Part shown: positions 1 through 64,000 of the stretch, piece after piece | How positions within the stretch are numbered: the first letter of the stretch is position 1 | Layout of the letters: each line of letters begins with the position of its first letter | NCBI RefSeq assembly: GCF_007859075.1 | Contig: NZ_VOAK01000011.1 | Location: 1,488,001-1,552,000, forward strand | Length of the DNA: 64,000 nucleotides | Direction of reading: 5' to 3' | From: Gemmobacter aquaticus | Lineage (GTDB): Bacteria > Pseudomonadota > Alphaproteobacteria > Rhodobacterales > Rhodobacteraceae | Made by a program: the position numbers and the translations under genes | Notes under the pieces: model-generated | What the model was told of the DNA's origin: nothing | Database searches by the model: none | The model's input: only the letters and a program-made list of their open reading frames with translations

Positions 1-39
1 CGCAAGAAGCGTGACGAGGTCTTTGTCGAGGCCGACTGA
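1..39 (+). CDS. C-terminal tail of an unidentified protein (partial)
   Basis: Twelve codons read in frame from the first base of the window to a TGA at 37-39. The tail is charged (RKKRDEVFVEAD). The rest of the gene lies upstream, so no family can be named. The only support is the open frame and its ordinary codon choice; it could also be chance. Confidence 0.3.
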   Translation, partial: RKKRDEVFVEAD

Positions 40-225
40 CCCGCCCACTGCCGATCAAGCCGCGAGGGCCGAAACGCCTTCGCGGCAGTTCCATGTCTGC
101 CCCTGACTTGAATAATCGCCGGCACGCGCCTATCTTTGTGGACCAGAACACCGGAGATGCCAACGACATGAACATGACCCTCGCCGCTTTTAACCCTATG
201 GTTTCGCTGCGAGAAGTAATGTCCC

Positions 226-1809
226 ATGCCTGCATCCATCTCCCTGTCCGGCCTGTCGTGGTCTACCCCTGACGGCACGCCACTTTTTACAAACATCGAT
301 CTAAGCTTTACCGCCGAACGAACTGGACTCGTTGGGCGAAATGGCGTTGGCAAGAGCACGCTGCTGCGACTGATCGCGGGCGAGCTGCACCCATCGGCAG
401 GTCAGATCCGCATATCCGGCACGATTGCCAGCACCCGGCAAGAAGCACTGGTGCGACCCGATGATACCATCGCCGACCTGTTCGGCGCACGTGCCGCACT
501 TGATCTGCTGAACCGGGCCGAATCCGGGTTGGCCAATGCGGATGAACTGGCCGCAGCGGACTGGACCCTGCCCGCGCGGCTAGAGGCCGCCCTGCTGCGA
601 TGCGGCCTTGACGTCGGCCCGCAGACGCCACTTCAAATCCTGTCCGGTGGCCAGCGCAGCCGCGCCTCTCTGGCCGCACTGATCCTGGCCGATCCCGATT
701 TCATGCTGCTGGACGAACCCACGAACAACCTTGACCGCGAGGGCCGAAAGGCCGTGATCGAGCTTCTGCGCAGCTGGAATGGTGGTGCCATCATCGTCAG
801 CCACGACCGCGAGTTGCTGGAGGAGATGGATGCCATCGTCGAGCTGACCTCTCTGGGTGCAACACGATACGGCGGGGGGTACAGCGCCTTCCGCGAGCAC
901 AAGGCGACAGAGATGGAGGCTGCGCGCGCGGCTCTTGCCCATGCCGAAAAAACCAGCGTCCAAACTGCGCGCCGCGCCCAGCAGGCGACCGAGCGAAAGG
1001 CCCGCAAGGACGGTGCGGGACATCGGGCGCGGTCAAACGGCGGCCAGCCAAAGATCCTGATGGATGCGGCCAAAGGTCGGGCCGAGGCATCTGGCGGCTC
1101 GGGCGTGCGTCTGCGCGAAGCCCGCCGCGAGGCCGCAGAGGCGGCGCTCTCTGCAGCCCGCGAACGGATCGAGGTCTTGCAGCCGCTTCGCATGGACATC
1201 CCGCCGACTGGCCTCGCAAGCGGCAGGACGGTTCTGCGGCTGGAATGCGTGACAGGTGGATATGACCCCGACCAGCCGATCATCCGCGATCTGACCTTGA
1301 CCATGACAGGCCCCGTACGCGGCGTTATTGCCGGACCGAACGGCAGTGGAAAAACCACGCTGCTGCGGTTGATCATTGGTGAGATCGCGCCGCAGTACGG
1401 TCGGGTCGATCTGCTGGTTTCCCATGCTGTGCTGGATCAGCATGTCACGCTGCTGGACCCTGCCATGACGCTGCGTGACAATTTCATGCGTCTGAACCCG
1501 GCCTCGGATACGGGGATCGCGCAGGCGGCGCTGGCGCGCTTTGGCTTCCGCGCAGGCGACGCACTGCGATGCGCGGGCGATCTGAGCGGGGGAGAGCGCC
1601 TGTGCGCCGGGCTTGCCTGTACCCTGGGCGCCCTGCCCCCGCCCATGCTGCTGATCCTCGACGAGCCCACCAATCACCTCGATCTGGAGGGGCTGACCGC
1701 GCTGGAGGCGGCACTCGCCACTTATGACGGCGCCGTGCTGGCGATCAGCCACGATGCCGCGTTCATCAGGTCACTCGCGCCCGATTGGACGCTGCGGTTG
1801 CCGGTTTGA
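226..1809 (+). CDS. ABC-F family ATP-binding protein
   Basis: This is a soluble protein with two ABC ATPase domains and no membrane segments, the layout of ABC-F proteins, which act on the ribosome (translation rescue or antibiotic protection) rather than in transport. Domain 1 has Walker A GRNGVGKST at residues 37-45, LSGGQ at 139-143 and LLDEPTNNLD at 161-170. A basic, Arg/Ala-rich linker spans about 225-330. Domain 2 has GPNGSGKT at 370-377, LSGGE at 453-457 and DEPTNHLD at 479-486. At 527 residues the length is normal. The start follows GAGAAG with about 9 nt spacing. A short open frame (168-272) overlaps the start in another frame and could be a leader. The target (resistance or housekeeping) cannot be told from sequence. 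Confidence 0.9.
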   Translation: MPASISLSGLSWSTPDGTPLFTNIDLSFTAERTGLVGRNGVGKSTLLRLIAGELHPSAGQIRISGTIASTRQEALVRPDDTIADLFGARAALDLLNRAESGLANADELAAADWTLPARLEAALLRCGLDVGPQTPLQILSGGQRSRASLAALILADPDFMLLDEPTNNLDREGRKAVIELLRSWNGGAIIVSHDRELLEEMDAIVELTSLGATRYGGGYSAFREHKATEMEAARAALAHAEKTSVQTARRAQQATERKARKDGAGHRARSNGGQPKILMDAAKGRAEASGGSGVRLREARREAAEAALSAARERIEVLQPLRMDIPPTGLASGRTVLRLECVTGGYDPDQPIIRDLTLTMTGPVRGVIAGPNGSGKTTLLRLIIGEIAPQYGRVDLLVSHAVLDQHVTLLDPAMTLRDNFMRLNPASDTGIAQAALARFGFRAGDALRCAGDLSGGERLCAGLACTLGALPPPMLLILDEPTNHLDLEGLTALEAALATYDGAVLAISHDAAFIRSLAPDWTLRLPV

Positions 1810-1854
1810 CGGGACATGCAAGGCGCGCCCGTTGCCCGTGCAAGACGACCGCCT

Positions 1855-2511
1855 TCACTCAACCTCGCCCCGGCTGTCCGGAACGCGTCCGGGGCGCGGC
1901 CTGAAGACCGGAAGATAGATATCAAACCGGATGGCAAGCGCGCGCAGCCCGAAGGCTGCACTGACGGCAAGGCCCATGGCGGCAAGCCGTGGCAGGCCAA
2001 AGCCCTCGGCCACCAGAAACACGACCGACCCAAGTGCGGCAGCGGTGACGTAGATGTCGCGCCGCAAAAGGATCGAAGGCTCTTGTCCAAGCAGATCGCG
2101 CAGGATCCCCCCGACGGATGCGGTGATGACACCCATGCAAACCGCGATCAGCGATCCTGTCCCAAGGTCATGCGCCTTGGCTGTGCCGACAGTCGTGACC
2201 AGAGCCATGCCGAAAGCATCAAGATAGAGCAGGATCCGGTAGCGCGACGCCACCAGATGCGCCGTGAAATGAACCAGCGCCGCCGCCCCCAGACAGAGCG
2301 CAAGCGGCGTAGAGTTGACGACCCAGAAGACCGGCACATCAAGCAGCAGATCGCGAACCGTACCGCCGCCGATGCCAGTCACGACTCCCAGCCACATGAA
2401 GCCCACGATATCCATCTGGTTGCGTGAGGCGACCAGCGCACCTGTGACCGCAAAGACGACCACCGACGCAAGGTCAAGCAGACGCAGGATATCCGTCATC
2501 TCGGCCATCAT
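1855..2511 (-). CDS. TRIC/UPF0126 family cation channel protein
   Basis: An inner-membrane protein of about 218 residues built from two similar three-helix halves. Each half carries the glycine-rich signature of the prokaryotic TRIC (formerly UPF0126, YadS-like) family: GIGGGTVRD in the first half and VGGILRDLL in the second. Homologues form trimeric monovalent cation channels; the physiological role in bacteria is poorly defined. I chose the ATG at 2511 because GAGG lies 5 nt upstream; a TTG at 2535 and an ATG at 2526 are also in frame but lack a ribosome site. It converges on the ABC-F gene with only about 45 bases between the stops. Confidence 0.85.
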   Translation of the reverse strand: MMAEMTDILRLLDLASVVVFAVTGALVASRNQMDIVGFMWLGVVTGIGGGTVRDLLLDVPVFWVVNSTPLALCLGAAALVHFTAHLVASRYRILLYLDAFGMALVTTVGTAKAHDLGTGSLIAVCMGVITASVGGILRDLLGQEPSILLRRDIYVTAAALGSVVFLVAEGFGLPRLAAMGLAVSAAFGLRALAIRFDIYLPVFRPRPGRVPDSRGEVE

Positions 2512-2678
2512 CACTTCCTCAGACATGGTTTGCAAAAAGACATCGCCGCCTACTGCCCCGACGTATCAGTCCTGACATGCAGGGCATCGGGCGTCCAGCC
2601 GCGTCTCCGGGCCAGGCTCATGACGCGGATCATTTGCCGCGTCGGCACCGCGGCAGAGCGACAGCGGCCTTCGCGGGT

Positions 2679-3896
2679 TCAGTCCAGCCTCAGCCGCAGC
2701 AGCGTGTAGATCAGCAGGATCGCGCAGCTGATACTTGCGGTGATGAAGGTCGCGCGGATTGCAAGCTCTCTTGCCATATCCCGCTCAAGGATGGCGACGA
2801 GGACGCCTGCTGAAAGGGCGCCCAAGGGCATCGAACCCCAGCCAAAGAACCGGTAGATGCTGTTCACCCGCCCGAGAAGCGGCGACGGAATACGCCGTTG
2901 ACGCCAGGACACGGTGATCACATTCCAGACCATCGCGGCGGTCATGATCGCGAAAAGCGCAAAAGCCATCAGATACCCGTCGGTGCAAATCCCCATCAGA
3001 CCGTAGCCGACACACCAGACGGCGACCGAGAGATAAAGGCAGGATTGGCTTCCCATAATGCGCGTCAGCTGTGGCGCGAGCAGACTGCCGGTGATCGCGC
3101 CGGCAGCCCCGACCGACAAGACCAGACCGTATCCCGCCGGGGTAAGCCCAAGAACCTCACGCGCGAACATGACCTGAACAGCAAGCACGGCCGCAGCGAT
3201 AAAGTTCGCCACACTCAGCACAATTGCGAGGCGCAGCAAAAGTGCGTCGCCCCGCATGAAAGCGATACCCTGCCGCAGTGCGGTAGCGAAACCGGGCACG
3301 ACACCAACCTTCGACGGCAAGGTGATCATCCAGACAAGCCCCGCGGCAAGGACCAGCATCGCAATATCGAGGCCAAACGGCATGCCGACGCCCATCCCGA
3401 TCAGAACTCCGGCCAAGGGCGGGCCGATGAACTGCCCCGCCAGTTGCTCGGCCCCCCACAATTGCCCGTTCGCGGATTCAAGGTCCGCAGGCTGGACGAT
3501 CGCGGGTAGAATGGTCTGCGCCGCATTGTCCCGCAGCACCTCGGCCGAACCGAGGAGAAAGGCCAGCCCGGCCAGCATCCACGCCGCGCCAGTCACCTGC
3601 GCGTTCAGCGCCAGCATCAATATCGCAGAGACGATGGCCGCCCTGAGAAGATCCGCCTGTGCGATCAGGCGACGCAGATCCGATCGATCCACGATCACCC
3701 CTGCCGGGATGGCGAAGAAGAGCCAGGGCAAGGTCGTGGCAGCAGCCACGCCCGCGATGGCGATTGGATCGGTCGTCATCAATGTGGCAAGCCAGGGAAG
3801 CGCAAGGACGACCAGCCCGTCGCCGAGATTGGTCAGAGCGCCTGCGCCAAACAGAAGGCGAAAGTTCCGGTTCCGGAGCAGAAGGCTCGTGGCCAT
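2679..3896 (-). CDS. MFS transporter, EntS-like exporter type
   Basis: A 405-residue major facilitator protein with about 12 hydrophobic segments. It starts MATSLLLRNRNFRLLFGAG, the short cytoplasmic N-terminus followed by TM1 seen in the MFS_3/EntS exporter group, and carries the VDRSDLRRLI loop (variant of the MFS loop 2-3 signature) near residue 80. Substrate is unknown; relatives export siderophores, drugs or macrolides. The open frame extends upstream, but AGGAGA 7 nt before the codon at 3896 fixes the start. It is divergent from the TIM-barrel gene at 4044, with about 147 bases between them, and is probably monocistronic. Confidence 0.85.
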   Translation of the reverse strand: MATSLLLRNRNFRLLFGAGALTNLGDGLVVLALPWLATLMTTDPIAIAGVAAATTLPWLFFAIPAGVIVDRSDLRRLIAQADLLRAAIVSAILMLALNAQVTGAAWMLAGLAFLLGSAEVLRDNAAQTILPAIVQPADLESANGQLWGAEQLAGQFIGPPLAGVLIGMGVGMPFGLDIAMLVLAAGLVWMITLPSKVGVVPGFATALRQGIAFMRGDALLLRLAIVLSVANFIAAAVLAVQVMFAREVLGLTPAGYGLVLSVGAAGAITGSLLAPQLTRIMGSQSCLYLSVAVWCVGYGLMGICTDGYLMAFALFAIMTAAMVWNVITVSWRQRRIPSPLLGRVNSIYRFFGWGSMPLGALSAGVLVAILERDMARELAIRATFITASISCAILLIYTLLRLRLD

Positions 3897-4043
3897 GTTG
3901 GCGTCTCCTCGTATTGTCGGCACGATCGCGGATGGTGAGGGATTGTCCTTAGGTGCATTTGAATGTTGTGCGATGACTGATCGCAAAAGAACAGCCTGTC
4001 CGATGCAGGCGCAGGTCATCGGGCGCAACGTGGAGCAGGATGA

Positions 4044-4808
4044 ATGACGCAGTTTTCCGCCAACCTGGGGTTCCTGTGGACGGAGCTTCCCTTGCCGATG
4101 GCCATTGCAGCAGCCAAGGCCGCCGGTTTTGCCGCGGTAGAATGCCACTGGCCTTACGATACGCCCGCCGAGGAGACCGCCCGCGCCCTGAGGGAGTCCG
4201 GGCTCCGTATGCTGGGGATCAACACGGTACGCGGCAAACCCGGTGAGAATGGTCTATCTGCCCTGCCGGGATGCGAGGCCGAGGCCCGCGCCGCGATTGA
4301 CCAGGCCCTTGGCTATGCCACGGCAATCGGGGCGGGCATGGTGCATGTCATGGCGGGCTGTGCCGACGGGGACGAGGCGCATGCCGTCTTTGTCACCAAC
4401 CTCGCCTATGCCGCGCAGCGTGCTGCGGAATGTGGGATCACGATCCTGATAGAACCACTGAACCGGCATGACGCTCCGGGGTATTTTCTCAAGACCACCG
4501 ATCAGGCCTGCGCGATTATCCATGAGGTAGGCGCCCCCAACGTGAAGCTGATGTTCGACTGTTACCACGTCGGTCGGACCGAGGGCGACATCACGACCCG
4601 CTTCAAGGCCCTTCAGCCGCTCATCGGCCATGTCCAGTTCGCCAGCGTTCCCGACCGGGGTCCGCCGGACAGTGGCGAGCTGAACTTCGGCACGATCTTT
4701 GCTGCGATCGCCGATACGGGCTGGGTTGCGCCGTTGGGGGCAGAGTACCGCCCCATAGGGCCGACCTCAGAGAGCCTCGGCTGGATGGCACGGTGGAGAC
4801 AGGTCTAG
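4044..4808 (+). CDS. hyi: Hydroxypyruvate isomerase-like TIM-barrel protein
   Basis: A 254-residue sugar phosphate isomerase/epimerase (AP endonuclease 2-like TIM barrel). It begins FSANLGFLWTELP, close to the family N-terminus, and has the metal-ligand regions typical of Hyi: IEPLNRHDAPGYFL near 146 and LMFDCYHVGRTEGD near 173, followed by GHVQFASVPDRGPPDSGELN. Hyi interconverts hydroxypyruvate and tartronate semialdehyde in glyoxylate/glycerate metabolism. No glyoxylate carboligase or tartronate semialdehyde reductase gene is nearby, so the substrate could differ. GGAGCAGGA precedes the ATG. The gene stands alone and converges on the cyanophycin block. Confidence 0.8.
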   Translation: MTQFSANLGFLWTELPLPMAIAAAKAAGFAAVECHWPYDTPAEETARALRESGLRMLGINTVRGKPGENGLSALPGCEAEARAAIDQALGYATAIGAGMVHVMAGCADGDEAHAVFVTNLAYAAQRAAECGITILIEPLNRHDAPGYFLKTTDQACAIIHEVGAPNVKLMFDCYHVGRTEGDITTRFKALQPLIGHVQFASVPDRGPPDSGELNFGTIFAAIADTGWVAPLGAEYRPIGPTSESLGWMARWRQV

Positions 4809-4845
4809 CTCGCCTTCGCTTCCGCGCGACAACTATCCCATCCGG

Positions 4846-6585
4846 CTAGGCAGCGTAGGACTGCAGCAGCGAGAAGACCCGGTCCCTTTCATCATGAATC
4901 AAGAGCAGCGCAAGATCGCCCGGTTCTAGCCGCTCGACGATGGCTTTCGCGCCGTCGAAGGGGCTTGCCGCGTCAAGAATGGCCTCAGGCGGCAAGCCAT
5001 GATCGCGGCTCGCCTGCCGGATCAGGGCCGGGATCTCGCCCGGCTCGCGGCCGCGCAGATATTTCGGGTTCTCTGCCGCCACCACGACATCCGGCCCCAA
5101 TCGGAAGGCCCCGTCGACAAGCCCGCGGATATCCTCGTCAGACCGGTCGCCGGCATGCGACAGCAGGACGAACCGCCGTCGGGCGGGAACCGCCGCCAGA
5201 GCCGAGGTCACCGCCGCGATCGAATGCGGGTTATGCGCAAAATCGACAAACACCCGTGCCCCGTTCACCGCGAACTCGTTCGCGCGCCCCGGGTTGTCGG
5301 TCAGATCGCTGCGGAAGGAACCCAGCACCTGCCGGATTGCCGTATCGGGCAGTCCCAGAGCCTTCGCTGCGAGAGCCGCTGCAAGCGCATTCTCGATGTT
5401 GTAGCGGGCGACGCCGCCAAGGCTGAGCGGCACACCGGATGCGGCAATCAGCGCCCTTTCGCCCTGACCGTCAAAAAGGCGCAGAACGCCGTCCTGCAGC
5501 CAGCCGCAGGGGCGGCCCGCCTGCCGCGCGGCGCGGATCTCATCGCACGCGGGGTCCAGCGCGAACCAGACCGCCCGGTCGGCAAACTCCACCGCCGCAG
5601 CCCTGACAACCGCATCCTCGGCATTCAGGATCAGCCATCCGTCCGGTGCCAGCACGCGGCGCACCGAAAGCTTGACCTTAGCCAGTTCTGGCACAGTGTT
5701 GATCCCGTACTGCCCAAGGTGATCGGCGGCGACATTGGTAACCACCGCCGCACGGGCCCGTGTTACTGGCAGCCCGCGCCGCAGGATGCCGCCGCGGGCA
5801 ACCTCAAGCACCCCAAGCTCCAGCCGCGGGTCCCGCAGCAGAAGCCGCGCCCCGGCGGGGCCGGAGTAGTCGCCCTTATCCAGCACTTCGGTGCCAACCC
5901 GGACGAAATCGGTCGAGGACAGCCCCGAGACCTTGCCTCCCGCCTGCCCCATCGCCGCAATCAGCCGCGTGGTCGTGGTCTTGCCGTTGGTGCCGGTCAC
6001 CAAGGCCAGCGGCACATCGTGCAGCGCGGTCCAGTCGGGCGCCTCAGGCAGGGCATCCGTCTGCCAGGTACGCGCGCCAGTGCCGTGGCCCAGCGTGATT
6101 GCGTCATCATCCAGAAGCCGGTCGATCCCCCGGCTGCGCGCCGCGTCGACCAGCCGAACCAACGCCGGATTGGCCTCAAGTGCGGCAATCCGGCGCAATT
6201 CACCCAGCATGCGGTCCTTGGGCCAGGCGTCCAGCCCCAGAATCCGGCAGGCGGTGAAATACCACGCGGCTTCAATCACATAGGCCGCCGTCATCAGCTG
6301 GTCGACCGGGGCCTCAAAGAACAGGCTGCCACCACCCGCGAAAGGCCGCGTCACCGTTTCGCTGTGCCAGCCAAGGGCGGCCAGCAGGTCCTTCGCCGCG
6401 TCCTGCCACAGTTCCAGCATCTGCGCCGGGTCTGTCCCCGGTGCCAGGCCGTCACCCACGGCGCCCGGCAGATCGGAGTAAAGGTTCGGACCCAGAAGCC
6501 GCCGGCAGCCGTCAAGCACCAGTGCCGGATCCTCCGGCACCGGGATCACCAGCGCGTTAGCAAGCACCTCAAATGGCGCGGGCAT
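4846..6585 (-). CDS. Mur ligase-like protein linked to cyanophycin synthesis
   Basis: A 579-residue protein with an ATP-dependent Mur ligase core: P-loop TGTNGKTTT at 197-205, a central domain to about 420 and a C-terminal domain with VFVDFAHNPHSIAAV. This resembles the second half of CphA, but the ATP-grasp half is missing and residues 1-190 match nothing I recognise. It follows cphA with only 3 nt between stop and start, so it is almost surely co-translated with it. It may add a second amino acid or modify the polymer, or be a diverged CphA copy; the amino acid used is unknown. Length and domain set set it apart from true MurC-F and from CphA2. Confidence 0.8.
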   Translation of the reverse strand: MPAPFEVLANALVIPVPEDPALVLDGCRRLLGPNLYSDLPGAVGDGLAPGTDPAQMLELWQDAAKDLLAALGWHSETVTRPFAGGGSLFFEAPVDQLMTAAYVIEAAWYFTACRILGLDAWPKDRMLGELRRIAALEANPALVRLVDAARSRGIDRLLDDDAITLGHGTGARTWQTDALPEAPDWTALHDVPLALVTGTNGKTTTTRLIAAMGQAGGKVSGLSSTDFVRVGTEVLDKGDYSGPAGARLLLRDPRLELGVLEVARGGILRRGLPVTRARAAVVTNVAADHLGQYGINTVPELAKVKLSVRRVLAPDGWLILNAEDAVVRAAAVEFADRAVWFALDPACDEIRAARQAGRPCGWLQDGVLRLFDGQGERALIAASGVPLSLGGVARYNIENALAAALAAKALGLPDTAIRQVLGSFRSDLTDNPGRANEFAVNGARVFVDFAHNPHSIAAVTSALAAVPARRRFVLLSHAGDRSDEDIRGLVDGAFRLGPDVVVAAENPKYLRGREPGEIPALIRQASRDHGLPPEAILDAASPFDGAKAIVERLEPGDLALLLIHDERDRVFSLLQSYAA

Positions 6586-6588
6586 GGC

Positions 6589-9384
6589 TCAGTCCGCTTC
6601 CTCGCCGCCGCGGGCAAGGCGGACGCCGCGCTCGTCACGGATCAGCGTGTCGCCACCTGCCAGAAGCTCTTCAAAACCGACTGTGCGCTCGGGCTTGGTC
6701 GGGGCCACAGCCGCCGCCTCGCGCTCAGCCTTCTTGAAGTAGATGATCTGCTTCCAGGATCGCGCCAGTTCATCTGCAAAGACCACCAGCAGATCGCCTG
6801 GTTGGGCAGCCTCCAGCCCGCGTTCGATGGCCTCGACCTCGCTGCCGACAAGGGTGATCTGGCTGTCGCTCACACCGTGCTGCAACAGGACATCGCGCAG
6901 CATGTTGGGAACTTCCATCTCGCCCCGGCCGCGCCGGTCATCGTCGGGCTTCAGGAAATAATGGTCGAAGTGTCCGGCCAGCGCCTTCGCGCCCTCCACG
7001 ATATCCTCGTCACGCCGGTCGCCCGGCATCGCTGCCACCGCGATGCGGCGGCCATGCACGTCCAGCCGGTCAACAAGATCGCCCATGGCCGCGATGGCCG
7101 CCGGGTTGTGGCCATAGTCGAGGATGACCTTGAAGGGGTGCTCGTCATAGACGTTCGTCCGCCCCGGAGCCTGGAAGAACGACGAGTCGAAGGTGCGCAG
7201 GCCGTGGCGGATGTTGTCGAGATCAAGCCCGAAGGCATAGGCCATCGCACAGGCGAACATCGCGTTCTGCACGTTGTAAAGCGCCTTGCCCTCAAGCGTC
7301 GCGGGAATCAGATGCGACCACAGGACCGGCATGTGCAGCCCCTTGGCATAGATGGTGATCATGTCACCATTCATCGCCTTTTCCAGCACGACGGCGCGCC
7401 CGCCCGCCCGGATATGCTCTTTCACAAGCGGATGGTCGGAATTCATGGTGACGTAGCAGATATGCGTCGCATGACAGAAATCGGCCATGCGCAGGCAGTG
7501 CATGTCATCGGCGTTCAGCACCACCGTGTCGGTTGCGGTCTCGACCACCACCCGCTTCACGACCGCCAGTTCCTCAAGCGTGTTGATCCCGCCCATCCCC
7601 AGATGATCAGAGGCGACGTTCAGACAGGCCGAGACATCGCACCGCTGATAGCCAAGACCGGACCGCACCAGGCCGCCCCGCGCCGTCTCCATCACCGCGA
7701 AATCAACCGACGGGTCGCGCAGCACCATCTGCGCCGAGGCAGGGCCCGTCATGTCGCCCTTCACGGTCAGCTTGCCATCGACATAGACCCCGTCGGTAGA
7801 GGTCATGCCGACGATCTTGCCCGACGACTTCATGATATGCGCCAGCATCCGGCTGGTCGTGGTCTTGCCATTGGTGCCGGTGATCGCCCCGATCGGAATG
7901 CGCGATTGCGTTCCCGGCGGGAACAGCATGTCCATCACCTTGCCCGACACATCCCGCGGCTTGCCCTCCGAGGGTGCCACGTGCATCCGGAAGCCCGGCG
8001 CCGCATTCACCTCGACGATGGCGCCGCCTACGTCCTTGTAGCTCTTGGTGATGTCCGAGGTCAGGAAATCGACCCCGCCGACATCCAGACCCACGGCCTT
8101 GATCGTGCGCTCGGCCATGTCCTTGTTGTCGGGATGGCAGACATCGGTCATGTCGATGGCCGTGCCGCCGGTCGACAGGTTCGCGGTCGAGCGCAGGTAA
8201 AAAACTTCACCTGCGGGCAATACGGTGTCTGCGGTGTGGCCAGCGTCTGCCATCAGCCGCTCGGCCTGGCTGTCAAGCTCGAGGTTGGTCAGCACCTTTT
8301 CGTGGCCGATCCCCCGGCGCGGGTCCTGGTTCACGATCTCGACCAGTTGGGCGATCGTATGCTTGCCGTCGCCCACCACATGCCCTGGCACCCGCTTTGC
8401 CACGGCGACCAACTCGCCGTTTACCACCAGCATCCGGTGGTCCATCCCGGTGATGTATTGCTCGACCAGAATACCCCGGCTTTTCGACTGCGCCTTCGCC
8501 TCGTGGAAGGCCACCTCGATCTGGGAATCCTCGGTCAGGTTGATCGACACGCCACGACCATGGTTGCCGTCCAGAGGCTTCACCACCACCGGATAGCCGA
8601 TGCGTCTGGCCGCGCGGATCGCCTCGTTGGGAGAGTAGACCAGACGCTGCTGCGGCACCGGCAGGCCAAGGTCGGACAGCATGTTGTGGGTGTCTTCCTT
8701 GTCGCAGGAAATCTCTACCGCGATATGCTTGGTCTGGCTGGTGATCGTGGCCTGAATGCGCTGCTGGAACTTGCCGTGGCCGAACTGCACCAGCGAGTTG
8801 TTGTTCAGCCGGATCCAGGGGATATCCCGCTCTTCCGCCGCCTTGACCAGAGAGGCGGTTGAAGGCCCGAACTCCCGGCGCTGCGCCGACAGGACAAAAC
8901 TCTTCAGCTCGGCCGCGAAATCAAATTCGGCGTCATAGTCATAGTCGGTCAGTTTCTTCACGTGATCCGGCAGCAGATGCATCAAGAGCCGGATGGCAAG
9001 CCGCCCCGCATCGAGACCCACGTCGCGCTGGCGATACTCATAGACAAGGTTGTACTGCCCCGGCACACCGGTGCCGCGCGTCCGCCCGAAGGTCACGTCC
9101 GACCCCGCAACCCCCTGGATTTCCAGCGCCACATGCTCGGCGACATGGCCGAGCCAGGTCCCCTCGCCTTCACGCAGACGACGGATCAGCCCGCCCGCCT
9201 CGCGGTAGGAACAGCCATGTTCGCGCAGACCCGGCAGCGCATCGACCAGCGCCTCGATCCAGACATCCCCCAGCTTGGCCGAGGGCCAGTCTTCCAGAAC
9301 ACCAAGATCCACCACATGGCGGATGACGGGAAACCCCGCCCAGATATTCGGACCGACAAACACGTTGGTCGAGACGATCTTCAT
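6589..9384 (-). CDS. cphA: Cyanophycin synthetase
   Basis: The enzyme polymerises aspartate and arginine into the nitrogen reserve cyanophycin, using two ATP-dependent sites. The 931 residues show the full layout: an N-terminal domain (1 to about 160), an ATP-grasp domain (KPLDGNHGRG at 269-278, EVNAAPGFRMH from 458) and a Mur ligase half (TGTNGKTTT from 502, ILDYGHNPAAI near 740). Length is slightly above the usual 870-900. GGAAGGAGA lies before the ATG. It sits between cyanophycinase upstream and a second Mur ligase downstream, an intact make-and-degrade unit. Confidence 0.95.
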   Translation of the reverse strand: MKIVSTNVFVGPNIWAGFPVIRHVVDLGVLEDWPSAKLGDVWIEALVDALPGLREHGCSYREAGGLIRRLREGEGTWLGHVAEHVALEIQGVAGSDVTFGRTRGTGVPGQYNLVYEYRQRDVGLDAGRLAIRLLMHLLPDHVKKLTDYDYDAEFDFAAELKSFVLSAQRREFGPSTASLVKAAEERDIPWIRLNNNSLVQFGHGKFQQRIQATITSQTKHIAVEISCDKEDTHNMLSDLGLPVPQQRLVYSPNEAIRAARRIGYPVVVKPLDGNHGRGVSINLTEDSQIEVAFHEAKAQSKSRGILVEQYITGMDHRMLVVNGELVAVAKRVPGHVVGDGKHTIAQLVEIVNQDPRRGIGHEKVLTNLELDSQAERLMADAGHTADTVLPAGEVFYLRSTANLSTGGTAIDMTDVCHPDNKDMAERTIKAVGLDVGGVDFLTSDITKSYKDVGGAIVEVNAAPGFRMHVAPSEGKPRDVSGKVMDMLFPPGTQSRIPIGAITGTNGKTTTSRMLAHIMKSSGKIVGMTSTDGVYVDGKLTVKGDMTGPASAQMVLRDPSVDFAVMETARGGLVRSGLGYQRCDVSACLNVASDHLGMGGINTLEELAVVKRVVVETATDTVVLNADDMHCLRMADFCHATHICYVTMNSDHPLVKEHIRAGGRAVVLEKAMNGDMITIYAKGLHMPVLWSHLIPATLEGKALYNVQNAMFACAMAYAFGLDLDNIRHGLRTFDSSFFQAPGRTNVYDEHPFKVILDYGHNPAAIAAMGDLVDRLDVHGRRIAVAAMPGDRRDEDIVEGAKALAGHFDHYFLKPDDDRRGRGEMEVPNMLRDVLLQHGVSDSQITLVGSEVEAIERGLEAAQPGDLLVVFADELARSWKQIIYFKKAEREAAAVAPTKPERTVGFEELLAGGDTLIRDERGVRLARGGEEAD

Positions 9385-9413
9385 GGGCAGGTCTCCTTCC
9401 TGTTCAGGTCTGG

Positions 9414-10286
9414 TCAGTGTGTGCTGACCTTTTCGTTGGGCAAAGTGCAGAATGCAGCATGTACGTCAGGCGCAAAGGCGTGGCGGCCGTTCAGGTCGTA
9501 TCGGCACCCCTCACCCATCACGTGAACCTTCAATCCCAGCAGCGTCAATGCCTGTCCGGGCCGCGCTTCCCACATCGAGGAATGCGTCAGCTCTGAGGCG
9601 TCAACCACCGTCACCGTGCCAGAGCCGACCACCTCGAACACGCCGTCGGGGCCGATGAAGGCTGCTGTATCTTCGTCGATCCCCAGCCCGATCAGGAAGG
9701 GATTGTAGGACGAGGCCGAGAGAAGCCGCCCAAGCCGGTTCCGCTGGGTAAAATGCTGGTCGATGATCACCGCGTTGGTCAGGCCAAGCCCCGGCGCCAG
9801 ACTGACAGCGCCTTCCACGGGCGAGGAGTTGCTGTCGCCCCCGGCAATCATATGTTCGGACATGATAGAGGCACCCGCCGAGGTACCCGCCACATGTACG
9901 CCAGCCGCATTGCGGCGGCGGATCCTCTGGGCGATCCCGGTTCCGCCCAGAATGGTCGAGAGCCGCAGCTGGTTGCCGCCGGTCAGGAAGATACCGGTCG
10001 CGCGGTCCAGCATCTCCAGATACCTTGGGTTGTCGCAATCGGCGCGCCGGGTGATCGGCAGGAAATCGACCTCTGCCGCGCCAAGATCGCGGAAGATGCG
10101 GTTGTAATCCTGCCCGGTGGACTCAAGCTCCGAGGCGGTGGGGATGACGACGATATCTGCCCCTGTTCCGCCCGAAAGTTCGACAAACCGGCGGTGGATG
10201 TGGCGCTCTTTCACGCGGTCCTCGCCACCACCGATCGGTATGATGAATCCGCGTGGTGCGTTTGCGCTAAGCGGGGCTGGGCACAT
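9414..10286 (-). CDS. cphB: Cyanophycinase
   Basis: A serine peptidase of family S51 that cuts cyanophycin into beta-Asp-Arg dipeptides. Counting from the chosen start, the protein is 290 residues, with GFIIPIGGGEDR near the N-terminus, TGGNQLRL at about 102-109 and the nucleophile elbow GTSAGA at 134-139 (Ser136). It is first in the minus-strand unit cphB-cphA-Mur ligase; 29 bases separate it from cphA. The ATG at 10286 gives a family-like N-terminus. The frame stays open upstream and an ATG at 10385 (323 residues) has a comparable weak ribosome site, so the start is not certain. Confidence 0.9.
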   Translation of the reverse strand: MCPAPLSANAPRGFIIPIGGGEDRVKERHIHRRFVELSGGTGADIVVIPTASELESTGQDYNRIFRDLGAAEVDFLPITRRADCDNPRYLEMLDRATGIFLTGGNQLRLSTILGGTGIAQRIRRRNAAGVHVAGTSAGASIMSEHMIAGGDSNSSPVEGAVSLAPGLGLTNAVIIDQHFTQRNRLGRLLSASSYNPFLIGLGIDEDTAAFIGPDGVFEVVGSGTVTVVDASELTHSSMWEARPGQALTLLGLKVHVMGEGCRYDLNGRHAFAPDVHAAFCTLPNEKVSTH

Positions 10287-10966
10287 GCCAAGAGATTTCC
10301 CGAAATGGCCGGATGGCCCGTTGCGTTTCCCCCAAACGCGGCCTCGCCCCAGATCGGACGTTCCGCCCCCATATCTGGCAACCATGGCGAAACATTCTTT
10401 CTCAGGCAAGGGCTTTGCAGAATGCGCCAACGGCTGTCTGAAGGACCAAGCGTGCGCCCATAACCTTTGGGGAATGAGAGGCTTTCCACGAAGGGCAGCC
10501 CTTACGCAAAGGGATGGCGGCGAATACGCCGCGCGAACAGGCGACCCATGCCGTGCTGGCAACAAATTCTTGGCGCTATGCAGCGATGTCGGAATGTCCG
10601 CTGCGCCCCATCTGCTGATCGCGATCTGCCCTCTGCCGATCGGGGTTCGGCCCCAATCCTCGCCCGTTGACTACCGCAAGCCGTGGCTGAACTGGCGGCT
10701 GTTCGCCTCTGCGCATTTCGTTCAAACGCCCATTAGGTCCAGGCCGGGCGCAATTTCAAGCGCTTTTGACTGGTGTCCCCTGACCTGTAGTCTCGAACCG
10801 GTCAGTGCCCATTCCTTCAGTGTCGATGCTGCTGCGTGTTAGTGCAGAAGGTATTACCTGTCGCCAATCTGGAATCCGTGATCCCGTTTCAGTGAAGATG
10901 TGCATCGAGAGAGTTGTGTGATGGCGGGATCGCAAGCACTCAACCCCAGCGAAGAAAGATCTGGCT
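10287..10966. other. Intergenic region without a recognisable gene
   Basis: About 680 bases between cphB (leftward) and the DUF3309 gene (rightward). Open frames here have no ribosome site, no family resemblance and atypical composition. It must hold the promoters of both divergent units. An FNR-like half palindrome (CTGATCGCGATCTG, from 10615) is present but imperfect. Confidence 0.4.
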
Positions 10967-11122
10967 ATGTTAGGCACCATCCTTCTCATTCTTCTGGTCT
11001 TGCTGGTCGTGGGGGCCCTGCCGCGATGGCCGCACAGTTCCTCTTGGGGATATGCGCCAAGCGGCGCGCTTAGCCTCGTGCTGATCATCTTGCTGGTCTT
11101 GGTGTTGACCGGCCGGCTGTAA
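10967..11122 (+). CDS. DUF3309 small membrane protein
   Basis: A 51-residue protein made of two hydrophobic helices flanking a conserved LPRWPHSSSWGYAPSG turn. This arrangement (GALP.WPHS..WGY.PSG) is the signature of the DUF3309 family, common in alphaproteobacteria and often found among stress genes. Function is unknown; it should sit in the inner membrane. GAAGAAAG precedes the ATG. It opens the small-protein cluster. Confidence 0.85.
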   Translation: MLGTILLILLVLLVVGALPRWPHSSSWGYAPSGALSLVLIILLVLVLTGRL

Positions 11123-11142
11123 CGTCCGACAGATCTGCGTGT

Positions 11143-11379
11143 TCAAGGGCGTCGGACGGAATTGCCGCTCGTGATGATCTTTTCAATCAACTGCGCCACC
11201 GCCCTGTGCATGGAGGGATCACCGCTGCCGTCGGCCGCATTGTCATGCGCGGCAGCGGCGTCCTGCAGAATACCGATGATCTCGCGCTCGGGCAGGATCT
11301 TGCGATCGTTCAATGCCAAAAGCAGCGATTCACAGATGGCGAGGGCGGCCTGTCCGGCGACGTCTGAATGAAGCGGCAT
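11143..11379 (-). CDS. Conserved small helical protein, 78 residues
   Basis: A short acidic protein beginning MPLHSDVAGQAALAICES, with LALNDRKILPEREIIGILQDA in the middle and a hydrophilic C-terminus. I recognise this type as a recurrent unnamed small protein of alphaproteobacteria but know no function. It is divergent from the Crp/Fnr gene, and an FNR-shaped palindrome lies about 90 bases upstream in the shared spacer. AAGAAAG lies upstream of the ATG; a longer in-frame start (11427) is less likely. Confidence 0.65.
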   Translation of the reverse strand: MPLHSDVAGQAALAICESLLLALNDRKILPEREIIGILQDAAAAHDNAADGSGDPSMHRAVAQLIEKIITSGNSVRRP

Positions 11380-11467
11380 AGGTTTTCGACTTTCTTGATG
11401 ATTTCTGCCATACTGCAGAGTATCCACAGCTGCTGCTTACAATCGTCGCAGGAAATTGCGACGGCGG

Positions 11468-11483
11468 GCTGATCTGGATCAGC
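11468..11483. promoter_or_regulatory. FNR-shaped palindrome between divergent genes
   Basis: GCTGATCTGGATCAGC is an inverted repeat (7-2-7) that fits the FNR/Crp family pattern TGAT-N4-ATCA. It lies 75 bases before the Crp/Fnr gene start and about 90 bases before the divergent 78-residue gene, where autoregulation would be expected. Binding is inferred only. Confidence 0.5.
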
Positions 11484-11557
11484 ATCGCGCCCCCACTTCT
11501 TTCCGAAAATGGGATTGCGGGTGGCAGAAGGCTGTCTGATCCCGCAGAGGGGCGACC

Positions 11558-12310
11558 ATGACCATGCAACCTGCTACGCCGACCGTTCTGGACAGCCCTC
11601 TTGCGCGCAAGCTCTCGGCCTTTGTCAGGCTCTCGACCGATGATCTGAGGGTGGTGTCAGACCTTTTCCGCCGCCGCCGCAACTTCGGGATCGGTGTCGA
11701 AATGATCCATCAGGGCCAGACCGACCAGACAGCCTTCGTGCTGGCTTCGGGCTGGGCCTGTTCCTACAAGATCCTGCCCGGTGGCACGCGGCAGATCGTC
11801 GATTTTCAGGTGCCGGGCGATTTTCTGGGCCTGCGCTCGGTGCTCTTTCGCACGTCTGACCATAATGTCGAGCCGATCACACCAGTACAGGCGTCCGAGG
11901 TCACGCAGCGGGATCTTCTGTCGGCCTTTGCCGAAACGCCGCGTCTGGCCACAGCGGTCCTGTGGGCGGCTTCGCGTGACGAGGCGATGGTGGTCGAGCG
12001 TCTGGTTGATCTGGGACGGCGTTCGGCGACCGAGAGGATGGCGCATTTCCTGCTGGAACTTGGCGCCCGTCTGCGGCTGGTCGGTATGGGCGAGCGCAGC
12101 GGCTATAGCTGCCCCTTGTCGCAGTATCTTCTCGCCGATGCCCTTGGACTGAGTGCGGTCCACGTCAACCGTGTGCTGCGCGAGTTGCGCGAAGAGGGGA
12201 TGCTCACGTTCCAGAAAGGCCGTGTCACGTTTGACGACTACGACGCGCTTGTCGAGCTTGCAGCCTTTGATCGCGCCTATCTGGATCACGAGGGGCCACT
12301 CTTGACTTGA
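11558..12310 (+). CDS. Crp/Fnr family transcriptional regulator
   Basis: A 250-residue regulator with an N-terminal cyclic-nucleotide-binding-like beta-roll (about 20-140; IHQGQTDQTAFVLASGWACSYK), a dimer helix and a C-terminal winged helix (LADALGLSAVHVNRVLREL, near 200-220). There is no N-terminal cysteine cluster, so it is not an oxygen-sensing FNR. The recognition helix carries HVNR instead of the FNR E..SR set, so its exact half-site cannot be assumed. The start has GAGGGG 5 nt upstream. It sits inside the stress-protein cluster and is the obvious local regulator; FNR-shaped sites occur upstream of it and of several neighbours. Confidence 0.9.
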   Translation: MTMQPATPTVLDSPLARKLSAFVRLSTDDLRVVSDLFRRRRNFGIGVEMIHQGQTDQTAFVLASGWACSYKILPGGTRQIVDFQVPGDFLGLRSVLFRTSDHNVEPITPVQASEVTQRDLLSAFAETPRLATAVLWAASRDEAMVVERLVDLGRRSATERMAHFLLELGARLRLVGMGERSGYSCPLSQYLLADALGLSAVHVNRVLRELREEGMLTFQKGRVTFDDYDALVELAAFDRAYLDHEGPLLT

Positions 12311-12355
12311 TGTGGTCCTTCCGATGCCACCTGCACGCGGAAGGGCCGTTCAGTG

Positions 12356-12541
12356 TCAGGCCAGCGCTTTAGTCGCTGCATCCAGCGACTTTATGCAGTC
12401 GGCATCCCTCTTTGCCGCCAACGCTTTTTCGGCAGCCTGATAGTGGGTCAGGGCAGCCTCTTTCTTGGGACCGGCCGGAGCCTTGTCCCAGGCAGATTTC
12501 ACGGATTTCATCTTGTCAGACGTCGAAGTGAAGCTTGTCAT
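12356..12541 (-). CDS. Small helical protein, 61 residues
   Basis: The protein MTSFTSTSDKMKSVKSAWDK... is Lys/Ala-rich and predicted fully helical, with an HYQAAEKALAAKRDADCIKSLDAA repeat-like second half resembling one TPR hairpin. No named family is recognised. AGGAAAG about 7 nt before the ATG at 12541 supports the start; the longer frame upstream is proline/arginine-rich and unconvincing. It lies between the Crp/Fnr gene and the OmpA lipoprotein, converging on the former. Confidence 0.6.
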   Translation of the reverse strand: MTSFTSTSDKMKSVKSAWDKAPAGPKKEAALTHYQAAEKALAAKRDADCIKSLDAATKALA

Positions 12542-12786
12542 TGGTTTGGACTTTCCTAGTTGCGACCAGACCCGGTTCCGTTGACCCTGTTCCTCCGGGG
12601 ATTGAGGGGATGAAGGTTCAGGGCCGGAGCCGGGCCTGGTGCAGTATGGGCTTCGAGGATTCGTTGCCCATGCCGGACCCTGCACTTATTGACGGGGGGC
12701 TGTGCTGATGCAGGTTTGCTTTACAGGATGTTTCGCGCGCAGAGCGCATTATGCGGGTCCCGTATGTGTCGCCCCCCCTGATCGGA

Positions 12787-13335
12787 TCAGTTTATCGGGG
12801 TGATCACGATCTCGACGCGCCGGTTCTGCGCGCGCCCGGCCGCTGTGGCATTTGAAGTAATGGGTTCAGCAGAGCCATGCCCTGATGCAGTGACCCGGGT
12901 AAACCGCACCCCCTCTGCCACGAGAATATTCGCCACTGCCAGCGCGCGATCCTGGCTCAGTTGCCGGTTATAGCTCTCGGAACCCTCTGTGTCTGTGTGG
13001 CCCACCACACGGACATTGCTGTCAGGATAGGCACGCAGCGAGCGCGCAACTTCCCGCAAGGCCGGGCGGATGCCGGGCTCGACCATGGCCGATCCGGTCA
13101 CGAAAGCAACATTTTCTGGCACGATCACACGTAACTGACTGCCCGTGTTGGTGACGCGGGTGCCGCTGTTGACCAGTTGCTGGTTCAAGTCGCGTTCCTG
13201 CTGGGCCATGCGCGCGCCGATGTCGGAACTGACGGTCGCGCCACTCGCGGTGCGGATGGGCATACCGGTGTTATATGTGCATCCGGCCAAGGCAACGCTT
13301 GCCGAGAGGACGCAAATCAGGGGTTTGAAGGGCAT
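12787..13335 (-). CDS. OmpA-family lipoprotein (YiaD-like)
   Basis: A 182-residue outer-membrane lipoprotein. The signal peptide MPFKPLICVLSASVALAGC ends in a clear lipobox (ALAG-Cys19). The mature part has a short coiled segment and then an OmpA peptidoglycan-binding domain (about 80-182): ENVAFVTGSAMVEP, VRVVGHTDTEGSESYNRQLSQDRA and ASGHGSAEPI, with the usual Asp and Arg positions for binding diaminopimelate. Homologues tie the outer membrane to the wall. AAAGGACGG precedes the chosen ATG. It is divergent from the DUF883 gene, and the shared spacer has an FNR-like site. Confidence 0.9.
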   Translation of the reverse strand: MPFKPLICVLSASVALAGCTYNTGMPIRTASGATVSSDIGARMAQQERDLNQQLVNSGTRVTNTGSQLRVIVPENVAFVTGSAMVEPGIRPALREVARSLRAYPDSNVRVVGHTDTEGSESYNRQLSQDRALAVANILVAEGVRFTRVTASGHGSAEPITSNATAAGRAQNRRVEIVITPIN

Positions 13336-13475
13336 AGGGTCCGTCCTTTTGAGTCGTCCTGCCGGGACAAGGCGCAGTGCCACATCAACCGGGGCCGATC
13401 TGGGGGTATCATGCGCTGCGGCACGCGCGTCTGCCCTAATCTCGATCAGCCTTGTCCAAATTGCATTGCGGGCGG

Positions 13476-13489
13476 CAGATGCAGATCAA
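13476..13489. promoter_or_regulatory. FNR-like site between OmpA and DUF883 genes
   Basis: CAGAT-gcag-ATCAA (the reverse strand reads TTGAT-ctgc-ATCTG) differs from TTGAT-N4-ATCAA-type sites at one core base. It lies 98 bases before the DUF883 start and about 140 before the OmpA lipoprotein start. Two flanking copies of GCTGATCG-N3-TTAG point outward toward the two genes. Confidence 0.35.
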
Positions 13490-13586
13490 GCTGATCGGCG
13501 TTAGTGCGCCCGCCTTACGGTGTTGCGAAGATCGCCTGTCACCGCATGGCAGGTGCCATGCAGGCCAATCACGAAAGGAGCCCGTC

Positions 13587-13892
13587 GTGGCACAAGACCC
13601 AAGCGCCCAAGCCGCCGCAGAACATGAGGCTGTTCTCGCTCAGATGTCCGCCCTGCGCTCCGAGCTTGCGAGGCTGGCGCAAGAGATACAGTCAACAACC
13701 CTCAGCCGCGGTCAGGCCATTGCCCGCGACATGTCGGATGGGATGACAGAGGCCGCCAGCTATCTGGGCCGGAAGGGCCATGCCGCCGACCAGCGACTGG
13801 AAGGTGCTGTGGCCGCAAACCCTTATCTGGCCCTCGGGCTGGCTGCAGGAATGGGAATTCTCTTGGGCGCGCTGACCAGGCGTCATGGCTGA
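13587..13892 (+). CDS. DUF883 (ElaB/YqjD-like) membrane-anchored protein
   Basis: A 101-residue protein: a long helical, charged N-terminal part (ALRSELARLAQEIQ), then ANPYLALGLAAGMGILLGALTRR, the single C-terminal membrane helix and RR tail of the ElaB/YqjD/DUF883 family. E. coli members associate with ribosomes at the membrane in stationary phase. A GTG start is chosen because AAAGGAG lies 7 nt upstream, much better than upstream ATGs. The next gene's ATG overlaps its stop. Confidence 0.85.
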   Translation: MAQDPSAQAAAEHEAVLAQMSALRSELARLAQEIQSTTLSRGQAIARDMSDGMTEAASYLGRKGHAADQRLEGAVAANPYLALGLAAGMGILLGALTRRHG

Positions 13893-14242
13893 CACGTCGC
13901 GGATGGGCGCAAAGATGGGTCGGATGCCGCGCAAGTGTCTTGCGTGGCGCCCTGATCGCCGGTCTGGCTGCGGTCGGGCTCAGCCTTACCCTTGCGGCGA
14001 TCGTGTTGGCGCTCTCTAGCTGGCTTGGTCCGATCGCCGGTTTGGGACTGTCAGGCCTGGCCCTTCTCTTCATCGCAGGCGCACTGCGCAGGTACTCGCG
14101 CTCTGTGCCATCCACGTTTGAAGGCGAAACGACCGCGCGCATAGCCAGCCACCTTGAGGCTGCAAGTTTTCTGCTGGGATTCGTCCTTTCGCGCATCGCG
14201 ACGCGACGGATCCGAGCTGTCCTTGCAAGACGGAGACGATGA
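13885..14242 (+). pseudogene. Phage holin-family (Actinobacterial Holin-X/YqjE-like) membrane protein with probable frameshift
   Basis: Partner gene of DUF883: an ATG at 13885 overlaps the upstream stop and reads MADTSRMGAKMGRMPRK, then this frame runs into nonsense. The expected continuation (LRGALIAGLAAVGLSLTLAAIVLAL and a second hydrophobic helix near SGLALLFIAGALRRYS) is in another frame from about 13940 to the stop at 14242. So one base appears lost or gained between 13925 and 13940. The alternatives are a real TTG start at 13940 giving 100 residues, or a sequencing error. The product would have two membrane helices and a basic C-terminus. Confidence 0.5.
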
Positions 14243-14371
14243 GAAAGCGGCTGGCACGACCGGTGCTTGATATCGCCGGGGCTAATGCACGCTCCGCAAC
14301 GGATCAAGCAGGCGTCTGGATTCCCCGCGCAATCCGGATAGGAGCGGAGAGCCTATACCTCTATTCTCTGC

Positions 14372-14728
14372 TCAGAGTTCCTCGCACCTCGACAGGTAAG
14401 CAATGTCGCGCAGGGCGCGTCGTGCCAAGGTTTGCTGACGACCGCTCTGCCCCGGCACGGTTAACATGTATTGCTCGACCAGGAACCGCAATCGAACCGC
14501 CGCTTCTGGCCACGTTCGGGCCGGCCCCTGAAGCAAAAGCGCATCTGCCTCTGCAAGAACCAGGCGCGAGCTGGGTGTACCTGCGCCGCGCATTGATCGT
14601 CGCAAGTACACGGCGAACAACTCTGCCGTCCCACGATGGGCATCAAGGTCTAAAATCGAAGCATAGGGATCGGTCGCCACTGCCGCGGACCTGCTGTCAG
14701 AAGGCGACCCCTTTGTGGTTTCGGTCAT
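14372..14728 (-). CDS. Unknown protein, 118 residues, third gene of a coupled trio
   Basis: A soluble, helical, Ala/Arg-rich protein with AELFAVYLRRSMRGAGTP and PEAAVRLRFLVEQYMLTVP segments. No family recognised. Its ATG overlaps the stop of the upstream 117-residue gene (ATGA, 4 bases), so it is translationally coupled to it. This coupling, plus normal composition, is the main reason to call it real. Confidence 0.6.
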   Translation of the reverse strand: MTETTKGSPSDSRSAAVATDPYASILDLDAHRGTAELFAVYLRRSMRGAGTPSSRLVLAEADALLLQGPARTWPEAAVRLRFLVEQYMLTVPGQSGRQQTLARRALRDIAYLSRCEEL

Positions 14729-15078
14729 TGCGATGCGACCGTCATGGCCTGCAGGCAGGCGCGCGCAAGACTGCGGTCTGCCTTGTCACCTCCGGGCGGG
14801 GTGGCCCAACCGGTTTGCATCAGCAGATCGGGCTGCCCCGAGGGCGCGGCCGCGCGCAAGGTCTCCAGTTTGGCCACGCTCGCAGGATCACTGCGCGACC
14901 TTTCAAGACAGACGGGGACCAGCGCCGCCGTAACATCGGCGGTGGACCGGATGGCCGCTTGCTTTTCCGCCCCCGAGGCGGTCTGCCAGCCGCCCCAGTT
15001 GAACCCGATCACGGCTAACATCGCGGCCCCAAAGACGGCGCCATAAGCGCCAGGCTTGAACCATTCCGGCATGTTCAT
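14725..15078 (-). CDS. Conserved alphaproteobacterial membrane-anchored protein
   Basis: A 117-residue protein with one N-terminal membrane helix (AYGAVFGAAMLAVIGFNWGGW) and a periplasmic domain with VPVCLERSRSD, MQTGWATPPGGDKADRS and RACLQAM. The pattern 'GF.WGGW', a central CxxR, 'GWAT.PG' and a terminal RAC is one I know from a widespread but uncharacterised alphaproteobacterial family. Two conserved cysteines could form a disulfide. It overlaps both neighbours by 4 bases (ATGA). Confidence 0.7.
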   Translation of the reverse strand: MNMPEWFKPGAYGAVFGAAMLAVIGFNWGGWQTASGAEKQAAIRSTADVTAALVPVCLERSRSDPASVAKLETLRAAAPSGQPDLLMQTGWATPPGGDKADRSLARACLQAMTVASQ

Positions 15079-15374
15079 CTTGTATCCTTTTCGCTGACCG
15101 GCGCGGTTGCGCCTGTATTCTCGGTCTTGGCGAGGTCTCTTGCCAGGGCCGCCTCAATGTCTTGCTCGGTCGTGGCACGCAACTCTGTCACCCCGGCACG
15201 GCCGACGACCTGTAGATAGGTTGAAACCCGGCGGAAGGCCTCAAAACTCAGCCCATGAAGCAACTCATCCTCGATCAGCACGTCGTAGACGCCTGCCGAA
15301 AACTCCTCAGAATGACCGGCAAGCCTGAACGGATGGGCGAACCGCACTTGCGCGATGGACGGGCGGATCGTCAT
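15075..15374 (-). CDS. Unknown protein, 99 residues, first gene of a coupled trio
   Basis: MTIRPSIAQVRFAHPFRLAGHSEEFSAGVYDVLIEDELL suggests a small beta-rich domain, followed by a helical C-terminus with EQDIEAALARDL. No named family. AAGGGGG 6 nt before the ATG at 15374 favours this start over the ATG at 15404. It heads a three-gene leftward unit with ATGA overlaps. Confidence 0.6.
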   Translation of the reverse strand: MTIRPSIAQVRFAHPFRLAGHSEEFSAGVYDVLIEDELLHGLSFEAFRRVSTYLQVVGRAGVTELRATTEQDIEAALARDLAKTENTGATAPVSEKDTR

Positions 15375-15662
15375 GGAACCCCCTTGACCGCCGGGAGAAA
15401 TCACTTCCCCAAGCTGCGGTCTGATTTACGCAATGATACCCCGCCGTGCCTGGGCCGGCACTTGCGCAGGTTAGCCCTCGCAGGCCTTTATCGTGACAGC
15501 ACCACCTGGGCCTTGAAGCCTTCTGCCTGCGGAGGGCAAAGAATCCAGCCCCCTGGCCTCTTTAGGAAGAATGTAAAATAAATCATTAGGATAGAGGATG
15601 ATCCGACCCTATATATAAGATGTCGCGGGAGTATCCCGAGCGACGTCATGGAGGACCCGATC

Positions 15663-15818
15663 ATGGGTACCGACACCAAGCACACTGGCCCCGGCAAGAT
15701 GCAGGACACCAAGCGGAAGCAGCCAGCCGAAACCCCGGAGTCCGATCCGTCGCGCCGTCAGGACGGCGATCCCGCACCAAGCAAAGAGACCCGCGCAGAA
15801 AAGCCTCAACAGGCTTGA
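15663..15818 (+). CDS. Small hydrophilic protein, 51 residues
   Basis: MGTDTKHTGPGKMQDTKRKQ... is very polar, rich in Lys, Asp, Pro and Gln, with no hydrophobic core; it is probably disordered, in the style of small stress-induced hydrophilic proteins. GGAGG lies 8 nt upstream of the ATG. The 5' region (15570-15625) is unusually AT-rich for this genome and probably contains the promoter. Function unknown. Confidence 0.6.
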   Translation: MGTDTKHTGPGKMQDTKRKQPAETPESDPSRRQDGDPAPSKETRAEKPQQA

Positions 15819-15968
15819 TCATGCTGCTGCGCGCGTGGCTGGCATCCGCAGGAGCCAATATTGCAAGGTTCTTGCCGCCAGTCTGATCCCGAGTTCGGCG
15901 AAAGTCTGGGCATGGGGATAAGGCTTCTTCGCCCCCCGGAACCAAACGCATGAAGTAGCCGGATTGCG

Positions 15969-15996
15969 GGGCGGCAGGTTTTTTTGCCCGCCGCCC
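15969..15996 (+). terminator. Stem-loop with T-rich loop
   Basis: GGGCGGC (15969-15975) pairs with GCCGCCC (15990-15996) around a T-rich loop. The T run is in the loop rather than after the stem, so it is not a classical terminator. It could end the 51-residue gene's transcript or lie in the leader of the next gene. Confidence 0.3.
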
Positions 15997-16032
15997 TGTA
16001 AACAATCTGATGATACGCCGATGGAGGCTACC

Positions 16033-16674
16033 ATGCTGACATTTGATGTCACGGGTCCGCTCAATTCCGATCCTGAACATGATCAGCGCCTTACGGTCGC
16101 TGATGAGATCGAACGTGCAGAAAACGAAGGGATGCCGGACCCGCAGCAAGCAGATCGATCGACTGCTCCGCCACCGGACCTGCTTGCCGAAACAACCATG
16201 CTGGAACGGCGCGTGCTGGCGCATGAGCGTATCCTGCAGTCCCTTATCGCCCATTTGTCCGAGCTTGACCCTCGATACCTGGAACGGCTGAAAACCACAT
16301 TTGTCGTTCCCCTCACGATGAAGCACTATGAGCAGGACTTCACCGAAACCGAGGACTACGCAGCCGAGTTCATCCGCGCGATCGAGATTATTGGACAGGC
16401 CGTGCCGACCTTCGCGACCCCAGCGGTCAGAGCGCCGTATGAACCGGATCGTGTTCCGTCTGGCAAAGGGCCGGTAGTCGGGTTTTTCACGCCCACATTG
16501 TTCATGATCCGTCAGCGCGAAAACCAATGGGATCTGATCATCGACGGCCATCCCTACAGCAGTTTCGACTCGGAACCCGAGGCGCTGGACGCAGCCACCC
16601 GTGTCGCCCGTCGCATTGCTTCACGCGGACCCGTGGAGGTGCGCAGCAGCAGCAAGCCTGATGGCTGGCCTTAG
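16033..16674 (+). CDS. DUF2188-like protein, 213 residues
   Basis: The N-terminal two thirds are helical and acidic (HDQRLTVADEIERAENEG; LERRVLAHERILQSLIAHL). The last 60 residues (RENQWDLIIDGHPYSSFDSEPEALDAATRVARR... VEVRSS) fit the small DUF2188 fold, in which a W..... G....F.t..eA...A..lA pattern recurs. Function unknown. The ATG at 16033 has GGAGG 5 nt upstream; the ATG at 16021 in the same frame has none. Confidence 0.7.
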   Translation: MLTFDVTGPLNSDPEHDQRLTVADEIERAENEGMPDPQQADRSTAPPPDLLAETTMLERRVLAHERILQSLIAHLSELDPRYLERLKTTFVVPLTMKHYEQDFTETEDYAAEFIRAIEIIGQAVPTFATPAVRAPYEPDRVPSGKGPVVGFFTPTLFMIRQRENQWDLIIDGHPYSSFDSEPEALDAATRVARRIASRGPVEVRSSSKPDGWP

Positions 16675-16900
16675 GCCCGAAAGGGCAGCGCTCGCACGGC
16701 CGATCGGTTGCGCAGCGGCTTTCATGGCACGTGTTGCCTGGCCAATTTGAGTTCTTGGTCAGCCCTCTGGCGACTTCAAATGCGCCAGTCGGCGGCATGG
16801 GCAGGCCTTGCTCCGCGCAAGGCACGACCGGCATCCGGTTGTCCTGTTTGGACTTCGGGTAGATCCTGCGCGTTGGAGGTGCAGGGGGCGATTCGTTCGA

Positions 16901-17059
16901 TCAGACTTTGTCGGATGCGTCTTTTCTCTTGTTGAACGCTTTTCGAAACGCTGCATCGTTTCGGTGTATCTTGTCATCCGCCTCGCGGGACTTGTAGGCG
17001 CTTACCACCTTCAATCCCTTCGGGGCCCCGGCCCCCGGTTTCTTTTTGGCCTCTTTCAT
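16901..17059 (-). CDS. Small basic protein, 52 residues
   Basis: MKEAKKKPGAGAPKGLKVVS... is Lys-rich throughout, with NDAAFRKAFNKRKDASDKV at the end, and is possibly nucleic-acid binding. GAGGAAG lies about 10 nt before the ATG. It starts only 37 bases after the CsbD stop on the same strand and is probably in one transcript with CsbD. No family recognised. Confidence 0.65.
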   Translation of the reverse strand: MKEAKKKPGAGAPKGLKVVSAYKSREADDKIHRNDAAFRKAFNKRKDASDKV

Positions 17060-17096
17060 CAGATTGTCACTTCCTCAAAACCTGTAAATTTTGACG

Positions 17097-17270
17097 TCAA
17101 TCGTCTTTCAGGTTGTCGAGCGCCTTGCCGACAGCCTTCTGGACTGTGCCAGCGGCCTTTTCGATCTTGCCTTCAGCCTCCAGCGTCTTGTCACCGGACA
17201 GCTTGCCAAGCTGCTCTTTGACGGTACCTTCGACCTGCTTGACCGTTCCCTTGATGCGGTTCTTGTCCAT
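17097..17270 (-). CDS. CsbD family stress protein
   Basis: A 57-residue protein, MDKNRIKGTVKQVEGTVKEQ... LGKLSGDKTLEAEGKIEKAAG..., a clean match to the CsbD/YjbJ signature (N...G..kq..G.vke..G...gd..l...Gk.e...G). These are among the most abundant general-stress proteins of many bacteria; their biochemical role is not known. AAGGAC precedes the ATG. The 52-residue basic gene follows on the same strand. Confidence 0.9.
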   Translation of the reverse strand: MDKNRIKGTVKQVEGTVKEQLGKLSGDKTLEAEGKIEKAAGTVQKAVGKALDNLKDD

Positions 17271-17422
17271 GTTCGTATGTCCTTATGACTTGATGTTGAT
17301 GTGGCGGCACTGAAACTGCGGACCCTGCGAAGCGTCGATGCGCCACACATAGTTCTTGGACCTGCCAGCCGATTGCGGCCCGAGACCCGGACATCAGCGC
17401 AGCGTCACAGGTATCGGAATGC

Positions 17423-17497
17423 TCAGCGCAGGCCGAGGTAACCAAGGATGAACAGGACTATGACGACCAGTCCGACAATGTAGATGATCTGGTTCAT
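17423..17497 (-). CDS. 24-residue single-helix membrane peptide
   Basis: MNQIIYIVGLVVIVLFILGYLGLR: one hydrophobic helix with an Asn/Gln N-terminus and a terminal Leu-Arg. I have seen near-identical short peptides (MN.IIYIVGLVVIV...) beside stress genes in alphaproteobacteria. GAGG lies 4 nt before the ATG. It is too short for automatic callers, so it may be missing from annotations. Confidence 0.65.
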   Translation of the reverse strand: MNQIIYIVGLVVIVLFILGYLGLR

Positions 17498-17707
17498 GGG
17501 GCCTCGCCTTCTGATCTGTTGGCCGATGCGGCCAGCAAGCCAAACCATGGCTCTTTGCCAGAACTTTGCCACAACATGGATCAGTGCCGCCTCTCGCAAG
17601 TCGACATGATCACTGCAGGACGACCTCTCGACGTGGCGTCAAAGAGCTCCGGCAAACAGCCGGGGAGCGCGATCTGTACCGATGTTGCTGTTTTGCATGC
17701 GCTGCGC

Positions 17708-18094
17708 CTAGACGCTGTCGATGGCCTGGGCCAACAAGGCGCGCACTTCAACCGCAACCGCCTGCAGGTCCGAATTTTCGATGGCCTGCATAGAAGCAAC
17801 GGGGTCCACTGCGCTGACCTCCACACCGGCTTCCGTTTCCCGCAGGATCACATTGCAGGGCAACATCGCACCGACGCGCGGTTCCATCCCGATGGCCTGC
17901 CATGCCATACGGGGATTGCAGGCCCCGAGGATGCGGTAGCCTGGCATCTCGAGGCCCAGCTTGGCCCTCATCGTCGCCTGGACATCGATCTCGGTCAGCA
18001 CACCAAACCCCTGCGCCGCGAGCGCGGCACGGGTGCGGGTCTCGATGGTGGCCAGATCGCTATCCGGGATCAAACGGGTGATCGTGTAGTCCAT
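17708..18094 (-). CDS. DUF302 family protein
   Basis: A 128-residue cytosolic protein of the DUF302 family: LAAQGFGVLTEIDVQATMRAKLG, YRILGACNPRMAWQAI and MLPCNVILRE are the usual landmarks (ile/val strand, 'GaCNP..A', 'lPC.v.v.e'). The GaCNP and LPC cysteines may bind a metal or heme-type ligand; function is not established. AAGGAGG lies 5 nt before the ATG at 18094. It follows the SnoaL-like gene by 38 bases and is probably in its operon. Confidence 0.85.
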   Translation of the reverse strand: MDYTITRLIPDSDLATIETRTRAALAAQGFGVLTEIDVQATMRAKLGLEMPGYRILGACNPRMAWQAIGMEPRVGAMLPCNVILRETEAGVEVSAVDPVASMQAIENSDLQAVAVEVRALLAQAIDSV

Positions 18095-18132
18095 GTGTCC
18101 TCCTTGAGCAGAGCATGGGTTGGCGCGGATCG

Positions 18133-18486
18133 TCACCGGACGGGTGTTTGCTGATGGGCCAACCTGAGCCACGTTCCGGCATCGTGCAGCCACGTTGAGG
18201 CGCAAAGCGCCTCGTGCAGTGGCGCTTCTGCCTTCTCGGCGCGGACGCGGTAGGCGAGTATGGCGACATCACCGCGTCGAGTGATGCTGCGGTCAGTCAT
18301 CTCGACAAGCCGCCAACCGGTGTTGACGGCTGGATGGGACCAGACGTCGTCACCCTGAAGTATCCCGTCTGGATAGGGCAGAACCATGATCGCGCCGGAG
18401 GCCAATCTGGTCCGGGCGCTATCGCGCCCACTGGTCCAGAGTTGCTCTTCCAGTTGCCAAAGCTCGTCATCCTGTTGCCGTGACAT
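18133..18486 (-). CDS. SnoaL/NTF2-like protein (DUF4440 type)
   Basis: A 117-residue NTF2-fold protein: DDELWQLEEQLWTSGRDSAR at the start (first helices, 'e..lw......f'), VLPYPDGILQGDDVW, then the long strands RLVEMTDRSITRRGDVAILAYRVRAE and LCASTWLHDAGTWLRLAHQQTP ('Y..s..w....g.W....hq.tp'), the usual ending of DUF4440. Substrate unknown. AAGGG precedes the ATG at 18486; upstream codons in frame are unsupported. An FNR-shaped site lies about 95 bases upstream. Confidence 0.8.
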   Translation of the reverse strand: MSRQQDDELWQLEEQLWTSGRDSARTRLASGAIMVLPYPDGILQGDDVWSHPAVNTGWRLVEMTDRSITRRGDVAILAYRVRAEKAEAPLHEALCASTWLHDAGTWLRLAHQQTPVR

Positions 18487-18580
18487 GAATTTACCCTTTT
18501 CTCGTGGCTCAGACGCGCTCTTGGGTGGCCAGAACCCCGGCAACCCCGCATGATCCTGAACTCGATCTGCGCCTGCCGCG

Positions 18581-18594
18581 TTGATGCAGATCAG
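18581..18594. promoter_or_regulatory. FNR-shaped site upstream of SnoaL-like and transglutaminase genes
   Basis: TTGAT-gcag-ATCAG matches the FNR/Dnr/FixK pattern TTGAT-N4-ATCAA at nine of ten positions. It lies in the 302-base spacer between the leftward SnoaL-like gene (start 95 bases away) and the rightward transglutaminase (start 194 bases away). No other structure was seen in this spacer. Confidence 0.5.
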
Positions 18595-18788
18595 CACGCG
18601 GACAACCCAAGCGACAAAGCCCCTTAACCATCGCCAGACTGATACCGATCAGCGCCAACAGGTCAGGGCGCGGTATGATGCCTTGCGCGGCGTGGTGGTG
18701 AGGCTGCAAGGGACTCGCAAGGCGCCCCAGGATCCCCGCAGGCGCTGGATCGCCAATGCCAGAGCAACGCAGAATGAATGGAGAAGGC

Positions 18789-19727
18789 ATGCAGGTTCTG
18801 AACATTTCGCATGTGACCGAATACCGCTATGCCGCGCAGGTGGCGTTGGGCGAGCATCGTTTGATGCTGCGCCCGCGCGAGACGCGCGCGTTGAGGCTGC
18901 ACTCCTTTGATCTGAGCATCCAGCCTGAGGCGGCGGTGACATGGGCCTATGACGTCGCCGGCAATTCGGTCGCGACGGCAAGGTTCTCAGGCACCACCGA
19001 TATCCTGCGGATCGAAAGCCGCATGACGGTAGAACTTGATACGCCCGTATGGCCCGTCTTCGACATTGCGGCATCGGCAGTTCAGTACCCGTTCCGATAC
19101 TCTGATGAAGACAGGACCGACCTTGGCGCACTGGCGCTTCCGCAATACCAGGATACCGCAGGCAGGCTGGCCGACTGGGTCGGGGGGTTCATCATGGGCC
19201 GGCCAACCGATACGCTATCCTTGCTTCGAGATATCGCCAACGGGGTATCCAACCGGATCAGCTATCAAAGCCGCGAAACTGAAGGCACACAAGGTCCGCT
19301 GGAAACGCTGGACCGTGGCTGGGGATCGTGCCGCGACCTCGCCGTGCTTTTCGCCGAGGCGGTGCGAACGCTTGGCCTTGGCGCACGGATCGTCTCGGGC
19401 TATATTACCGAGCCTTTGCGCGACGGCGACGGCTCGATCAGCCCCGGTTCAACCCATGCCTGGGTCGAGGTTTTTGTACCAGGTGCTGGCTGGATCGCCT
19501 TTGATCCGACCAACTGGTCTGTGGGCGCGGTCAACCTTATCCCGGTCGCCGCCGCCCGCCATATTGGTCAGGTCTCTCCTGTGACGGGCAGCTTTCGCGG
19601 TGCAGGTGTCGGCCCAGTCAAGCTGGCGGTCGAGGTCTATGTCGTGCCCCTTGGACGGGACCCCTTTAAATCCACCGACAAAATGGGCGGTCTGTTCAGG
19701 CACCGGCAGGACTTGGGACACGGATAG
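18789..19727 (+). CDS. Transglutaminase-like cysteine protein
   Basis: A 312-residue protein with the bacterial transglutaminase N-terminal beta domain ([18 protein letters not shown]) followed by a transglutaminase core. The catalytic triad is visible: Cys181 in [12 protein letters not shown], His223 in [14 protein letters not shown] and Asp239 in AFDPTN. Such proteins are probably peptidases or amidases rather than crosslinkers; partners are often an alpha-E and a circularly permuted ATP-grasp gene, neither of which is here. The ATG at 18789 has GGAG 5 nt upstream; ATGs at 18756 and 18774 are less well placed. Confidence 0.85.
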
Positions 19728-19784
19728 CCGCTGGTTTCGCATGGACCGTGCACCGATCATTCATCGAGCGTGAGTGGCGGGCCA

Positions 19785-20561
19785 TCAACTGCTGGACAGC
19801 ACGAACATCACAAGAAACCCGATTGCCACGGAAACCGCAGCCGATTGCTGGTATTGCGCACGCTCCGATTTTGGCAAGAGGTCCGTGATCGTGAGATAGA
19901 ACATTCCTCCGGCTCCAAGCGACAGAAGCGACCCAACGACACTCTGTGGCATTTCTCTCAGGAAGAACCATCCGATTGTCGCAGAGGAAAACAGCGCCAA
20001 CCCGATAATGCTGGTCCAGGCATAGGTCGGCAAAGATGCCCGTTCGGGATTTTCGGCGCGGATGATCTCGGCAATGCTGATCCCTTCAACGAGATTGTCC
20101 AGGATGATTGCAGCCGCAATGATGGCACCCAGAGTGGGGTCTGTTGCAAGTGCGACGCCGATGCTCAGCCCCTCGATAATCTCCTCGACGGATGTCCCTG
20201 CCGCCAGCAGCGTGACCTTTGAGCTTCGCGCGCGCCTGTTGCGATGAATGCGGGACAGGGTGTGCCATTCATCGGACTCCCGACCGGCCATGAATCCGCG
20301 ATTGATCAACATGTCGATTGCGTAGACGCTGGCAAAGCCAAAGACGAAGCCTGCGACTGTCAGTGTCCGCCCCGCGGCCTCGAGCGCGGCGGGCATCATT
20401 TCAAAGCTGAACGCGCCGAGAAGTACGCCCCCTGCGAGGCCTACAGAAATCGACAGAAAGAGGCTCCCCGTCCCGAGGCGCAGTCCGAGCCAGCCACCAA
20501 GTGGAGAGGCGATTGCCGCGGCACCGGCAAGCAACAGATACGCCGAACTGCCAAAAACCAT
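19785..20561 (-). CDS. ZIP-family metal transporter
   Basis: About 258 residues with eight hydrophobic segments and the ZIP TM4-TM5 metal motifs in variant form: GTSVEEIIEGLSIGVAL and AIILDNLVEGISIAEIIRAE, where Glu/Asn/Asp replace some His ligands. Such members occur in bacteria and may carry Zn2+, Fe2+ or other divalent ions. The start is uncertain: I take the ATG at 20561, but the frame is open to 20708. It is divergent from the VIT-family gene, so two metal-handling membrane proteins flank one spacer. Confidence 0.8.
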   Translation of the reverse strand: MVFGSSAYLLLAGAAAIASPLGGWLGLRLGTGSLFLSISVGLAGGVLLGAFSFEMMPAALEAAGRTLTVAGFVFGFASVYAIDMLINRGFMAGRESDEWHTLSRIHRNRRARSSKVTLLAAGTSVEEIIEGLSIGVALATDPTLGAIIAAAIILDNLVEGISIAEIIRAENPERASLPTYAWTSIIGLALFSSATIGWFFLREMPQSVVGSLLSLGAGGMFYLTITDLLPKSERAQYQQSAAVSVAIGFLVMFVLSSS

Positions 20562-20789
20562 GACTGTCACCGTTGGTTGAGAAAGTCGGACCTTGAGTGC
20601 TGTGATATGCAAGCCAAGCGGGCTGCGAAGGCAGGATTGCGGGAATGTGGGACGGGAAAAGGCGTTCGCCCCTGTGTCGGCCATGCTAACACATATGAAG
20701 ACGCGCAAGGCCGATGTCAGCGAAGATCAAGGTCAATAGAGCATGGTCACGCGGATATCGACCGCTCATCCAGAATTGAAAGGACCACG

Positions 20790-21494
20790 ATGATGAGCAG
20801 GCTTTCGCATGGAGAGATCCACATGGTTCACCGCATCGGTTGGTTGCGCGCGGCCGTGTTGGGGGCAAATGATGGGCTTGTCTCGACGGCAAGCCTCGTC
20901 ATCGGCGTCGCGGCAGCAGGTTCGGCCCGCCCGGAGATCCTTATCGCGGGCCTTGCTGGTCTGGTCGCGGGGGCGATGTCGATGGCTGCCGGTGAGTATG
21001 TCTCGGTCAGTTCGCAGACAGACGCGGAGCGGGCCGACATCCGGCGCGAAACGATGGAATTGAAGGACGCCCCGGAAGTGGAGCTTGACGAACTGACGCG
21101 CATCTATGTTGAGCGTGGGCTGGACGAAGGTTTGGCGCGACAGGTCGCAACCCGGCTTACGCAGATGGACGCGCTGGCGGCGCATCGACGCGACGAACTG
21201 GGGATATCTGATACCGTGACCGCCCATCCGATTCAGGCGGCCATCGTATCGGCGTTGACCTTCGCTGTCGGAGCCGTAGTCCCGCTCATTGTGGCAGCGG
21301 TCGCGCCTTCTGGACAGATCACGACAATCATCGCGGGAACCACCCTGTTCGCGCTTGCGGTGCTTGGGGGACTTGGGGCGTCCGCCGGCGGCGCCCCTGT
21401 CCTGACCGGTGCAGTTCGCGTAACCTTCTGGGGGGCGCTTGCCATGGCGGCGACAGCGGCTGCCGGGGCCTTGTTCGGAGTGAGTTTGAGCTAG
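20790..21494 (+). CDS. VIT1/CCC1 family iron/manganese transporter
   Basis: A 234-residue membrane protein with the family's marks: GWLRAAVLGANDGLVSTASL at the start of TM1, AMSMAAGEYVSVSSQTDAE at TM2, a cytosolic helical metal-binding arm (ELDELTRIYVERGLDEGLARQVA) and three further helices. Homologues move Fe2+ or Mn2+ out of the cytosol or into stores. AAAGGA lies 6 nt before the ATG at 20790. It converges on the glucan synthase gene. Confidence 0.9.
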   Translation: MMSRLSHGEIHMVHRIGWLRAAVLGANDGLVSTASLVIGVAAAGSARPEILIAGLAGLVAGAMSMAAGEYVSVSSQTDAERADIRRETMELKDAPEVELDELTRIYVERGLDEGLARQVATRLTQMDALAAHRRDELGISDTVTAHPIQAAIVSALTFAVGAVVPLIVAAVAPSGQITTIIAGTTLFALAVLGGLGASAGGAPVLTGAVRVTFWGALAMAATAAAGALFGVSLS

Positions 21495-21556
21495 ACAGTC
21501 AACCTTCAGCTCAGGTGACGGTTCGGGTCTGCCCGACCAATCCCGGTTGGGCCGGT

Positions 21557-24500
21557 TCATGGTGACCCGAGTGTAACCGTCAGGTGATGCGTTCCGTCCA
21601 GCACGGGAAACGACAGGATGCCATGTGATACATCCATGGTCATTCCGTTCAGGATGGCGGATCGGATGCCGCGCCCTGTCAAATCCGGATTGAGGATCGA
21701 GACGGTATAGCTGGCCGCGCCGAGTGTGATGGTCAGCGTCAGTTCGGGCCAGGAAGCCGGAAGGCAAGGATTCAGGCATAGGATGTTGCCCCGGCGCGTC
21801 AGACCGATGATGCCCTCGATCCCTGCGCGATACATCCAGCCTGCCGAACCGGTGTACCATGTCCACCCGCCGCGACCGGCATGAGGTGGCGCGGAATAGA
21901 CGTCGGCAGCCACGACATAGGGTTCGACCTTGTACCGCTCTGCATCCTCAGGCGTCAGGGAATGGTTGATCGGGTTCAGCATCGCGAACAGTTGGTGGGC
22001 GGAATCGCCGTCGCCAGACTTCGCATGCGCGAGGATCGCCCACATGGCCGCATGGCTGTACTGGCCACCGTTTTCCCTCAGGCCCGGCGGGTAGCCTTTG
22101 ATGTATCCAGGGTCGAGGGGCGTGCGGTCGAAGGGGGGCCAGAAAAGAAGCGCAAGCCCCGGGTCGGGCTGTATCAGATGGCGGGTCATCGACGCCATCG
22201 CGGTGCGCGCGCGGTCCGGATCAGCAGCCCCGGAAAGGACTGCCCAGGACTGTGCGATACTGTCTATGCGGCATTCGTCCGAGGTGACCGATCCAAGCGG
22301 TGTGCCATCATCATAGGTGCCGCGCCGGTACCACGCGCCGTCCCAGCCGTGCGTTTCAATGGCCTTGAGTACGGATTTTGCATGATCGCGCCAGCGCGCG
22401 GCGCGGACAGGGTCGCGGGTGTCGGACAGCGGCGACATCAGCTCGATCGTGGAAATCAGAAGCCAGCCCAGCCAGAGGCTTGTGCCCTTGCCGCCTTCGC
22501 CCACACGGTTCATCCCGTCATTCCAGTCGCCGGTGCCGATCAGGGGCATGCCGTTCTCACCGGTTTTTGCGATGGCCAGATCCAGACCACGGGCGCAGTG
22601 CTCGAACAGGGTTGCGGTTTCGACCGACGTCTGAGGCTGGAAGAAGTCGTCATGAGCCCCGGGCGGCACTGTCGGGCCCTGAAGGAACGGCACTGCCTCG
22701 TCCAGGATCGACGCATCGCCCGAGACGGCCACATAACTCCCGACCCCGTAGCCAAGCCAGACACGGTCGTCAGAGATGTGGGTCCGCACACCCTGCCCGG
22801 AATGGGGCAGCCACCAGTGCTGCACGTCGCCCTCCGGGAATTGGCGGGCGGCGGCGCGCAACAGATGGGCGCGCGTCATCGCAGGCGAGGCGAACGTCAG
22901 CGCCATACCGTCCTGAAGCTGGTCCCGGAAGCCGTAAGCCCCGCTTGCCTGGTAAAAGCCTGCCCGTGCCCAGATCCGGCAGGCAAGGGTCTGATACATC
23001 AGCCAGCCATTCAGCAGAATGTCCATCGCTCGGTCGGGTGTCCTGACCTGCACGGCGCCAAGTTGCAACGACCAGTGGTCGCTGACGGCCCCGAGAAGCG
23101 CTTCGGTATCGAGCGCCCGCATGCGCTGGACAAGGGCGCTCGCATTCGCGTCACTGTCGGCCTGACCGATGAGGAAGGTCAGCGACACCGTCTCACCCGC
23201 GCGCAGGGTCACGCGGCGCTGCAATGCGGCGCAGGGATCAAGGGCGGGACCGGTCTTGCCAGACAGCGGCGCATCGCGGAGTCCGGCTGGTGAGGCAAGC
23301 GAGCCGCCAAGCCCGATGAACTCAAGCCGGTCTGCCGTCAAGCTGGTGCAGCCGGGCCCGAAATCGGCAAACGCAATGCGGTCCGGGAAGGCCGTGCTGA
23401 AGGTGTTCTGCGCGAGAATTGCCCCGGTCGCGGGGTCAGTCCGCGTCACGATATAGGGCGCCGTCACACCGCGAGCGGTACCCAGAACCCATTCGGCGAA
23501 GGCGGTCACCGAAAGGGACCGGTTCGTCGCGCCGATGTTGCGCAGCGAAAGCCGGCTGACTTTGACCGTCTCATCCAGCGGCACGAACTGAACCATGTCA
23601 GCCGCGATCCCGTGGGCGTCATGCTGGAACCGGGAATAGCCGAACCCGTGACGCGCAACAAAGACCCCTGTGCCGCGAATGGGCTGGGCAGTTGCTGTCC
23701 AGATCTGGCCGGTGTCGAGATCATGCAGATAGATCGCCTCGCCCGTCGGATCCATCACGGGGTCGTTTGACCAAGGCGTCAGCTGGTTCTCGCGGCTGTT
23801 TTCCGACCAGACATGGCCACATCCTTCGGATGAGACCTGAAAACCGAACCTCGGGTTGGCGATGACGTTGATCCAGGGCGCCGGCGTCGTCTGCCGCCCT
23901 TGCAGGATCGTCACATACTCGCGCCCGTCGCGGTCGAAGCCGCCGGTGCCATTGAAGAATTCAAGCTGCGGCAGGTCCCGCGCGGGTGAGGCTTTCGACG
24001 GGGTCGGCAGTCTGCGCGGCTCTGTCACAGGCGGACGTGCAAGACGTGCCATCTGGTCTCCAATATCGCCCCTGCTTGCCACAAGCAGCACCCGCGCCAC
24101 AGAGAGAAGCTGCGCTCGCGCGTTGGCACCCAGAAGATCCGCGCGAAGCACGTGGATTGACCCCTTGGCCGGGGCGTGGATGCCCGTGGCTCGTGGGCGG
24201 GACCGGGCGGCGCGCACAGCGCTTTCGATGGCGATCTGCAAGTCCTGCACATAAGAGGATGTGCGGTCGTTGAGCACGACCAGATCCACGGCGTGCTGGC
24301 GCATTTCCCAGTAGACATGGGCGGCGATCGCCTGATGCAGGACGGCGATGTCTTCGGCATCATCGATCTGCACCAGCACGATCGGAAGATCCCCCGATAT
24401 TCCAAGTGCCCAGAGTGCGGATTGCGGCGCAGCGCCCGCGATGATTTGCGCGGGCGAGGCGCGCATCCGGCCGTCGTTGCGCATCACCATGCCACCCAAA

Positions 24501-27500
24501 GCCTGATAGACCGCCGCGTCGGCATGGGTGATGCCCACGTGGCGCAACTGCACCTGTGCCTGCGTCCAGGCCAGCGTGGCGGCGCGTGCAAAGGCAGTCG
24601 GATCGCGATGCCGGTCCACCAGATCAAGCAGCGCATCCGGCGTATCGGCGACCATGGTCCAGAATGTCACGCGCGTCGTGCCCCCTGCCGGCACAACGAC
24701 CCGACGCCGGATCGAAAAGACCGGATCAAGCACGGTGCCGATGGTCCCGGAAAGTGGCTGGTCGGTCATGGCCGCCGAGGCGATGCTCCGTCCGCGCCCG
24801 ATGAACCTCGCACGGTCCGTCTCGATCTGGATCGGCGCGGTCTCCTCTCCCTCGACCACAGCAATGTGCGCGGCCCAGACCTCGGGGTCATGGGGTGAGC
24901 GGCGACGGCGGGTGGCTATGATGACCCCAAGTTCCGGCAGGTAGTCCGTCACGACAAACATCTTGGAGAATGCCGGGTGCGCCAGGTCGGCCGCCGCCGG
25001 GGCCAGCGCCAGCTCGGCATAGGAGGTCACGTCGATCTCTCGTGCGCGGCGGCCGCTGTTGGTCAGGGTGACGCGTCTCGCTTCGGCATCGTCCTCGGCC
25101 GAGACAACAACTTCGGTGGTCGTCGTCAGGCGTGGCATGTGTTGGGTAAAGGCCGCATGGTGTTCGCAGAAGACAGCGCGGTGCCGGTCGGCCCCCACGC
25201 GCGTTGGCTCGATCCCGGCCGACCAGACTTCGCCCGAGGCAGTGTCACGCAGAAACAGGAACGACCCAAGGGCCGGCTGCGTCGCCTCGGCCCGCCAGCG
25301 CGTGATCGCCATGTCCCGCCAGCGGCTGAAGCCCTCTCCCCGAGGGGTCAGCATCACGCCGTAGTTTCCGTTAGACAGCAGATGGGCGGTCGGAGCCTCG
25401 GACGCAGGGTTTTCAAACGTGCGGACGGCGGGCGCCTCATGGTGTTCGACCGGCGCAACCAGCACTTCGGTCGCACGCGGCGGGGCGCTGGCGACATCAC
25501 GGGGGATCCGCTCTTGCAGCAGAAGCTCGACGCCCTGGATCATCGGCTCGGCGTGGAAGTGGTCGCACAGCCGACCGTTCTGCAGGGCATTGGCGATTGC
25601 GGTGATCGTCATGCCCTGATGGTGCGCCATGAAACTGCGCACAATGGCCCTGGGTTCGTTCGCAGGCAGGCGGGATGGGGTGAAATCCACCGCCTCGTAG
25701 AAACCATAGCGCCCAAGGGCCCCGAGGTTCGTGAGTTCGGCAAAGTTGTTCGATGCGGCAACGGGATCGATCATCGCCGCAAGGCCGGTCGCATAAGGTG
25801 CGATCACGCGGTTTTCGCTTAGTCCCCGTTTCAACCCAAGTCCCGGTACGCCGAAGTTGGAATACTGATAGGTCATTTCCAGGTCGCGGGCGTTGTACGA
25901 AGACTCGGAAATACCCCAGGGGATTCCAAGCGCGGCGGCATAGGCACGCTGCCGGGCGACGACCAACCGCGTTGTCTGTTCCAGAACCGAGCCCACCGGG
26001 GCACGCATCACCAGCGACGGCATCAGGTATTCGAACATGCTGCCGGACCAGGAAATCAGTGCCGATCCTGAGCCGATTGGTGTTGCCGGACGTCCCAGCC
26101 GGAACCAGTGCCGGGTTTCCACGTCGCCTTTTGCGATGGCAAACAGGCTGGCCAGGCGCGCCTCAGAGGCGAGGAGATCATAGCAGTTTGCATCCAGCCG
26201 GTTAGTCGCCACCGAAAAGCCGATGGAGAGCAGCTTCTTGTCCGGCTCCAGCAGGAACTGGAAGTCCATCTCCATGGCGAGGCTGCGGCACAGGTTCTCC
26301 ACTTCTGCAAGCAGCGCCGTCTCAGCCGGATCGGCCTGATCGGCAATATGATCCGCAAGCGCCGTCTGCATGGCTGCGATCCAGAACTTCGCCTCGGAAC
26401 GGGTGTCGCCGGTCAGCGCGAGGGCGCTGTCCATCAGGCCCATCAGCAAGCCAGGTGGCGTTGCCCGGCCTGCGGCTGCGTCCACGATCGCATCAAGGGC
26501 GCGGATCAGGGCCAGATCTTCCGCGTTCGACCCAAGCGAGCGGCGTGCAAGCAAGGCACAATCCGCCATTGCCTGGCCAACCGCCTGACCGTCCCGGATC
26601 GGATCGGCTGCCCATGCCCGGCAAGCCTGCGCCACGGCGATCAAGTGCCCTGCAAGGTTGCCGCTGTCGACCGAGGACACATAGGCCGGGTCCAGCACGC
26701 GCAGATCTCGGGTATCGTGCCAATTGTAGAGATGGCCGCGAAAGCGCGGCATTCGCTGGATTGTCTGCAGGGTGTTCTGCATCCGCTGCAAAGCTGCGCG
26801 CTTGCCGATCCATCCCATGTCATGCGCCGAGACGGTGGACAAAAGATAAAGGCCGATGTTCGTGGGCGAGGTGCGCGAGGCAATGGTCGGCCTTGGTGTC
26901 TCTTGAAAGTTGTCGGGTGGGAGGAAGTTCTCTTCCGGAGTGACGAAGGTTTCGAAATAGCGCCACGTCCGTCGGGCAATCAGCCGCAATTCCTGTGCCT
27001 TGGCGGCAGACAGGGCGGCGGAAAGTTTCTGCGCCCGCGGCAAGCTGATCGCGCGAGCAAGGGCGGGCGCTGCGGACCAGAGCAAGCCGAAGATCAGTGG
27101 GAGCGGCCAGACTGCAGGATTTATCGCCCAGGCGAGGCCACAGGCACCCAGACCCAGCGACAGGCCCGGTAGCATCGACTGGTACTGAACCAGCAAGCCT
27201 GGACGGCTGCTACTGCCGGCCTGTGCGGCGGTGAGCCATTCCAGAAGGTGCCTGCGCGACACAACAAGCCGCCACGCCGTCCGCAAGATTGCATCGATCT
27301 TGGTGGCGGCCGTGTCTGCCAGAAGCACCAGACTGACCGCCGTCTGGCCAAGGGCGGTAAGCGTATCTGACCAGACGGCCGCGAAATGGCTGCGCATCGT
27401 TACCCCGGCGCGGGCGGGGAAGATGTCGAAGGGCAATGAAAGGAAGCGCGGGAGCGAAAGCATCGCGACCGTCAGGGCTGTCCACATCGCGGCCAGCGGC

Positions 27501-30016
27501 AAGGGCAGCATCCAGCCAACCACGAGGGAGAGAATAGCCAAGGGCGCCAGTAGCGAGCGGCGCAGGTTGTCGAGCATCTTCCATCGCCCGATAGCGGGAA
27601 CGCCGCCCCGTTCATGGCGTCTGTGCCCGCACAACCAGGGCAGCAGCTGCCAGTCTCCCCGCGCCCAACGGTGTTGCCGGCGAATATCGACATCGTACCG
27701 CGCAGGGTAATCCTCGACCACTTCGATGTCGGATGCGAGTGCGGCCCGCGCAAAGGTCCCTTCGAAAAGATCATGGCTCAGCAGGGTATTTTCCGGCACC
27801 CGGCCTTTGAGCGACGCCTCAAAGGCGTCAACGTCATAGATGCCTTTGCCGGTAAACGTGCCTTCGCCGAAAAGGTCCTGATAGATGTCAGAGGCCGCTG
27901 CCGCATATGGCTCAATCCCCCCGGGGCTGGAAAAGAGGCCCTGATAGAGGGAACCGTCTTGCCCGGTTGGCAGAGAGGGGCTGACGCGGGGTTGCAGGAT
28001 GCCGTAACCGCCGGTCACGCGCTGCAGGCTGGCGTCGAAACGTGCGCGGTTCAGGGGATGGGCGATCTTGCCCACCATCTGCGCGACCGTCCCGCGCAGA
28101 AGGCGGGTATCGGCGTCCAATGTGATGACATAGCGGATATCAGCGGGCAGCCGGCCACTGACCACCGCATAGCTGGTGTCGCGCGCCCCGCGCAGCAAAC
28201 GGTTCAGCTCGGCCAGCTTTCCGCGCTTCCGCTCCCACCCCATCCACGCGCCTTCGGCCGGGTTCCACAACCGCCGCCGGTGGAGGAAGTAAAAGCGGTC
28301 ACCATCCTCGCAAGGGTATCGCGCGTTCAGCCGTGCGATGGCATCGGCAGCCGCGTCAACCAGCCCGGCGTCCCCAAGGTCGATCTCGGTCGCCGCATCC
28401 GGCGCGTCTGAAAGCAGCGCGTAATGCACTGCGCCGCCCGCGCTGGAAAGGTGATGAACCTCCAGCCGCTCGATCATCACCGCGATGTCGTCGCTGTCAC
28501 GCAAAAGCACCGGAACAGCGACCAGCGTGCGCAGATGCGGCGGTATCAGCTTTGCTAGTTCAAGGGCCGAGAGGGGTTTGGGCGGAACGGACCGCGTGAT
28601 CAGCGTGTTGACGATTGCCATGCCCAGATCAACGGCAAGCCCGGCCCCGACAACACCCAAGGCCAGCAGCGTGTAAGCGCCTGCCCCTTGTGATGCCATC
28701 ACTGCCAACGCAAGGATCAGGATGGTGCCAGCGACCGCCGCAATTGCGGTCAAGTAGCCGGGCAGACCCAGCCTTGCAGCCATGCGAAACACCGCCACCC
28801 GAGCAGGGGGGCGATAGTCGATCGATGCTTCGAACTGCCTGCGACCGTCGCCGATCAGCCAGTAGCCGGGATCGCGCTCATGCTCGGCCTCACGGCTGTC
28901 GGCCTTGGACAGCGCGGCCTCCACCACCTCAGCCTCGGTGCGGGGCGAATGCTGCGCCAGAACCTCGATCTCTGTCCGGTATCGGTTGCGGGTCGCGAAA
29001 TCCATCGCGGGATACGTGGGGTTGTTGCGCAGGCGGGCATCGACGAGGCTCACCTCCTCGAAGAAATCGGCCCAGTCCATCTCCGACGCAAGTCGCATCG
29101 AAGTCACGATGTTCCGCATGGTGACGTTAGAGGCCCCGAGCCGGGCCTGCGTGTTCGCAATCACATCGTCAAGCGAGGCGTCTTGCCGGGCCAGCCGGTC
29201 TTCAAGCCAGCCCAGAAGCGGCGTGTGCAGGGGATCTACGCCGCGCAGGCGCTTGGCAATCTGGCTTGCAACGATATCCGGAAGCGGTGCCAATTCGTAT
29301 GGCCCGACAACCTGCTGCATCACCGAGAGCGCTGTCTGGCCGGGGATTTGCGTGGCGGCAAGGACGGCGTCGACGATGGTATCCGCTTGCTGGCGCAGCT
29401 CATGTCCCTCGACGATCTGAACAGCCAGCCGCCGCATGTTCTCGACCAGAACAATCCGCAAGGTGATTGCGACGGCCCAAAGTTCGCCAATCTGCAGCGG
29501 CTGGACCTCTTGATAGGCCTTGACGAACCGCGCCAGCACAGGCCCGGACATCAGGCTGTCGGTATGTGCGACATAGGCCCAGGTCAGGCCAAATACCCGT
29601 GGATAGCCCGCAAACGGCCCCTCGGACAGTTTCGGAAGCTGCCGATAGTATCCCGGTGGCAGGTCATCACGGATCTGGCGCAACTGCTGCTCGACAAGGT
29701 GGAAGTTGTCCAGAAGCCACTCGGCGGCGGGAGAGATCACCTGACCCGCCTGCAAGGCCTGCGCGCAGGTGCGGTAGGCCTGCAGAAGGATGTCGGCGTT
29801 CTCATTAACCCTGTGGCGAAGCGGCTGAACCCGAACGGGCTTGCCCGTCGAGATCGGCTGCGCCGAGGCAAGGCTTTGCGCGTGATGCTCAAGCCTTTCC
29901 GTTCCGAAGAGGTCAGACCGAATGGGTGCGCTGTCCTGCCAGACGCCGGGAACAAAGGTCATATGTGCGCCGATCAAGCTTCGCAGATCAGGACGCTGAC
30001 CCTTTCCCCATCTCAC
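21557..30016 (-). CDS. ndvB: Cyclic beta-1,2-glucan synthase (NdvB/ChvB type)
   Basis: A giant inner-membrane enzyme of 2819 residues, the normal NdvB size. It uses UDP-glucose to build a protein-bound linear beta-1,2-glucan, cyclises it and controls its length; the product is osmoregulated in the periplasm. Order: helical N-terminus, membrane helices about 420-475, GT84 domain with LDADTRL near 633-639 and QHRWARGDW near 775, further membrane helices to about 1000, a glucoamylase-like domain, then two GH94/glycosyltransferase-36 modules, with GDWNDGM near 2500 as the phosphorylase acid motif. The GTG at 30016 overlaps the upstream 64-residue gene's stop (GTGA); an ATG at 29962 is the alternative. 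Confidence 0.93.
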   Translation of the reverse strand: MRWGKGQRPDLRSLIGAHMTFVPGVWQDSAPIRSDLFGTERLEHHAQSLASAQPISTGKPVRVQPLRHRVNENADILLQAYRTCAQALQAGQVISPAAEWLLDNFHLVEQQLRQIRDDLPPGYYRQLPKLSEGPFAGYPRVFGLTWAYVAHTDSLMSGPVLARFVKAYQEVQPLQIGELWAVAITLRIVLVENMRRLAVQIVEGHELRQQADTIVDAVLAATQIPGQTALSVMQQVVGPYELAPLPDIVASQIAKRLRGVDPLHTPLLGWLEDRLARQDASLDDVIANTQARLGASNVTMRNIVTSMRLASEMDWADFFEEVSLVDARLRNNPTYPAMDFATRNRYRTEIEVLAQHSPRTEAEVVEAALSKADSREAEHERDPGYWLIGDGRRQFEASIDYRPPARVAVFRMAARLGLPGYLTAIAAVAGTILILALAVMASQGAGAYTLLALGVVGAGLAVDLGMAIVNTLITRSVPPKPLSALELAKLIPPHLRTLVAVPVLLRDSDDIAVMIERLEVHHLSSAGGAVHYALLSDAPDAATEIDLGDAGLVDAAADAIARLNARYPCEDGDRFYFLHRRRLWNPAEGAWMGWERKRGKLAELNRLLRGARDTSYAVVSGRLPADIRYVITLDADTRLLRGTVAQMVGKIAHPLNRARFDASLQRVTGGYGILQPRVSPSLPTGQDGSLYQGLFSSPGGIEPYAAAASDIYQDLFGEGTFTGKGIYDVDAFEASLKGRVPENTLLSHDLFEGTFARAALASDIEVVEDYPARYDVDIRRQHRWARGDWQLLPWLCGHRRHERGGVPAIGRWKMLDNLRRSLLAPLAILSLVVGWMLPLPLAAMWTALTVAMLSLPRFLSLPFDIFPARAGVTMRSHFAAVWSDTLTALGQTAVSLVLLADTAATKIDAILRTAWRLVVSRRHLLEWLTAAQAGSSSRPGLLVQYQSMLPGLSLGLGACGLAWAINPAVWPLPLIFGLLWSAAPALARAISLPRAQKLSAALSAAKAQELRLIARRTWRYFETFVTPEENFLPPDNFQETPRPTIASRTSPTNIGLYLLSTVSAHDMGWIGKRAALQRMQNTLQTIQRMPRFRGHLYNWHDTRDLRVLDPAYVSSVDSGNLAGHLIAVAQACRAWAADPIRDGQAVGQAMADCALLARRSLGSNAEDLALIRALDAIVDAAAGRATPPGLLMGLMDSALALTGDTRSEAKFWIAAMQTALADHIADQADPAETALLAEVENLCRSLAMEMDFQFLLEPDKKLLSIGFSVATNRLDANCYDLLASEARLASLFAIAKGDVETRHWFRLGRPATPIGSGSALISWSGSMFEYLMPSLVMRAPVGSVLEQTTRLVVARQRAYAAALGIPWGISESSYNARDLEMTYQYSNFGVPGLGLKRGLSENRVIAPYATGLAAMIDPVAASNNFAELTNLGALGRYGFYEAVDFTPSRLPANEPRAIVRSFMAHHQGMTITAIANALQNGRLCDHFHAEPMIQGVELLLQERIPRDVASAPPRATEVLVAPVEHHEAPAVRTFENPASEAPTAHLLSNGNYGVMLTPRGEGFSRWRDMAITRWRAEATQPALGSFLFLRDTASGEVWSAGIEPTRVGADRHRAVFCEHHAAFTQHMPRLTTTTEVVVSAEDDAEARRVTLTNSGRRAREIDVTSYAELALAPAAADLAHPAFSKMFVVTDYLPELGVIIATRRRRSPHDPEVWAAHIAVVEGEETAPIQIETDRARFIGRGRSIASAAMTDQPLSGTIGTVLDPVFSIRRRVVVPAGGTTRVTFWTMVADTPDALLDLVDRHRDPTAFARAATLAWTQAQVQLRHVGITHADAAVYQALGGMVMRNDGRMRASPAQIIAGAAPQSALWALGISGDLPIVLVQIDDAEDIAVLHQAIAAHVYWEMRQHAVDLVVLNDRTSSYVQDLQIAIESAVRAARSRPRATGIHAPAKGSIHVLRADLLGANARAQLLSVARVLLVASRGDIGDQMARLARPPVTEPRRLPTPSKASPARDLPQLEFFNGTGGFDRDGREYVTILQGRQTTPAPWINVIANPRFGFQVSSEGCGHVWSENSRENQLTPWSNDPVMDPTGEAIYLHDLDTGQIWTATAQPIRGTGVFVARHGFGYSRFQHDAHGIAADMVQFVPLDETVKVSRLSLRNIGATNRSLSVTAFAEWVLGTARGVTAPYIVTRTDPATGAILAQNTFSTAFPDRIAFADFGPGCTSLTADRLEFIGLGGSLASPAGLRDAPLSGKTGPALDPCAALQRRVTLRAGETVSLTFLIGQADSDANASALVQRMRALDTEALLGAVSDHWSLQLGAVQVRTPDRAMDILLNGWLMYQTLACRIWARAGFYQASGAYGFRDQLQDGMALTFASPAMTRAHLLRAAARQFPEGDVQHWWLPHSGQGVRTHISDDRVWLGYGVGSYVAVSGDASILDEAVPFLQGPTVPPGAHDDFFQPQTSVETATLFEHCARGLDLAIAKTGENGMPLIGTGDWNDGMNRVGEGGKGTSLWLGWLLISTIELMSPLSDTRDPVRAARWRDHAKSVLKAIETHGWDGAWYRRGTYDDGTPLGSVTSDECRIDSIAQSWAVLSGAADPDRARTAMASMTRHLIQPDPGLALLFWPPFDRTPLDPGYIKGYPPGLRENGGQYSHAAMWAILAHAKSGDGDSAHQLFAMLNPINHSLTPEDAERYKVEPYVVAADVYSAPPHAGRGGWTWYTGSAGWMYRAGIEGIIGLTRRGNILCLNPCLPASWPELTLTITLGAASYTVSILNPDLTGRGIRSAILNGMTMDVSHGILSFPVLDGTHHLTVTLGSP

Positions 30017-30207
30017 TTGGCAGAAGTCTCGAGTTCAGGCCCCTTGACCATCTCAGACATGTTCATCGTGTTCGTTGCCGCGTGGGTATCGCGACGCTGC
30101 AAGCCTTGGACAGACCCGCCTGTCGGAACGGTTCTATCCGCAGTGCAATCTGCGCGGACACGTCGGGCCATCGCGGCCCATTTGAGTTCAATCTGCTCCC
30201 AGTTCAT
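30013..30207 (-). CDS. 64-residue protein coupled to the glucan synthase
   Basis: MNWEQIELKWAAMARRVRAD opens the protein, a segment I recognise from short unnamed proteins of Rhodobacterales and Rhizobiales; the rest is polar and Thr/Asn-rich. AAAGGA lies upstream of the ATG. Its TGA overlaps the GTG start of ndvB, so ndvB translation should depend on it. Function unknown. Confidence 0.6.
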   Translation of the reverse strand: MNWEQIELKWAAMARRVRADCTADRTVPTGGSVQGLQRRDTHAATNTMNMSEMVKGPELETSAK

Positions 30208-30377
30208 CGCAGGTATCCTTTCCGGCTATGGCAGTACCCAGAAACCAGACATGGCTTCCCGGCCTTGAGCGCGAGAAGCCTGCGCTTTGGATCGGGTCGC
30301 GCCTGTCTTCGAAACGCGTTGGTGGCGAAGGAAAACGAGGCAAAGGCCCATTACGGACCTCGCGCCTTTCGCGTCAC

Positions 30378-31406
30378 TCACATTGTGTCGACTGAATTCT
30401 TTGGACGAGCCGGACTCATGAACTGATCCGGCGTTTTCACCTTGTGAAGTATAGCGCCGATATCATCCGCAGGGGTATCAAAAAGCGAGGCAGACTTGAG
30501 AACAGCGGCGCATTGCTGCTGAACGATTGCCTTTCGAGCCACCGAAGCGGCGAGCAAGCCATCATGATTGCCGCAGTCATATCGGTTTCCGCTGAATTTG
30601 AAAGCCACGACGGGTATGGCGTCGGCCGACATCGTGATGGCGTCAGTCAACTGAAGCTCGCCTCCCCTTCCGGGTGGCGTCCTCTCCAGCACCTTAAAGA
30701 TCTCCGGATCCAGTATGTAACGTCCTACGGCTGCAATCGATGATGGCGCATGGCCAACTGATGGCTTCTCGACCATTCCAGACACTGGCAAGCAATTGCC
30801 CTTCGGCTGCCCGGAAAGCCGGAAGATGCCATATTGAGAGGCGTCTTCCGGCCTGACCTGCATTGCCGCGACCATGTGGCCGCCGGTGTAGTGAGCTGCC
30901 ATTTCAGCAAGGCAGTTCGGGCCAAATATGATGTCATCGGGAAGAAGCACAGCGAAAGGCCCGGGCAAGGTCGTCTCCCTGCAGCAGAGAACGGCATGGC
31001 CGAGGCCCAGCGGACGATCCTGGGTCACAAAGATCAGTTCCGGGACAGTGGCTCCTGGCCTGCCGATCACCGAAGGGGCACTGTGCCGCGCTTGAAGGAC
31101 GTGACCACTCAGGTAATCTTGAATAGCAATTTTTGCTGTGCTGATGACGATGACAATCCGATCCGCGCCCAGTTCGACCGCCTCCTCGATGGCAAAATCG
31201 AGGACCACGCGATCAAAAATCGGCAAAAGTTCCTTTGCTGTCACTTTCGTCGCGGGCAAGAGCCGCGTGCCCTTCCCCGCAGCGGGGATGATGACCGTTC
31301 TGATAGGCGTGATCGGCACAAGGGCCTCCGAGGCTGGAACAGGGTTCAAAATTTGGCGCGCTGGATTTGCCCAGGCTTCCGTCTTTTGAGTACGGTGTTC
31401 ATTCAT
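30378..31406 (-). CDS. galU: UTP-glucose-1-phosphate uridylyltransferase
   Basis: This makes UDP-glucose from UTP and glucose-1-phosphate. The nucleotide-binding motif GKGTRLLPATK is at 44-54, followed by KELLPIFDRVVLDFAIEEAV, with LPDDIIF near 154 and VEKP in the sugar site. The 342 residues exceed the usual 290-300 because of a 34-residue N-terminal extension that could reflect a later start, though no better ribosome site is evident. It lies 170 bases upstream of the 64-residue gene and ndvB on the same strand, so it supplies their donor substrate and may share a transcript. Confidence 0.92.
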   Translation of the reverse strand: MNEHRTQKTEAWANPARQILNPVPASEALVPITPIRTVIIPAAGKGTRLLPATKVTAKELLPIFDRVVLDFAIEEAVELGADRIVIVISTAKIAIQDYLSGHVLQARHSAPSVIGRPGATVPELIFVTQDRPLGLGHAVLCCRETTLPGPFAVLLPDDIIFGPNCLAEMAAHYTGGHMVAAMQVRPEDASQYGIFRLSGQPKGNCLPVSGMVEKPSVGHAPSSIAAVGRYILDPEIFKVLERTPPGRGGELQLTDAITMSADAIPVVAFKFSGNRYDCGNHDGLLAASVARKAIVQQQCAAVLKSASLFDTPADDIGAILHKVKTPDQFMSPARPKNSVDTM

Positions 31407-31767
31407 GATGGCCGATTTCGGACGCCACCAAACTAACGGAGGTTAGCGCCTTCATGGGAATAGCCATGTGGATCACTCCGCCGCCCCCGCCGCTCACCGC
31501 TTTGGGGGAAGGGTTACGTGGCTGGTTTCTCATTGAAAATCATGCGCCTGGACGGGCACAGCCTGAAACAGGGTAAGGCAAGCTCGCTTCTGATCAATCG
31601 GGGTCCAGTGTCAGTCGAAACGAAACGTTTTTCATTTCGACGGCTCAATCCGCGCCCGCGTCCCAATGCTGCGCAATCTGCGCATCATTTTGGTCGGATT
31701 GCCAAATGGCCTCGCGGGTCCGCTCACGTCACCCTTTGCCGTAGTCGTATCATCGGGGAGGCTTTCA
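31407..31767. other. Divergent promoter region galU / homoserine dehydrogenase
   Basis: This region holds no gene I can support. It contains CTAAC-ggag-GTTAG (31433-31446), a short inverted repeat near the galU start, and an imperfect inverted repeat of GAAAC/GTTTC-like units around 31617-31641, before the homoserine dehydrogenase gene. Either could be an operator; no regulator is assigned. Confidence 0.3.
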
Positions 31768-32835
31768 GTGACGACGACCTATACCATCTCGCTTCTTGGT
31801 TTCGGCGGTGTAAACCGCGCACTGGCCGAACTGATCACGCAGCGCAACGACGAATGGCAGCGCGACTTCGGCTTTCGGCTGGTCATTGTCGGCGTCAGTG
31901 ACCTTGCACTTGGCTCGATCATCGCGCCGGGCGGCATCGATGCGCGGGTCCTGACCCAGACCGACTTTGGCCGCGGCGGCTTTGCCGCGCTTTCGGGCGG
32001 CTCCGCCGATCCCCGCAGTCTTGATGTGGTGCGCGATGCACCTGCCGATATCGTGGTCGAGGCGACATATACCGATGCAATCACGGGCGAGCCTGCGCTG
32101 TCGCATTGCCGCGCCGCTCTGGCAGCCGGACGCCATGTCGTCACAACCAACAAGGGGCCAGTGGCCTTGGCGGCGCGTGCCCTGACAGCAGAGGCCGCCC
32201 GCGAGGGACTTCGTTTCGACTATGAAGGCAGCGTGATGAGCGGGACGCCCGTGCTGCGATTGGCACGTCAGGCGCTGGCCGGATCGGGGATCACCGGGTT
32301 CAAGGGCATCCTGAACGGCACCTCGAACTTCATCCTCGGCCGGATGGAGGCAGGGCTCGACTTCGCGGCCGCATTGTCCGAGGCGCAGGCCGCAGGTTAT
32401 GCCGAGGCTGACCCCACTGCCGATGTCGAGGGACACGATGTGCGACTCAAGGTCGTCATCCTGGCCAATGAACTGCTGGGCGCAGACCTTGCGCCGTCTC
32501 AGGTCGATTGTTCTGGCATTACGGCCCTGACGCCTGCAGACATTGCCACTGTAGTCTCGAATGGTCAGCGCTGGAAGCTGATCGGGTCCGCAAGTCGCCA
32601 GACTGATGGCCGTGTCGAGGCGCGGGTCAGTGCAGAGTGCCTGCCAGTCACGCATCCGTTGACTGGCGTATCCGGCGCGGTGAACGCGGTGACCTTCACC
32701 ACCCAGATGCTGGGCGATGTGACGATCACAGGTCCCGGTGCCGGCCGGATCGAGACAGCCTATGCGCTCCTCTCAGACATCATCGCGCTGCACCGCGACC
32801 GGACTGCCCAGATGCATCAGGAGGCCGCAGAATGA
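31768..32835 (+). CDS. hom: Homoserine dehydrogenase lacking an ACT domain
   Basis: NAD(P)-dependent interconversion of aspartate-4-semialdehyde and homoserine. From the GTG start (GGGGAGG 7 nt upstream) the protein has 355 residues: Rossmann GFGGVN at 11-16, TTNKGPVA at 126-133, [11 protein letters not shown] at 183-193, and the catalytic block [11 protein letters not shown] at 218-228 with its Asp and Lys. The C-terminal ACT domain that gives threonine feedback in the usual 430-residue enzyme is absent. With an aldehyde dehydrogenase overlapping downstream, it may run in the oxidative direction (homoserine to semialdehyde). Confidence 0.88.
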
Positions 32836-34238
32836 CCTTGCTCGCGCCGATAACCGCCCGCCGGCCCGCAATCGCCGTCAGCAGCCCGTACGATGACCAA
32901 TGGCTGGCAGATGTGCCCGAAACCTGCGTGGCCGATGTGCAAGACGTGCTCGAGCGCGCCCGGACCGGTGTCGCAGCGGCACGTGCCCTGCCCCGTCATT
33001 CCCGCGCCAGCATTCTGGACGGCGCAGCGGGCCGGATCGCCGCCGATGCCGAGACCTTCGCCCGGCGCATCACCCTTGAGGCCGGAAAGACCATCCGCCA
33101 GGCCCGAAAAGAGGTTGCACGCTGCGTGAACACGCTACGCCTGTCTGCTGACGAGGCCCGACGGGGCGGCGGGGAAGTGATCCCATTTGACGCCTTTCCG
33201 GGTTCAGAAGCGCGTCAGGGCTGGTTCACGCGCGAACCACTTGGATTGATCGCGGCGATCACACCTTTCAACGATCCGCTCAACCTTGTGGCGCACAAGC
33301 TTGGCCCTGCGATTGCAGGTGGAAATGCGGTTCTGCTCAAACCGTCGGAACTCGCACCACTTTCGGCGCTGGCACTGGTGGAGGCGCTGGTCGGCGCAGG
33401 ACTGCCAGACAGCGTCATCACCCCGGTGGTCGGCGGGGCCGATCTTGGCCGCGCGCTCGTGTCTGCCCGCGACGTGCGGATGGTCAGCTTTACCGGTGGA
33501 TTTCGCACAGGCGAGGCCATCGCCGCCAACGCCGGCCTGAAGAAGCTGGCGATGGACCTGGGCGGGAACGCCCCGGTCATCGTCATGGCCGACGCCGATC
33601 TGGACCGGGCGGTAGCGGCCTGTGTCTCGGGTGCGTTCTGGGCCGCAGGACAGAACTGCGTCGGCACGCAACGCATCCTGATCGCCCGACCGCTCTATGC
33701 CATGTTTCGTGACCGGTTCGTTGCCGCGACCCAGGCAATGGTTACCGGCGATCCGATGAACGAGGGAACCGACATGGGTCCGATGATCTCGGAGGCCAGT
33801 GCCGAACGGATCGCTGCGCGCGTGGAAGATGCGCTTGGCAAGGGCGCGCGTCTGCTGTGTGGACACCGGCGGCAAGGCGCAATCTATGCCCCCACCGTCC
33901 TCGAAGATGTGCCGCATGCCGCCGCGCTCTGGCAGGAAGAGGCTTTTGCACCCGTCGCAATGCTTGAGCCTTTCGACACGTTCGATGAGGCCATTGCCCG
34001 CGCGAATGCTATCGAGTTCAGCCTGCACGCGGGGATCTTCACAGCCAGCCTCGACACTGCGCTGGCGGCGGCCGACCGGATTGATGCAGGGGGCATCATG
34101 ATCAACGACAGTTCGGACTATCGCTTTGATGCCATGCCCTTTGGCGGGTTCAAATATGGCAGCCTCGGCCGTGAGGGCGTGCGTTTCGCGTATGAAGAGA
34201 TGACGCAGCCGCGGACCATCTGCCTGAACCGATCCTGA
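32832..34238 (+). CDS. NAD(P)-dependent aldehyde dehydrogenase
   Basis: A 468-residue ALDH superfamily enzyme of the succinate-semialdehyde/lactaldehyde branch. Visible: [24 protein letters not shown] at 168-173, SFTGG at 219-223, and catalytic Cys276 in GQNCVGTQ. The residue that is normally the general base Glu (ELGG) is Asp243 here (MDLGGNAP), an unusual change. Its ATG overlaps the homoserine dehydrogenase stop (ATGA), so the two are coupled. The likely substrate is the product of that enzyme, aspartate-4-semialdehyde, giving aspartate; this is inference, and phosphorylating Asd activity is not implied by the family. Confidence 0.88.
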
Positions 34239-34354
34239 CGCGCAAAATCCGCGCAAAACCGCATATCTGCGCCGAAGTCCGCAAATACTTGCGGACATTA
34301 CGCAGACGTCCCGCACCGATGCGGCATATCCTGACGACCAGAAAGGAGTGCCGC

Positions 34355-34558
34355 ATGCCCATCACGATCGAGATCATAGGACCGGCGGATCAGGCCGCCA
34401 GCCTTGCGAACGCGCTGGAGGGTTCGGGGACAATTCGCCCCCTCGCCTGCGACATCGCAAGGCCCGGACCCGAGTGGGCCGAACCGCCGCATTTCCTTTT
34501 GTTCCTGCGCACAGAGGCGCAGACCCCGGTTCCGGCTGAAAAAGAGGAGAGGCCATGA
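34355..34558 (+). CDS. 67-residue unknown protein in the homoserine operon
   Basis: MPITIEIIGPADQAASLANALEG begins a small alpha/beta-looking protein, ending in a Pro/Glu-rich tail. AAAGGAG lies 6 nt before the ATG, and its stop overlaps the threonine synthase start (ATGA), so it is a genuine translated member of the operon. No family is recognised; it could be a small ligand-binding or enzyme-associated protein. Confidence 0.65.
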   Translation: MPITIEIIGPADQAASLANALEGSGTIRPLACDIARPGPEWAEPPHFLLFLRTEAQTPVPAEKEERP

Positions 34559-35943
34559 TCTTTACCAGCACGCGCGGTCAGGGCGGCCGTGTCCCGCTGC
34601 GCTCGCTTCTGACACGCGGCACGGCGGCGGATAGCGGGCTCTTCATGCCCGAGCATTGGCCCGAGGCAGACCTGCAACGCGCGCTCGCCCTTGGCACCTT
34701 GCCCTGGGCACAGCTAGTCGCCGGGTTGATCGCGCTCTTTGATGACCGGCCCGAGGCCGCGCCACAAACCCTCGCGGCAGTCACACGGGCCTATGCCCGC
34801 TTCGCCTCGCCTGACGCGCCACCGGTCAGGATGATGACCGGGCAGTGCCATGCGCTCGAATTGTTCCACGGCCCGACGCTCGCCTTCAAGGACTATGCGT
34901 TGATGCCGCTCGCAGAGCTGATCTCGGATGAGATGCGAAGCAGCGGCGGCGAGGCGACCATCCTCTGTGCAACGTCAGGCGACACTGGCGCGGCCACCGC
35001 CGCCGCCTTTGCCGGTCGTCCGGCCACCCGCGCGGCAATCCTGTTCCCGCGTGGCAGGGTCTCGCCGGTTCAGCAGCGCCAGATCACCACGACCGGGGCC
35101 GCAAACATCGCACCCCTTCGCATCGAAGGCGATTTCGATGCCTGTCAGGCACTGGTCAAGCAACTTTACGCCAGCCCCGAGGCCCAGCACGATGGATTCA
35201 CGGCCGTCAACTCGATCAACTTCGTCCGCATCCTGATCCAGACAGCCTACTACCTGTCCACCACCGCCCGGCTGTGGACCGAAAAGGCCGAGCCGGTGAA
35301 CTTCTTTGTTCCGACGGGCAACTTCGGCAATGTGCTGGCAGGTCACTTCGCCCGGCTGCTTGGGGCGCCCATCGGCAAGATGGTGGTGTGTTCGAATGAG
35401 AACGATGTCCTTCCGCGCCTGTTTGAAACCGGGCGGATGGAACGGCAGCCGACACAGGCAACGCTCTCTCCCAGCATGGACATTCAGGTCTCGAGCAACT
35501 TTGAACGGATGCTCTACCTGATTGCGAACGGCGATTGCGACCGGGTGAACCATTTGCAGCGGGAACTGGAAGACACAGGCAGCTACGTCCTGGCTGCCCC
35601 CGAGCTCATGGCGTTGCGCAGGGATTTCGTGGCATTTCGGGTCTCCCGCGAAGGTGCGCTGGCCGCCATCACCGAGGTCTGGCATCGCCACCGGAGGGTC
35701 GTCTGCCCGCATGGCGCCACCGCCTGGGCTGCGGCACTTGCACTGGACCTTCCGGGTCAGTCGGTCGTGGTCGAGACCGCGCATCCCGCAAAGTTCCCGG
35801 AGGCCTTCCAGTCGCTCGGGCAGATCCAGCCAACCGAGCCCGAAGTCCTGTCTGCATTGCGCGGCAGGGCAGAGAGGTGGATCAATGCCCCCAATGACGC
35901 CGCCCGGCTGCGCGCCCTGATCGCCTCGCTGCCGCACGGCTAG
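34555..35943 (+). CDS. thrC: Threonine synthase
   Basis: A PLP enzyme that converts O-phosphohomoserine to threonine. It is 462 residues long, the long proteobacterial/yeast-like type. Lys112 in HGPTLAFKDYALMP is the PLP lysine; CATSGDTGAATAAAFAGR near 140 binds the cofactor phosphate, and FFVPTGNFGNVLAGHFA near 245 is a typical landmark. No homoserine kinase is nearby, so either kinase is encoded elsewhere or the enzyme acts on another gamma-substituted homoserine. It is the last gene of the unit and is followed by a strong terminator. Confidence 0.9.
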   Translation: MIFTSTRGQGGRVPLRSLLTRGTAADSGLFMPEHWPEADLQRALALGTLPWAQLVAGLIALFDDRPEAAPQTLAAVTRAYARFASPDAPPVRMMTGQCHALELFHGPTLAFKDYALMPLAELISDEMRSSGGEATILCATSGDTGAATAAAFAGRPATRAAILFPRGRVSPVQQRQITTTGAANIAPLRIEGDFDACQALVKQLYASPEAQHDGFTAVNSINFVRILIQTAYYLSTTARLWTEKAEPVNFFVPTGNFGNVLAGHFARLLGAPIGKMVVCSNENDVLPRLFETGRMERQPTQATLSPSMDIQVSSNFERMLYLIANGDCDRVNHLQRELEDTGSYVLAAPELMALRRDFVAFRVSREGALAAITEVWHRHRRVVCPHGATAWAAALALDLPGQSVVVETAHPAKFPEAFQSLGQIQPTEPEVLSALRGRAERWINAPNDAARLRALIASLPHG

Positions 35944-35965
35944 ATCGCGCGAGCCGGGACGACAC

Positions 35966-35995
35966 AAGGGCCGCCCGTCGGGCGGCCCTTTTTTC
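35966..35995 (+). terminator. Rho-independent terminator after thrC
   Basis: AAGGGCCGCCC and GGGCGGCCCTT form an 11-bp stem (35966-35976 with 35980-35990) with a three-base GTC loop, followed by a T run through 35994. It separates the rightward thrC unit from the leftward Lrp unit, whose stop codon it touches. Confidence 0.9.
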
Positions 35996-36431
35996 AGCCC
36001 CGGCGATATGGCGACAGGGCAAAGGAGGTCAGCGTATCGCGCACGCCGGGCATGCTGGCGATCTCTTGCCAGATCGCGCGGATACGATCGGCCGCGCTTG
36101 CCTCAAGCCGCAGGACGATGTCGAACTCGCCGCTCATGACATCACAGCTGATGACTTCGGGGATACGCCGCAATGCGACAAGCACGTCGGCGCCGCGCAG
36201 GCGGTCCTGCCGATAGACGAAGATCAGCGCCACCATCGGGCCGGCCTGATCCCGGCCAGCACTTCGGCGGATCGTGTAGCCCGCGATCTCACCGTCGCGT
36301 TCCAGCCGTTCAATGCGGGCGCGCAGCGCATTGCGCGACAGGTGGATCTGCCCGGCAAGTTCCGCATGCGGAATCCGGGCATTGCGCTCAAGCGCATCCA
36401 GAATGCGCAGGTCAATCTGATCGCGCGGCAT
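35994..36431 (-). CDS. Lrp/AsnC family regulator (1)
   Basis: A 145-residue amino-acid-sensing regulator: helix-turn-helix in residues 5-45 (IDLRILDALERNARIPHAELAGQIHLSRNALRARIERLE) and a C-terminal RAM/ACT-like domain with PEVISCDVMSGEFDIVLRLEA. It lies 9 bases after the PLP enzyme stop on the same strand, the last gene of the importer unit. It probably senses the imported amino acid or its product; a second, different Lrp gene lies at the head of the unit. Confidence 0.9.
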   Translation of the reverse strand: MPRDQIDLRILDALERNARIPHAELAGQIHLSRNALRARIERLERDGEIAGYTIRRSAGRDQAGPMVALIFVYRQDRLRGADVLVALRRIPEVISCDVMSGEFDIVLRLEASAADRIRAIWQEIASMPGVRDTLTSFALSPYRRG

Positions 36432-36440
36432 GGCGCGCGA

Positions 36441-37676
36441 TCAGCCTGACAAGGCCTGGTCGAGGTCGCGGATCAGATCCTCAGGCGCCTCAAGCCCGAC
36501 CGAAAGGCGAAACCCCCCGTCCCCCGCATAGGTGCGGTAGTCAGCGAGTTGCTCGGGGGTCAGCCTGTAGGTGCCGCCGGTCATTTCAGCCGTATCGAGC
36601 AGGGTGACGATGCTGCGCTGATGACCAAGCGAGAAGGCGTAGTGCATCACCCGCAGTCGGGCCGCCAGCTGGCGCGCCATGAAGGGTGGATCGGCGGTCT
36701 GGAAGAAGATCATCCCGCCGGGCAGGTCCATCTGCCGCTCGGCCAGCTGGCGCTGCGGATGCGACGCAAGCCCCGGATAGATCACGCGGGTAACCCCCGA
36801 ATGGGTTTCAAGAAACTCGGCCAGACGTTGGGCGGTAGCATTGATCTGGCGCATCCTGGGGAACAGCGTGTCGATCCCGCGCAGGATGAGCCAGGCATTC
36901 ATCGCTGGCATGGCCGCGCCCAGATAGACCCCCGCCCGACCCCGCATCGGGGCGATCAGCGCCTGACGGCCCACAACGATCCCGCCAAGCGCGTCGCCGT
37001 GACCGTTGATGAACTTTGTCAGCGAATGCACCACCAGATCCACACCCAGTGACAAGGGTCGTGTCGAGACCGGCGTTGCCAGCGTGCTATCGACCGAAAC
37101 CAGCGCGCCATGGGCATGCGCGATGCGTGCCACCTCGGCCAGATCGGTCAGTCGCAGGATGGGGTTGCAGGGGCTCTCGCAATGAACAAGCCGGGTGTTG
37201 GGCCGCAATGCCGCAGCCAACGCACCGGGGACGGATAGATTGACGGGCGTCACCTCAATGCCGAAATCCGGCAGGATGCTGCGTGCAAGCTCGGCCGCGC
37301 CGGCATAGGTCACGTCGCCGATGATCAGATGGTCACCCTGCTTCAGAACCGTCAGAAACATCCCCGCGATCGCGGCAACACCAGTGGCAAAAGCCAAAGC
37401 GTCCTCGCCCCCTTCCAGTGCCGCCATGCGCGTTTCAAGCGCCCGCACGGTTGGATTCAGCCACCGGGCATAGGTGAAGGGTTCTTGCGAAATGTCTGCA
37501 ATACCGGCCGCCGAAAAGGCACCCTCTCCGGGGATCACCTGGTTGTTGACCGACATTGAAATGTTGGGCTGGATCGCCCGGGTCGCCGGGTCGATGATAA
37601 GTCCGGCATCCAGGGCCAGAGTCTCGGGCAGCGCCGATTGAGGCAGCCCGGACGAAGGGGCCTTCAGGCAATTCAT
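36441..37676 (-). CDS. PLP-dependent trans-sulfuration-type gamma-lyase/synthase
   Basis: A 411-residue Cys/Met-metabolism PLP enzyme. It shows YARWLNPTVRALETRMAALEG at 69-89 (the Y.R..NPT motif), Asp196 in VDSTLATP and PLP-binding Lys221 in SLTKFINGHGDALGG. The usual C-terminal SLGG.ESL substrate motif is replaced by SLGHQRSIV, so the substrate is probably not cystathionine or methionine. Its neighbours (ABC amino acid importer upstream, homoserine dehydrogenase opposite) suggest a gamma-lyase that frees homoserine, with canavanine-gamma-lyase as one precedent. The ATG at 37676 has AAAGG 6 nt upstream; an ATG at 37706 overlapping the permease stop (TGATG) is possible. Confidence 0.85.
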   Translation of the reverse strand: MNCLKAPSSGLPQSALPETLALDAGLIIDPATRAIQPNISMSVNNQVIPGEGAFSAAGIADISQEPFTYARWLNPTVRALETRMAALEGGEDALAFATGVAAIAGMFLTVLKQGDHLIIGDVTYAGAAELARSILPDFGIEVTPVNLSVPGALAAALRPNTRLVHCESPCNPILRLTDLAEVARIAHAHGALVSVDSTLATPVSTRPLSLGVDLVVHSLTKFINGHGDALGGIVVGRQALIAPMRGRAGVYLGAAMPAMNAWLILRGIDTLFPRMRQINATAQRLAEFLETHSGVTRVIYPGLASHPQRQLAERQMDLPGGMIFFQTADPPFMARQLAARLRVMHYAFSLGHQRSIVTLLDTAEMTGGTYRLTPEQLADYRTYAGDGGFRLSVGLEAPEDLIRDLDQALSG

Positions 37677-37705
37677 GTGCAACCTTTCAGAATAGATGGG
37701 CGCCA

Positions 37706-38395
37706 TCAGCGCCGGATCGGAACCTGCGCCTCGATCCGGCGGAAGATGCGATTGATCAGAATGGCAACCACGACAAAGAACAGACTGACCACCAGCAGCG
37801 GCTCGTAGACCAGCAGGGTATCCTGCCGCACCTTGTAGGCGACCGCGTAGAGATCCATCACCGTTACGCTGAAGGCCAGCGGCGTGGCCTTCAACTGCAG
37901 CACGACCCCGCCTGCGATCACCGGCAGCGCCGTACGCAACGCGCGCGGCAACCAGATGCGGCGGGTCACCATCCCCGGGGGCATGCCGAAGGCCCGCGCG
38001 GCCTCGATCTCTCCCCTCGGGACAGAGCGGAGCGCGCCGCGGATGACCTCCGCCTCATAGGCGGCGTAATTGAGCGTGAAGCTGAGCGCCGCGAAGAAGA
38101 AGCCCTGGCTCAACAGTGGCCAAAGGATGCTGCCACGCAGGCCCGGCACCATCGGAAGCAGCGAGCCGACCCCGTAGTAAAGCAGCCAAAGCTGTACCAG
38201 AAGCGGCGTGCCACGCAGAAAGGTACAGTAGCCATCTGCCAGCCGCGCCAGAACCCGGTTCTGCCCCAGCCGAAGAAGCGCGATCCCGATGGCCAGCGGA
38301 AAGCCAAGACCCACCGATATGACCAGCAGAAGCAGCGTCTGCCCCGCCCCCCAGAGAAGCAGGTCCGCATAGGTCACGATCCATCCAAAGTTCAT
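37706..38395 (-). CDS. Amino acid ABC transporter permease (HisM/GlnP type, 2)
   Basis: A 229-residue inner-membrane permease of the polar amino acid (PAAT) family with about five helices. The EAA loop that docks the ATPase reads EIEAARAFGMPPGMVTRRIWLPRA near 130-153. It pairs with the permease encoded just upstream. The gene lies 7 bases after that gene and touches the PLP enzyme gene, so all are in one operon. Confidence 0.9.
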   Translation of the reverse strand: MNFGWIVTYADLLLWGAGQTLLLLVISVGLGFPLAIGIALLRLGQNRVLARLADGYCTFLRGTPLLVQLWLLYYGVGSLLPMVPGLRGSILWPLLSQGFFFAALSFTLNYAAYEAEVIRGALRSVPRGEIEAARAFGMPPGMVTRRIWLPRALRTALPVIAGGVVLQLKATPLAFSVTVMDLYAVAYKVRQDTLLVYEPLLVVSLFFVVVAILINRIFRRIEAQVPIRR

Positions 38396-38402
38396 AGCGA
38401 CC

Positions 38403-39125
38403 TCATGCGGATTGCGGCAGACCGCGGCGGTACCGCCGGTCCATCAGTCGAAACACCTGGTTCGACATCAGCGTGATGGCGAGGTAGATGAACGAGGCCG
38501 CAAGGAAGAAAAGGAAGTACTGCTTGGTGTTGCCAGCAGCGATCCGTGTCGCAAGGGCAAGCTCTTGATATCCCACCACTGCGATCAGGGCGCTGTCCTT
38601 GGTGACATTGAGCCAAAGATTGGCAAGGCCAGGCAAAGCATTGGGCATGAGCGCCGGAAACACCACGCGACGCAGGCGCAACAGCGGCGGCATGCCCATC
38701 GCCTTGGCCGCCTCGATCTGCCCGACGGGGATTGCAAGGATCGCGCCGCGCAGAACTTCCGTCATGTAGGCCCCTTGCACGATCCCCAGGACCAGCACGG
38801 CAGCCAGAAAGCCATTCACCTCGACCGGTTCCAGTCCGAACATCGCCAGAAGCCGATTTAGGCTGTCCGTACCGGCGTAGTAGAGCCCCACGATCAGGAT
38901 CAACTCGGGAATGGCACGTACAGCCGTGGTGTAGACATCCAGCGCCGCGACCAACGGCCGCTGGCCTGAAAGCTTGCCCAGTGCCCCCGCGAGACCAATC
39001 CCGAATCCGGCGGCATAGGCGCCGGCCGATATGGCCAGCGTGGCCAACGCACCTTCCAGAAGCACGCCCCCCCATCCGGGAGGCGTGAGCGCGAGCAGGG
39101 CGAGTTTCTCCATCAACCCCGACAT
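38403..39125 (-). CDS. Amino acid ABC transporter permease (HisQ type, 1)
   Basis: A 240-residue PAAT permease: several hydrophobic helices and the EAA loop QIEAAKAMGMPPLLRLRRVVFPALMP near 150-175. The ATG at 39125 lies 4 bases after the binding-protein stop; a longer open frame to 39260 would run into that gene and is rejected. It should form a heterodimer with the neighbouring permease. Confidence 0.88.
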   Translation of the reverse strand: MSGLMEKLALLALTPPGWGGVLLEGALATLAISAGAYAAGFGIGLAGALGKLSGQRPLVAALDVYTTAVRAIPELILIVGLYYAGTDSLNRLLAMFGLEPVEVNGFLAAVLVLGIVQGAYMTEVLRGAILAIPVGQIEAAKAMGMPPLLRLRRVVFPALMPNALPGLANLWLNVTKDSALIAVVGYQELALATRIAAGNTKQYFLFFLAASFIYLAITLMSNQVFRLMDRRYRRGLPQSA

Positions 39126-39129
39126 GGGA

Positions 39130-39897
39130 TCAGCCACCAAAGGGGTCAAAGGTGAAATACTTGGCCGAGATCTCCTGGTAAATTCCCTTGGCGCGCAGGG
39201 CCGAAATTGCGCCATCGATGCGGGCAGCCAGCTCGGTCTCGCCTTTGCGCAGCCCTCCACCGATCCCCTCGCCCAGAATGGCCGGATCGTCCGCGACGTT
39301 ACCTTTGTCTTCGCAGCAGTCGGCGCCGTATTCGGTCTTGAGGAATTCCATCAGTGGAATGGAGTCACCAAAGACATAGTCGATGCGACCGGCGGCAAGA
39401 TCCTGAAAGGCCTCGTCCAGCGTGGCATAGGTACGTTCGGTCGCCACATCCTTGTAATGGGTCGCGTAGTAGGCGGACTGGATGGTCGAGACCTGAATCC
39501 CGAGCGTCTTGCCCGCCACATCCTCTGGCGTCGTGCCCGTGACCCCGTCCTTCGCCCCTATCAGCTTGGCGGGGGTCTTGTAGTAGCTCGACGTGAAGTC
39601 GATGGTCTTGCGCCGCTCGTCTGTTATCGACATCGACGACCAGATCACGTCGAACCGACCCGAAGTCAGGCCGGGGATCAGCCCATCCCACGACATCTCG
39701 ACGATCGAGCAGCTTTCCTTCAGCTCGGCGCAGACCGCCTCCATCAGCTCGATTTCCCAGCCGACCCATGTGCCGCTGGAATCCTTGGTGAAGAAAGGTG
39801 GATAGGCTTCGTTCATGATGCCAAAGCGGATCTCGGCCTCGGCCGAACCGGCAGCAAGAAGCAGCGCCCCGGCAAGGGCGGCGGTCAATCTGGTCAT
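39130..39897 (-). CDS. Periplasmic amino acid-binding protein
   Basis: A 255-residue SBP family 3 protein with a signal peptide (MTRLTAALAGALLLAAGSAEA) and the cluster signature region GWEIELMEAVCAELKESC near 46-63. The ligand-arginine region is atypical: VIWSSMSITDERRKTIDFTSSYY near 79-101 has SSMSIT.ER, the typical polar amino acid site. It selects the substrate of the importer; residues fit a basic or polar amino acid but the exact ligand cannot be read. Confidence 0.9.
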   Translation of the reverse strand: MTRLTAALAGALLLAAGSAEAEIRFGIMNEAYPPFFTKDSSGTWVGWEIELMEAVCAELKESCSIVEMSWDGLIPGLTSGRFDVIWSSMSITDERRKTIDFTSSYYKTPAKLIGAKDGVTGTTPEDVAGKTLGIQVSTIQSAYYATHYKDVATERTYATLDEAFQDLAAGRIDYVFGDSIPLMEFLKTEYGADCCEDKGNVADDPAILGEGIGGGLRKGETELAARIDGAISALRAKGIYQEISAKYFTFDPFGG

Positions 39898-39926
39898 CTT
39901 GTTTCCCTGTGTTTATGTTTCTTGGT

Positions 39927-40709
39927 TCAGGCGGCCAGTGCGCCGGTGAAATCGCGCACCCGTGCAGAGCTAGGCACCCCGAATATCTGCTCGGGCGGCC
40001 CCTCCTCCTCCACCTGGCCCTTGTGGAGGAACATCACATGCGAGGACACATCACGTGCGAAACGCATCTCGTGCGTGACCAGCAGCATGGTCCGGCCCTC
40101 TTCGGCCAGATCCCGTATAACCTTGAGAACTTCACCGACCAGTTCGGGGTCAAGCGCCGAGGTCGGTTCGTCAAACAGCATCACCGCCGGATCGACGCAC
40201 AGCGCCCGCGCAATCGAGGCGCGCTGCTGTTGGCCACCAGACATGAAGGCCGGATAGGCGTGGCGTTTTTCATAGAGCCCGACTTTGGCGAGAAGCGCCT
40301 CGGCCTGCTCCACGGCCTCGGCCCGGCTACGCTTTTGAACATGGACCGGCGCCTCGATCACGTTTTCCAGCACGGTCATATGCGGCCAGAGGTTGAAGTT
40401 CTGGAACACCATGCCAAGACCGGCGCGCACACGCTCGATCTGCCGCATATCGGCCGGATGGGCACGACCGTCACGACCGGGCTTCAGCCGTATCGTCTCG
40501 CCATTGATGACGAAGCTGCCGCTATCGGGGATCTCAAGAAAGTTGATGCAACGCAGAAAGGTGCTTTTGCCTGATCCCGACGATCCGATCAGCGAGATCA
40601 CATCGCCCCGCTTAGCCCTGAGCGAGATCCCCTTCAGTACCTCGTGCGGGCCATAGCTCTTGTGTACCCCCTTGATATCGAGTGGCAGCAGCGCTTCCTG
40701 TCCGGCCAT
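39927..40709 (-). CDS. Amino acid ABC transporter ATP-binding protein (HisP/GlnQ type)
   Basis: A 260-residue ABC ATPase with Walker A GSSGSGKST at 42-50, Q-loop VFQNFNLWPHMTVLENV, signature MSGGQQQRASIARAL (Met instead of Leu) and Walker B VMLFDEPTSALDPE. The insertion before the Q-loop (KPGRDGRAHPADMRQIERVR) is typical of HisP-like members. It heads the importer genes, 29 bases before the binding protein gene. Confidence 0.92.
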   Translation of the reverse strand: MAGQEALLPLDIKGVHKSYGPHEVLKGISLRAKRGDVISLIGSSGSGKSTFLRCINFLEIPDSGSFVINGETIRLKPGRDGRAHPADMRQIERVRAGLGMVFQNFNLWPHMTVLENVIEAPVHVQKRSRAEAVEQAEALLAKVGLYEKRHAYPAFMSGGQQQRASIARALCVDPAVMLFDEPTSALDPELVGEVLKVIRDLAEEGRTMLLVTHEMRFARDVSSHVMFLHKGQVEEEGPPEQIFGVPSSARVRDFTGALAA

Positions 40710-40839
40710 CCTGTCCTCATGCCCCTGATCCTGTCAGGGTTCGAGACTAAGGATAGCCCATGCCGGAGGACTGCAGATTTGATACAACATGCGCCGAAAT
40801 CCGTCATCAATGACCCATCATGCGCCGCCATACCGCGCG

Positions 40840-41313
40840 TCAGTCGATTTCTTCTACGTCCGGCACCGGGACAAAAAGGCCGCTCTTGATGCTTTTGAGC
40901 ACGACATTGGTGTTGATCCTGCGCACCTGACTATTCTCGCGCATGATCTGGGCGGCGATGTCATCGTATTCGGTTACATCGCGGGCCGTGATGATCGCGA
41001 TCAGATCGACCGATCCGGTGACGTAGAACAACTGCTGGATATTGTCGTTGCGGGCTGCCCAGTTTCGCAGTCGTTGCAGCGTGTCGTAATTGTCCCGCTC
41101 AATCTCCAGCCCTGCGATGAAGGTCATGCCGCCGCCGACCTCCTTCATATCGACGACTGCAATCTCCGAGGTGATGACCCGGTCCTGCCGCAGTTGGCGC
41201 AGCCGCCGCTGCACCGCCGAGGCCGAAAGCCCGACCTCTTCGGCGATAGCCTCGGCCTTTAACTGACAGTTCCTTTGCACAATTCGCAGGATCTTGCGGT
41301 CAAGATTGTCCAT
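40840..41313 (-). CDS. Lrp/AsnC family regulator (2)
   Basis: A 157-residue Lrp-type protein: MDNLDRKILRIVQRNCQLKAEAIAEEVGLSASAVQRRLRQL is the HTH half, and VVDMKEVGGGMTFIAGLEIERD with GSVDLIAIITARDVTEYDDI the effector half. It lies 130 bases upstream of the ATPase gene on the same strand, in position to control the importer operon. Its sequence differs clearly from the Lrp at the other end, so the two probably sense different ligands. Confidence 0.9.
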   Translation of the reverse strand: MDNLDRKILRIVQRNCQLKAEAIAEEVGLSASAVQRRLRQLRQDRVITSEIAVVDMKEVGGGMTFIAGLEIERDNYDTLQRLRNWAARNDNIQQLFYVTGSVDLIAIITARDVTEYDDIAAQIMRENSQVRRINTNVVLKSIKSGLFVPVPDVEEID

Positions 41314-41800
41314 GTATTCTCCCGACGTCCGGATGATCCTGCCTCCGGATTTGACCGGAACGCGTTGGGCAAATTATCCTTGTTCGCGCGATTGGGGCAA
41401 TGGGCAGTGCGCGGCAAGCTTTACACCGCCACCCGCAATCGACAGCCGGACCACTGCGCTGACGGGCACCGCCCTTAATGCTCCCGACAGGGTGGGATCA
41501 ACGATAGCGCCCCGCGAACGATTGCCCCGGCAAGTTCGCACAGCATCATTCGGCGATGTCGGGCACATCAAACGCTGTCCTTCGGCAGACCGAAGTTGCC
41601 GCACCAATGCCCAGCTCCATTTCTGCGCGCAGATCGCGCAACTTGATGCGCCACGAGGCCGTGTTGACAAAAGGGAATCACGGGGCGGTCTGAACGTGGT
41701 AAAAGCTGGTATCTGCGATGGGGACCAGTTTGGACCGAACCTGATCTCGGACTACGGTTCGGCGTTTTTTAATCGCTTCACCTTGGCCGTCCGCGCCCAG

Positions 41801-41971
41801 AAAGGGCGCAAACCTCCGAAACATCGTGTTGTTCTGGATGGGATCTTCTGGATCGCACTCACCAACCTGCCATGGCGCGTCCTGCTCGAGGAGTTCGGAA
41901 AGTGGTCCATCGTCTATCGCCAGATCCGGCCCCGGATGCTGGTCGAGCTCTGGGAAGGAATGCTGCCCTAG
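41801..41971 (+). pseudogene. IS5-family transposase remnant (N-terminal part)
   Basis: The segment encodes GRKPPKHRVVLDGIFWIALTNLPWRVLLEEFGKWSIVYRQ..., matching the start of IS5-type transposases (dhr.vldGi.w.lrtg.pWrdlP..fG.w.tvy.r). It stops at 41971, and no later transposase block, terminal inverted repeat or target duplication was seen. The surrounding gap 41314-42249 holds no intact gene, so this is a decayed element. Confidence 0.65.
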
Positions 41972-42202
41972 GCAACCTCTGGGCACGCGCCGCCGACTGC
42001 TGGTCTCCCTTGCATCGCGGCACCAGACCCGACGGCGCCGCCCGCAGCGGCACCTGCGACAGCCGCGTATCGCACGGCGCGTCCTGAGAGAACCCGCTGC
42101 AGACCCTGCACCTGTCTTACCGCGTCGGATTCCCCGCGACCCGCCGTCAGGCGAATGGCGGCTTCCGCATCATCATCACACCCTGATCTTCAATCTAATT
42201 GA

Positions 42203-42214
42203 CGTACCTCAAAC
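42203..42214. promoter_or_regulatory. Half operator before the LacI-family gene
   Basis: CGTACCTCAAAC repeats the right arm of the palindrome at 43325-43350 (11 bases of CGTACCTCAAA shared). It lies 36 bases upstream of the LacI-type gene's ATG, where an autoregulatory site would be expected. Confidence 0.4.
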
Positions 42215-42249
42215 GCTGCGCCATACCTGACCCTCAACCGGGAGGACAG

Positions 42250-43284
42250 ATGGCCCGCCCCACCGTCAACGACATAGCGCGCGAGGCAGGGGTCAGTCTG
42301 GCCACCGTTGACCGTGTGCTCAACGCCCGCCCCGGCGTAAGGGAAAGCACCGTCACTGCGGTGCAAGAGGCGATCACGCGGCTCGGCTATGTTCGCGACA
42401 TCGCCGCCGCCAATCTGGCGCGCCAGCGGCAATACCGCCTTGTTGCCGCCCTGCCCGATTCCGGCAGCCAGTATGTCGAAACGCTGGCCTGCGCCCTGCA
42501 CGACGCCGCCCAGACCGCCGCTGTCGCCCGAACCGAATTGCAGATCCTGCGCTACCCGGCAGAGGATCCGCACAGTCTGGCCGCCCTGTTGCACGCCCTC
42601 CCCCCGGCTGAAACCGAGGGCGTCGCCCTGATGGCCCCGGAAACCCCTGTCCTGCGCGACGCCGTCAAAGCCTTGCGTGAAAAGGGGATTCCGGTAATCG
42701 CCATCGGGTCAGACCTGCCCAATACCGACCGCGATCACTTCGTTGGTATCGACAGCCGCGCCGCAGGCCGCACGGCAGGCGTGCTGATGGGTCGCTTTGT
42801 CGGGCGCGGGCCGGGGCAGATTCTGGCGCTGGCAGAATCGATGCAACTCCGCGACGCCATCGAACGCCGCCATGGATTTGACGCCGTAATTCAGGCCGAG
42901 TTTCCATGGCTCGAGGTGCTGCCCACGCTAGAAACCCATGGCTCGGACGCTACCCTGCGCGCCGTGGTGACCGAACGCCTGCGCCATGCCACCGGCTTGC
43001 GCGGCATCTATGTCCTTGGCAGCGGCCACCGCGCGCTGGCCGCCACTCTGGCCGATCTGGGCCTGACCGGGCGATTCACCATCATCGGGCACGAGTTGAC
43101 GCCCCACACCCGCCGCGCCTTGCAAGGCGGCCAGATCGACGCAGTCATCACCCAGAATCTAGGCCATCTCGCCCGTTCCGCCCTGCGCGTCCTGCGCGCC
43201 AAGGCCGATCGCGCCCCGATCGACGCCGCACAGGAACAGCTGCGCATCGAAATCCTGATCCGCGAAAACCTTCCAGATCAATAA
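42250..43284 (+). CDS. LacI family transcriptional regulator
   Basis: A 344-residue repressor-type protein: the LacI HTH and hinge region (ARPTVNDIAREAGVSLATVDRVLNARPGVRESTVTAVQEAI; positions 2-43) and a periplasmic-binding-protein-like effector domain. GGGAGG lies 4 nt before the ATG. It is encoded directly upstream of a sugar ABC importer operon on the same strand, and a perfect palindrome that suits a LacI protein lies between them. The inducer is probably the imported ketose or polyol or its phosphate. Confidence 0.92.
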   Translation: MARPTVNDIAREAGVSLATVDRVLNARPGVRESTVTAVQEAITRLGYVRDIAAANLARQRQYRLVAALPDSGSQYVETLACALHDAAQTAAVARTELQILRYPAEDPHSLAALLHALPPAETEGVALMAPETPVLRDAVKALREKGIPVIAIGSDLPNTDRDHFVGIDSRAAGRTAGVLMGRFVGRGPGQILALAESMQLRDAIERRHGFDAVIQAEFPWLEVLPTLETHGSDATLRAVVTERLRHATGLRGIYVLGSGHRALAATLADLGLTGRFTIIGHELTPHTRRALQGGQIDAVITQNLGHLARSALRVLRAKADRAPIDAAQEQLRIEILIRENLPDQ

Positions 43285-43324
43285 CTTACGATATACCACC
43301 TCCAAGCCGCGCTGCCCCTGGAAG

Positions 43325-43350
43325 ATTTTTGAGGTACGCACCTCAAAAAT
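43325..43350. promoter_or_regulatory. Probable LacI-family operator
   Basis: ATTTTTGAGGT and ACCTCAAAAAT form a perfect 11-base inverted repeat around ACGC. It sits 116 bases before the binding-protein ATG and 41 bases after the regulator's stop. Symmetry, size and place suit a LacI-type operator; a half site is found before the regulator gene. Confidence 0.7.
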
Positions 43351-43465
43351 TAGTAGACAAACGCCCCGGCATGCCGCAAGGTCAGCTCAGCCAGAAGGCC
43401 CGGGCGCAGGTTTCCGCCAAGGGCACGCCGCCGTAACTAGGCATTCCAAATCCGTGGGAGGATTC

Positions 43466-44788
43466 ATGAAAATCGCACAATTGGCCGGTTCCGCGGCCAT
43501 AGCCCTGCTGTCTGCCAATGCCGCACAGGCACAACAGACCGAACTCACGCTTTGCTGGGCCGCCTGGGACCCGGCCAACGCACTTGTCGAACTCAGCAAG
43601 GACTTCGAGGCCGAATCCGGCATCAAGATGAAGTTCGAGTTCGTGCCATGGCCCAACTTCGCCGACCGCATGCTGAACGAACTGAATTCGGGCGGCAAAC
43701 TCTGCGATCTGATGATCGGAGACAGCCAATGGATCGGCGGCAGCGCCGAGAACGGCCATTACGTCAAGCTGAACGATTTCTTCGATGCCAATGGCATCAC
43801 CATGGATGCCTTTGTCCCCGCCACCGTCACCGGCTATTCCGAATGGCCGAAGAACTCACCAAACTATTGGTCGCTTCCAGCCTTCGGCGACGTGGTCGGC
43901 TGGACCTACCGCAAGGACTGGTTCGAACGCCCCGAGATCCAGGCCGCGTTCAAGGAAAAATACGGCCGCGACCTGACGCCCCCCGCCACCTTTGCTGAAC
44001 TCAAGGACATCGGCGAATTCTTCCAGGGCCGCGAAATCGACGGCAAAACCGTTTACGGCCTGTCGATTTACACCGAACGCGGGTCCGAGGGCATCACCAT
44101 GGGCGTGATGGATGTCCTCTATTCCTTCGGCTTCCTCTACGAAAATCCGGAAAAGCCCTATGAGATGGAGGGCTTTGTCAACTCCCCCGGCGCCGTGGCG
44201 GGTCTTGAGTTCTACAAGTCGCTTTACGATTGCTGCGTCGCCCCCGGCACCTCCAACACCTATATGGGCGAAGGCATCGACGCCTATAAATCCGGCCAGG
44301 TCGCCATGCAGATGAACTTCGCCTTCACCTGGCCGGGGTTCGAGGTCGATCCCAACGTCGGCGGCGGCAAGACCGGCTATCTGGTCAACCCCGCGGGCCC
44401 CGATGGCCAGCAATTCGCTCAGTTGGGCGGTCAGGGCATCTCGGTCGTCGCCTACTCTGAAAAGCAGGATGCGGCGCTGGAATACATCAAATGGTTCGCC
44501 AAGCCCGAGGTGCAGTCGAAATGGTGGTCGATTGGCGGCTTCTCCTGCCTGCGTGCCGTCGTAGAGGACCCGGCCTTCGCCACGAGCCAACCCTATGCCC
44601 AGACCTTCCTGGACAGCATGGCCATCGTGAAGGATTTCTGGGCCGAGCCCAGCTATGCCTCGCTGCTGCAGGCCTCACAGAAGCGCTTTCATGACTATGT
44701 GGTCGCCGGCAACGGCACCGCCAAAGAGGCACTGGACGGCATGATCGCCGACTGGACCGAAGTGTTCGAGGATGACGGCAAACTCTGA
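43466..44788 (+). CDS. Extracellular solute-binding protein, CUT1 sugar/polyol type
   Basis: A 440-residue SBP family 1 protein with signal peptide MKIAQLAGSAAIALLSANAAQA. The mature protein starts near QQTELTLCWAAWDPANALVELS and contains FEFVPWPNFADRMLNEL and the conserved GDSQWIGGSAENGHY. It delivers substrate to the two permeases that follow. GGAGG lies 5 nt before the ATG at 43466. Family 1 proteins bind sugars, polyols or glycerol derivatives; the operon's kinase hints at a short ketose or a precursor. Confidence 0.92.
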   Translation: MKIAQLAGSAAIALLSANAAQAQQTELTLCWAAWDPANALVELSKDFEAESGIKMKFEFVPWPNFADRMLNELNSGGKLCDLMIGDSQWIGGSAENGHYVKLNDFFDANGITMDAFVPATVTGYSEWPKNSPNYWSLPAFGDVVGWTYRKDWFERPEIQAAFKEKYGRDLTPPATFAELKDIGEFFQGREIDGKTVYGLSIYTERGSEGITMGVMDVLYSFGFLYENPEKPYEMEGFVNSPGAVAGLEFYKSLYDCCVAPGTSNTYMGEGIDAYKSGQVAMQMNFAFTWPGFEVDPNVGGGKTGYLVNPAGPDGQQFAQLGGQGISVVAYSEKQDAALEYIKWFAKPEVQSKWWSIGGFSCLRAVVEDPAFATSQPYAQTFLDSMAIVKDFWAEPSYASLLQASQKRFHDYVVAGNGTAKEALDGMIADWTEVFEDDGKL

Positions 44789-44859
44789 CTTGCCCGCCTG
44801 AACGCGGCCCCCCCCATGACGGGGGCCGCACCCCGCCCCGCCTGCGGCCCTGAGGTTCC

Positions 44860-45804
44860 ATGCACAACCCCATCGACATCGCCGCCCGCGCGACCCCGCG
44901 CCCCGTGGCCCGCCGCCTTCGCGGCCTATCCGACCGTGCCATCGCCTGGATATTCGTCGCCCCGACTATCTTTCTACTACTGGCGATCAACATCTTTCCG
45001 CTGATCTGGACGATCCGCCTGTCTTTCACCAATTACGCCGCCAACCGCCCAAACCGAGAGGTGGAATGGGTCGGTCTGCGCAATTACAGCCGCATCCTGA
45101 CCGACGCCGACACCTGGGCGAACATGCAGAGCACGGCGCATTTCCTGATCTGGACGATCACCTTTCAGGTCGTCATCGGATTTACGCTTGCTTGGCTGAT
45201 CAACCGCAAGTTCAAGGGCAACGATCTTCTGACCACGCTGATCGTGCTGCCGATGATGCTGTCCCCCGCCGTCGTCGGCAACTTCTGGACCTTCCTCTAC
45301 CAGCCGCAGATCGGCCTCGTGAACTACGCGGTCGAGGCGGTGGCGGGTATTCCCGCCTCCTCCTTCTCGATGCTCGGCCCTGGTGGCTGGGCCCGCTGGG
45401 CCATCGTCATCGTCGACACCTGGATGTGGACGCCCTTCGTCATGCTGATCTGTCTTGCCGGTCTGCGGTCAATCCCCGATTACATCTACGAGGCAGCAGA
45501 GGTGGACCGCGCCTCCAAATGGCGCCAGTTCTGGACCATCACCTTGCCCATGGCCTTGCCCTTCCTGATGCTCGCCGTCCTCTTCCGCGGCATCGAGAAT
45601 TTCAAGATGTTCGACATGGTCACGCTCTTGACCGGTGGCGGCCCGGGCAATGAAACCCTGCTGACCTCGATCGACCTGAAGCGCGAAGCGTTTGAGAAGT
45701 GGCGCACCGGCTATGCTTCGGCCTATGCGATCATCTTGTTTGTCACGGTCTTCGGCCTCGCCTCGATCTACGTCAAGGCGCTGAACAAGGTTAAGGAGCG
45801 GTGA
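44860..45804 (+). CDS. Sugar ABC transporter permease (MalF/UgpA type)
   Basis: A 314-residue CUT1 permease with six hydrophobic helices (first: AIAWIFVAPTIFLLLAINIFPLIW) and the EAA loop YEAAEVDRASKWRQFWTITLPMALP near 208-232. GAGG precedes the ATG. It is the first of two permeases; the second starts after a 211-base structured spacer. Confidence 0.92.
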   Translation: MHNPIDIAARATPRPVARRLRGLSDRAIAWIFVAPTIFLLLAINIFPLIWTIRLSFTNYAANRPNREVEWVGLRNYSRILTDADTWANMQSTAHFLIWTITFQVVIGFTLAWLINRKFKGNDLLTTLIVLPMMLSPAVVGNFWTFLYQPQIGLVNYAVEAVAGIPASSFSMLGPGGWARWAIVIVDTWMWTPFVMLICLAGLRSIPDYIYEAAEVDRASKWRQFWTITLPMALPFLMLAVLFRGIENFKMFDMVTLLTGGGPGNETLLTSIDLKREAFEKWRTGYASAYAIILFVTVFGLASIYVKALNKVKER

Positions 45805-45896
45805 GGATGCCAGTCACACAACCGGCATGGGCCATCCCCCAAGCCAAAGCGAGCGCGCTCTGCATCGCGGACAAAGGCGCAGGCGTCTCCCCCGCC

Positions 45897-45995
45897 GGGC
45901 GCGGGCCGGGCCGTGTTGCGCCTAGGACCGCCGCCGCTTGGACCTCTACCCCGCAAAAGCGCAGGGAAAGGCTCTGCCTTTCCAAGCCCGCGCCC
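45897..45995 (+). repeat. Structured spacer between the two permease genes
   Basis: Within the 211-base gap (45805-46015) GGGCGCGGGC (45897-45906) can pair with GCCCGCGCCC (45986-45995), and a local hairpin GGAAAGGC-tct-GCCTTTCC (45965-45983) lies inside. No coding sense or ribosome site is seen before 46000. It may regulate expression between the genes, e.g. by mRNA processing or pausing. Confidence 0.5.
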
Positions 45996-46015
45996 CGGCC
46001 GGAAGGACGTTGCAG

Positions 46016-46951
46016 ATGACCGCCTACTCCATCACCGAACCCAGCAAAGCCTCGAAATGGGTCGCGGGTCTCTTGGTCGCCTTCTACACGATCGTCACCC
46101 TGCTGCCCTTGGTCTGGATCATCTCTACCGGCTTCAAATCCGGCCCGGATTCGATCTCCTACCCGCCCAAGCTGGTGTTCGACCCCACGGTCGAAGGTTA
46201 CGTCAACCTCTTCACAAGCCGCACCCGCATCAGCCAGGACGCCCCGCCCCCGCCGGCGGAAACCTGGTATGACGAAATTACCCGCGATCAGGGCATGGTC
46301 ATCACCGGCCCCTCCCGGTTTGGCGAGCGGTTCATGAACTCGGTCATCATCGGCTTCGGCTCGACCGCGCTCAGCATCATCCTCGGCACGCTGGCCGCCT
46401 ATGCCTTCTCGCGCTTCAAGGTGCCACTAAAGGATGACCTGCTTTTCTTCATCCTCTCCACCCGGATGATGCCGCCCATCGCCGTCGCCATCCCGATCTA
46501 CCTGATGTATCGCGAACTGGGTCTGTCAGACACGCATCTCGGCATGATCCTGCTCTACACCGGGGTGAACATCTCGCTCGCCGTCTGGCTGCTCAAGGGG
46601 TTCATCGACGAAATCCCCCGCGAGTACGAGGAGGCCGCGCTGATCGACGGCTACACCCGCTTTCAAGCCTTCCGCAAGGTCGTGCTGCCGCAGGCCGCCA
46701 CCGGTATCGCCTCCACCGCCATCTTCTGCCTGATCTTCGCCTGGAACGAATACGCCTTCGCCGTGCTCCTCACGAGCGGCAATGCCCAGACCGCCCCGCC
46801 CTTCATCCCCACCATCATCGGCACCGGGGGGCAGGACTGGCCCGCCGTCGCCGCGGGCGCCACGCTGTTCCTGCTGCCGGTGATGGTCTTCACCATCCTC
46901 CTGCGCAAACACCTTCTGCGCGGCATCACTTTCGGTGCGGTGCGGAAATGA
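46016..46951 (+). CDS. Sugar ABC transporter permease (MalG/UgpE type)
   Basis: A 311-residue CUT1 permease: an N-terminal helix (VAGLLVAFYTIVTLLPLVWII), a periplasmic loop longer than usual (about 50-95, SRTRISQDAPPPPAETWYDEITRD), then five helices and the EAA loop YEEAALIDGYTRFQAFRKVVLPQAATG near 202-228. AAGGA precedes the ATG. It forms the channel with the preceding permease. Confidence 0.92.
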   Translation: MTAYSITEPSKASKWVAGLLVAFYTIVTLLPLVWIISTGFKSGPDSISYPPKLVFDPTVEGYVNLFTSRTRISQDAPPPPAETWYDEITRDQGMVITGPSRFGERFMNSVIIGFGSTALSIILGTLAAYAFSRFKVPLKDDLLFFILSTRMMPPIAVAIPIYLMYRELGLSDTHLGMILLYTGVNISLAVWLLKGFIDEIPREYEEAALIDGYTRFQAFRKVVLPQAATGIASTAIFCLIFAWNEYAFAVLLTSGNAQTAPPFIPTIIGTGGQDWPAVAAGATLFLLPVMVFTILLRKHLLRGITFGAVRK

Positions 46952-46962
46952 ACGTACGTCCC

Positions 46963-47006
46963 TCAGCCATACGTCAGCCATATGTGAGCCATATGTGGAG
47001 CATACG
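46963..47006 (+). repeat. Four tandem 11-base repeats
   Basis: TCAGCCATACG, TCAGCCATATG, TGAGCCATATG and TGGAGCATACG follow one another without gaps in the short spacer between the second permease and the 62-residue membrane protein gene; each unit has an internal CATATG/CATACG core. No good ribosome site precedes the next ATG, so the repeats may matter for its translation. Confidence 0.7.
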
Positions 47007-47009
47007 TCC

Positions 47010-47198
47010 ATGACCGCCTTCTTTTCTGGTCTCCTTCGCCTGCGCCGTGGCCCGTGGGAGATGCTCGCGACGATCCTGATCGCGCTTGGCGTCTTCATGC
47101 TGATGCAGCCGTTCTTCCTCTGGGCCTTCACCTGGTCTTTCCTCGTCACGCTGGTTGGAACCGTCATGTTCATCATCACAAGCCACTTCCCGGAATAG
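47010..47198 (+). CDS. Two-helix small membrane protein, 62 residues
   Basis: MTAFFSGLLRLRRGPWEM, then two hydrophobic helices (LATILIALGVFMLMQPFFLW and FLVTLVGTVMFII) with a short turn and the tail TSHFPE. It lies between the second permease and the first ATPase gene and is 6 bases from the latter, so it is part of the transporter operon. Small membrane proteins also occur in some glycerol-type ABC operons (DUF2160 there), but this one is shorter and not recognisably DUF2160. Confidence 0.75.
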   Translation: MTAFFSGLLRLRRGPWEMLATILIALGVFMLMQPFFLWAFTWSFLVTLVGTVMFIITSHFPE

Positions 47199-47204
47199 CC
47201 CGTC

Positions 47205-48302
47205 ATGGCGCAGATCATCATCCGGAACCTACGGAAAGAATTCGGCAGTTTCACCGCCGTTCAGGGCAGCAGCTTCACCATCGAGGATGGCGAGTTCTTC
47301 ATGCTGCTCGGCCCTTCGGGCTGTGGCAAGACCACCACCCTGCGCATGATCGCCGGGCTGGAACTGCCCACCTCGGGCGAGATTCTGATCGACGGCGAAG
47401 ACGTCTCGCAGCGCCCCGCCAGCCAGCGCGACATTGCGATGGTCTTTCAGATGTTCGCCCTCTACCCTCATATGAATGTCCGTAAGAACATCTCTTATCC
47501 CCTTGTTTCCCAAGGCGTTCCAAAGACAGAGGTCCGTGACCGCGTGGCCGAGGTCGCCCGTATCCTGCGCATCGAACACCTGCTCGAAAGCCCCGTCGGC
47601 GGCCTTTCTGGCGGCGACCGGCAACGGGTGGCGCTTGGCCGCGCCATCGTCCGCCGTCCCAAAGCCTTCATGATGGACGAACCCTTGGGCGCGCTGGATG
47701 CCGAGTTCCGCGAGATCATGTCCGAAGAACTCCGCGGACTGCACGACCGCATGCGCGCCACCACCGTCTATGTCACCCATGACCAGCTGGAGGCGATGCA
47801 GATGGGCGACAAGATTGTGGTTATGAATCATGGGGTTGTCGAACAGTTTGGCACGCCGCAGCAAATCTACGACCACCCCGCCACCCTGTTCGTGGCCGAT
47901 TTTATCGGGTCGCCCTCGATGAACTTCCTCCGTTTCGATGGCGCCGTGAAGCGCGGCGCCTCCTCGGTCTCACTTTCGGGCCTTGATGTGGAAACCCCAG
48001 AAATCCTTGACGAAACCGCGCCCACGAAACTGGTCCTCGGTGTGCGTCCGGAACACGTCATCCTCTCCGACGCCGCCCCCTACCGCGGCCGCGTGCTGGC
48101 CACCGAATACCTTGGCACCAGCCAGATCATCACCATCGAGGCGGCCCATGGCACCCTCAAGGCTCGCGCCCCCTCGGGCCAGATCGCGCACACAGGAGAG
48201 ACCGTCGGCCTGACTTTCACTGCCCCGAAACTCGCCCTTTTCAATGCCGAAACAGGCCGCGCCTTCCGCACCGCCGCCAATCAGGGGGTGCACCATGGCT
48301 GA
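47205..48302 (+). CDS. Sugar ABC transporter ATP-binding protein (1, UgpC/GlpT type)
   Basis: A 365-residue CUT1 ATPase: Walker A GPSGCGKTT at 36-44, Q-loop VFQMFALYPHMNV, signature LSGGDRQRVALGRAI (Asp in place of Gln), Walker B FMMDEPLGALD, and a C-terminal TOBE/regulatory domain from about 240. It starts 6 bases after the small membrane protein gene and overlaps the second ATPase gene by 8 bases. Two unequal ATPases imply a heterodimer. Confidence 0.92.
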   Translation: MAQIIIRNLRKEFGSFTAVQGSSFTIEDGEFFMLLGPSGCGKTTTLRMIAGLELPTSGEILIDGEDVSQRPASQRDIAMVFQMFALYPHMNVRKNISYPLVSQGVPKTEVRDRVAEVARILRIEHLLESPVGGLSGGDRQRVALGRAIVRRPKAFMMDEPLGALDAEFREIMSEELRGLHDRMRATTVYVTHDQLEAMQMGDKIVVMNHGVVEQFGTPQQIYDHPATLFVADFIGSPSMNFLRFDGAVKRGASSVSLSGLDVETPEILDETAPTKLVLGVRPEHVILSDAAPYRGRVLATEYLGTSQIITIEAAHGTLKARAPSGQIAHTGETVGLTFTAPKLALFNAETGRAFRTAANQGVHHG

Positions 48303-49293
48303 AGTTACTCTGTTCGGTATTTCAAAGTCCTACGGCGCAACCCTCGCGCTATCAGATGTGTCCATGACCATTCCCGACGGCGCGTTCGTCGTCCTGCTCG
48401 GTCCCACAGGTGCAGGGAAAACCACCACCTTGCGCCTGATCGCCGGTCTCGACAAACCCGATGCCGGAGACATCCGGATCGATGGCACCTCGGTCCTGCC
48501 CGACACCCCCGCGCAGCGCGACGTGGCAATGGTGTTCCAGCAATACTCGCTCTACCCCCACCTCACCGTCCGCGACAATCTCGCCTTCCCGCTGCGCTCT
48601 CCGATGATTGCCATGCCCGAAGACCAGATTGCCAAACGCGTCGCAGAGGTCGCCCAAGCCCTTCGCATCCCTCACAAGCTGGATAACAAGGCCACCGCTC
48701 TGTCGGGGGGCGAGATGCAGCGCGTCTCCATCGGTCGGGCTTTGGTCCGCAACCCGCGGATCTACCTGATGGATGAACCGCTCAGCAGCCTTGACGCCAA
48801 GCTACGCGCCGATCTGCGGGTGGAACTCAAACGTATCCATGCCGAACTGGGAGCGACGTTCCTCTATGTCACCCATGATCAGATCGAGGCGATGACCATG
48901 GCCACCCACGTCGGCGTTCTTGATCACGGGCGCCTCGTGCAATTCGGCACCCCGCGCGAAATCTACGAATCCCCCGTCAGCACCTATGTCGCCACCCGTC
49001 TGGGCCAGCCCCGCATTACCCTTCTGCCCGCCGATGCCTTCGGTCCCGCCCCGCGCAATGCCGCCCAGATCGGCCTGCGCCCCGAACATATCCTGCAGGG
49101 CGAAGGCCAACCCGCTACCGTCCGACGGCTGGAGCATCTGGGAGACCAGACCCGCCTGCACCTGGCCTTCGGCCCGCATGAGATTGTCACCCTGGCCGAT
49201 CCCCATACCGGGCTGGCCGCCGGTGACACCGTTCTGATCCGCCCCCACACCCCGCTGTGGTTCGATGCCAACGGCGCCCGTATTCAGGAGTAA
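48295..49293 (+). CDS. Sugar ABC transporter ATP-binding protein (2, GlpS type)
   Basis: A 332-residue CUT1 ATPase with Walker A GPTGAGKTT at 36-44, Q-loop VFQQYSLYPHLTV, signature LSGGEMQRVSIGRAL, Walker B YLMDEPLSSLD and a shorter C-terminal domain. Its ATG lies inside the end of the first ATPase gene. A pair of ATPases with two permeases is the arrangement of the rhizobial GlpSTPQV glycerol importer, which is a useful comparison for substrate size. Confidence 0.92.
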   Translation: MAEVTLFGISKSYGATLALSDVSMTIPDGAFVVLLGPTGAGKTTTLRLIAGLDKPDAGDIRIDGTSVLPDTPAQRDVAMVFQQYSLYPHLTVRDNLAFPLRSPMIAMPEDQIAKRVAEVAQALRIPHKLDNKATALSGGEMQRVSIGRALVRNPRIYLMDEPLSSLDAKLRADLRVELKRIHAELGATFLYVTHDQIEAMTMATHVGVLDHGRLVQFGTPREIYESPVSTYVATRLGQPRITLLPADAFGPAPRNAAQIGLRPEHILQGEGQPATVRRLEHLGDQTRLHLAFGPHEIVTLADPHTGLAAGDTVLIRPHTPLWFDANGARIQE

Positions 49294-49297
49294 GCCG

Positions 49298-50920
49298 ATG
49301 AAACAATTCATCAATGCCAAGGAAAGCCTCGTGACCGAGGCCATCGACGGCCTCTTGCGTACCGGGGCCGGGCGGCTGGCGAGGCTGGACGGCTATCCGC
49401 ATATCAAGGTGGTGGTCCGCACCGACTGGACCCGTGACAAGGTGGCCCTCGTCTCGGGCGGTGGGTCGGGGCATGAACCCAGCCACGCCGGATTTGTGGG
49501 TCAGGGCATGCTGACGGCCGCCGTCTGTGGCGATGTCTTTGCCTCGCCGTCGGTCGATGCCGTTCTGGCCGGGATCCTCGCGGTCACGGGCAAGTCGGGT
49601 TGCCTCTTGATCGTAAAGAACTACACCGGCGACCGTCTGAACTTCGGACTTGCCGCCGAGCGCGCCCGCGCCTTCGGGCTGAAGGTGGCCATGGTCATCG
49701 TCGATGACGACGTTGCCCTGCCCCATCTGCCGCAGGCGCGCGGGGTCGCGGGCACGCTTTTCGTCCACAAGATCGCCGGGGCCATGGCCGAGGCAGGGGC
49801 GGATCTGGACACCATCGCCAGCGCGGCGCAGGGCGTGATCAAGGGCGCCATCTCGATTGGGATGAGCCTTGACACCTGCACCGTCCCCGGCAGCCCGAAG
49901 GAAGACCGCATCGCTTCCGGAAAGGCCGAACTGGGCCTTGGAATTCACGGTGAGGCTGGGGTGGAGCAAGTTGATTTCTCGGGCGCCCGCGCCGCCATGG
50001 CCATGGTGGTGGACCGGCTGACCCCATCCATGGGCAAGGGTGACCATGTGGCGCTGTTGAACAATCTCGGGTCAACCACGCCACTGGAAATGTCAGTTCT
50101 GGCCGAGGAACTGGCCCGCTCTCCGCTCGGGGCCCGCATCAAATGGCTGATCGGCCCGGCGCCCCTGATGACCTCGCTTGACATGCACGGCTTTTCCCTG
50201 TCGCTGCTGCCGGTCGATCAGGACCGGGCCGCCCTGCTGACTGCCCCCGTCGCACCCCACGCCTGGCCCGGCTGTCTGGCGTTTGCGGCCCCTGACGTTC
50301 GCCCACTGCCCGACGGGTTGGCGCCGATCCAGCCCGTGCCCTCGGCACATCCGGCCCACCGCGTCCTGCTGGACCGCTGCTGCGATGCGCTGATCGCGGT
50401 CGAATCCGATCTGAACGCTCTGGATGCGAAATCCGGCGATGGCGATACCGGCAGCACCCTTGCCGGCGCCGCGCGGGCGCTGAAATCCGCGCTGGACCGC
50501 CTGCCGCTGGCCGATCCGACCCAGCTCTATCGCGCGATCGGGATGGAGCTGAGCCAGACCATGGGCGGCTCGTCCGGTGTGTTGCTGGCGATCTTCTTTG
50601 CCGCCGCGGGCGATGCCTCGGCCTCGGGGCGCGACTGGATCGGTGCGCTGCGGGCGGGGCTCGACCGGGTGATGCAGGTCGGCGGGGCCGAACCCGGTCA
50701 CCGCACCCTGATCGACGCGCTCGCTCCGGCCCTCGCAGCCCTGCCGCAGGGCATTGCCGCCGCCGCGACAGCCGCACGCACCGGCGCCGATGCCACGGCG
50801 CAGATGACACGGGCCAAGGCCGGGCGGGCCAGCTATCTGTCGGAAGACAAGCTCAAAGGCCACAACGATCCCGGCGCCGAAGGGGTGGCACGGCTGTTCG
50901 AGACGCTCGCCCGCAGCTGA
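49298..50920 (+). CDS. Fused dihydroxyacetone kinase (DhaK-DhaL)
   Basis: An ATP-dependent kinase of 540 residues. The DhaK part (1 to about 330) has SGGGSGHEPSHAGFVG from 53 and the substrate-binding His217 in GLGIHGEAGVEQ. The DhaL part (about 350-540) has the Mg-ADP motif SGDGDTG at 379-385 and MGGSSGVLLAIFFAA. It would convert dihydroxyacetone to DHAP in the cytosol; related fused kinases also act on erythrulose. AGGAG lies 8 nt before the ATG and the upstream stop is 4 bases away. As the only enzyme in the operon it is the best clue to the substrate. Confidence 0.92.
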   Translation: MKQFINAKESLVTEAIDGLLRTGAGRLARLDGYPHIKVVVRTDWTRDKVALVSGGGSGHEPSHAGFVGQGMLTAAVCGDVFASPSVDAVLAGILAVTGKSGCLLIVKNYTGDRLNFGLAAERARAFGLKVAMVIVDDDVALPHLPQARGVAGTLFVHKIAGAMAEAGADLDTIASAAQGVIKGAISIGMSLDTCTVPGSPKEDRIASGKAELGLGIHGEAGVEQVDFSGARAAMAMVVDRLTPSMGKGDHVALLNNLGSTTPLEMSVLAEELARSPLGARIKWLIGPAPLMTSLDMHGFSLSLLPVDQDRAALLTAPVAPHAWPGCLAFAAPDVRPLPDGLAPIQPVPSAHPAHRVLLDRCCDALIAVESDLNALDAKSGDGDTGSTLAGAARALKSALDRLPLADPTQLYRAIGMELSQTMGGSSGVLLAIFFAAAGDASASGRDWIGALRAGLDRVMQVGGAEPGHRTLIDALAPALAALPQGIAAAATAARTGADATAQMTRAKAGRASYLSEDKLKGHNDPGAEGVARLFETLARS

Positions 50921-51037
50921 TGCTGCCCCGCCCTGCCCCCAATCTCAATGGCTTGGCCTTGCAGCGCAACGCCTGAAAGCGGGACGCTATGAAAATGGAC
51001 CCGGGTGCCCCCCCCTCACACCGACGCCGCAGGGGGA

Positions 51038-51973
51038 TCAGTTCGGCGCGGTGTCTGTCGCCGAACCTGCCAAGCCAAGGGCAGAGACCGCATCCAGCAG
51101 CGCTGCCTTGATCAGATCCAGCCCGTCCTCGTCCGCTCCTGCCAGTTGCAGAAGGGCGATTTCGCGACTGGCCCCATCGGCATGCAAAAGCCGAAGGGCG
51201 ACATCCCTTCGGATGGCGGCCTGCTCGCGGGCGTAAAGCTCGGGCAGGATCGCGATGCCGGCCCCCGAAGCTGACATCAGGCGCACGGAATCAAGGCTTG
51301 TGCCTTCGTAGTCGTCAGAAACAATACCGCCGCAGGCCGACGCAAGCGCATGGACGATCCGCGACAACCGATGCCCGCGATCCAGGGTCAGGAAGACCCG
51401 CCCGCGCAAATCCTCGGCAACGACCGGAGACTCGGATGCCGCGAGCGGATCGTCGCGCGCTACCGCAATCCACAGCCGTTCGCCAAACAGTCGGACCTGC
51501 CGGGTATTGGGATGGTCCTCCGGAGTGGAGACGATCACGTCAAATCTGGCGGAGCGCAGGCCCTGTTCCAAGCTTTGGGTGTTCTCCTCCCGCACTGACA
51601 CGCGAAGGCCTGGGTGCTGGCGGTGGATCGACGCAATGGCGCGCGGCAGAAGATATGGCCCTATCGAAGGCAGGACGCCCAGACGCAGCCGACCGCCGAA
51701 TGGCAAGCCGCTGGTGACGCTGGCGCGCAGATCCTCTACTTCGCGCAGGATTTTCTGTGCGCGGCGAACCACCTCGGTCCCCGAGGCGGTAAGCCGAACC
51801 CCCGACCGACCGCGCTGAAACAGGCGCGTCCCCAGATCAGCCTCCACCTCGGAGATCTGCGCCGAAAGGCTGGGCTGGCTTACGTTCAGCATGGCCGCCG
51901 CTACGCCAAAGCGCCCGTGACGGGCCACGGCGACGATGTATTCGAGTTGCCGAAGGGTGGGTCGCATATCCAT
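51038..51973 (-). CDS. LysR family transcriptional regulator
   Basis: A 311-residue LysR-type regulator. The HTH is RPTLRQLEYIVAVARHGRFGVAAAMLNVSQPSLSAQI near 4-40, and the effector domain includes LRLGVLPSIGPYLLP near 95-110, resembling the OxyR/CbbR-like group. It is divergent from the bicarbonate-type permease gene with a 91-base shared spacer, the standard arrangement for control of the neighbour. ATGs at 51973 and 51967 are both possible. Confidence 0.9.
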   Translation of the reverse strand: MDMRPTLRQLEYIVAVARHGRFGVAAAMLNVSQPSLSAQISEVEADLGTRLFQRGRSGVRLTASGTEVVRRAQKILREVEDLRASVTSGLPFGGRLRLGVLPSIGPYLLPRAIASIHRQHPGLRVSVREENTQSLEQGLRSARFDVIVSTPEDHPNTRQVRLFGERLWIAVARDDPLAASESPVVAEDLRGRVFLTLDRGHRLSRIVHALASACGGIVSDDYEGTSLDSVRLMSASGAGIAILPELYAREQAAIRRDVALRLLHADGASREIALLQLAGADEDGLDLIKAALLDAVSALGLAGSATDTAPN

Positions 51974-52064
51974 AGCCTCAAACTATGAAAAGATTAGTAA
52001 CGATGTATTTGGCTTATGCAAGCAAACGGTGCATCCGACCGCAAACTCATCCAAGGAAGCCGCC

Positions 52065-53027
52065 GTGCCATCCACCCTCGATATCCTGACCGGAAACCTG
52101 CTGGTGCCAACCATTCTGTTCTTCGTCCTTGGTCTGGTCGCAGCCTTTGCCCGCAGCGATCTGTCGATCCCGACCGGTGCGGCAAAGTTCATGTCGATCT
52201 ACCTGCTGCTTGCCATCGGCTTTAAGGGTGGGGTCAGTCTCGCCGACCATGGCGTCAGTACTGACCTGTTCCTGGCGCTGATGGGCGGCGCGGCGCTGTC
52301 GTTGGCGATACCCTTCGCGGCCTACGCGATATTGCGGGCGATGACACGACTGGACCGGCTGAATGCGGCGGCTGTGGCAGGGCACTACGGGTCGATCTCG
52401 ATCGTGACCTTCGTCACCGCAACCAGCCTGCTGGACGTGGCGCACATCGCCTATGACGGCTATATGGTGGCCGTCGCCGCGGCGATGGAGGCTCCGGCCA
52501 TCGTGTCGGCGCTTTGGCTCGCCCATCGAGGCGGAGGGGCTGCGGCGCGCCCGATCCGGCTTGGCCGCGAATTGCTGGCCAACGGATCGATCGTACTGCT
52601 GGTCGGCGCCTTCGCGATCGGCGCTGTGACAGGCGGCCGGGGGATGCAGATGATTGCCCCCTTCATCGTGACTCCCTTCACCGGCATCCTGTGCCTTTTC
52701 CTTCTGGACATGGGTGTGACCGCCGGGCGCAGTCTGATCGGCAATCGGCACCTTCTTTCACCCGGCCTTTTGGCAGCCGGGGTGTTGATCCCGCTCGTCG
52801 GTGCCGTAATGGCGCTTGGCATTGGTGCGTTGATCGGGCTGTCAGGTGGAAGCTTGTTCTTGCTGACGGTACTGGCCGCCTCTGCCTCTTACATCGCAGT
52901 TCCCGCAGCGATGCGGATAGCGCTGCCCGAGGCCGAACCGGGGATCTATCTGACCATGTCACTGGGCGTCACTTTTCCCTTCAACCTGACGTTAGGGCTG
53001 CCGCTTTATCTGTGGGTTGCCATGTGA
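52065..53027 (+). CDS. SbtA-type sodium-dependent bicarbonate permease
   Basis: A 320-residue membrane protein with about ten hydrophobic helices in two inverted halves and SbtA/DUF897 landmarks: LLLAIGFKGG near 47, AAAVAGHYGSISIVTFVTA near 107 and ASASYIAVPAAMRIALPEAEPG near 268. Cyanobacterial SbtA takes up HCO3- with Na+. The proteobacterial members' substrate is less certain. GTG is chosen as start because AAGGAAG lies 6 nt upstream. No SbtB (PII-like) gene is adjacent. Confidence 0.88.
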   Translation: MPSTLDILTGNLLVPTILFFVLGLVAAFARSDLSIPTGAAKFMSIYLLLAIGFKGGVSLADHGVSTDLFLALMGGAALSLAIPFAAYAILRAMTRLDRLNAAAVAGHYGSISIVTFVTATSLLDVAHIAYDGYMVAVAAAMEAPAIVSALWLAHRGGGAAARPIRLGRELLANGSIVLLVGAFAIGAVTGGRGMQMIAPFIVTPFTGILCLFLLDMGVTAGRSLIGNRHLLSPGLLAAGVLIPLVGAVMALGIGALIGLSGGSLFLLTVLAASASYIAVPAAMRIALPEAEPGIYLTMSLGVTFPFNLTLGLPLYLWVAM

Positions 53028-53309
53028 GGTGATGTGCGGGACCGCCGCAAAGTCGGCCAGTTGAACAAGGAAGCTCTTCGGCCGCCCCATCATCGTAAAG
53101 ACACGCACTTTCCCTTCTGACCACCCAACACGAGGTTTGGATCGCCGCTGCTCTGCTCCGCAAGGTTGGACCGCCGGAGGCTGGATTTCCCCTGCTGTCT
53201 CTCGATGTCGGGCTGCCAGCGCCACAAGACAGGCAAGGAGGGCCACTGCTGCCGCTCAGCCTATCCGCGGCATGGCTTGCCGGGTCGGTTGCCAGCGGCA
53301 GGCCACCCG

Positions 53310-53341
53310 CTTGACACCCTCTGACGCGACCCTTATCGACG
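53310..53341 (+). promoter_or_regulatory. Heat-shock/sigma-70-like promoter before the Hsp70-like gene
   Basis: CTTG (53310-53313) and CTTATCGACG (53332-53341) are 18 bases apart, close to the alphaproteobacterial RpoH pattern CTTG-N17/18-CYTATNTNNG. The same stretch also reads TTGACA-N17-TATCGA. It ends 31 bases before the Hsp70-like ATG. The rest of the 344-base gap (53028-53371) shows no gene I can support. Confidence 0.5.
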
Positions 53342-53371
53342 CCTGCCCTGCAGGTCACGAGGAACACGGTC

Positions 53372-54639
53372 ATGGCGCAACCAACACTTGGGCTTGGGGT
53401 TGACTTTGGCACGTCAAATACCGCCGCCGGCTACATGGTCGATGGGCAGCCGCGCCTCATCCAGTTTGCGCCCGGCCGGACCACAATTCCGACGACCTTC
53501 TTCTTCGACTATGAAGCGCGCGAGATGCTGATCGGCGAGTCTGCCAATCAAGCGCTTATTGAAGGTCTCGAAGGGCGCTTCATGCGGGCACTCAAGCGCG
53601 TCCTTGGCACGAGCCTCATGCATGAGCGCCGGCAGATCCTGAACGAGCGGCTGACCTTCGTCGACATCATCGCCCGCTTTCTGGCCGAGGTGAAGGCACG
53701 GGCCGAGGCCGAGGCTGGCGTGACCTTTGACCGCGTCCTCTCCGGGCGGCCCGTGGTGTTCCATGGCGTCGGCGATCCCCGCGAGGCCAAGGCCGAGGCG
53801 GACCTGCGCGCCTGCTATCTGGCGGCCGGATTCCGGGAGGTGGATTTCATGCCCGAGCCGCAGGCCGCCGCCATCGCCAGCGGCGCTCTGGAACAACAGG
53901 ATCCATCGGCCTCATCGTCGATGTGGGCGGCGGTACATCGGACTTCTCGCTGTTCCGGTCCGGTCGCGCGGGGGTTACAATCCTTGCCAATCACGGCGTC
54001 CGCATCGGCGGCACGGATTTCGACCGCTCCATCAGCATCGACCGGGTGATGCCGTATCTGGGCAAGGGAACCGAGCTGCGCAAGATCATGGGGCCGGGCA
54101 GCTCTCCCACCCCGAATGCCATCTTCAACGACCTGGCGACCTGGGAGATGATCCCGTTCCTTTACACGCCGCAGAACCGCCGGCTGGCGGCCGAGATGGT
54201 GCGGCTGGCGCATCAGCCGGAAAAGCTGTCGCGACTGGCAAAGGTGCTGGAGGAGGAGTTGGGGCACGACATGAGCTTCGCCGTGGAGCGCGGCAAGATC
54301 GCTGCCAATGGCGGCGAAGAGGCGGCTAACATCTTTCTCGACAAGATAGAGGCAGGCCTGGCCATTCCCCTGTCAGCGGAAGCCCTGGCCGCAAGCCTCG
54401 CCCAACATGCCGACGCGCTGGCAAAGGGCGCCCGCGAGACCCTGAGGATGGCAGGGCTCGATGTCGCCTGCGTCGATAGAGTGATTTACGTCGGAGGCTC
54501 CAGCCTGATGTCGATGGTATCGCAAACCATGCAGGAGCAGTTCCCGCAAGCTGTCCACGCGTTCAACGACGTTTTCACGGCTGTTGCAGACGGGCTTGCC
54601 ATCGCGGCACAGGACAAGAGGTCGATGCAACCGCGTTGA
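53372..54639 (+). pseudogene. YegD-like Hsp70-family chaperone, interrupted by a frameshift
   Basis: An actin-fold ATPase of the Hsp70 superfamily, YegD type, lacking a substrate-binding domain. Phosphate 1 is GLGVDFGTSNTAAGY; phosphate 2 is IVDVGGGTSDFSLFR; VIYVGGSSLMSMV near the end is the adenosine motif. The N-terminal part reads in the frame of 53372 to about codon 178 (near 53902), and the rest is in the -1 frame to 54639, so one base is missing around the CAACAGGATCC stretch. Corrected length is about 422, normal for YegD. No slippery heptamer is seen there. This may be a pseudogene or a sequencing error. GAGGAAC precedes the ATG. Confidence 0.8.
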
Positions 54640-54700
54640 TTCAAGCGCCGGGGTAGTCGCCCTCGGTTTAGCCCAGGCACGTCGGTCGATAGCATAGGTT

Positions 54701-54756
54701 ACGTGAGCGGCACCAAGCAATCAGACAGGATTCCTTGCTGCCAACATGGCTCACGT
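54701..54756. repeat. Long imperfect palindrome between convergent genes
   Basis: ACGTGAGC (54701-54708) pairs with GCTCACGT (54749-54756), and GGCACCAAGCAATC (54709-54722) pairs 12 of 14 with GATTCCTTGCTGCC (54729-54742) around a six-base loop. It lies between the Hsp70-like gene and kdpE, whose stops face each other. Without a T run it is not a simple terminator; it could be a bidirectional structure or the remains of a small mobile element. Confidence 0.6.
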
Positions 54757-54769
54757 GAAAAACTTGGCT

Positions 54770-55465
54770 TCAGGATTCAGTGACTTCCAGGAACCTGTAT
54801 CCGATGCCGGGTTCGGTCACGATGAAGCGCGGGTTTGTGGCATCATCACCAAGCTTCTGCCTAAGCTGACGAATGTAGACCCGCAGATACTGGCTGTCGT
54901 CGACATGGGCCGGACCCCAGATTGCCTTCAGGATCATCTCCTGGGTGACGAGGCGTCCGCGGTGGCTGGCAAGCATCCACAGCAGCTCGAACTCCCGACG
55001 AGTAAGATGAAGGGGGTGGCCTTCGAGCGTTGCGGAGTGATCGACGGCATCTATCCTGAGTGCGCCGATGGCCAGCACTGCGGGGGTCACCTCGGTCGCC
55101 CGATCGCGCAAGAGACCGCGAACCCGTGCAAGGAATTCCTTTACACCAAAGGGCTTGACCACATAGTCCTGAGCGCCTGCATCCAGCGCCTCGACCTTGT
55201 CGCCTTCATCGGCGCGGACGGACAGGATGAGGACCGGAACCTGGCTCCATCCCCGCAGGTCACGCAGTACCGACAGGCCGTCGGCATCCGGCAGGCCGAG
55301 ATCGAGCACGACAAGGGCCGGCGCTTCGCGTGCGGCCATCGCCAACCCTTCGCGCGCGGTGCCAGCTTCGATCACGCCATAGCCTTCGGCCGCAAGCGCC
55401 ACGCGCAGAAACCGACGGATTGGTGCTTCGTCATCGACGACAAGGATTCGGGCTTGCGCGCTCAC
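54770..55465 (-). CDS. kdpE: KdpE response regulator
   Basis: A 231-residue OmpR-type regulator. The receiver has Asp11/Asp12 and phosphoacceptor Asp55 in VVLDLGLPDADG; the C-terminal winged helix has LTRREFELLWMLASHRGRLVTQEMIL and LRVYIRQLRQKLGDD. Phosphorylated by KdpD under potassium limitation or osmotic stress, it activates the kdp promoter. Its ATG overlaps the kdpD stop (ATGA). It is the last gene of the operon. Confidence 0.95.
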   Translation of the reverse strand: MSAQARILVVDDEAPIRRFLRVALAAEGYGVIEAGTAREGLAMAAREAPALVVLDLGLPDADGLSVLRDLRGWSQVPVLILSVRADEGDKVEALDAGAQDYVVKPFGVKEFLARVRGLLRDRATEVTPAVLAIGALRIDAVDHSATLEGHPLHLTRREFELLWMLASHRGRLVTQEMILKAIWGPAHVDDSQYLRVYIRQLRQKLGDDATNPRFIVTEPGIGYRFLEVTES

Positions 55466-58137
55466 ACAGAGACCTCGGGATTGTGGAGAGGGAGTGCCAC
55501 CACAATACGGGTGCCGGTTCCATCGGGCCAGCCGGTCTCGGCCTTGATCGAGCCGCCCATCGCATCAACCAGTCCTTTGCAGATCGCGAGGCCAAGGCCC
55601 GTGCCAGCCCTCTGACGGTCCCCGCCGGCGACGCGGTAGAACATGTCGAAGACGCGCGCCTGATCGTTGGGGGGGATTCCGGGGCCACAGTCGGTGACTG
55701 AAAGCTCGACGCGTCCCCCCTGCAGCCGGGCGGCAACAGCAATCGCGGTTCCCTCGGGCGCATACTTGGCGGCATTGTCGAGTATGTTGACCAGCACTTG
55801 TTCCAAAAGCACCCCGTCGGCTAGGATCAGTGGCAAGTTCGGCGCAAGTTCGACTTCCAGGTCATGCCCGCGCAGGACGCCCTTCATCCGCGACCGGGCA
55901 CCGCCGACGATCTCGGCCACATCCTGCGGCGCAAGGCGGGGCTTGAGGGCGCCGTGGCCGAGGCGGGTCATGTCGAGCAGGTTCTGGACGTAGCGGTCCA
56001 GCCGCTCGCCCTCTTCGCGGATATTCTCGGCCAGATCGCGACGGACGTCCGTGGGCAGGTCGGCTTCCGCCAGATGGCCAGCAGCGCCAATGATTGTCAC
56101 CAGTGGCGTCCGAAGATCGTGGCTGACGCTGTTCAACAGGGCCGTGCGCAGCCTCTCGGTCTCAGTGGCAAGCTGGGTGGCGGCCAGATCCTCGGTCAGC
56201 CGCAGCCGTTCCAGCGCCAAGGCAATCTGGTCGATCAAGGCATCCAGAAGCCGCCTGTCGGTGCGTAGAAGCCGGCGGTCATCTTCAAAAGCGATGCCAA
56301 GGACGCCCAGTCGCCGGTCACCCGCCACCAGCGGCAGGAAGAACCAGCGCGCCATGGGCAGCGTGTCCGATCCCCGGCCCGCGGGCTCACCTTTCTCCCA
56401 CGCGAATTGCGCGGCAGACTGGTCTCGCACATCCAGTTGATCCTCGGGGGGAAAGCCCCCCACGACCCACAACTCCGCTCCGCGCGGCATCAAGAGCACC
56501 GCCTCGCAGCGTAGCGTTGTCGCCACGTGGCTGACCGAGGCCCAAACCACATCATCGGCTGTGGCTGCGGCAGCGACCCTGCGGCTGAAGTCGTAGAGCT
56601 TGTTCGTGCGGTCGGCGATGGCGGCCTGCGCATCCACCCTGGCACGCAGGCGCGCCGCCAGGTTGCCGGTGACCAGCGATGCGGCAAGGAACAGCCCCAA
56701 GGTCAGCAGTTCGCCTTGCCGCGAGACGTGGAAGGTGTAGCGCGGGTGGGTGAAGAGGAAGTTGTAAGCCATAAAGCCCAGAACTGCAGCCGCAAGAGCA
56801 GGTCCAAGGCCCCGGCGGCTCGCCACCACGACGACGGCGGTCATGTAGATTACGCTAAGGCTGGCCACGGGGAACAATTGCTCGGCCCCCCAGGAACAGG
56901 CCGAGGCGATAGCGACGGCCAGGACCGCTTCAACCCAGGCGCGCGGCTCTGCCCCCAAACGCGGCAGGTGGAAGCGGCTGGCCTGTGGTTTTTCATCCGG
57001 TATCGAGGCAACGGTGACCTCGAACGGACCGGCTTTCCGCAGGACATCGGTCGCGACATCCTCTGATGTCCATTTTGCCCAGAACGGCCGGGGCCGCGGG
57101 CGACCGATCACAATGCGGCGCACGTTGCGGTCACGGGCATAGGTAAGGATCGCCTCGGCCACGTCATGCTCAGCCTCCAGCGTCGCCAGTTCTGCGCCCA
57201 GCCGTTCGGCCAGCCGCAGGCTACCCGCGAGCCGGTCCTTGTCGGCCTCGGGCTGAGCCTCCATCCGCGTCTGCGCGACATTCAGCGCGATCCACTCTGC
57301 CCGCGCGCGGTCAGCACTGCGCTTGGCCACCCGTATCGCCTCACGCGCGGCAGGGCTTTCGTTGATGCACACGAGGATGCGTTCCTGCGTTGGCCATGGC
57401 CCGGCGATGGCATTCGCGGCCATGTGTTCACGCAACTGCGCGTCAACGCGATCGGCGGCGGCGCGCATGGCGAGTTCGCGCAGCGCAGTCAGGTTGCCCT
57501 TGACGAAGAAGGACCCGAGCGCGCGGGCGGCCTGGTCGGCCGGATAGACCTTGCCCTGCTTCAGACGGTCCACCAGCTCATCCGGCGGCAGGTCAATCAG
57601 CTCGATTTCGTCGGCCATCTCGAGCGCGCCATCCGGCACGGTTTCGCGCACGCGGACGCCCGTGATGCGGGCGACAGTCTCGTTCAGCGTCTCGATGTGT
57701 TGGATGTTTAGCGTGGTATAGACGTCGATCCCGGCGGCCAGCACCTCCTCGACGTCCTGCCAGCGCTTCTCATGCCGGCTACCGTCCGCGTTGGTGTGTG
57801 CCAGTTCGTCGATCAGCGCGAGTGCGGGTTTGCGTGCCAAGAGACCGTCCAGGTCCATCTCGGTCAGCGCACGGCCCTTGTGAATCACCGGTTTGCGCGC
57901 AAGTTGCGGCAGACCTGCCAGCTTGGCTTGCGTTTCCGCCCTGTCGTGGGTCTCGATCAGCGCAGCGATGACATCAACACCTTCGGCACGCTTGCGCTGT
58001 GCATCGTCCAGCATCGCCCAAGTCTTGCCGACACCTGGAGCCGCGCCCAAGAAGACCTTCAGCCGACCCCGCCCCTCACGCGCGGCCTGCGTAAGAAGTG
58101 CTTCAGGAGAGGGGCGGATGTCGGCATCGGGCGTCAT
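55462..58137 (-). CDS. kdpD: KdpD sensor histidine kinase
   Basis: An 891-residue membrane kinase that senses K+ limitation. The N-terminal KdpD domain has the Walker A-like GAAPGVGKT at 31-39 and a USP-like domain follows (ILVCINESPAAREAI near 250). Four membrane helices lie at about 400-500, a GAF-like domain to about 650, the H-box SVSHDLRTPL (His near 672) and the ATPase domain with NILDNAAKYAPEG and GTGLGLAIC near the end. It sits between kdpC and kdpE in the usual order. Confidence 0.95.
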   Translation of the reverse strand: MTPDADIRPSPEALLTQAAREGRGRLKVFLGAAPGVGKTWAMLDDAQRKRAEGVDVIAALIETHDRAETQAKLAGLPQLARKPVIHKGRALTEMDLDGLLARKPALALIDELAHTNADGSRHEKRWQDVEEVLAAGIDVYTTLNIQHIETLNETVARITGVRVRETVPDGALEMADEIELIDLPPDELVDRLKQGKVYPADQAARALGSFFVKGNLTALRELAMRAAADRVDAQLREHMAANAIAGPWPTQERILVCINESPAAREAIRVAKRSADRARAEWIALNVAQTRMEAQPEADKDRLAGSLRLAERLGAELATLEAEHDVAEAILTYARDRNVRRIVIGRPRPRPFWAKWTSEDVATDVLRKAGPFEVTVASIPDEKPQASRFHLPRLGAEPRAWVEAVLAVAIASACSWGAEQLFPVASLSVIYMTAVVVVASRRGLGPALAAAVLGFMAYNFLFTHPRYTFHVSRQGELLTLGLFLAASLVTGNLAARLRARVDAQAAIADRTNKLYDFSRRVAAAATADDVVWASVSHVATTLRCEAVLLMPRGAELWVVGGFPPEDQLDVRDQSAAQFAWEKGEPAGRGSDTLPMARWFFLPLVAGDRRLGVLGIAFEDDRRLLRTDRRLLDALIDQIALALERLRLTEDLAATQLATETERLRTALLNSVSHDLRTPLVTIIGAAGHLAEADLPTDVRRDLAENIREEGERLDRYVQNLLDMTRLGHGALKPRLAPQDVAEIVGGARSRMKGVLRGHDLEVELAPNLPLILADGVLLEQVLVNILDNAAKYAPEGTAIAVAARLQGGRVELSVTDCGPGIPPNDQARVFDMFYRVAGGDRQRAGTGLGLAICKGLVDAMGGSIKAETGWPDGTGTRIVVALPLHNPEVSV

Positions 58138-58145
58138 TCGGAGGC

Positions 58146-58727
58146 TTATCCTTCGCCGCCAGCGGGCGGTATCGGGAACGCGTCGTCAAGCGCAATGTTT
58201 GTCTGAAGCACGTTAACCCTGTGTTCGCCATAGAGTCCGAGGAACGGGCCTTCGACGGCAGTTTCGATCAATCGTCGCACAGCGCCCGCATCCACACCCC
58301 GTGCCGCGGCGATCCGGTCAGCTTGCGCGAGCGCGCTTTCCGGGCTGATATGCGGATCAAGACCAGAGCCGGAAGCGGTAACCGCATCGATGGGCGCCTC
58401 TGCCCCGTTCGCAGCGCTCCATGTTGCGCGGCGTTCCGCGACTGTGGCGATCAGTACGGTCGAGGTTGGCCCAAGATTGGAGGCCCCGGTTCCGGCGGCA
58501 TTCCAGCCGCTGGCAGAAGGGCGCGGGTGGAGCCAGGCATCGCCCGCGAAGGGCTGTGCGATCAGGGATGAACCGATCATTGTTCCATCCATTTCGATCA
58601 GACTGCCATTGGCCGCCGACGGGAACAGCGCTTGCGCGGCCCCAGTCATGACCAGAGGATAGGCAAGCCCGGTCAGCAGGGTGAATACGGTGGTCAGGGC
58701 GATGGCCGGGCGCAGGTGGTTGAGCAT
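58146..58727 (-). CDS. kdpC: KdpC, potassium ATPase subunit C
   Basis: A 193-residue protein with one N-terminal membrane helix (ALTTVFTLLTGLAYPLVMTGAAQALFP) and a periplasmic domain with the family's FHPRPSA-like segment, here AWLHPRPSASGWNAAGTGASNLGP, and SGLDPHISPESALAQADRIAAARG. It stabilises KdpFABC and raises ATP affinity. It lies 11 bases after kdpB. Confidence 0.95.
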   Translation of the reverse strand: MLNHLRPAIALTTVFTLLTGLAYPLVMTGAAQALFPSAANGSLIEMDGTMIGSSLIAQPFAGDAWLHPRPSASGWNAAGTGASNLGPTSTVLIATVAERRATWSAANGAEAPIDAVTASGSGLDPHISPESALAQADRIAAARGVDAGAVRRLIETAVEGPFLGLYGEHRVNVLQTNIALDDAFPIPPAGGEG

Positions 58728-58738
58728 GTCTTTCTCCT

Positions 58739-60775
58739 TCAGGCGAGGTTCAGGGCCACGAGGGTCGCGTCGATGGCCTTGATTCCGACGAAAGGCACGA
58801 TCAGCCCGCCCAAACCGTAAATCAGAAGGTTTCGCCGCAAGAGTGCCGCCGCGCTGGACGGGCGGTACCGCACCCCCCGCAGAGCGAGCGGCACCAGAGC
58901 GACGAGGATCAGCGCATTGAAAATTACCGCCGAGAGCATGGCTGATATGGGTGAGGCAAGCCCCATGATGTTCAACACTCCAAGGCCAGGATAGGCCCCC
59001 ACAAAGATCGCGGGCAGGATGGCGAAGTATTTCGCCACATCGTTGGCGATGCTGAATGTCGTCAGCGCCCCGCGCGAGATCAGAAGTTGCTTGCCCACCA
59101 GCACCACCTCGATCAGCTTCGTCGGGTCACTGTCCAGATCAATCAGGTTCGCGGCCTCTTTCGCCGCCGGGGTGCCTGCGTTCATCGCCACCCCCACGTC
59201 GGCCTGCGCCAATGCGGGCGCGTCGTTTGACCCGTCGCCGCACATGGCGACCAGCCGCCCGCCCGCCTGTTCGCGGCGGATAAGGTCGAGCTTCATCTCG
59301 GGCGTGGCTTCGGCGAGGAAATCATCGACCCCCGCCTCGGCCGCAATCGCGGCGGCGGTCAACGGGTTGTCGCCGGTGATCATCACCGTGCGGATACCCA
59401 TGGCGCGCAACTCGGCAAAGCGTTCGCGCACGCCGGGTTTCACGATGTCTTTGAGGTGGACCGCGCCGAGGATCTCGGCCCCTTCGGCCACCAGCAAGGG
59501 CGTGCCACCCGACCGCGCAATGGCATCCACCTGCGAAGCCAGCACACCGGGCGGGGTCGTGCCGGTCAGCCGGATCACCGCGTCTGTGGCCCCCTTGCGG
59601 AAGCTGCGCCCGCACTCAAGATCCAGTCCCGAAAGCCGCGTCTGTGCGGTGAAGGCCACCGCTTGCGCCCCTTTGGGCATGTCTGGAACCGCCCCCGACA
59701 CCTCGCGCGCCTTGTCGACGATGGATTTGCCTTCGGGCGTCTCGTCGGCCAGCGAAGCCAGCGTCGCCGCTTCTGCCAGACGCGCCATATCCACCCCCGG
59801 CGCGGGAATCAGCGCATCGGCCATGCGGTTGCCGAAGGTGATCGTGCCGGTCTTGTCCAGAAGCAGCGTGTCCACATCCCCCGCCGCCTCGACCGCACGG
59901 CCGGATTTGGCGATGACGTTGGCCTTGACCAGCCTGTCCATCCCGGCAATGCCGATGGCACTCAGCAGCCCTCCGATAGTGGTGGGGATCAGCGTGACGA
60001 ACAGCGCCCCCAGCACGATCACCGGGATTGTGGTGCCGGAATAGCTGGCAAAGGCAGGCAAGGTTACAACCACAAAGAGGAAGATCAACGTCAGCCCGAC
60101 AAGGAGGATGTTCAGCGCGATCTCGTTCGGGGTCTTCTGCCGCTCGGCGCCTTCGACCAGCGCGATCATCCGGTCGAGGAAGCTCTTGCCAGGTTCCGCC
60201 GTCACCCGGATCACAAGCCAGTCAGACACGACCGTGGTGCCCCCCGTCACCGAGGAGCGATCGCCCCCGGCTTCGCGGATCACCGGCGCGCTTTCGCCAG
60301 TGATGGCGCTTTCGTTGACCGAGGCCACGCCGCGCACCGCCTCGCCATCCGCCGGGATGATCTCACCCGCCGCGACATGGACGAACTGGCCTGCGCGCAG
60401 CGCAGTGGACAGCGTTTCCGTGGCGCTGGCAGGATCGTCATCCGCAGCACCGAGGACGCGCACCCTGGTTTCAGACTTCGTCGCGCGCAGGGTGTCTGCC
60501 CGCGCCTTGCCGCGCCCTTCGGCCAAGGCTTCGGCGAAATTGGCGAAGAGGACGCACAGCCACAGCCACGCCGCTATATGCAAGCTGGCTCCAGCGCCCT
60601 GAACGCCGCTTAGAAAGTCGCGCAGGCCGAGAACCGTGGTCATCGCCGCCACAATGGCGGTCACGAACATCACGGGGTTGCGCCACAGGATGCGGGGGTT
60701 GAGCTTGGTGACGCCCGCCCGGATTGCGGCGGGGTAAAGGCCGCTCATATCGGCCGTCTTGGTCGGTTTCGACAT
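58739..60775 (-). CDS. kdpB: KdpB, potassium-transporting P-type ATPase
   Basis: The catalytic subunit, 678 residues. It has ITGESAPV near 155, the phosphorylated Asp near 306 in [43 protein letters not shown] and [22 protein letters not shown] near 515-545, then [11 protein letters not shown] before the last helices. It hydrolyses ATP to move K+ with KdpA. It lies 9 bases after kdpA. Confidence 0.97.
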
Positions 60776-60784
60776 CGGGGTGCC

Positions 60785-62458
60785 TCAGAAGCTCTGCCCG
60801 GCCAGCCGCGCGGTCTCTTCCGCGATGGGGCCAAGGGCGAGGACAGGAAAGAAGGTCAGCGCGCCAAGGATCAGCACGGTGAGGATGAGAAGCGTCACGA
60901 AGAGCGGCCCGTGGGTTGGGAAAGTGCCCGACGTGGCGGGGGCCTGCGGCTTTCGGATCATCGACCCTGCGATGGCGAGCATCGGGATGATGATCGCATA
61001 GCGGCCGATCAGCATGATGATCCCGAGTGCGGTCGTGTGCCAGGGAAGTGCCGCGCCGTAGCCGCCGAAGGCACTGCCATTGTTCCCGGTGGCAGACGAA
61101 TAGGCGTAGAGGATCTCGCTCATCCCATGCGGCCCGGCCTCCTGCACCGCAGCCAGCGCCTGCGGCACAGTGGCAGCGACTGCACCCCCGACCAGAATGC
61201 CCAACGGCATCGACAGGAAGGCCAGCACGGCCAGTGTCACCTCGCGCCCCTCGATCTTGCGACCGAGGTATTCGGGCGTGCGGCCCACCATGAGCCCAGC
61301 CAGGAACACTGCGAGGACAACATAGAGGAGCATGCCGTACAGCCCCGCGCCGACGCCGCCGAAGATCACCTCGCCAACCTGCATGAAGATCATCATCACA
61401 AGGCCAGACAGCGGCATGAACGAGTCGTGCATCGCATTGACCGACCCGTTTGATGCCGCCGTGGTGGAAGCCGCCCACAGCGACGAGAGCATTGCGCCGA
61501 AGCGCTGCTCTTTCCCCTCCATGTTGGCGCCAACCCCGAGAGCCGGGTTGCCCGCAACCTCGTTGTAGTGGATCACCACAAGCCCCGCGACGAACATCAC
61601 CGCCATTGCGGCAAAGATCGCCCAGCCTTGCCGACGGTCTCCGACCAACCGCCCGAAGAGGAAGCAGAACGCCACCGGGATCAGGAGGATCGACAGGCAT
61701 TGTGCCAGATTGGATGCGATGGTCGGGTTCTCGAAAGGATGAGCCGAGTTCACGCCGAAGAACCCGCCGCCGTTGGTACCAAGTTGCTTGATCGCGATCT
61801 GCGCAGCAGCGGGGCCACGGGCGATGACTTGCTCGCCGCCCTCGATGCCCCTGGCGACCACTGCGCCCTGCAGGGTTTGCGGCACGCCCTGCGCTGCCAG
61901 GAACAACGCGAGAACCACGGACAACGGCAAGAGAACCCACAGAACCGACCGGGTCAGATCGACCCAGAAGTTGCCCAGGCCGGACCCCTTGGCCGCGGCA
62001 AATCCGCGGATCACGGCTACAGCCACTGCCATCCCAGTGCCCGCGCTGACAAAGTTCTGCACTGTCAGCCCGGCCATCTGGCTCAGATAACTCAGCTGCG
62101 CTTCGCCCGAATAGGCCTGCCAGTTGGTGTTGGTCACGAAGCTGACGGCGGTGTTGAAGGCAAGGTCAGGCGCCATGCCGCCGATGCCGTCGGGGTTCAG
62201 CGGCAGCGCCCCCTGCAGTCGCAGGGCCGCGTAAAGGAGCACGAAACCCACGAGGTTGAAGGCCAGCACCGCCAGCGCATAGGCGGACCAGCCCATGAGC
62301 CTTTCAGGTGTAGCCCCGCAGGCGCGAAGGAGGAAACCTTCAAGGCGCAGGAGCGGGAGCGGTAGCGTTCCGCCGTAGACGCGCGCCATCCAGATCGCCA
62401 ACGCCCACGCCAGGCCAACGAGGACAGTGAAATACAGTGCGTAGGCAAGCAAGGTCAT
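60785..62458 (-). CDS. kdpA: KdpA, potassium-binding channel-like subunit
   Basis: A 557-residue inner-membrane protein with about ten helices and repeated selectivity-loop segments, for example [18 protein letters not shown] near 110-127, [20 protein letters not shown] near 225-244 and [16 protein letters not shown] near 455-470. It selects K+ before handing it to KdpB. The ATG at 62458 has GGGAGG upstream, 13 bases after kdpF; the longer open frame to 62536 overlaps kdpF and is not used. Confidence 0.96.
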
Positions 62459-62471
62459 CGCGCGCCCTCCC

Positions 62472-62558
62472 TCAGAACCGGTCTGGGCGCAGCAGAGCCG
62501 CACCGAGATAGACGAAGAGGCACGCCGCCACGGCAAGCCCGAGGATCAGGTCAAACAT
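62472..62558 (-). CDS. kdpF: KdpF, small stabilising subunit
   Basis: A 28-residue single-helix peptide, [20 protein letters not shown] with the tail ALLRPDRF. The LVYLxxALLRPExF ending is the KdpF signature. It stabilises the KdpABC complex in the membrane. It directly precedes kdpA on the same strand and follows the 27-residue peptide gene by 8 bases. Confidence 0.9.
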
Positions 62559-62566
62559 GGCGCCCC

Positions 62567-62650
62567 TCACATCCGTTCGGCGGCGCGCACGCCAAGAGCA
62601 GCGACCGCAAACCCGGCGAAACCGAGGGCGAGGTAGACAAGATCGAGCAT
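62567..62650 (-). CDS. 27-residue membrane peptide at the head of the kdp operon
   Basis: MLDLVYLALGFAGFAVAALG then VRAAERM: one hydrophobic helix with a charged C-terminus, similar in form to but distinct from KdpF. CCGGAGA lies about 7 nt before the ATG, and kdpF starts 8 bases after its stop. I recall comparable short frames before kdpF in other alphaproteobacteria, usually unannotated. It could be a second small Kdp subunit or a leader peptide. Confidence 0.6.
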   Translation of the reverse strand: MLDLVYLALGFAGFAVAALGVRAAERM

Positions 62651-62967
62651 GGGAAATCTCCGGTTAGCCTGATCAGAGCATCCAGGAGGGTTGCGTAAAG
62701 GCGCTATGCGGGACTTCGCCACCCCGCGTAAGGACAACGTAAAGGAATCAACGATGCAGAAGCTGTCTGCGGCGTCCGCTCACCGACCGCGGAGGGATTT
62801 CGGTTTTCGGCGCGATGTGATCGCGCGTGACCGCTTCCCGCCCGCGAGACCTCAAGGAGCGTCCTGGGCATCTCATGATACCATCGTTCCTGTCGGATCA
62901 GCGGAAGTCAGGGTGGGGCTGGAGGACAGGAAGTCACTCCATATCCGCCGACTATCTTCCTGCGATA

Positions 62968-63604
62968 CGACCCGAACGTCCGGCCTGGAACCAGAGCCGC
63001 ATCATCAGCCAGAAGCGCCCGTTGCTGACCAGGCACGTCTGGTCGATCCGCGTCCGGCTGGAAATGGCGGGCAACCGACGTGACCTGGCCTCGTTCAACA
63101 TGGCGGTAAAGGGCAAGATTCGGGGCTGCGACCAGGTTTGACTGAAGGTCCGCGACGTGTTTGCGGCCGTGTGGGTGAAGGAGCGTGCATCAGTCACCCA
63201 GACCAAGACGCGCAAGCCGGTCTGCTTCGAATTTACGGAAACAACACGCCAGTCGCTTGAACGCTGGAGTACCGATCCCGAGATGCTCGGACAGCAACGT
63301 CTCTGGCCCAGCCGTCTCCACCACAGTCCGCATCTGGCAACGAGACAGTATGCGCGAATGGGTTACGTCATCTGGGCTTGATCCGAGCACCTGTGGGACC
63401 CATTCGATGCGCCGGACGAAAGTGGCCCAGACCTACAAGGAGACGGGAACCCGGCGGGCGGTTCAGCTTCTGCTGGGTCACACCAAGTTGGACAGCACGG
63501 TTCGATACCTCGGCGTCGATCTAGACGACGCGCTGACGCTGTCGGAGGGGATAGATCTTCAACCACGACGCCGGTCAGCGGTTTTTCCACTGACCTGCCC
63601 ATAG
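62968..63604 (+). pseudogene. Tyrosine recombinase/integrase pseudogene
   Basis: It matches a short integrase type: RHVWSIRVRLEMAGNRRDLASFNMAV, then VKERASVTQTKTRKPVCFEFTE, LWPSRLHHSPHLATRQYAR, THSMRRTKVAQTY (the H..R of the active site) and LLGHTKLDSTVRYLGVD (the Tyr nucleophile is in the last motif). The frame is broken by a TGA at 63139-63141 and by a frameshift near 63350-63358. The N-terminal arm before 62968 is not recognised. This marks an old integration event next to the kdp operon. Confidence 0.8.
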
Positions 63605-63869
63605 CGGCCTCTGAGCAAGAGTTGCTCGACATGAAGCGATTTCACAAAAGCAGTCAGTCGCAAATACGTTACCGGATCGCCATCTGACGTAGCCACAGAC
63701 GCAAGTAACTGGTGATACTGACGGTTTGCAGGCGACGGTTCGCGTTAATTTGCAATGTTTGGTCGTCGATCTTTTGCATCGCTGCCAATGTTGCCATCGC
63801 GAGTCCGTTGATGGTTTGAGGGATCGGCGGGAGCTCTGTTAAGTCGGATCCAATTCTTCGCGGACTGTG
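63605..63869. other. Lower-GC stretch without a supported gene
   Basis: The composition is visibly more AT-rich than the rest of the window. On the minus strand a 65-codon frame without a good start (TLAAMQKIDDQTLQINANRR region) continues in phase with the partial gene downstream, beyond its TGA at 63870-63872. This could be the decayed end of that gene or chance. Confidence 0.25.
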
Positions 63870-64000
63870 TCAGCCCCCTCTGGACGCCCCCGCGATCTGC
63901 GCCCTGCATCGGGCTTCATCGGTTGGTCGGCCAAGAGAGGCGTAGCGGCTGGCCGCTTCTTCAAAGGCCGACACCGCCCGGGCGTCGTTCTTTTCGGCCC
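63870..64000 (-). CDS. C-terminal part of an unidentified protein (partial)
   Basis: From the right edge the minus strand reads AEKNDARAVSAFEEAASRYASLGRPTDEARCRAQIAGASRGG and then TGA. It is helical and resembles the last repeat of a TPR-like protein. The family cannot be named from this piece. Confidence 0.45.
   Translation of the reverse strand, partial: AEKNDARAVSAFEEAASRYASLGRPTDEARCRAQIAGASRGG

What the first reader, a model, noticed from the sequence alone, without database searches (positions are those of the whole stretch)
31768..41313. Possible import and catabolism cluster for a homoserine-yielding amino acid (canavanine candidate)
An ACT-less homoserine dehydrogenase is coupled to an aldehyde dehydrogenase, and the facing operon encodes a polar amino acid importer with a trans-sulfuration-type PLP enzyme between two Lrp regulators. 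A coherent route is: import of a gamma-substituted amino acid, gamma-cleavage to homoserine, oxidation to aspartate semialdehyde, then to aspartate. A canavanine-gamma-lyase acting this way is known in Pseudomonas and Rhizobiales. The threonine synthase and 67-residue protein do not fit that scheme exactly, so a new variant is possible.
Basis: partly seen in the sequence, partly recalled or inferred. Interest (0 to 1): 0.7.

Follow-up and report, generated by a model that had tools for sequence, protein, structure and literature searches.

The report
Plant sulfur amino acid breakdown cluster
A bacterial gene cluster that probably imports the plant sulfur amino acid S-methylmethionine, splits it into homoserine and the gas dimethyl sulfide, and uses the homoserine as food; a sister cluster is known for the plant toxin canavanine.

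Summary
The eleven genes are as described: a homoserine dehydrogenase/aldehyde dehydrogenase operon converging on an operon for a cationic-amino-acid-type ABC importer, a Cys/Met-metabolism PLP enzyme and two Lrp regulators. The halves are co-conserved: colinear in a same-genus genome and together on rhizobial plasmids. Import of a homoserine-yielding amino acid followed by oxidation is well supported. Canavanine is not: the PLP enzyme lies outside the canavanine-type clade (42% identity; p-AU 0.0001), and the canavanine markers CtdA and SMR are found near 0 of 80 relatives. Instead a homocysteine S-methyltransferase lies within 10 kb of 44 of 80 (within 400 nt of 37; 7 are of the E. coli MmuM type). 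In R. etli the same regulator and importer stand with that methyltransferase and no PLP gene. This points to S-methylmethionine, cleaved to dimethyl sulfide and homoserine. Against it: the window has no such methyltransferase beside its cluster, 25 of 80 relatives stand without any partner, and no activity was tested. Seven searches of the held papers with an S-methylmethionine term showed no bacterial gene for this cleavage.

The parts
31768..32835 (+). ACT-less homoserine dehydrogenase (predicted homoserine-oxidising type)
   Evidence: Pfam and NCBIfam PRK06270 over cut-off; 73% to G361, 64% to canavanine-cluster and R. acidisoli copies, 63% to the pRL8 copy
32832..34238 (+). aldehyde dehydrogenase, inferred aspartate-semialdehyde oxidiser
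   Evidence: Pfam Aldedh; below the cut-off of every NCBIfam equivalog shown (best 25 of 44); 64-67% to ALDHs beside the same homoserine dehydrogenase in three other clusters
34355..34558 (+). 67-aa protein of unknown function
   Evidence: 4-nt overlap with thrC; homologue in the same place in G395; no family match
34555..35943 (+). threonine synthase family protein (second copy of the genome)
   Evidence: TIGR00260 243 bits, cut-off 167; the other copy is at G000:C1:575313
35994..36431 (-). Lrp/AsnC regulator A
   Evidence: Pfam; 60-65% to the Lrp of canavanine, pRL8 homoserine and R. acidisoli clusters
36441..37706 (-). PLP enzyme, proposed S-methylmethionine gamma-lyase
   Evidence: Pfam Cys_Met_Meta_PP; far below the cut-offs of the named NCBIfam models shown; own clade
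37706..38395 (-). ABC permease 1
   Evidence: Pfam BPD_transp_1
38403..39125 (-). ABC permease 2 (start taken at M46 of the listed frame)
   Evidence: Pfam BPD_transp_1
39130..39897 (-). periplasmic binding protein, cationic amino-acid type
   Evidence: SBP_bac_3; best solved relatives are cationic amino-acid, His and Lys/Arg/Orn binders
39927..40709 (-). ABC ATPase
   Evidence: Pfam ABC_tran
40840..41313 (-). Lrp/AsnC regulator B
   Evidence: NCBIfam Lrp-type models; homologue over 44% identity near the PLP gene in 50 of 80 loci

Best explanation
A catabolic cluster for S-methylmethionine (SMM), a positively charged plant sulfonium amino acid. The ABC importer brings SMM in. The PLP enzyme expels dimethyl sulfide from the gamma carbon and water takes its place, giving homoserine. 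The ACT-less homoserine dehydrogenase oxidises homoserine to aspartate semialdehyde and the aldehyde dehydrogenase makes aspartate, for carbon and nitrogen. The threonine synthase may, with a homoserine kinase encoded elsewhere (assumed, not searched), divert part of the homoserine to threonine. The two Lrp proteins are the likely sensors. Shown here: gene content, families, co-conservation, tree, linkage to homocysteine S-methyltransferase. Inferred: the substrate, the homoserine product, the flux direction, the regulation.
For: Homocysteine S-methyltransferase within 10 kb of the PLP gene in 44 of 80 loci, within 400 nt in 37, in two subfamilies; 7 are 53-55% identical to E. coli MmuM, and the 3 of these tested pass the NCBIfam model that MmuM itself matches (399-438 bits, cut-off 215). 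R. etli and R. lentis have Lrp-ATPase-SBP-permeases-methyltransferase with no PLP gene; the R. etli binding protein is 62% identical to the window's. A second, unlike importer (SBP about 30%) is likewise seen with PLP plus methyltransferase (L038, L039, L112) and with methyltransferase alone (G361). HSD/ALDH colinear with PLP in G361 and in 7 of 80 loci, 5 of which also have the methyltransferase. Sister clade to the canavanine-type enzymes, whose product is homoserine (PMC10018355 passages). Binding protein of cationic amino-acid type. Methionine gamma-lyases can release dimethyl sulfide from SMM (PMC10729969, section read).
Against: No methyltransferase lies beside the window's cluster; the genome's best homologue is elsewhere and only 39% identical, and such distant copies occur in all 8 genomes searched. 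The importer is also related to that of canavanine clusters (binding protein 59%). 25 of 80 relatives, among them the window's three nearest in the tree (L034, L036, L037), show no partner gene (some on short contigs). HSD/ALDH accompany only 7 of 80. Threonine synthase and the 67-aa protein have no role that is shown; neither was found in the 80 loci. Methyltransferases of this superfamily can use DMSP or betaine (PMC12366255 passages). No activity was measured.
Confidence: 0.6

Rival explanations
1. Canavanine utilisation: canavanine is imported and split to hydroxyguanidine and homoserine, which is oxidised to aspartate.
For: The canavanine-type enzymes are the sister clade (99/97); canavanine clusters share the importer (binding protein 59%), HSD (64%), ALDH (64%) and Lrp (60%).
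Against: PLP enzymes only 42% identical; placing the window in the canavanine clade is rejected (101 log-likelihood units, p-AU 0.0001). CtdA in 4 of 5 and SMR in 5 of 5 canavanine-type loci against 0 of 80 each here; methyltransferase 0 of 5 there. In the window's genome the only B3/4 match lies in an 818-codon frame on another contig, as expected of phenylalanyl-tRNA synthetase beta (inferred). Binding protein of the other type at 19 of 23 columns.
Confidence: 0.1
2. Methionine gamma-lyase or sulfhydrylase: the enzyme degrades methionine (or SMM) to 2-oxobutyrate, or makes homocysteine from acylhomoserines for the methyltransferase, and HSD/ALDH are a separate homoserine module.
For: Closest solved structures are methionine gamma-lyases, the superfamily is catalytically broad (PMC10729969), and neighbourhood with a methyltransferase would also fit homocysteine supply. 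25 of 80 relatives have no partner.
Against: 299.5 bits on the O-succinylhomoserine sulfhydrylase model (cut-off 510) and 297.4 on methionine gamma-lyase (cut-off 550), while the genome's other copy passes the first and both reference methionine gamma-lyases pass the second. Grouping with these rows apart from the canavanine type is rejected (p-AU 0.00006 and 0.0003). Co-conservation with HSD/ALDH and, in some clusters, aspartate ammonia-lyase points to homoserine breakdown.
Confidence: 0.2
3. Same pathway logic, another gamma-substituted cation (for example S-adenosylmethionine, the selenium analogue of SMM, or an amino acid not considered).
For: Substrate is inferred from neighbours and the importer class only; the methyltransferase superfamily accepts several donors.
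Against: SMM is the donor established for MmuM (passages), and MmuM-type genes adjoin the PLP gene in 6 beta-proteobacterial loci and lie one gene away in a seventh.
Confidence: 0.1

Closest known systems
Canavanine utilisation cluster (canavanine-gamma-lyase with CtdA) of Rhizobium leguminosarum and Pseudomonas canavaninivorans
   Same: Same importer family, HSD, ALDH and Lrp; PLP enzyme of the sister clade; homoserine as intermediate
   Different: PLP enzyme 42% identical and in another clade; no CtdA, no SMR; methyltransferase partner in relatives
mmuPM S-methylmethionine salvage of E. coli
   Same: MmuM-type methyltransferase adjoins the PLP gene in beta-proteobacterial relatives
   Different: mmuPM makes methionine; it has a permease in place of the ABC importer and no PLP enzyme; the window itself has no MmuM beside the cluster
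Homoserine cluster of Rhizobium pRL8
   Same: HSD 63%, ALDH 66%, Lrp 61% identical; homoserine oxidation
   Different: No PLP gene of this clade in the stretch read; takes homoserine itself
Yeast HSU1 with MMP1 and MHT1
   Same: PLP enzyme implicated in dimethyl sulfide release from SMM, on the same chromosome segment as SMM permease and methyltransferase (PMC10729969)
   Different: Eukaryote; HSU1 reaction and product not established; no homoserine-oxidation module described in the section read

Membership tests
Canavanine-gamma-lyase system | PLP enzyme inside the canavanine-type clade | tested here: not met
   Own clade 100/99; joining rejected, p-AU 0.0001. The published sequences themselves were not in the tree; CtdA linkage stood in for them
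Canavanine-gamma-lyase system | CtdA (B3/4 protein) next to the operon | tested here: not met
   0 of 80 relatives; own genome has one B3/4 match, on another contig
Canavanine-gamma-lyase system | activity on canavanine | not testable with these tools
   needs an assay
Homoserine catabolic module | ACT-less HSD coupled to an aldehyde dehydrogenase | tested here: met
S-methylmethionine utilisation | SMM:homocysteine methyltransferase linked to the cluster | tested here: inconclusive
   Met in 44 of 80 relatives, not met beside the window's own cluster
S-methylmethionine utilisation | SMM binding by the SBP and SMM cleavage by the PLP enzyme | not testable with these tools
   needs binding and enzyme assays
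Methionine gamma-lyase | passes the curated model TIGR01328 | tested here: not met
   297 bits, cut-off 550; two reference MGLs pass
O-succinylhomoserine sulfhydrylase | passes the curated model TIGR01325 | tested here: not met
   299.5 bits, cut-off 510; the genome's other copy passes with 542

The most novel reading that the evidence does not exclude
This is the first gene assignment for a dedicated bacterial S-methylmethionine gamma-lyase that makes homoserine and dimethyl sulfide. Bacteria plug different gamma-lyases (for SMM or for canavanine) into one shared importer and homoserine-oxidation module, so root-associated rhizobia and their relatives turn a common plant metabolite into dimethyl sulfide without passing through DMSP.
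Probability: 0.5. Interest if true: 0.75.

Novelty: new variant of a known kind. Interest (0 to 1): 0.6.

Why it matters
If right, it gives a gene to the cleavage of S-methylmethionine into dimethyl sulfide and homoserine, an activity known from biochemistry. It adds a possible source of dimethyl sulfide around plant roots and in other habitats that does not pass through DMSP, and it shows bacteria diversifying amino-acid breakdown by exchanging one gamma-lyase in front of a common module. It also gives annotators a reason not to call these genes canavanine, methionine or cystathionine enzymes.

Tried and rejected
Canavanine as substrate: rejected as the leading reading (see rivals). Biosynthetic sulfhydrylase or methionine gamma-lyase: disfavoured on model cut-offs and tree. 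The cysteine recalled as typical of methionine gamma-lyase: dropped as a discriminator, because one of the two reference enzymes lacks it in the alignment. Reading the binding pocket against Lys/Arg/Orn-binding protein: inconclusive; the aspartate recalled as the side-chain contact reads Asn in both cluster types. RNA regulators: no Rfam match at gathering score in 28000-46000. The 67-aa protein: in the family sample, 11 of 394 other genomes gave only weak, partial matches (E 0.0003-0.01), probably chance. Cluster-type threonine synthase: on plasmids only hits under 60% (best about 40%); in the order 1 of 390 genomes at E <= 1e-130, the window's own. Structure prediction was not run, since it would not decide the substrate.

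Limits. The neighbourhood counts rest on the best 80 of 387 confirmed relatives, found with a query alignment of rhizobial and Rhodobacteraceae-type sequences; the loci are related and some are short contigs, so counts are not independent events. The tree used 53 of 100 collected rows. In it I labelled L134 as CtdA-linked, but no CtdA was found in that locus; it has an SMR-like gene and groups with the four that do. The tree flags long branches for the MetB, MetC, MetZ and Salmonella MGL rows. The paper listings were capped (for example 20 of 32, 15 of 37).
Full report
What is there. The eleven genes were confirmed by translation and family models. The plus-strand operon is homoserine dehydrogenase (no ACT domain), aldehyde dehydrogenase, a 67-aa protein and threonine synthase. 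The minus-strand operon is Lrp, ATPase, binding protein, two permeases, PLP enzyme, Lrp. They converge with 50 nt between them. The genome (3.99 Mb, 27 contigs) has a second homoserine dehydrogenase, a second threonine synthase and another enzyme of the PLP superfamily, 40% identical, which passes the O-succinylhomoserine sulfhydrylase model (542 bits, cut-off 510).

Are the two operons one system? As far as synteny can say, yes. A homoserine dehydrogenase of this type is rare: 2 of 394 genomes of the family at E <= 1e-90, the window's and G361 of the same genus. In G361 the genes are colinear: Lrp-ATPase-SBP-permeases-PLP-Lrp-HSD-ALDH. In the genus 3 of 11 genomes have the HSD and 2 of 11 the PLP enzyme; the third, G395, has HSD-ALDH-67aa-(shortened thrC) and no PLP gene. 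On plasmids of R. acidisoli and R. phaseoli the same set lies together with aspartate ammonia-lyase and a homoserine-kinase-like gene (the R. acidisoli copies checked, the kinase below its model's cut-off). Against: in the family the PLP enzyme at E <= 1e-120 is in 6 of 295 genomes; around the 5 besides the window's, the 11 window proteins found nothing but distant aldehyde dehydrogenases (31%) in two (one of the five is a 4.7-kb contig). So the enzyme can also stand alone.

Why not canavanine. Published work puts the canavanyl-tRNA deacylase CtdA (a B3/4 protein) in front of the canavanine operon in Pseudomonas canavaninivorans and Rhizobium leguminosarum (PMC10018355, passages). The enzyme paper (Hauth 2022) is not held; I know it by recall and through that citation. 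With CtdA as landmark I read four clusters (A. pusense, M. huakuii, R. leguminosarum, S. alkalisoli; CtdA detected in all four). They share importer, HSD, ALDH and Lrp with the window but add CtdA, an SMR transporter, a DapA-like gene, aspartate ammonia-lyase and a homoserine-kinase-like gene. Their PLP enzyme is 42% identical to the window's (A. pusense copy). In a maximum-likelihood tree of 53 rows the window enzyme lies in a clade (100/99) sister (99/97) to the canavanine-type clade (100/100), apart from the MGL, MetZ, MetB and MetC rows. Forcing the window into the canavanine clade costs 101 log-likelihood units (p-AU 0.0001); joining the clade to MGL or to MetZ to the exclusion of the canavanine type is also rejected (p-AU 0.00006 and 0.0003).

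What travels with this PLP enzyme. A scan of named genomes gave 80 loci, the best of 387 confirmed. Counted by tblastn with reference proteins: homocysteine S-methyltransferase within 10 kb in 44 of 80 (37 within 400 nt; 41 of 44 on the PLP strand), Lrp B in 50, a related ABC importer in 45, HSD in 7, ALDH in 7, HSD and methyltransferase together in 5, aspartate ammonia-lyase in 4, CtdA 0, SMR 0, threonine synthase 0, the 67-aa protein 0; 25 of 80 have no partner above 44% identity. Seven methyltransferases, in beta-proteobacterial loci (L079-L081, L089, L091, L093, L094), are 53-55% identical to E. coli MmuM; the three tested score 399-438 bits on the model that MmuM itself matches (cut-off 215), whereas four of the other subfamily score 110-128. 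None of five canavanine-type loci holds a methyltransferase. As a rough estimate of mine, one or two such genes per genome of about 4 Mb (8 of 8 genomes had one or two matches) would put one within 10 kb in about one of 80 loci by chance; the loci are related, so the excess is not a count of independent events, but strand and order differ between lineages.

The strongest clue to the substrate. In R. etli CFN42 p42c and R. lentis the same kind of Lrp and importer stand with the methyltransferase and without any PLP gene. The R. etli binding protein is 62% identical to the window's; at 14 columns picked from the separating set it shares 10 residues with the window, the canavanine type 1. Over all 23 columns that separate 31 methyltransferase-linked from 4 CtdA-linked binding proteins, the window has the first residue at 19 and the second at 3; the 31 were chosen for at least 60% identity to the window's. 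A second importer, its binding protein only about 30% identical, shows the same pattern: beside PLP plus methyltransferase in Paenirhodobacter and Pseudotabrizicola (L038, L039, L112) and beside a methyltransferase alone in G361. Importers that serve either the methyltransferase or this PLP enzyme suggest one molecule that is both a methyl donor to homocysteine and a source of homoserine. S-methylmethionine is that molecule in known metabolism, and it is a cation, as the binding-protein family suggests.

Chemistry. Methionine gamma-lyases can release dimethyl sulfide from SMM, and in yeast a PLP gene of this superfamily implicated in dimethyl sulfide production lies on the same chromosome segment as the SMM permease and methyltransferase (PMC10729969, section 14 read). 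A review reports hydrolysis of SMM to dimethyl sulfide and homoserine in liver and kidney (PMC13209565, passage). A bacterial activity of this kind was described in the 1960s (recalled, not checked). E. coli MmuM uses SMM (PMC3228920 and PMC12366255, passages); the latter also shows that a related enzyme, Bmt, uses DMSP and betaine, so superfamily membership alone does not fix the donor.

Fate of homoserine. The window's HSD is 63% identical to the pRL8 copy. PMC10228743 (passages) assigns an R. leguminosarum enzyme near the homoserine cluster, with an orthologue on pRL8 of strain 3841, to a family that strongly favours homoserine oxidation; that this is the copy compared here is likely but was not checked by locus name. 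The aldehyde dehydrogenase is then most simply an aspartate-semialdehyde oxidiser (inferred). Where sister clusters have aspartate ammonia-lyase and a kinase-like gene, the window has threonine synthase and the 67-aa protein; a drain to threonine is plausible but unproven.

Literature. Ten paper searches were made. Seven had an SMM term (47, 65, 66, 67, 101, 102, 115); none showed a bacterial gene for SMM cleavage to homoserine. The library holds open-licence papers only, listings were capped, and most hits were seen as listing and start of abstract. Seen as passages: PMC10018355, PMC10228743, PMC3228920, PMC9135737, PMC9409073, PMC11306096, PMC12366255, PMC6302742, PMC3333776, PMC13209565; PMC10729969 as passages and one section.

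Verdict. Observation confirmed. Import and breakdown of a homoserine-yielding amino acid: about 0.8. S-methylmethionine as substrate: 0.6. Canavanine: about 0.1. A new variant of a known kind.

Noticed in passing
L121 (G395), about 7094-12188: Same-genus genome with HSD-ALDH-67aa and a shortened threonine synthase, no PLP gene; the gene before HSD is a Transp_cyt_pur-family permease, perhaps a homoserine importer.
   Followed up: partly
L096 (Vibrio ruber) 2436-10754: In Vibrio the PLP relative (57%) stands with an Lrp and another importer; in this locus a cobalamin-independent methionine synthase gene lies about 4 kb further on.
   Followed up: partly
L076, L077, L083, L099, L101, L103: Rhodobacteraceae-type loci with a 60-67% PLP relative in a recurrent but apparently unrelated gene order and without importer, Lrp, methyltransferase or HSD; the reason is open.
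   Followed up: no
L031 3009-4211; L130 2907-4157: Canavanine clusters carry a second PLP enzyme of the superfamily (36-37%) near CtdA on the other strand, outside both clades; role unknown.
   Followed up: no
L028 about 15294; L066 about 8934: A DapA-like gene 76-77% identical to that of canavanine clusters sits between importer and PLP gene in two clusters of the window's type, hinting at gene exchange between the cluster types.
   Followed up: no
NZ_CP072169.1 (A. larrymoorei Ti plasmid) 167902-171684: HSD aligns in two pieces with no annotated gene and no aldehyde dehydrogenase follows it, so the homoserine module looks decayed there while PLP, kinase-like, Lrp and methyltransferase genes remain.
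   Followed up: no
window 21557-30016 -: A 2819-aa frame that looks like a cyclic beta-1,2-glucan synthase (recalled, not searched), next to a nucleotidyltransferase gene at 30378-31406.
   Followed up: no
window 42199-45804 +: A LacI-family regulator followed by a solute-binding protein of the sugar type and a permease-like frame: probably a separate sugar uptake operon.
   Followed up: no
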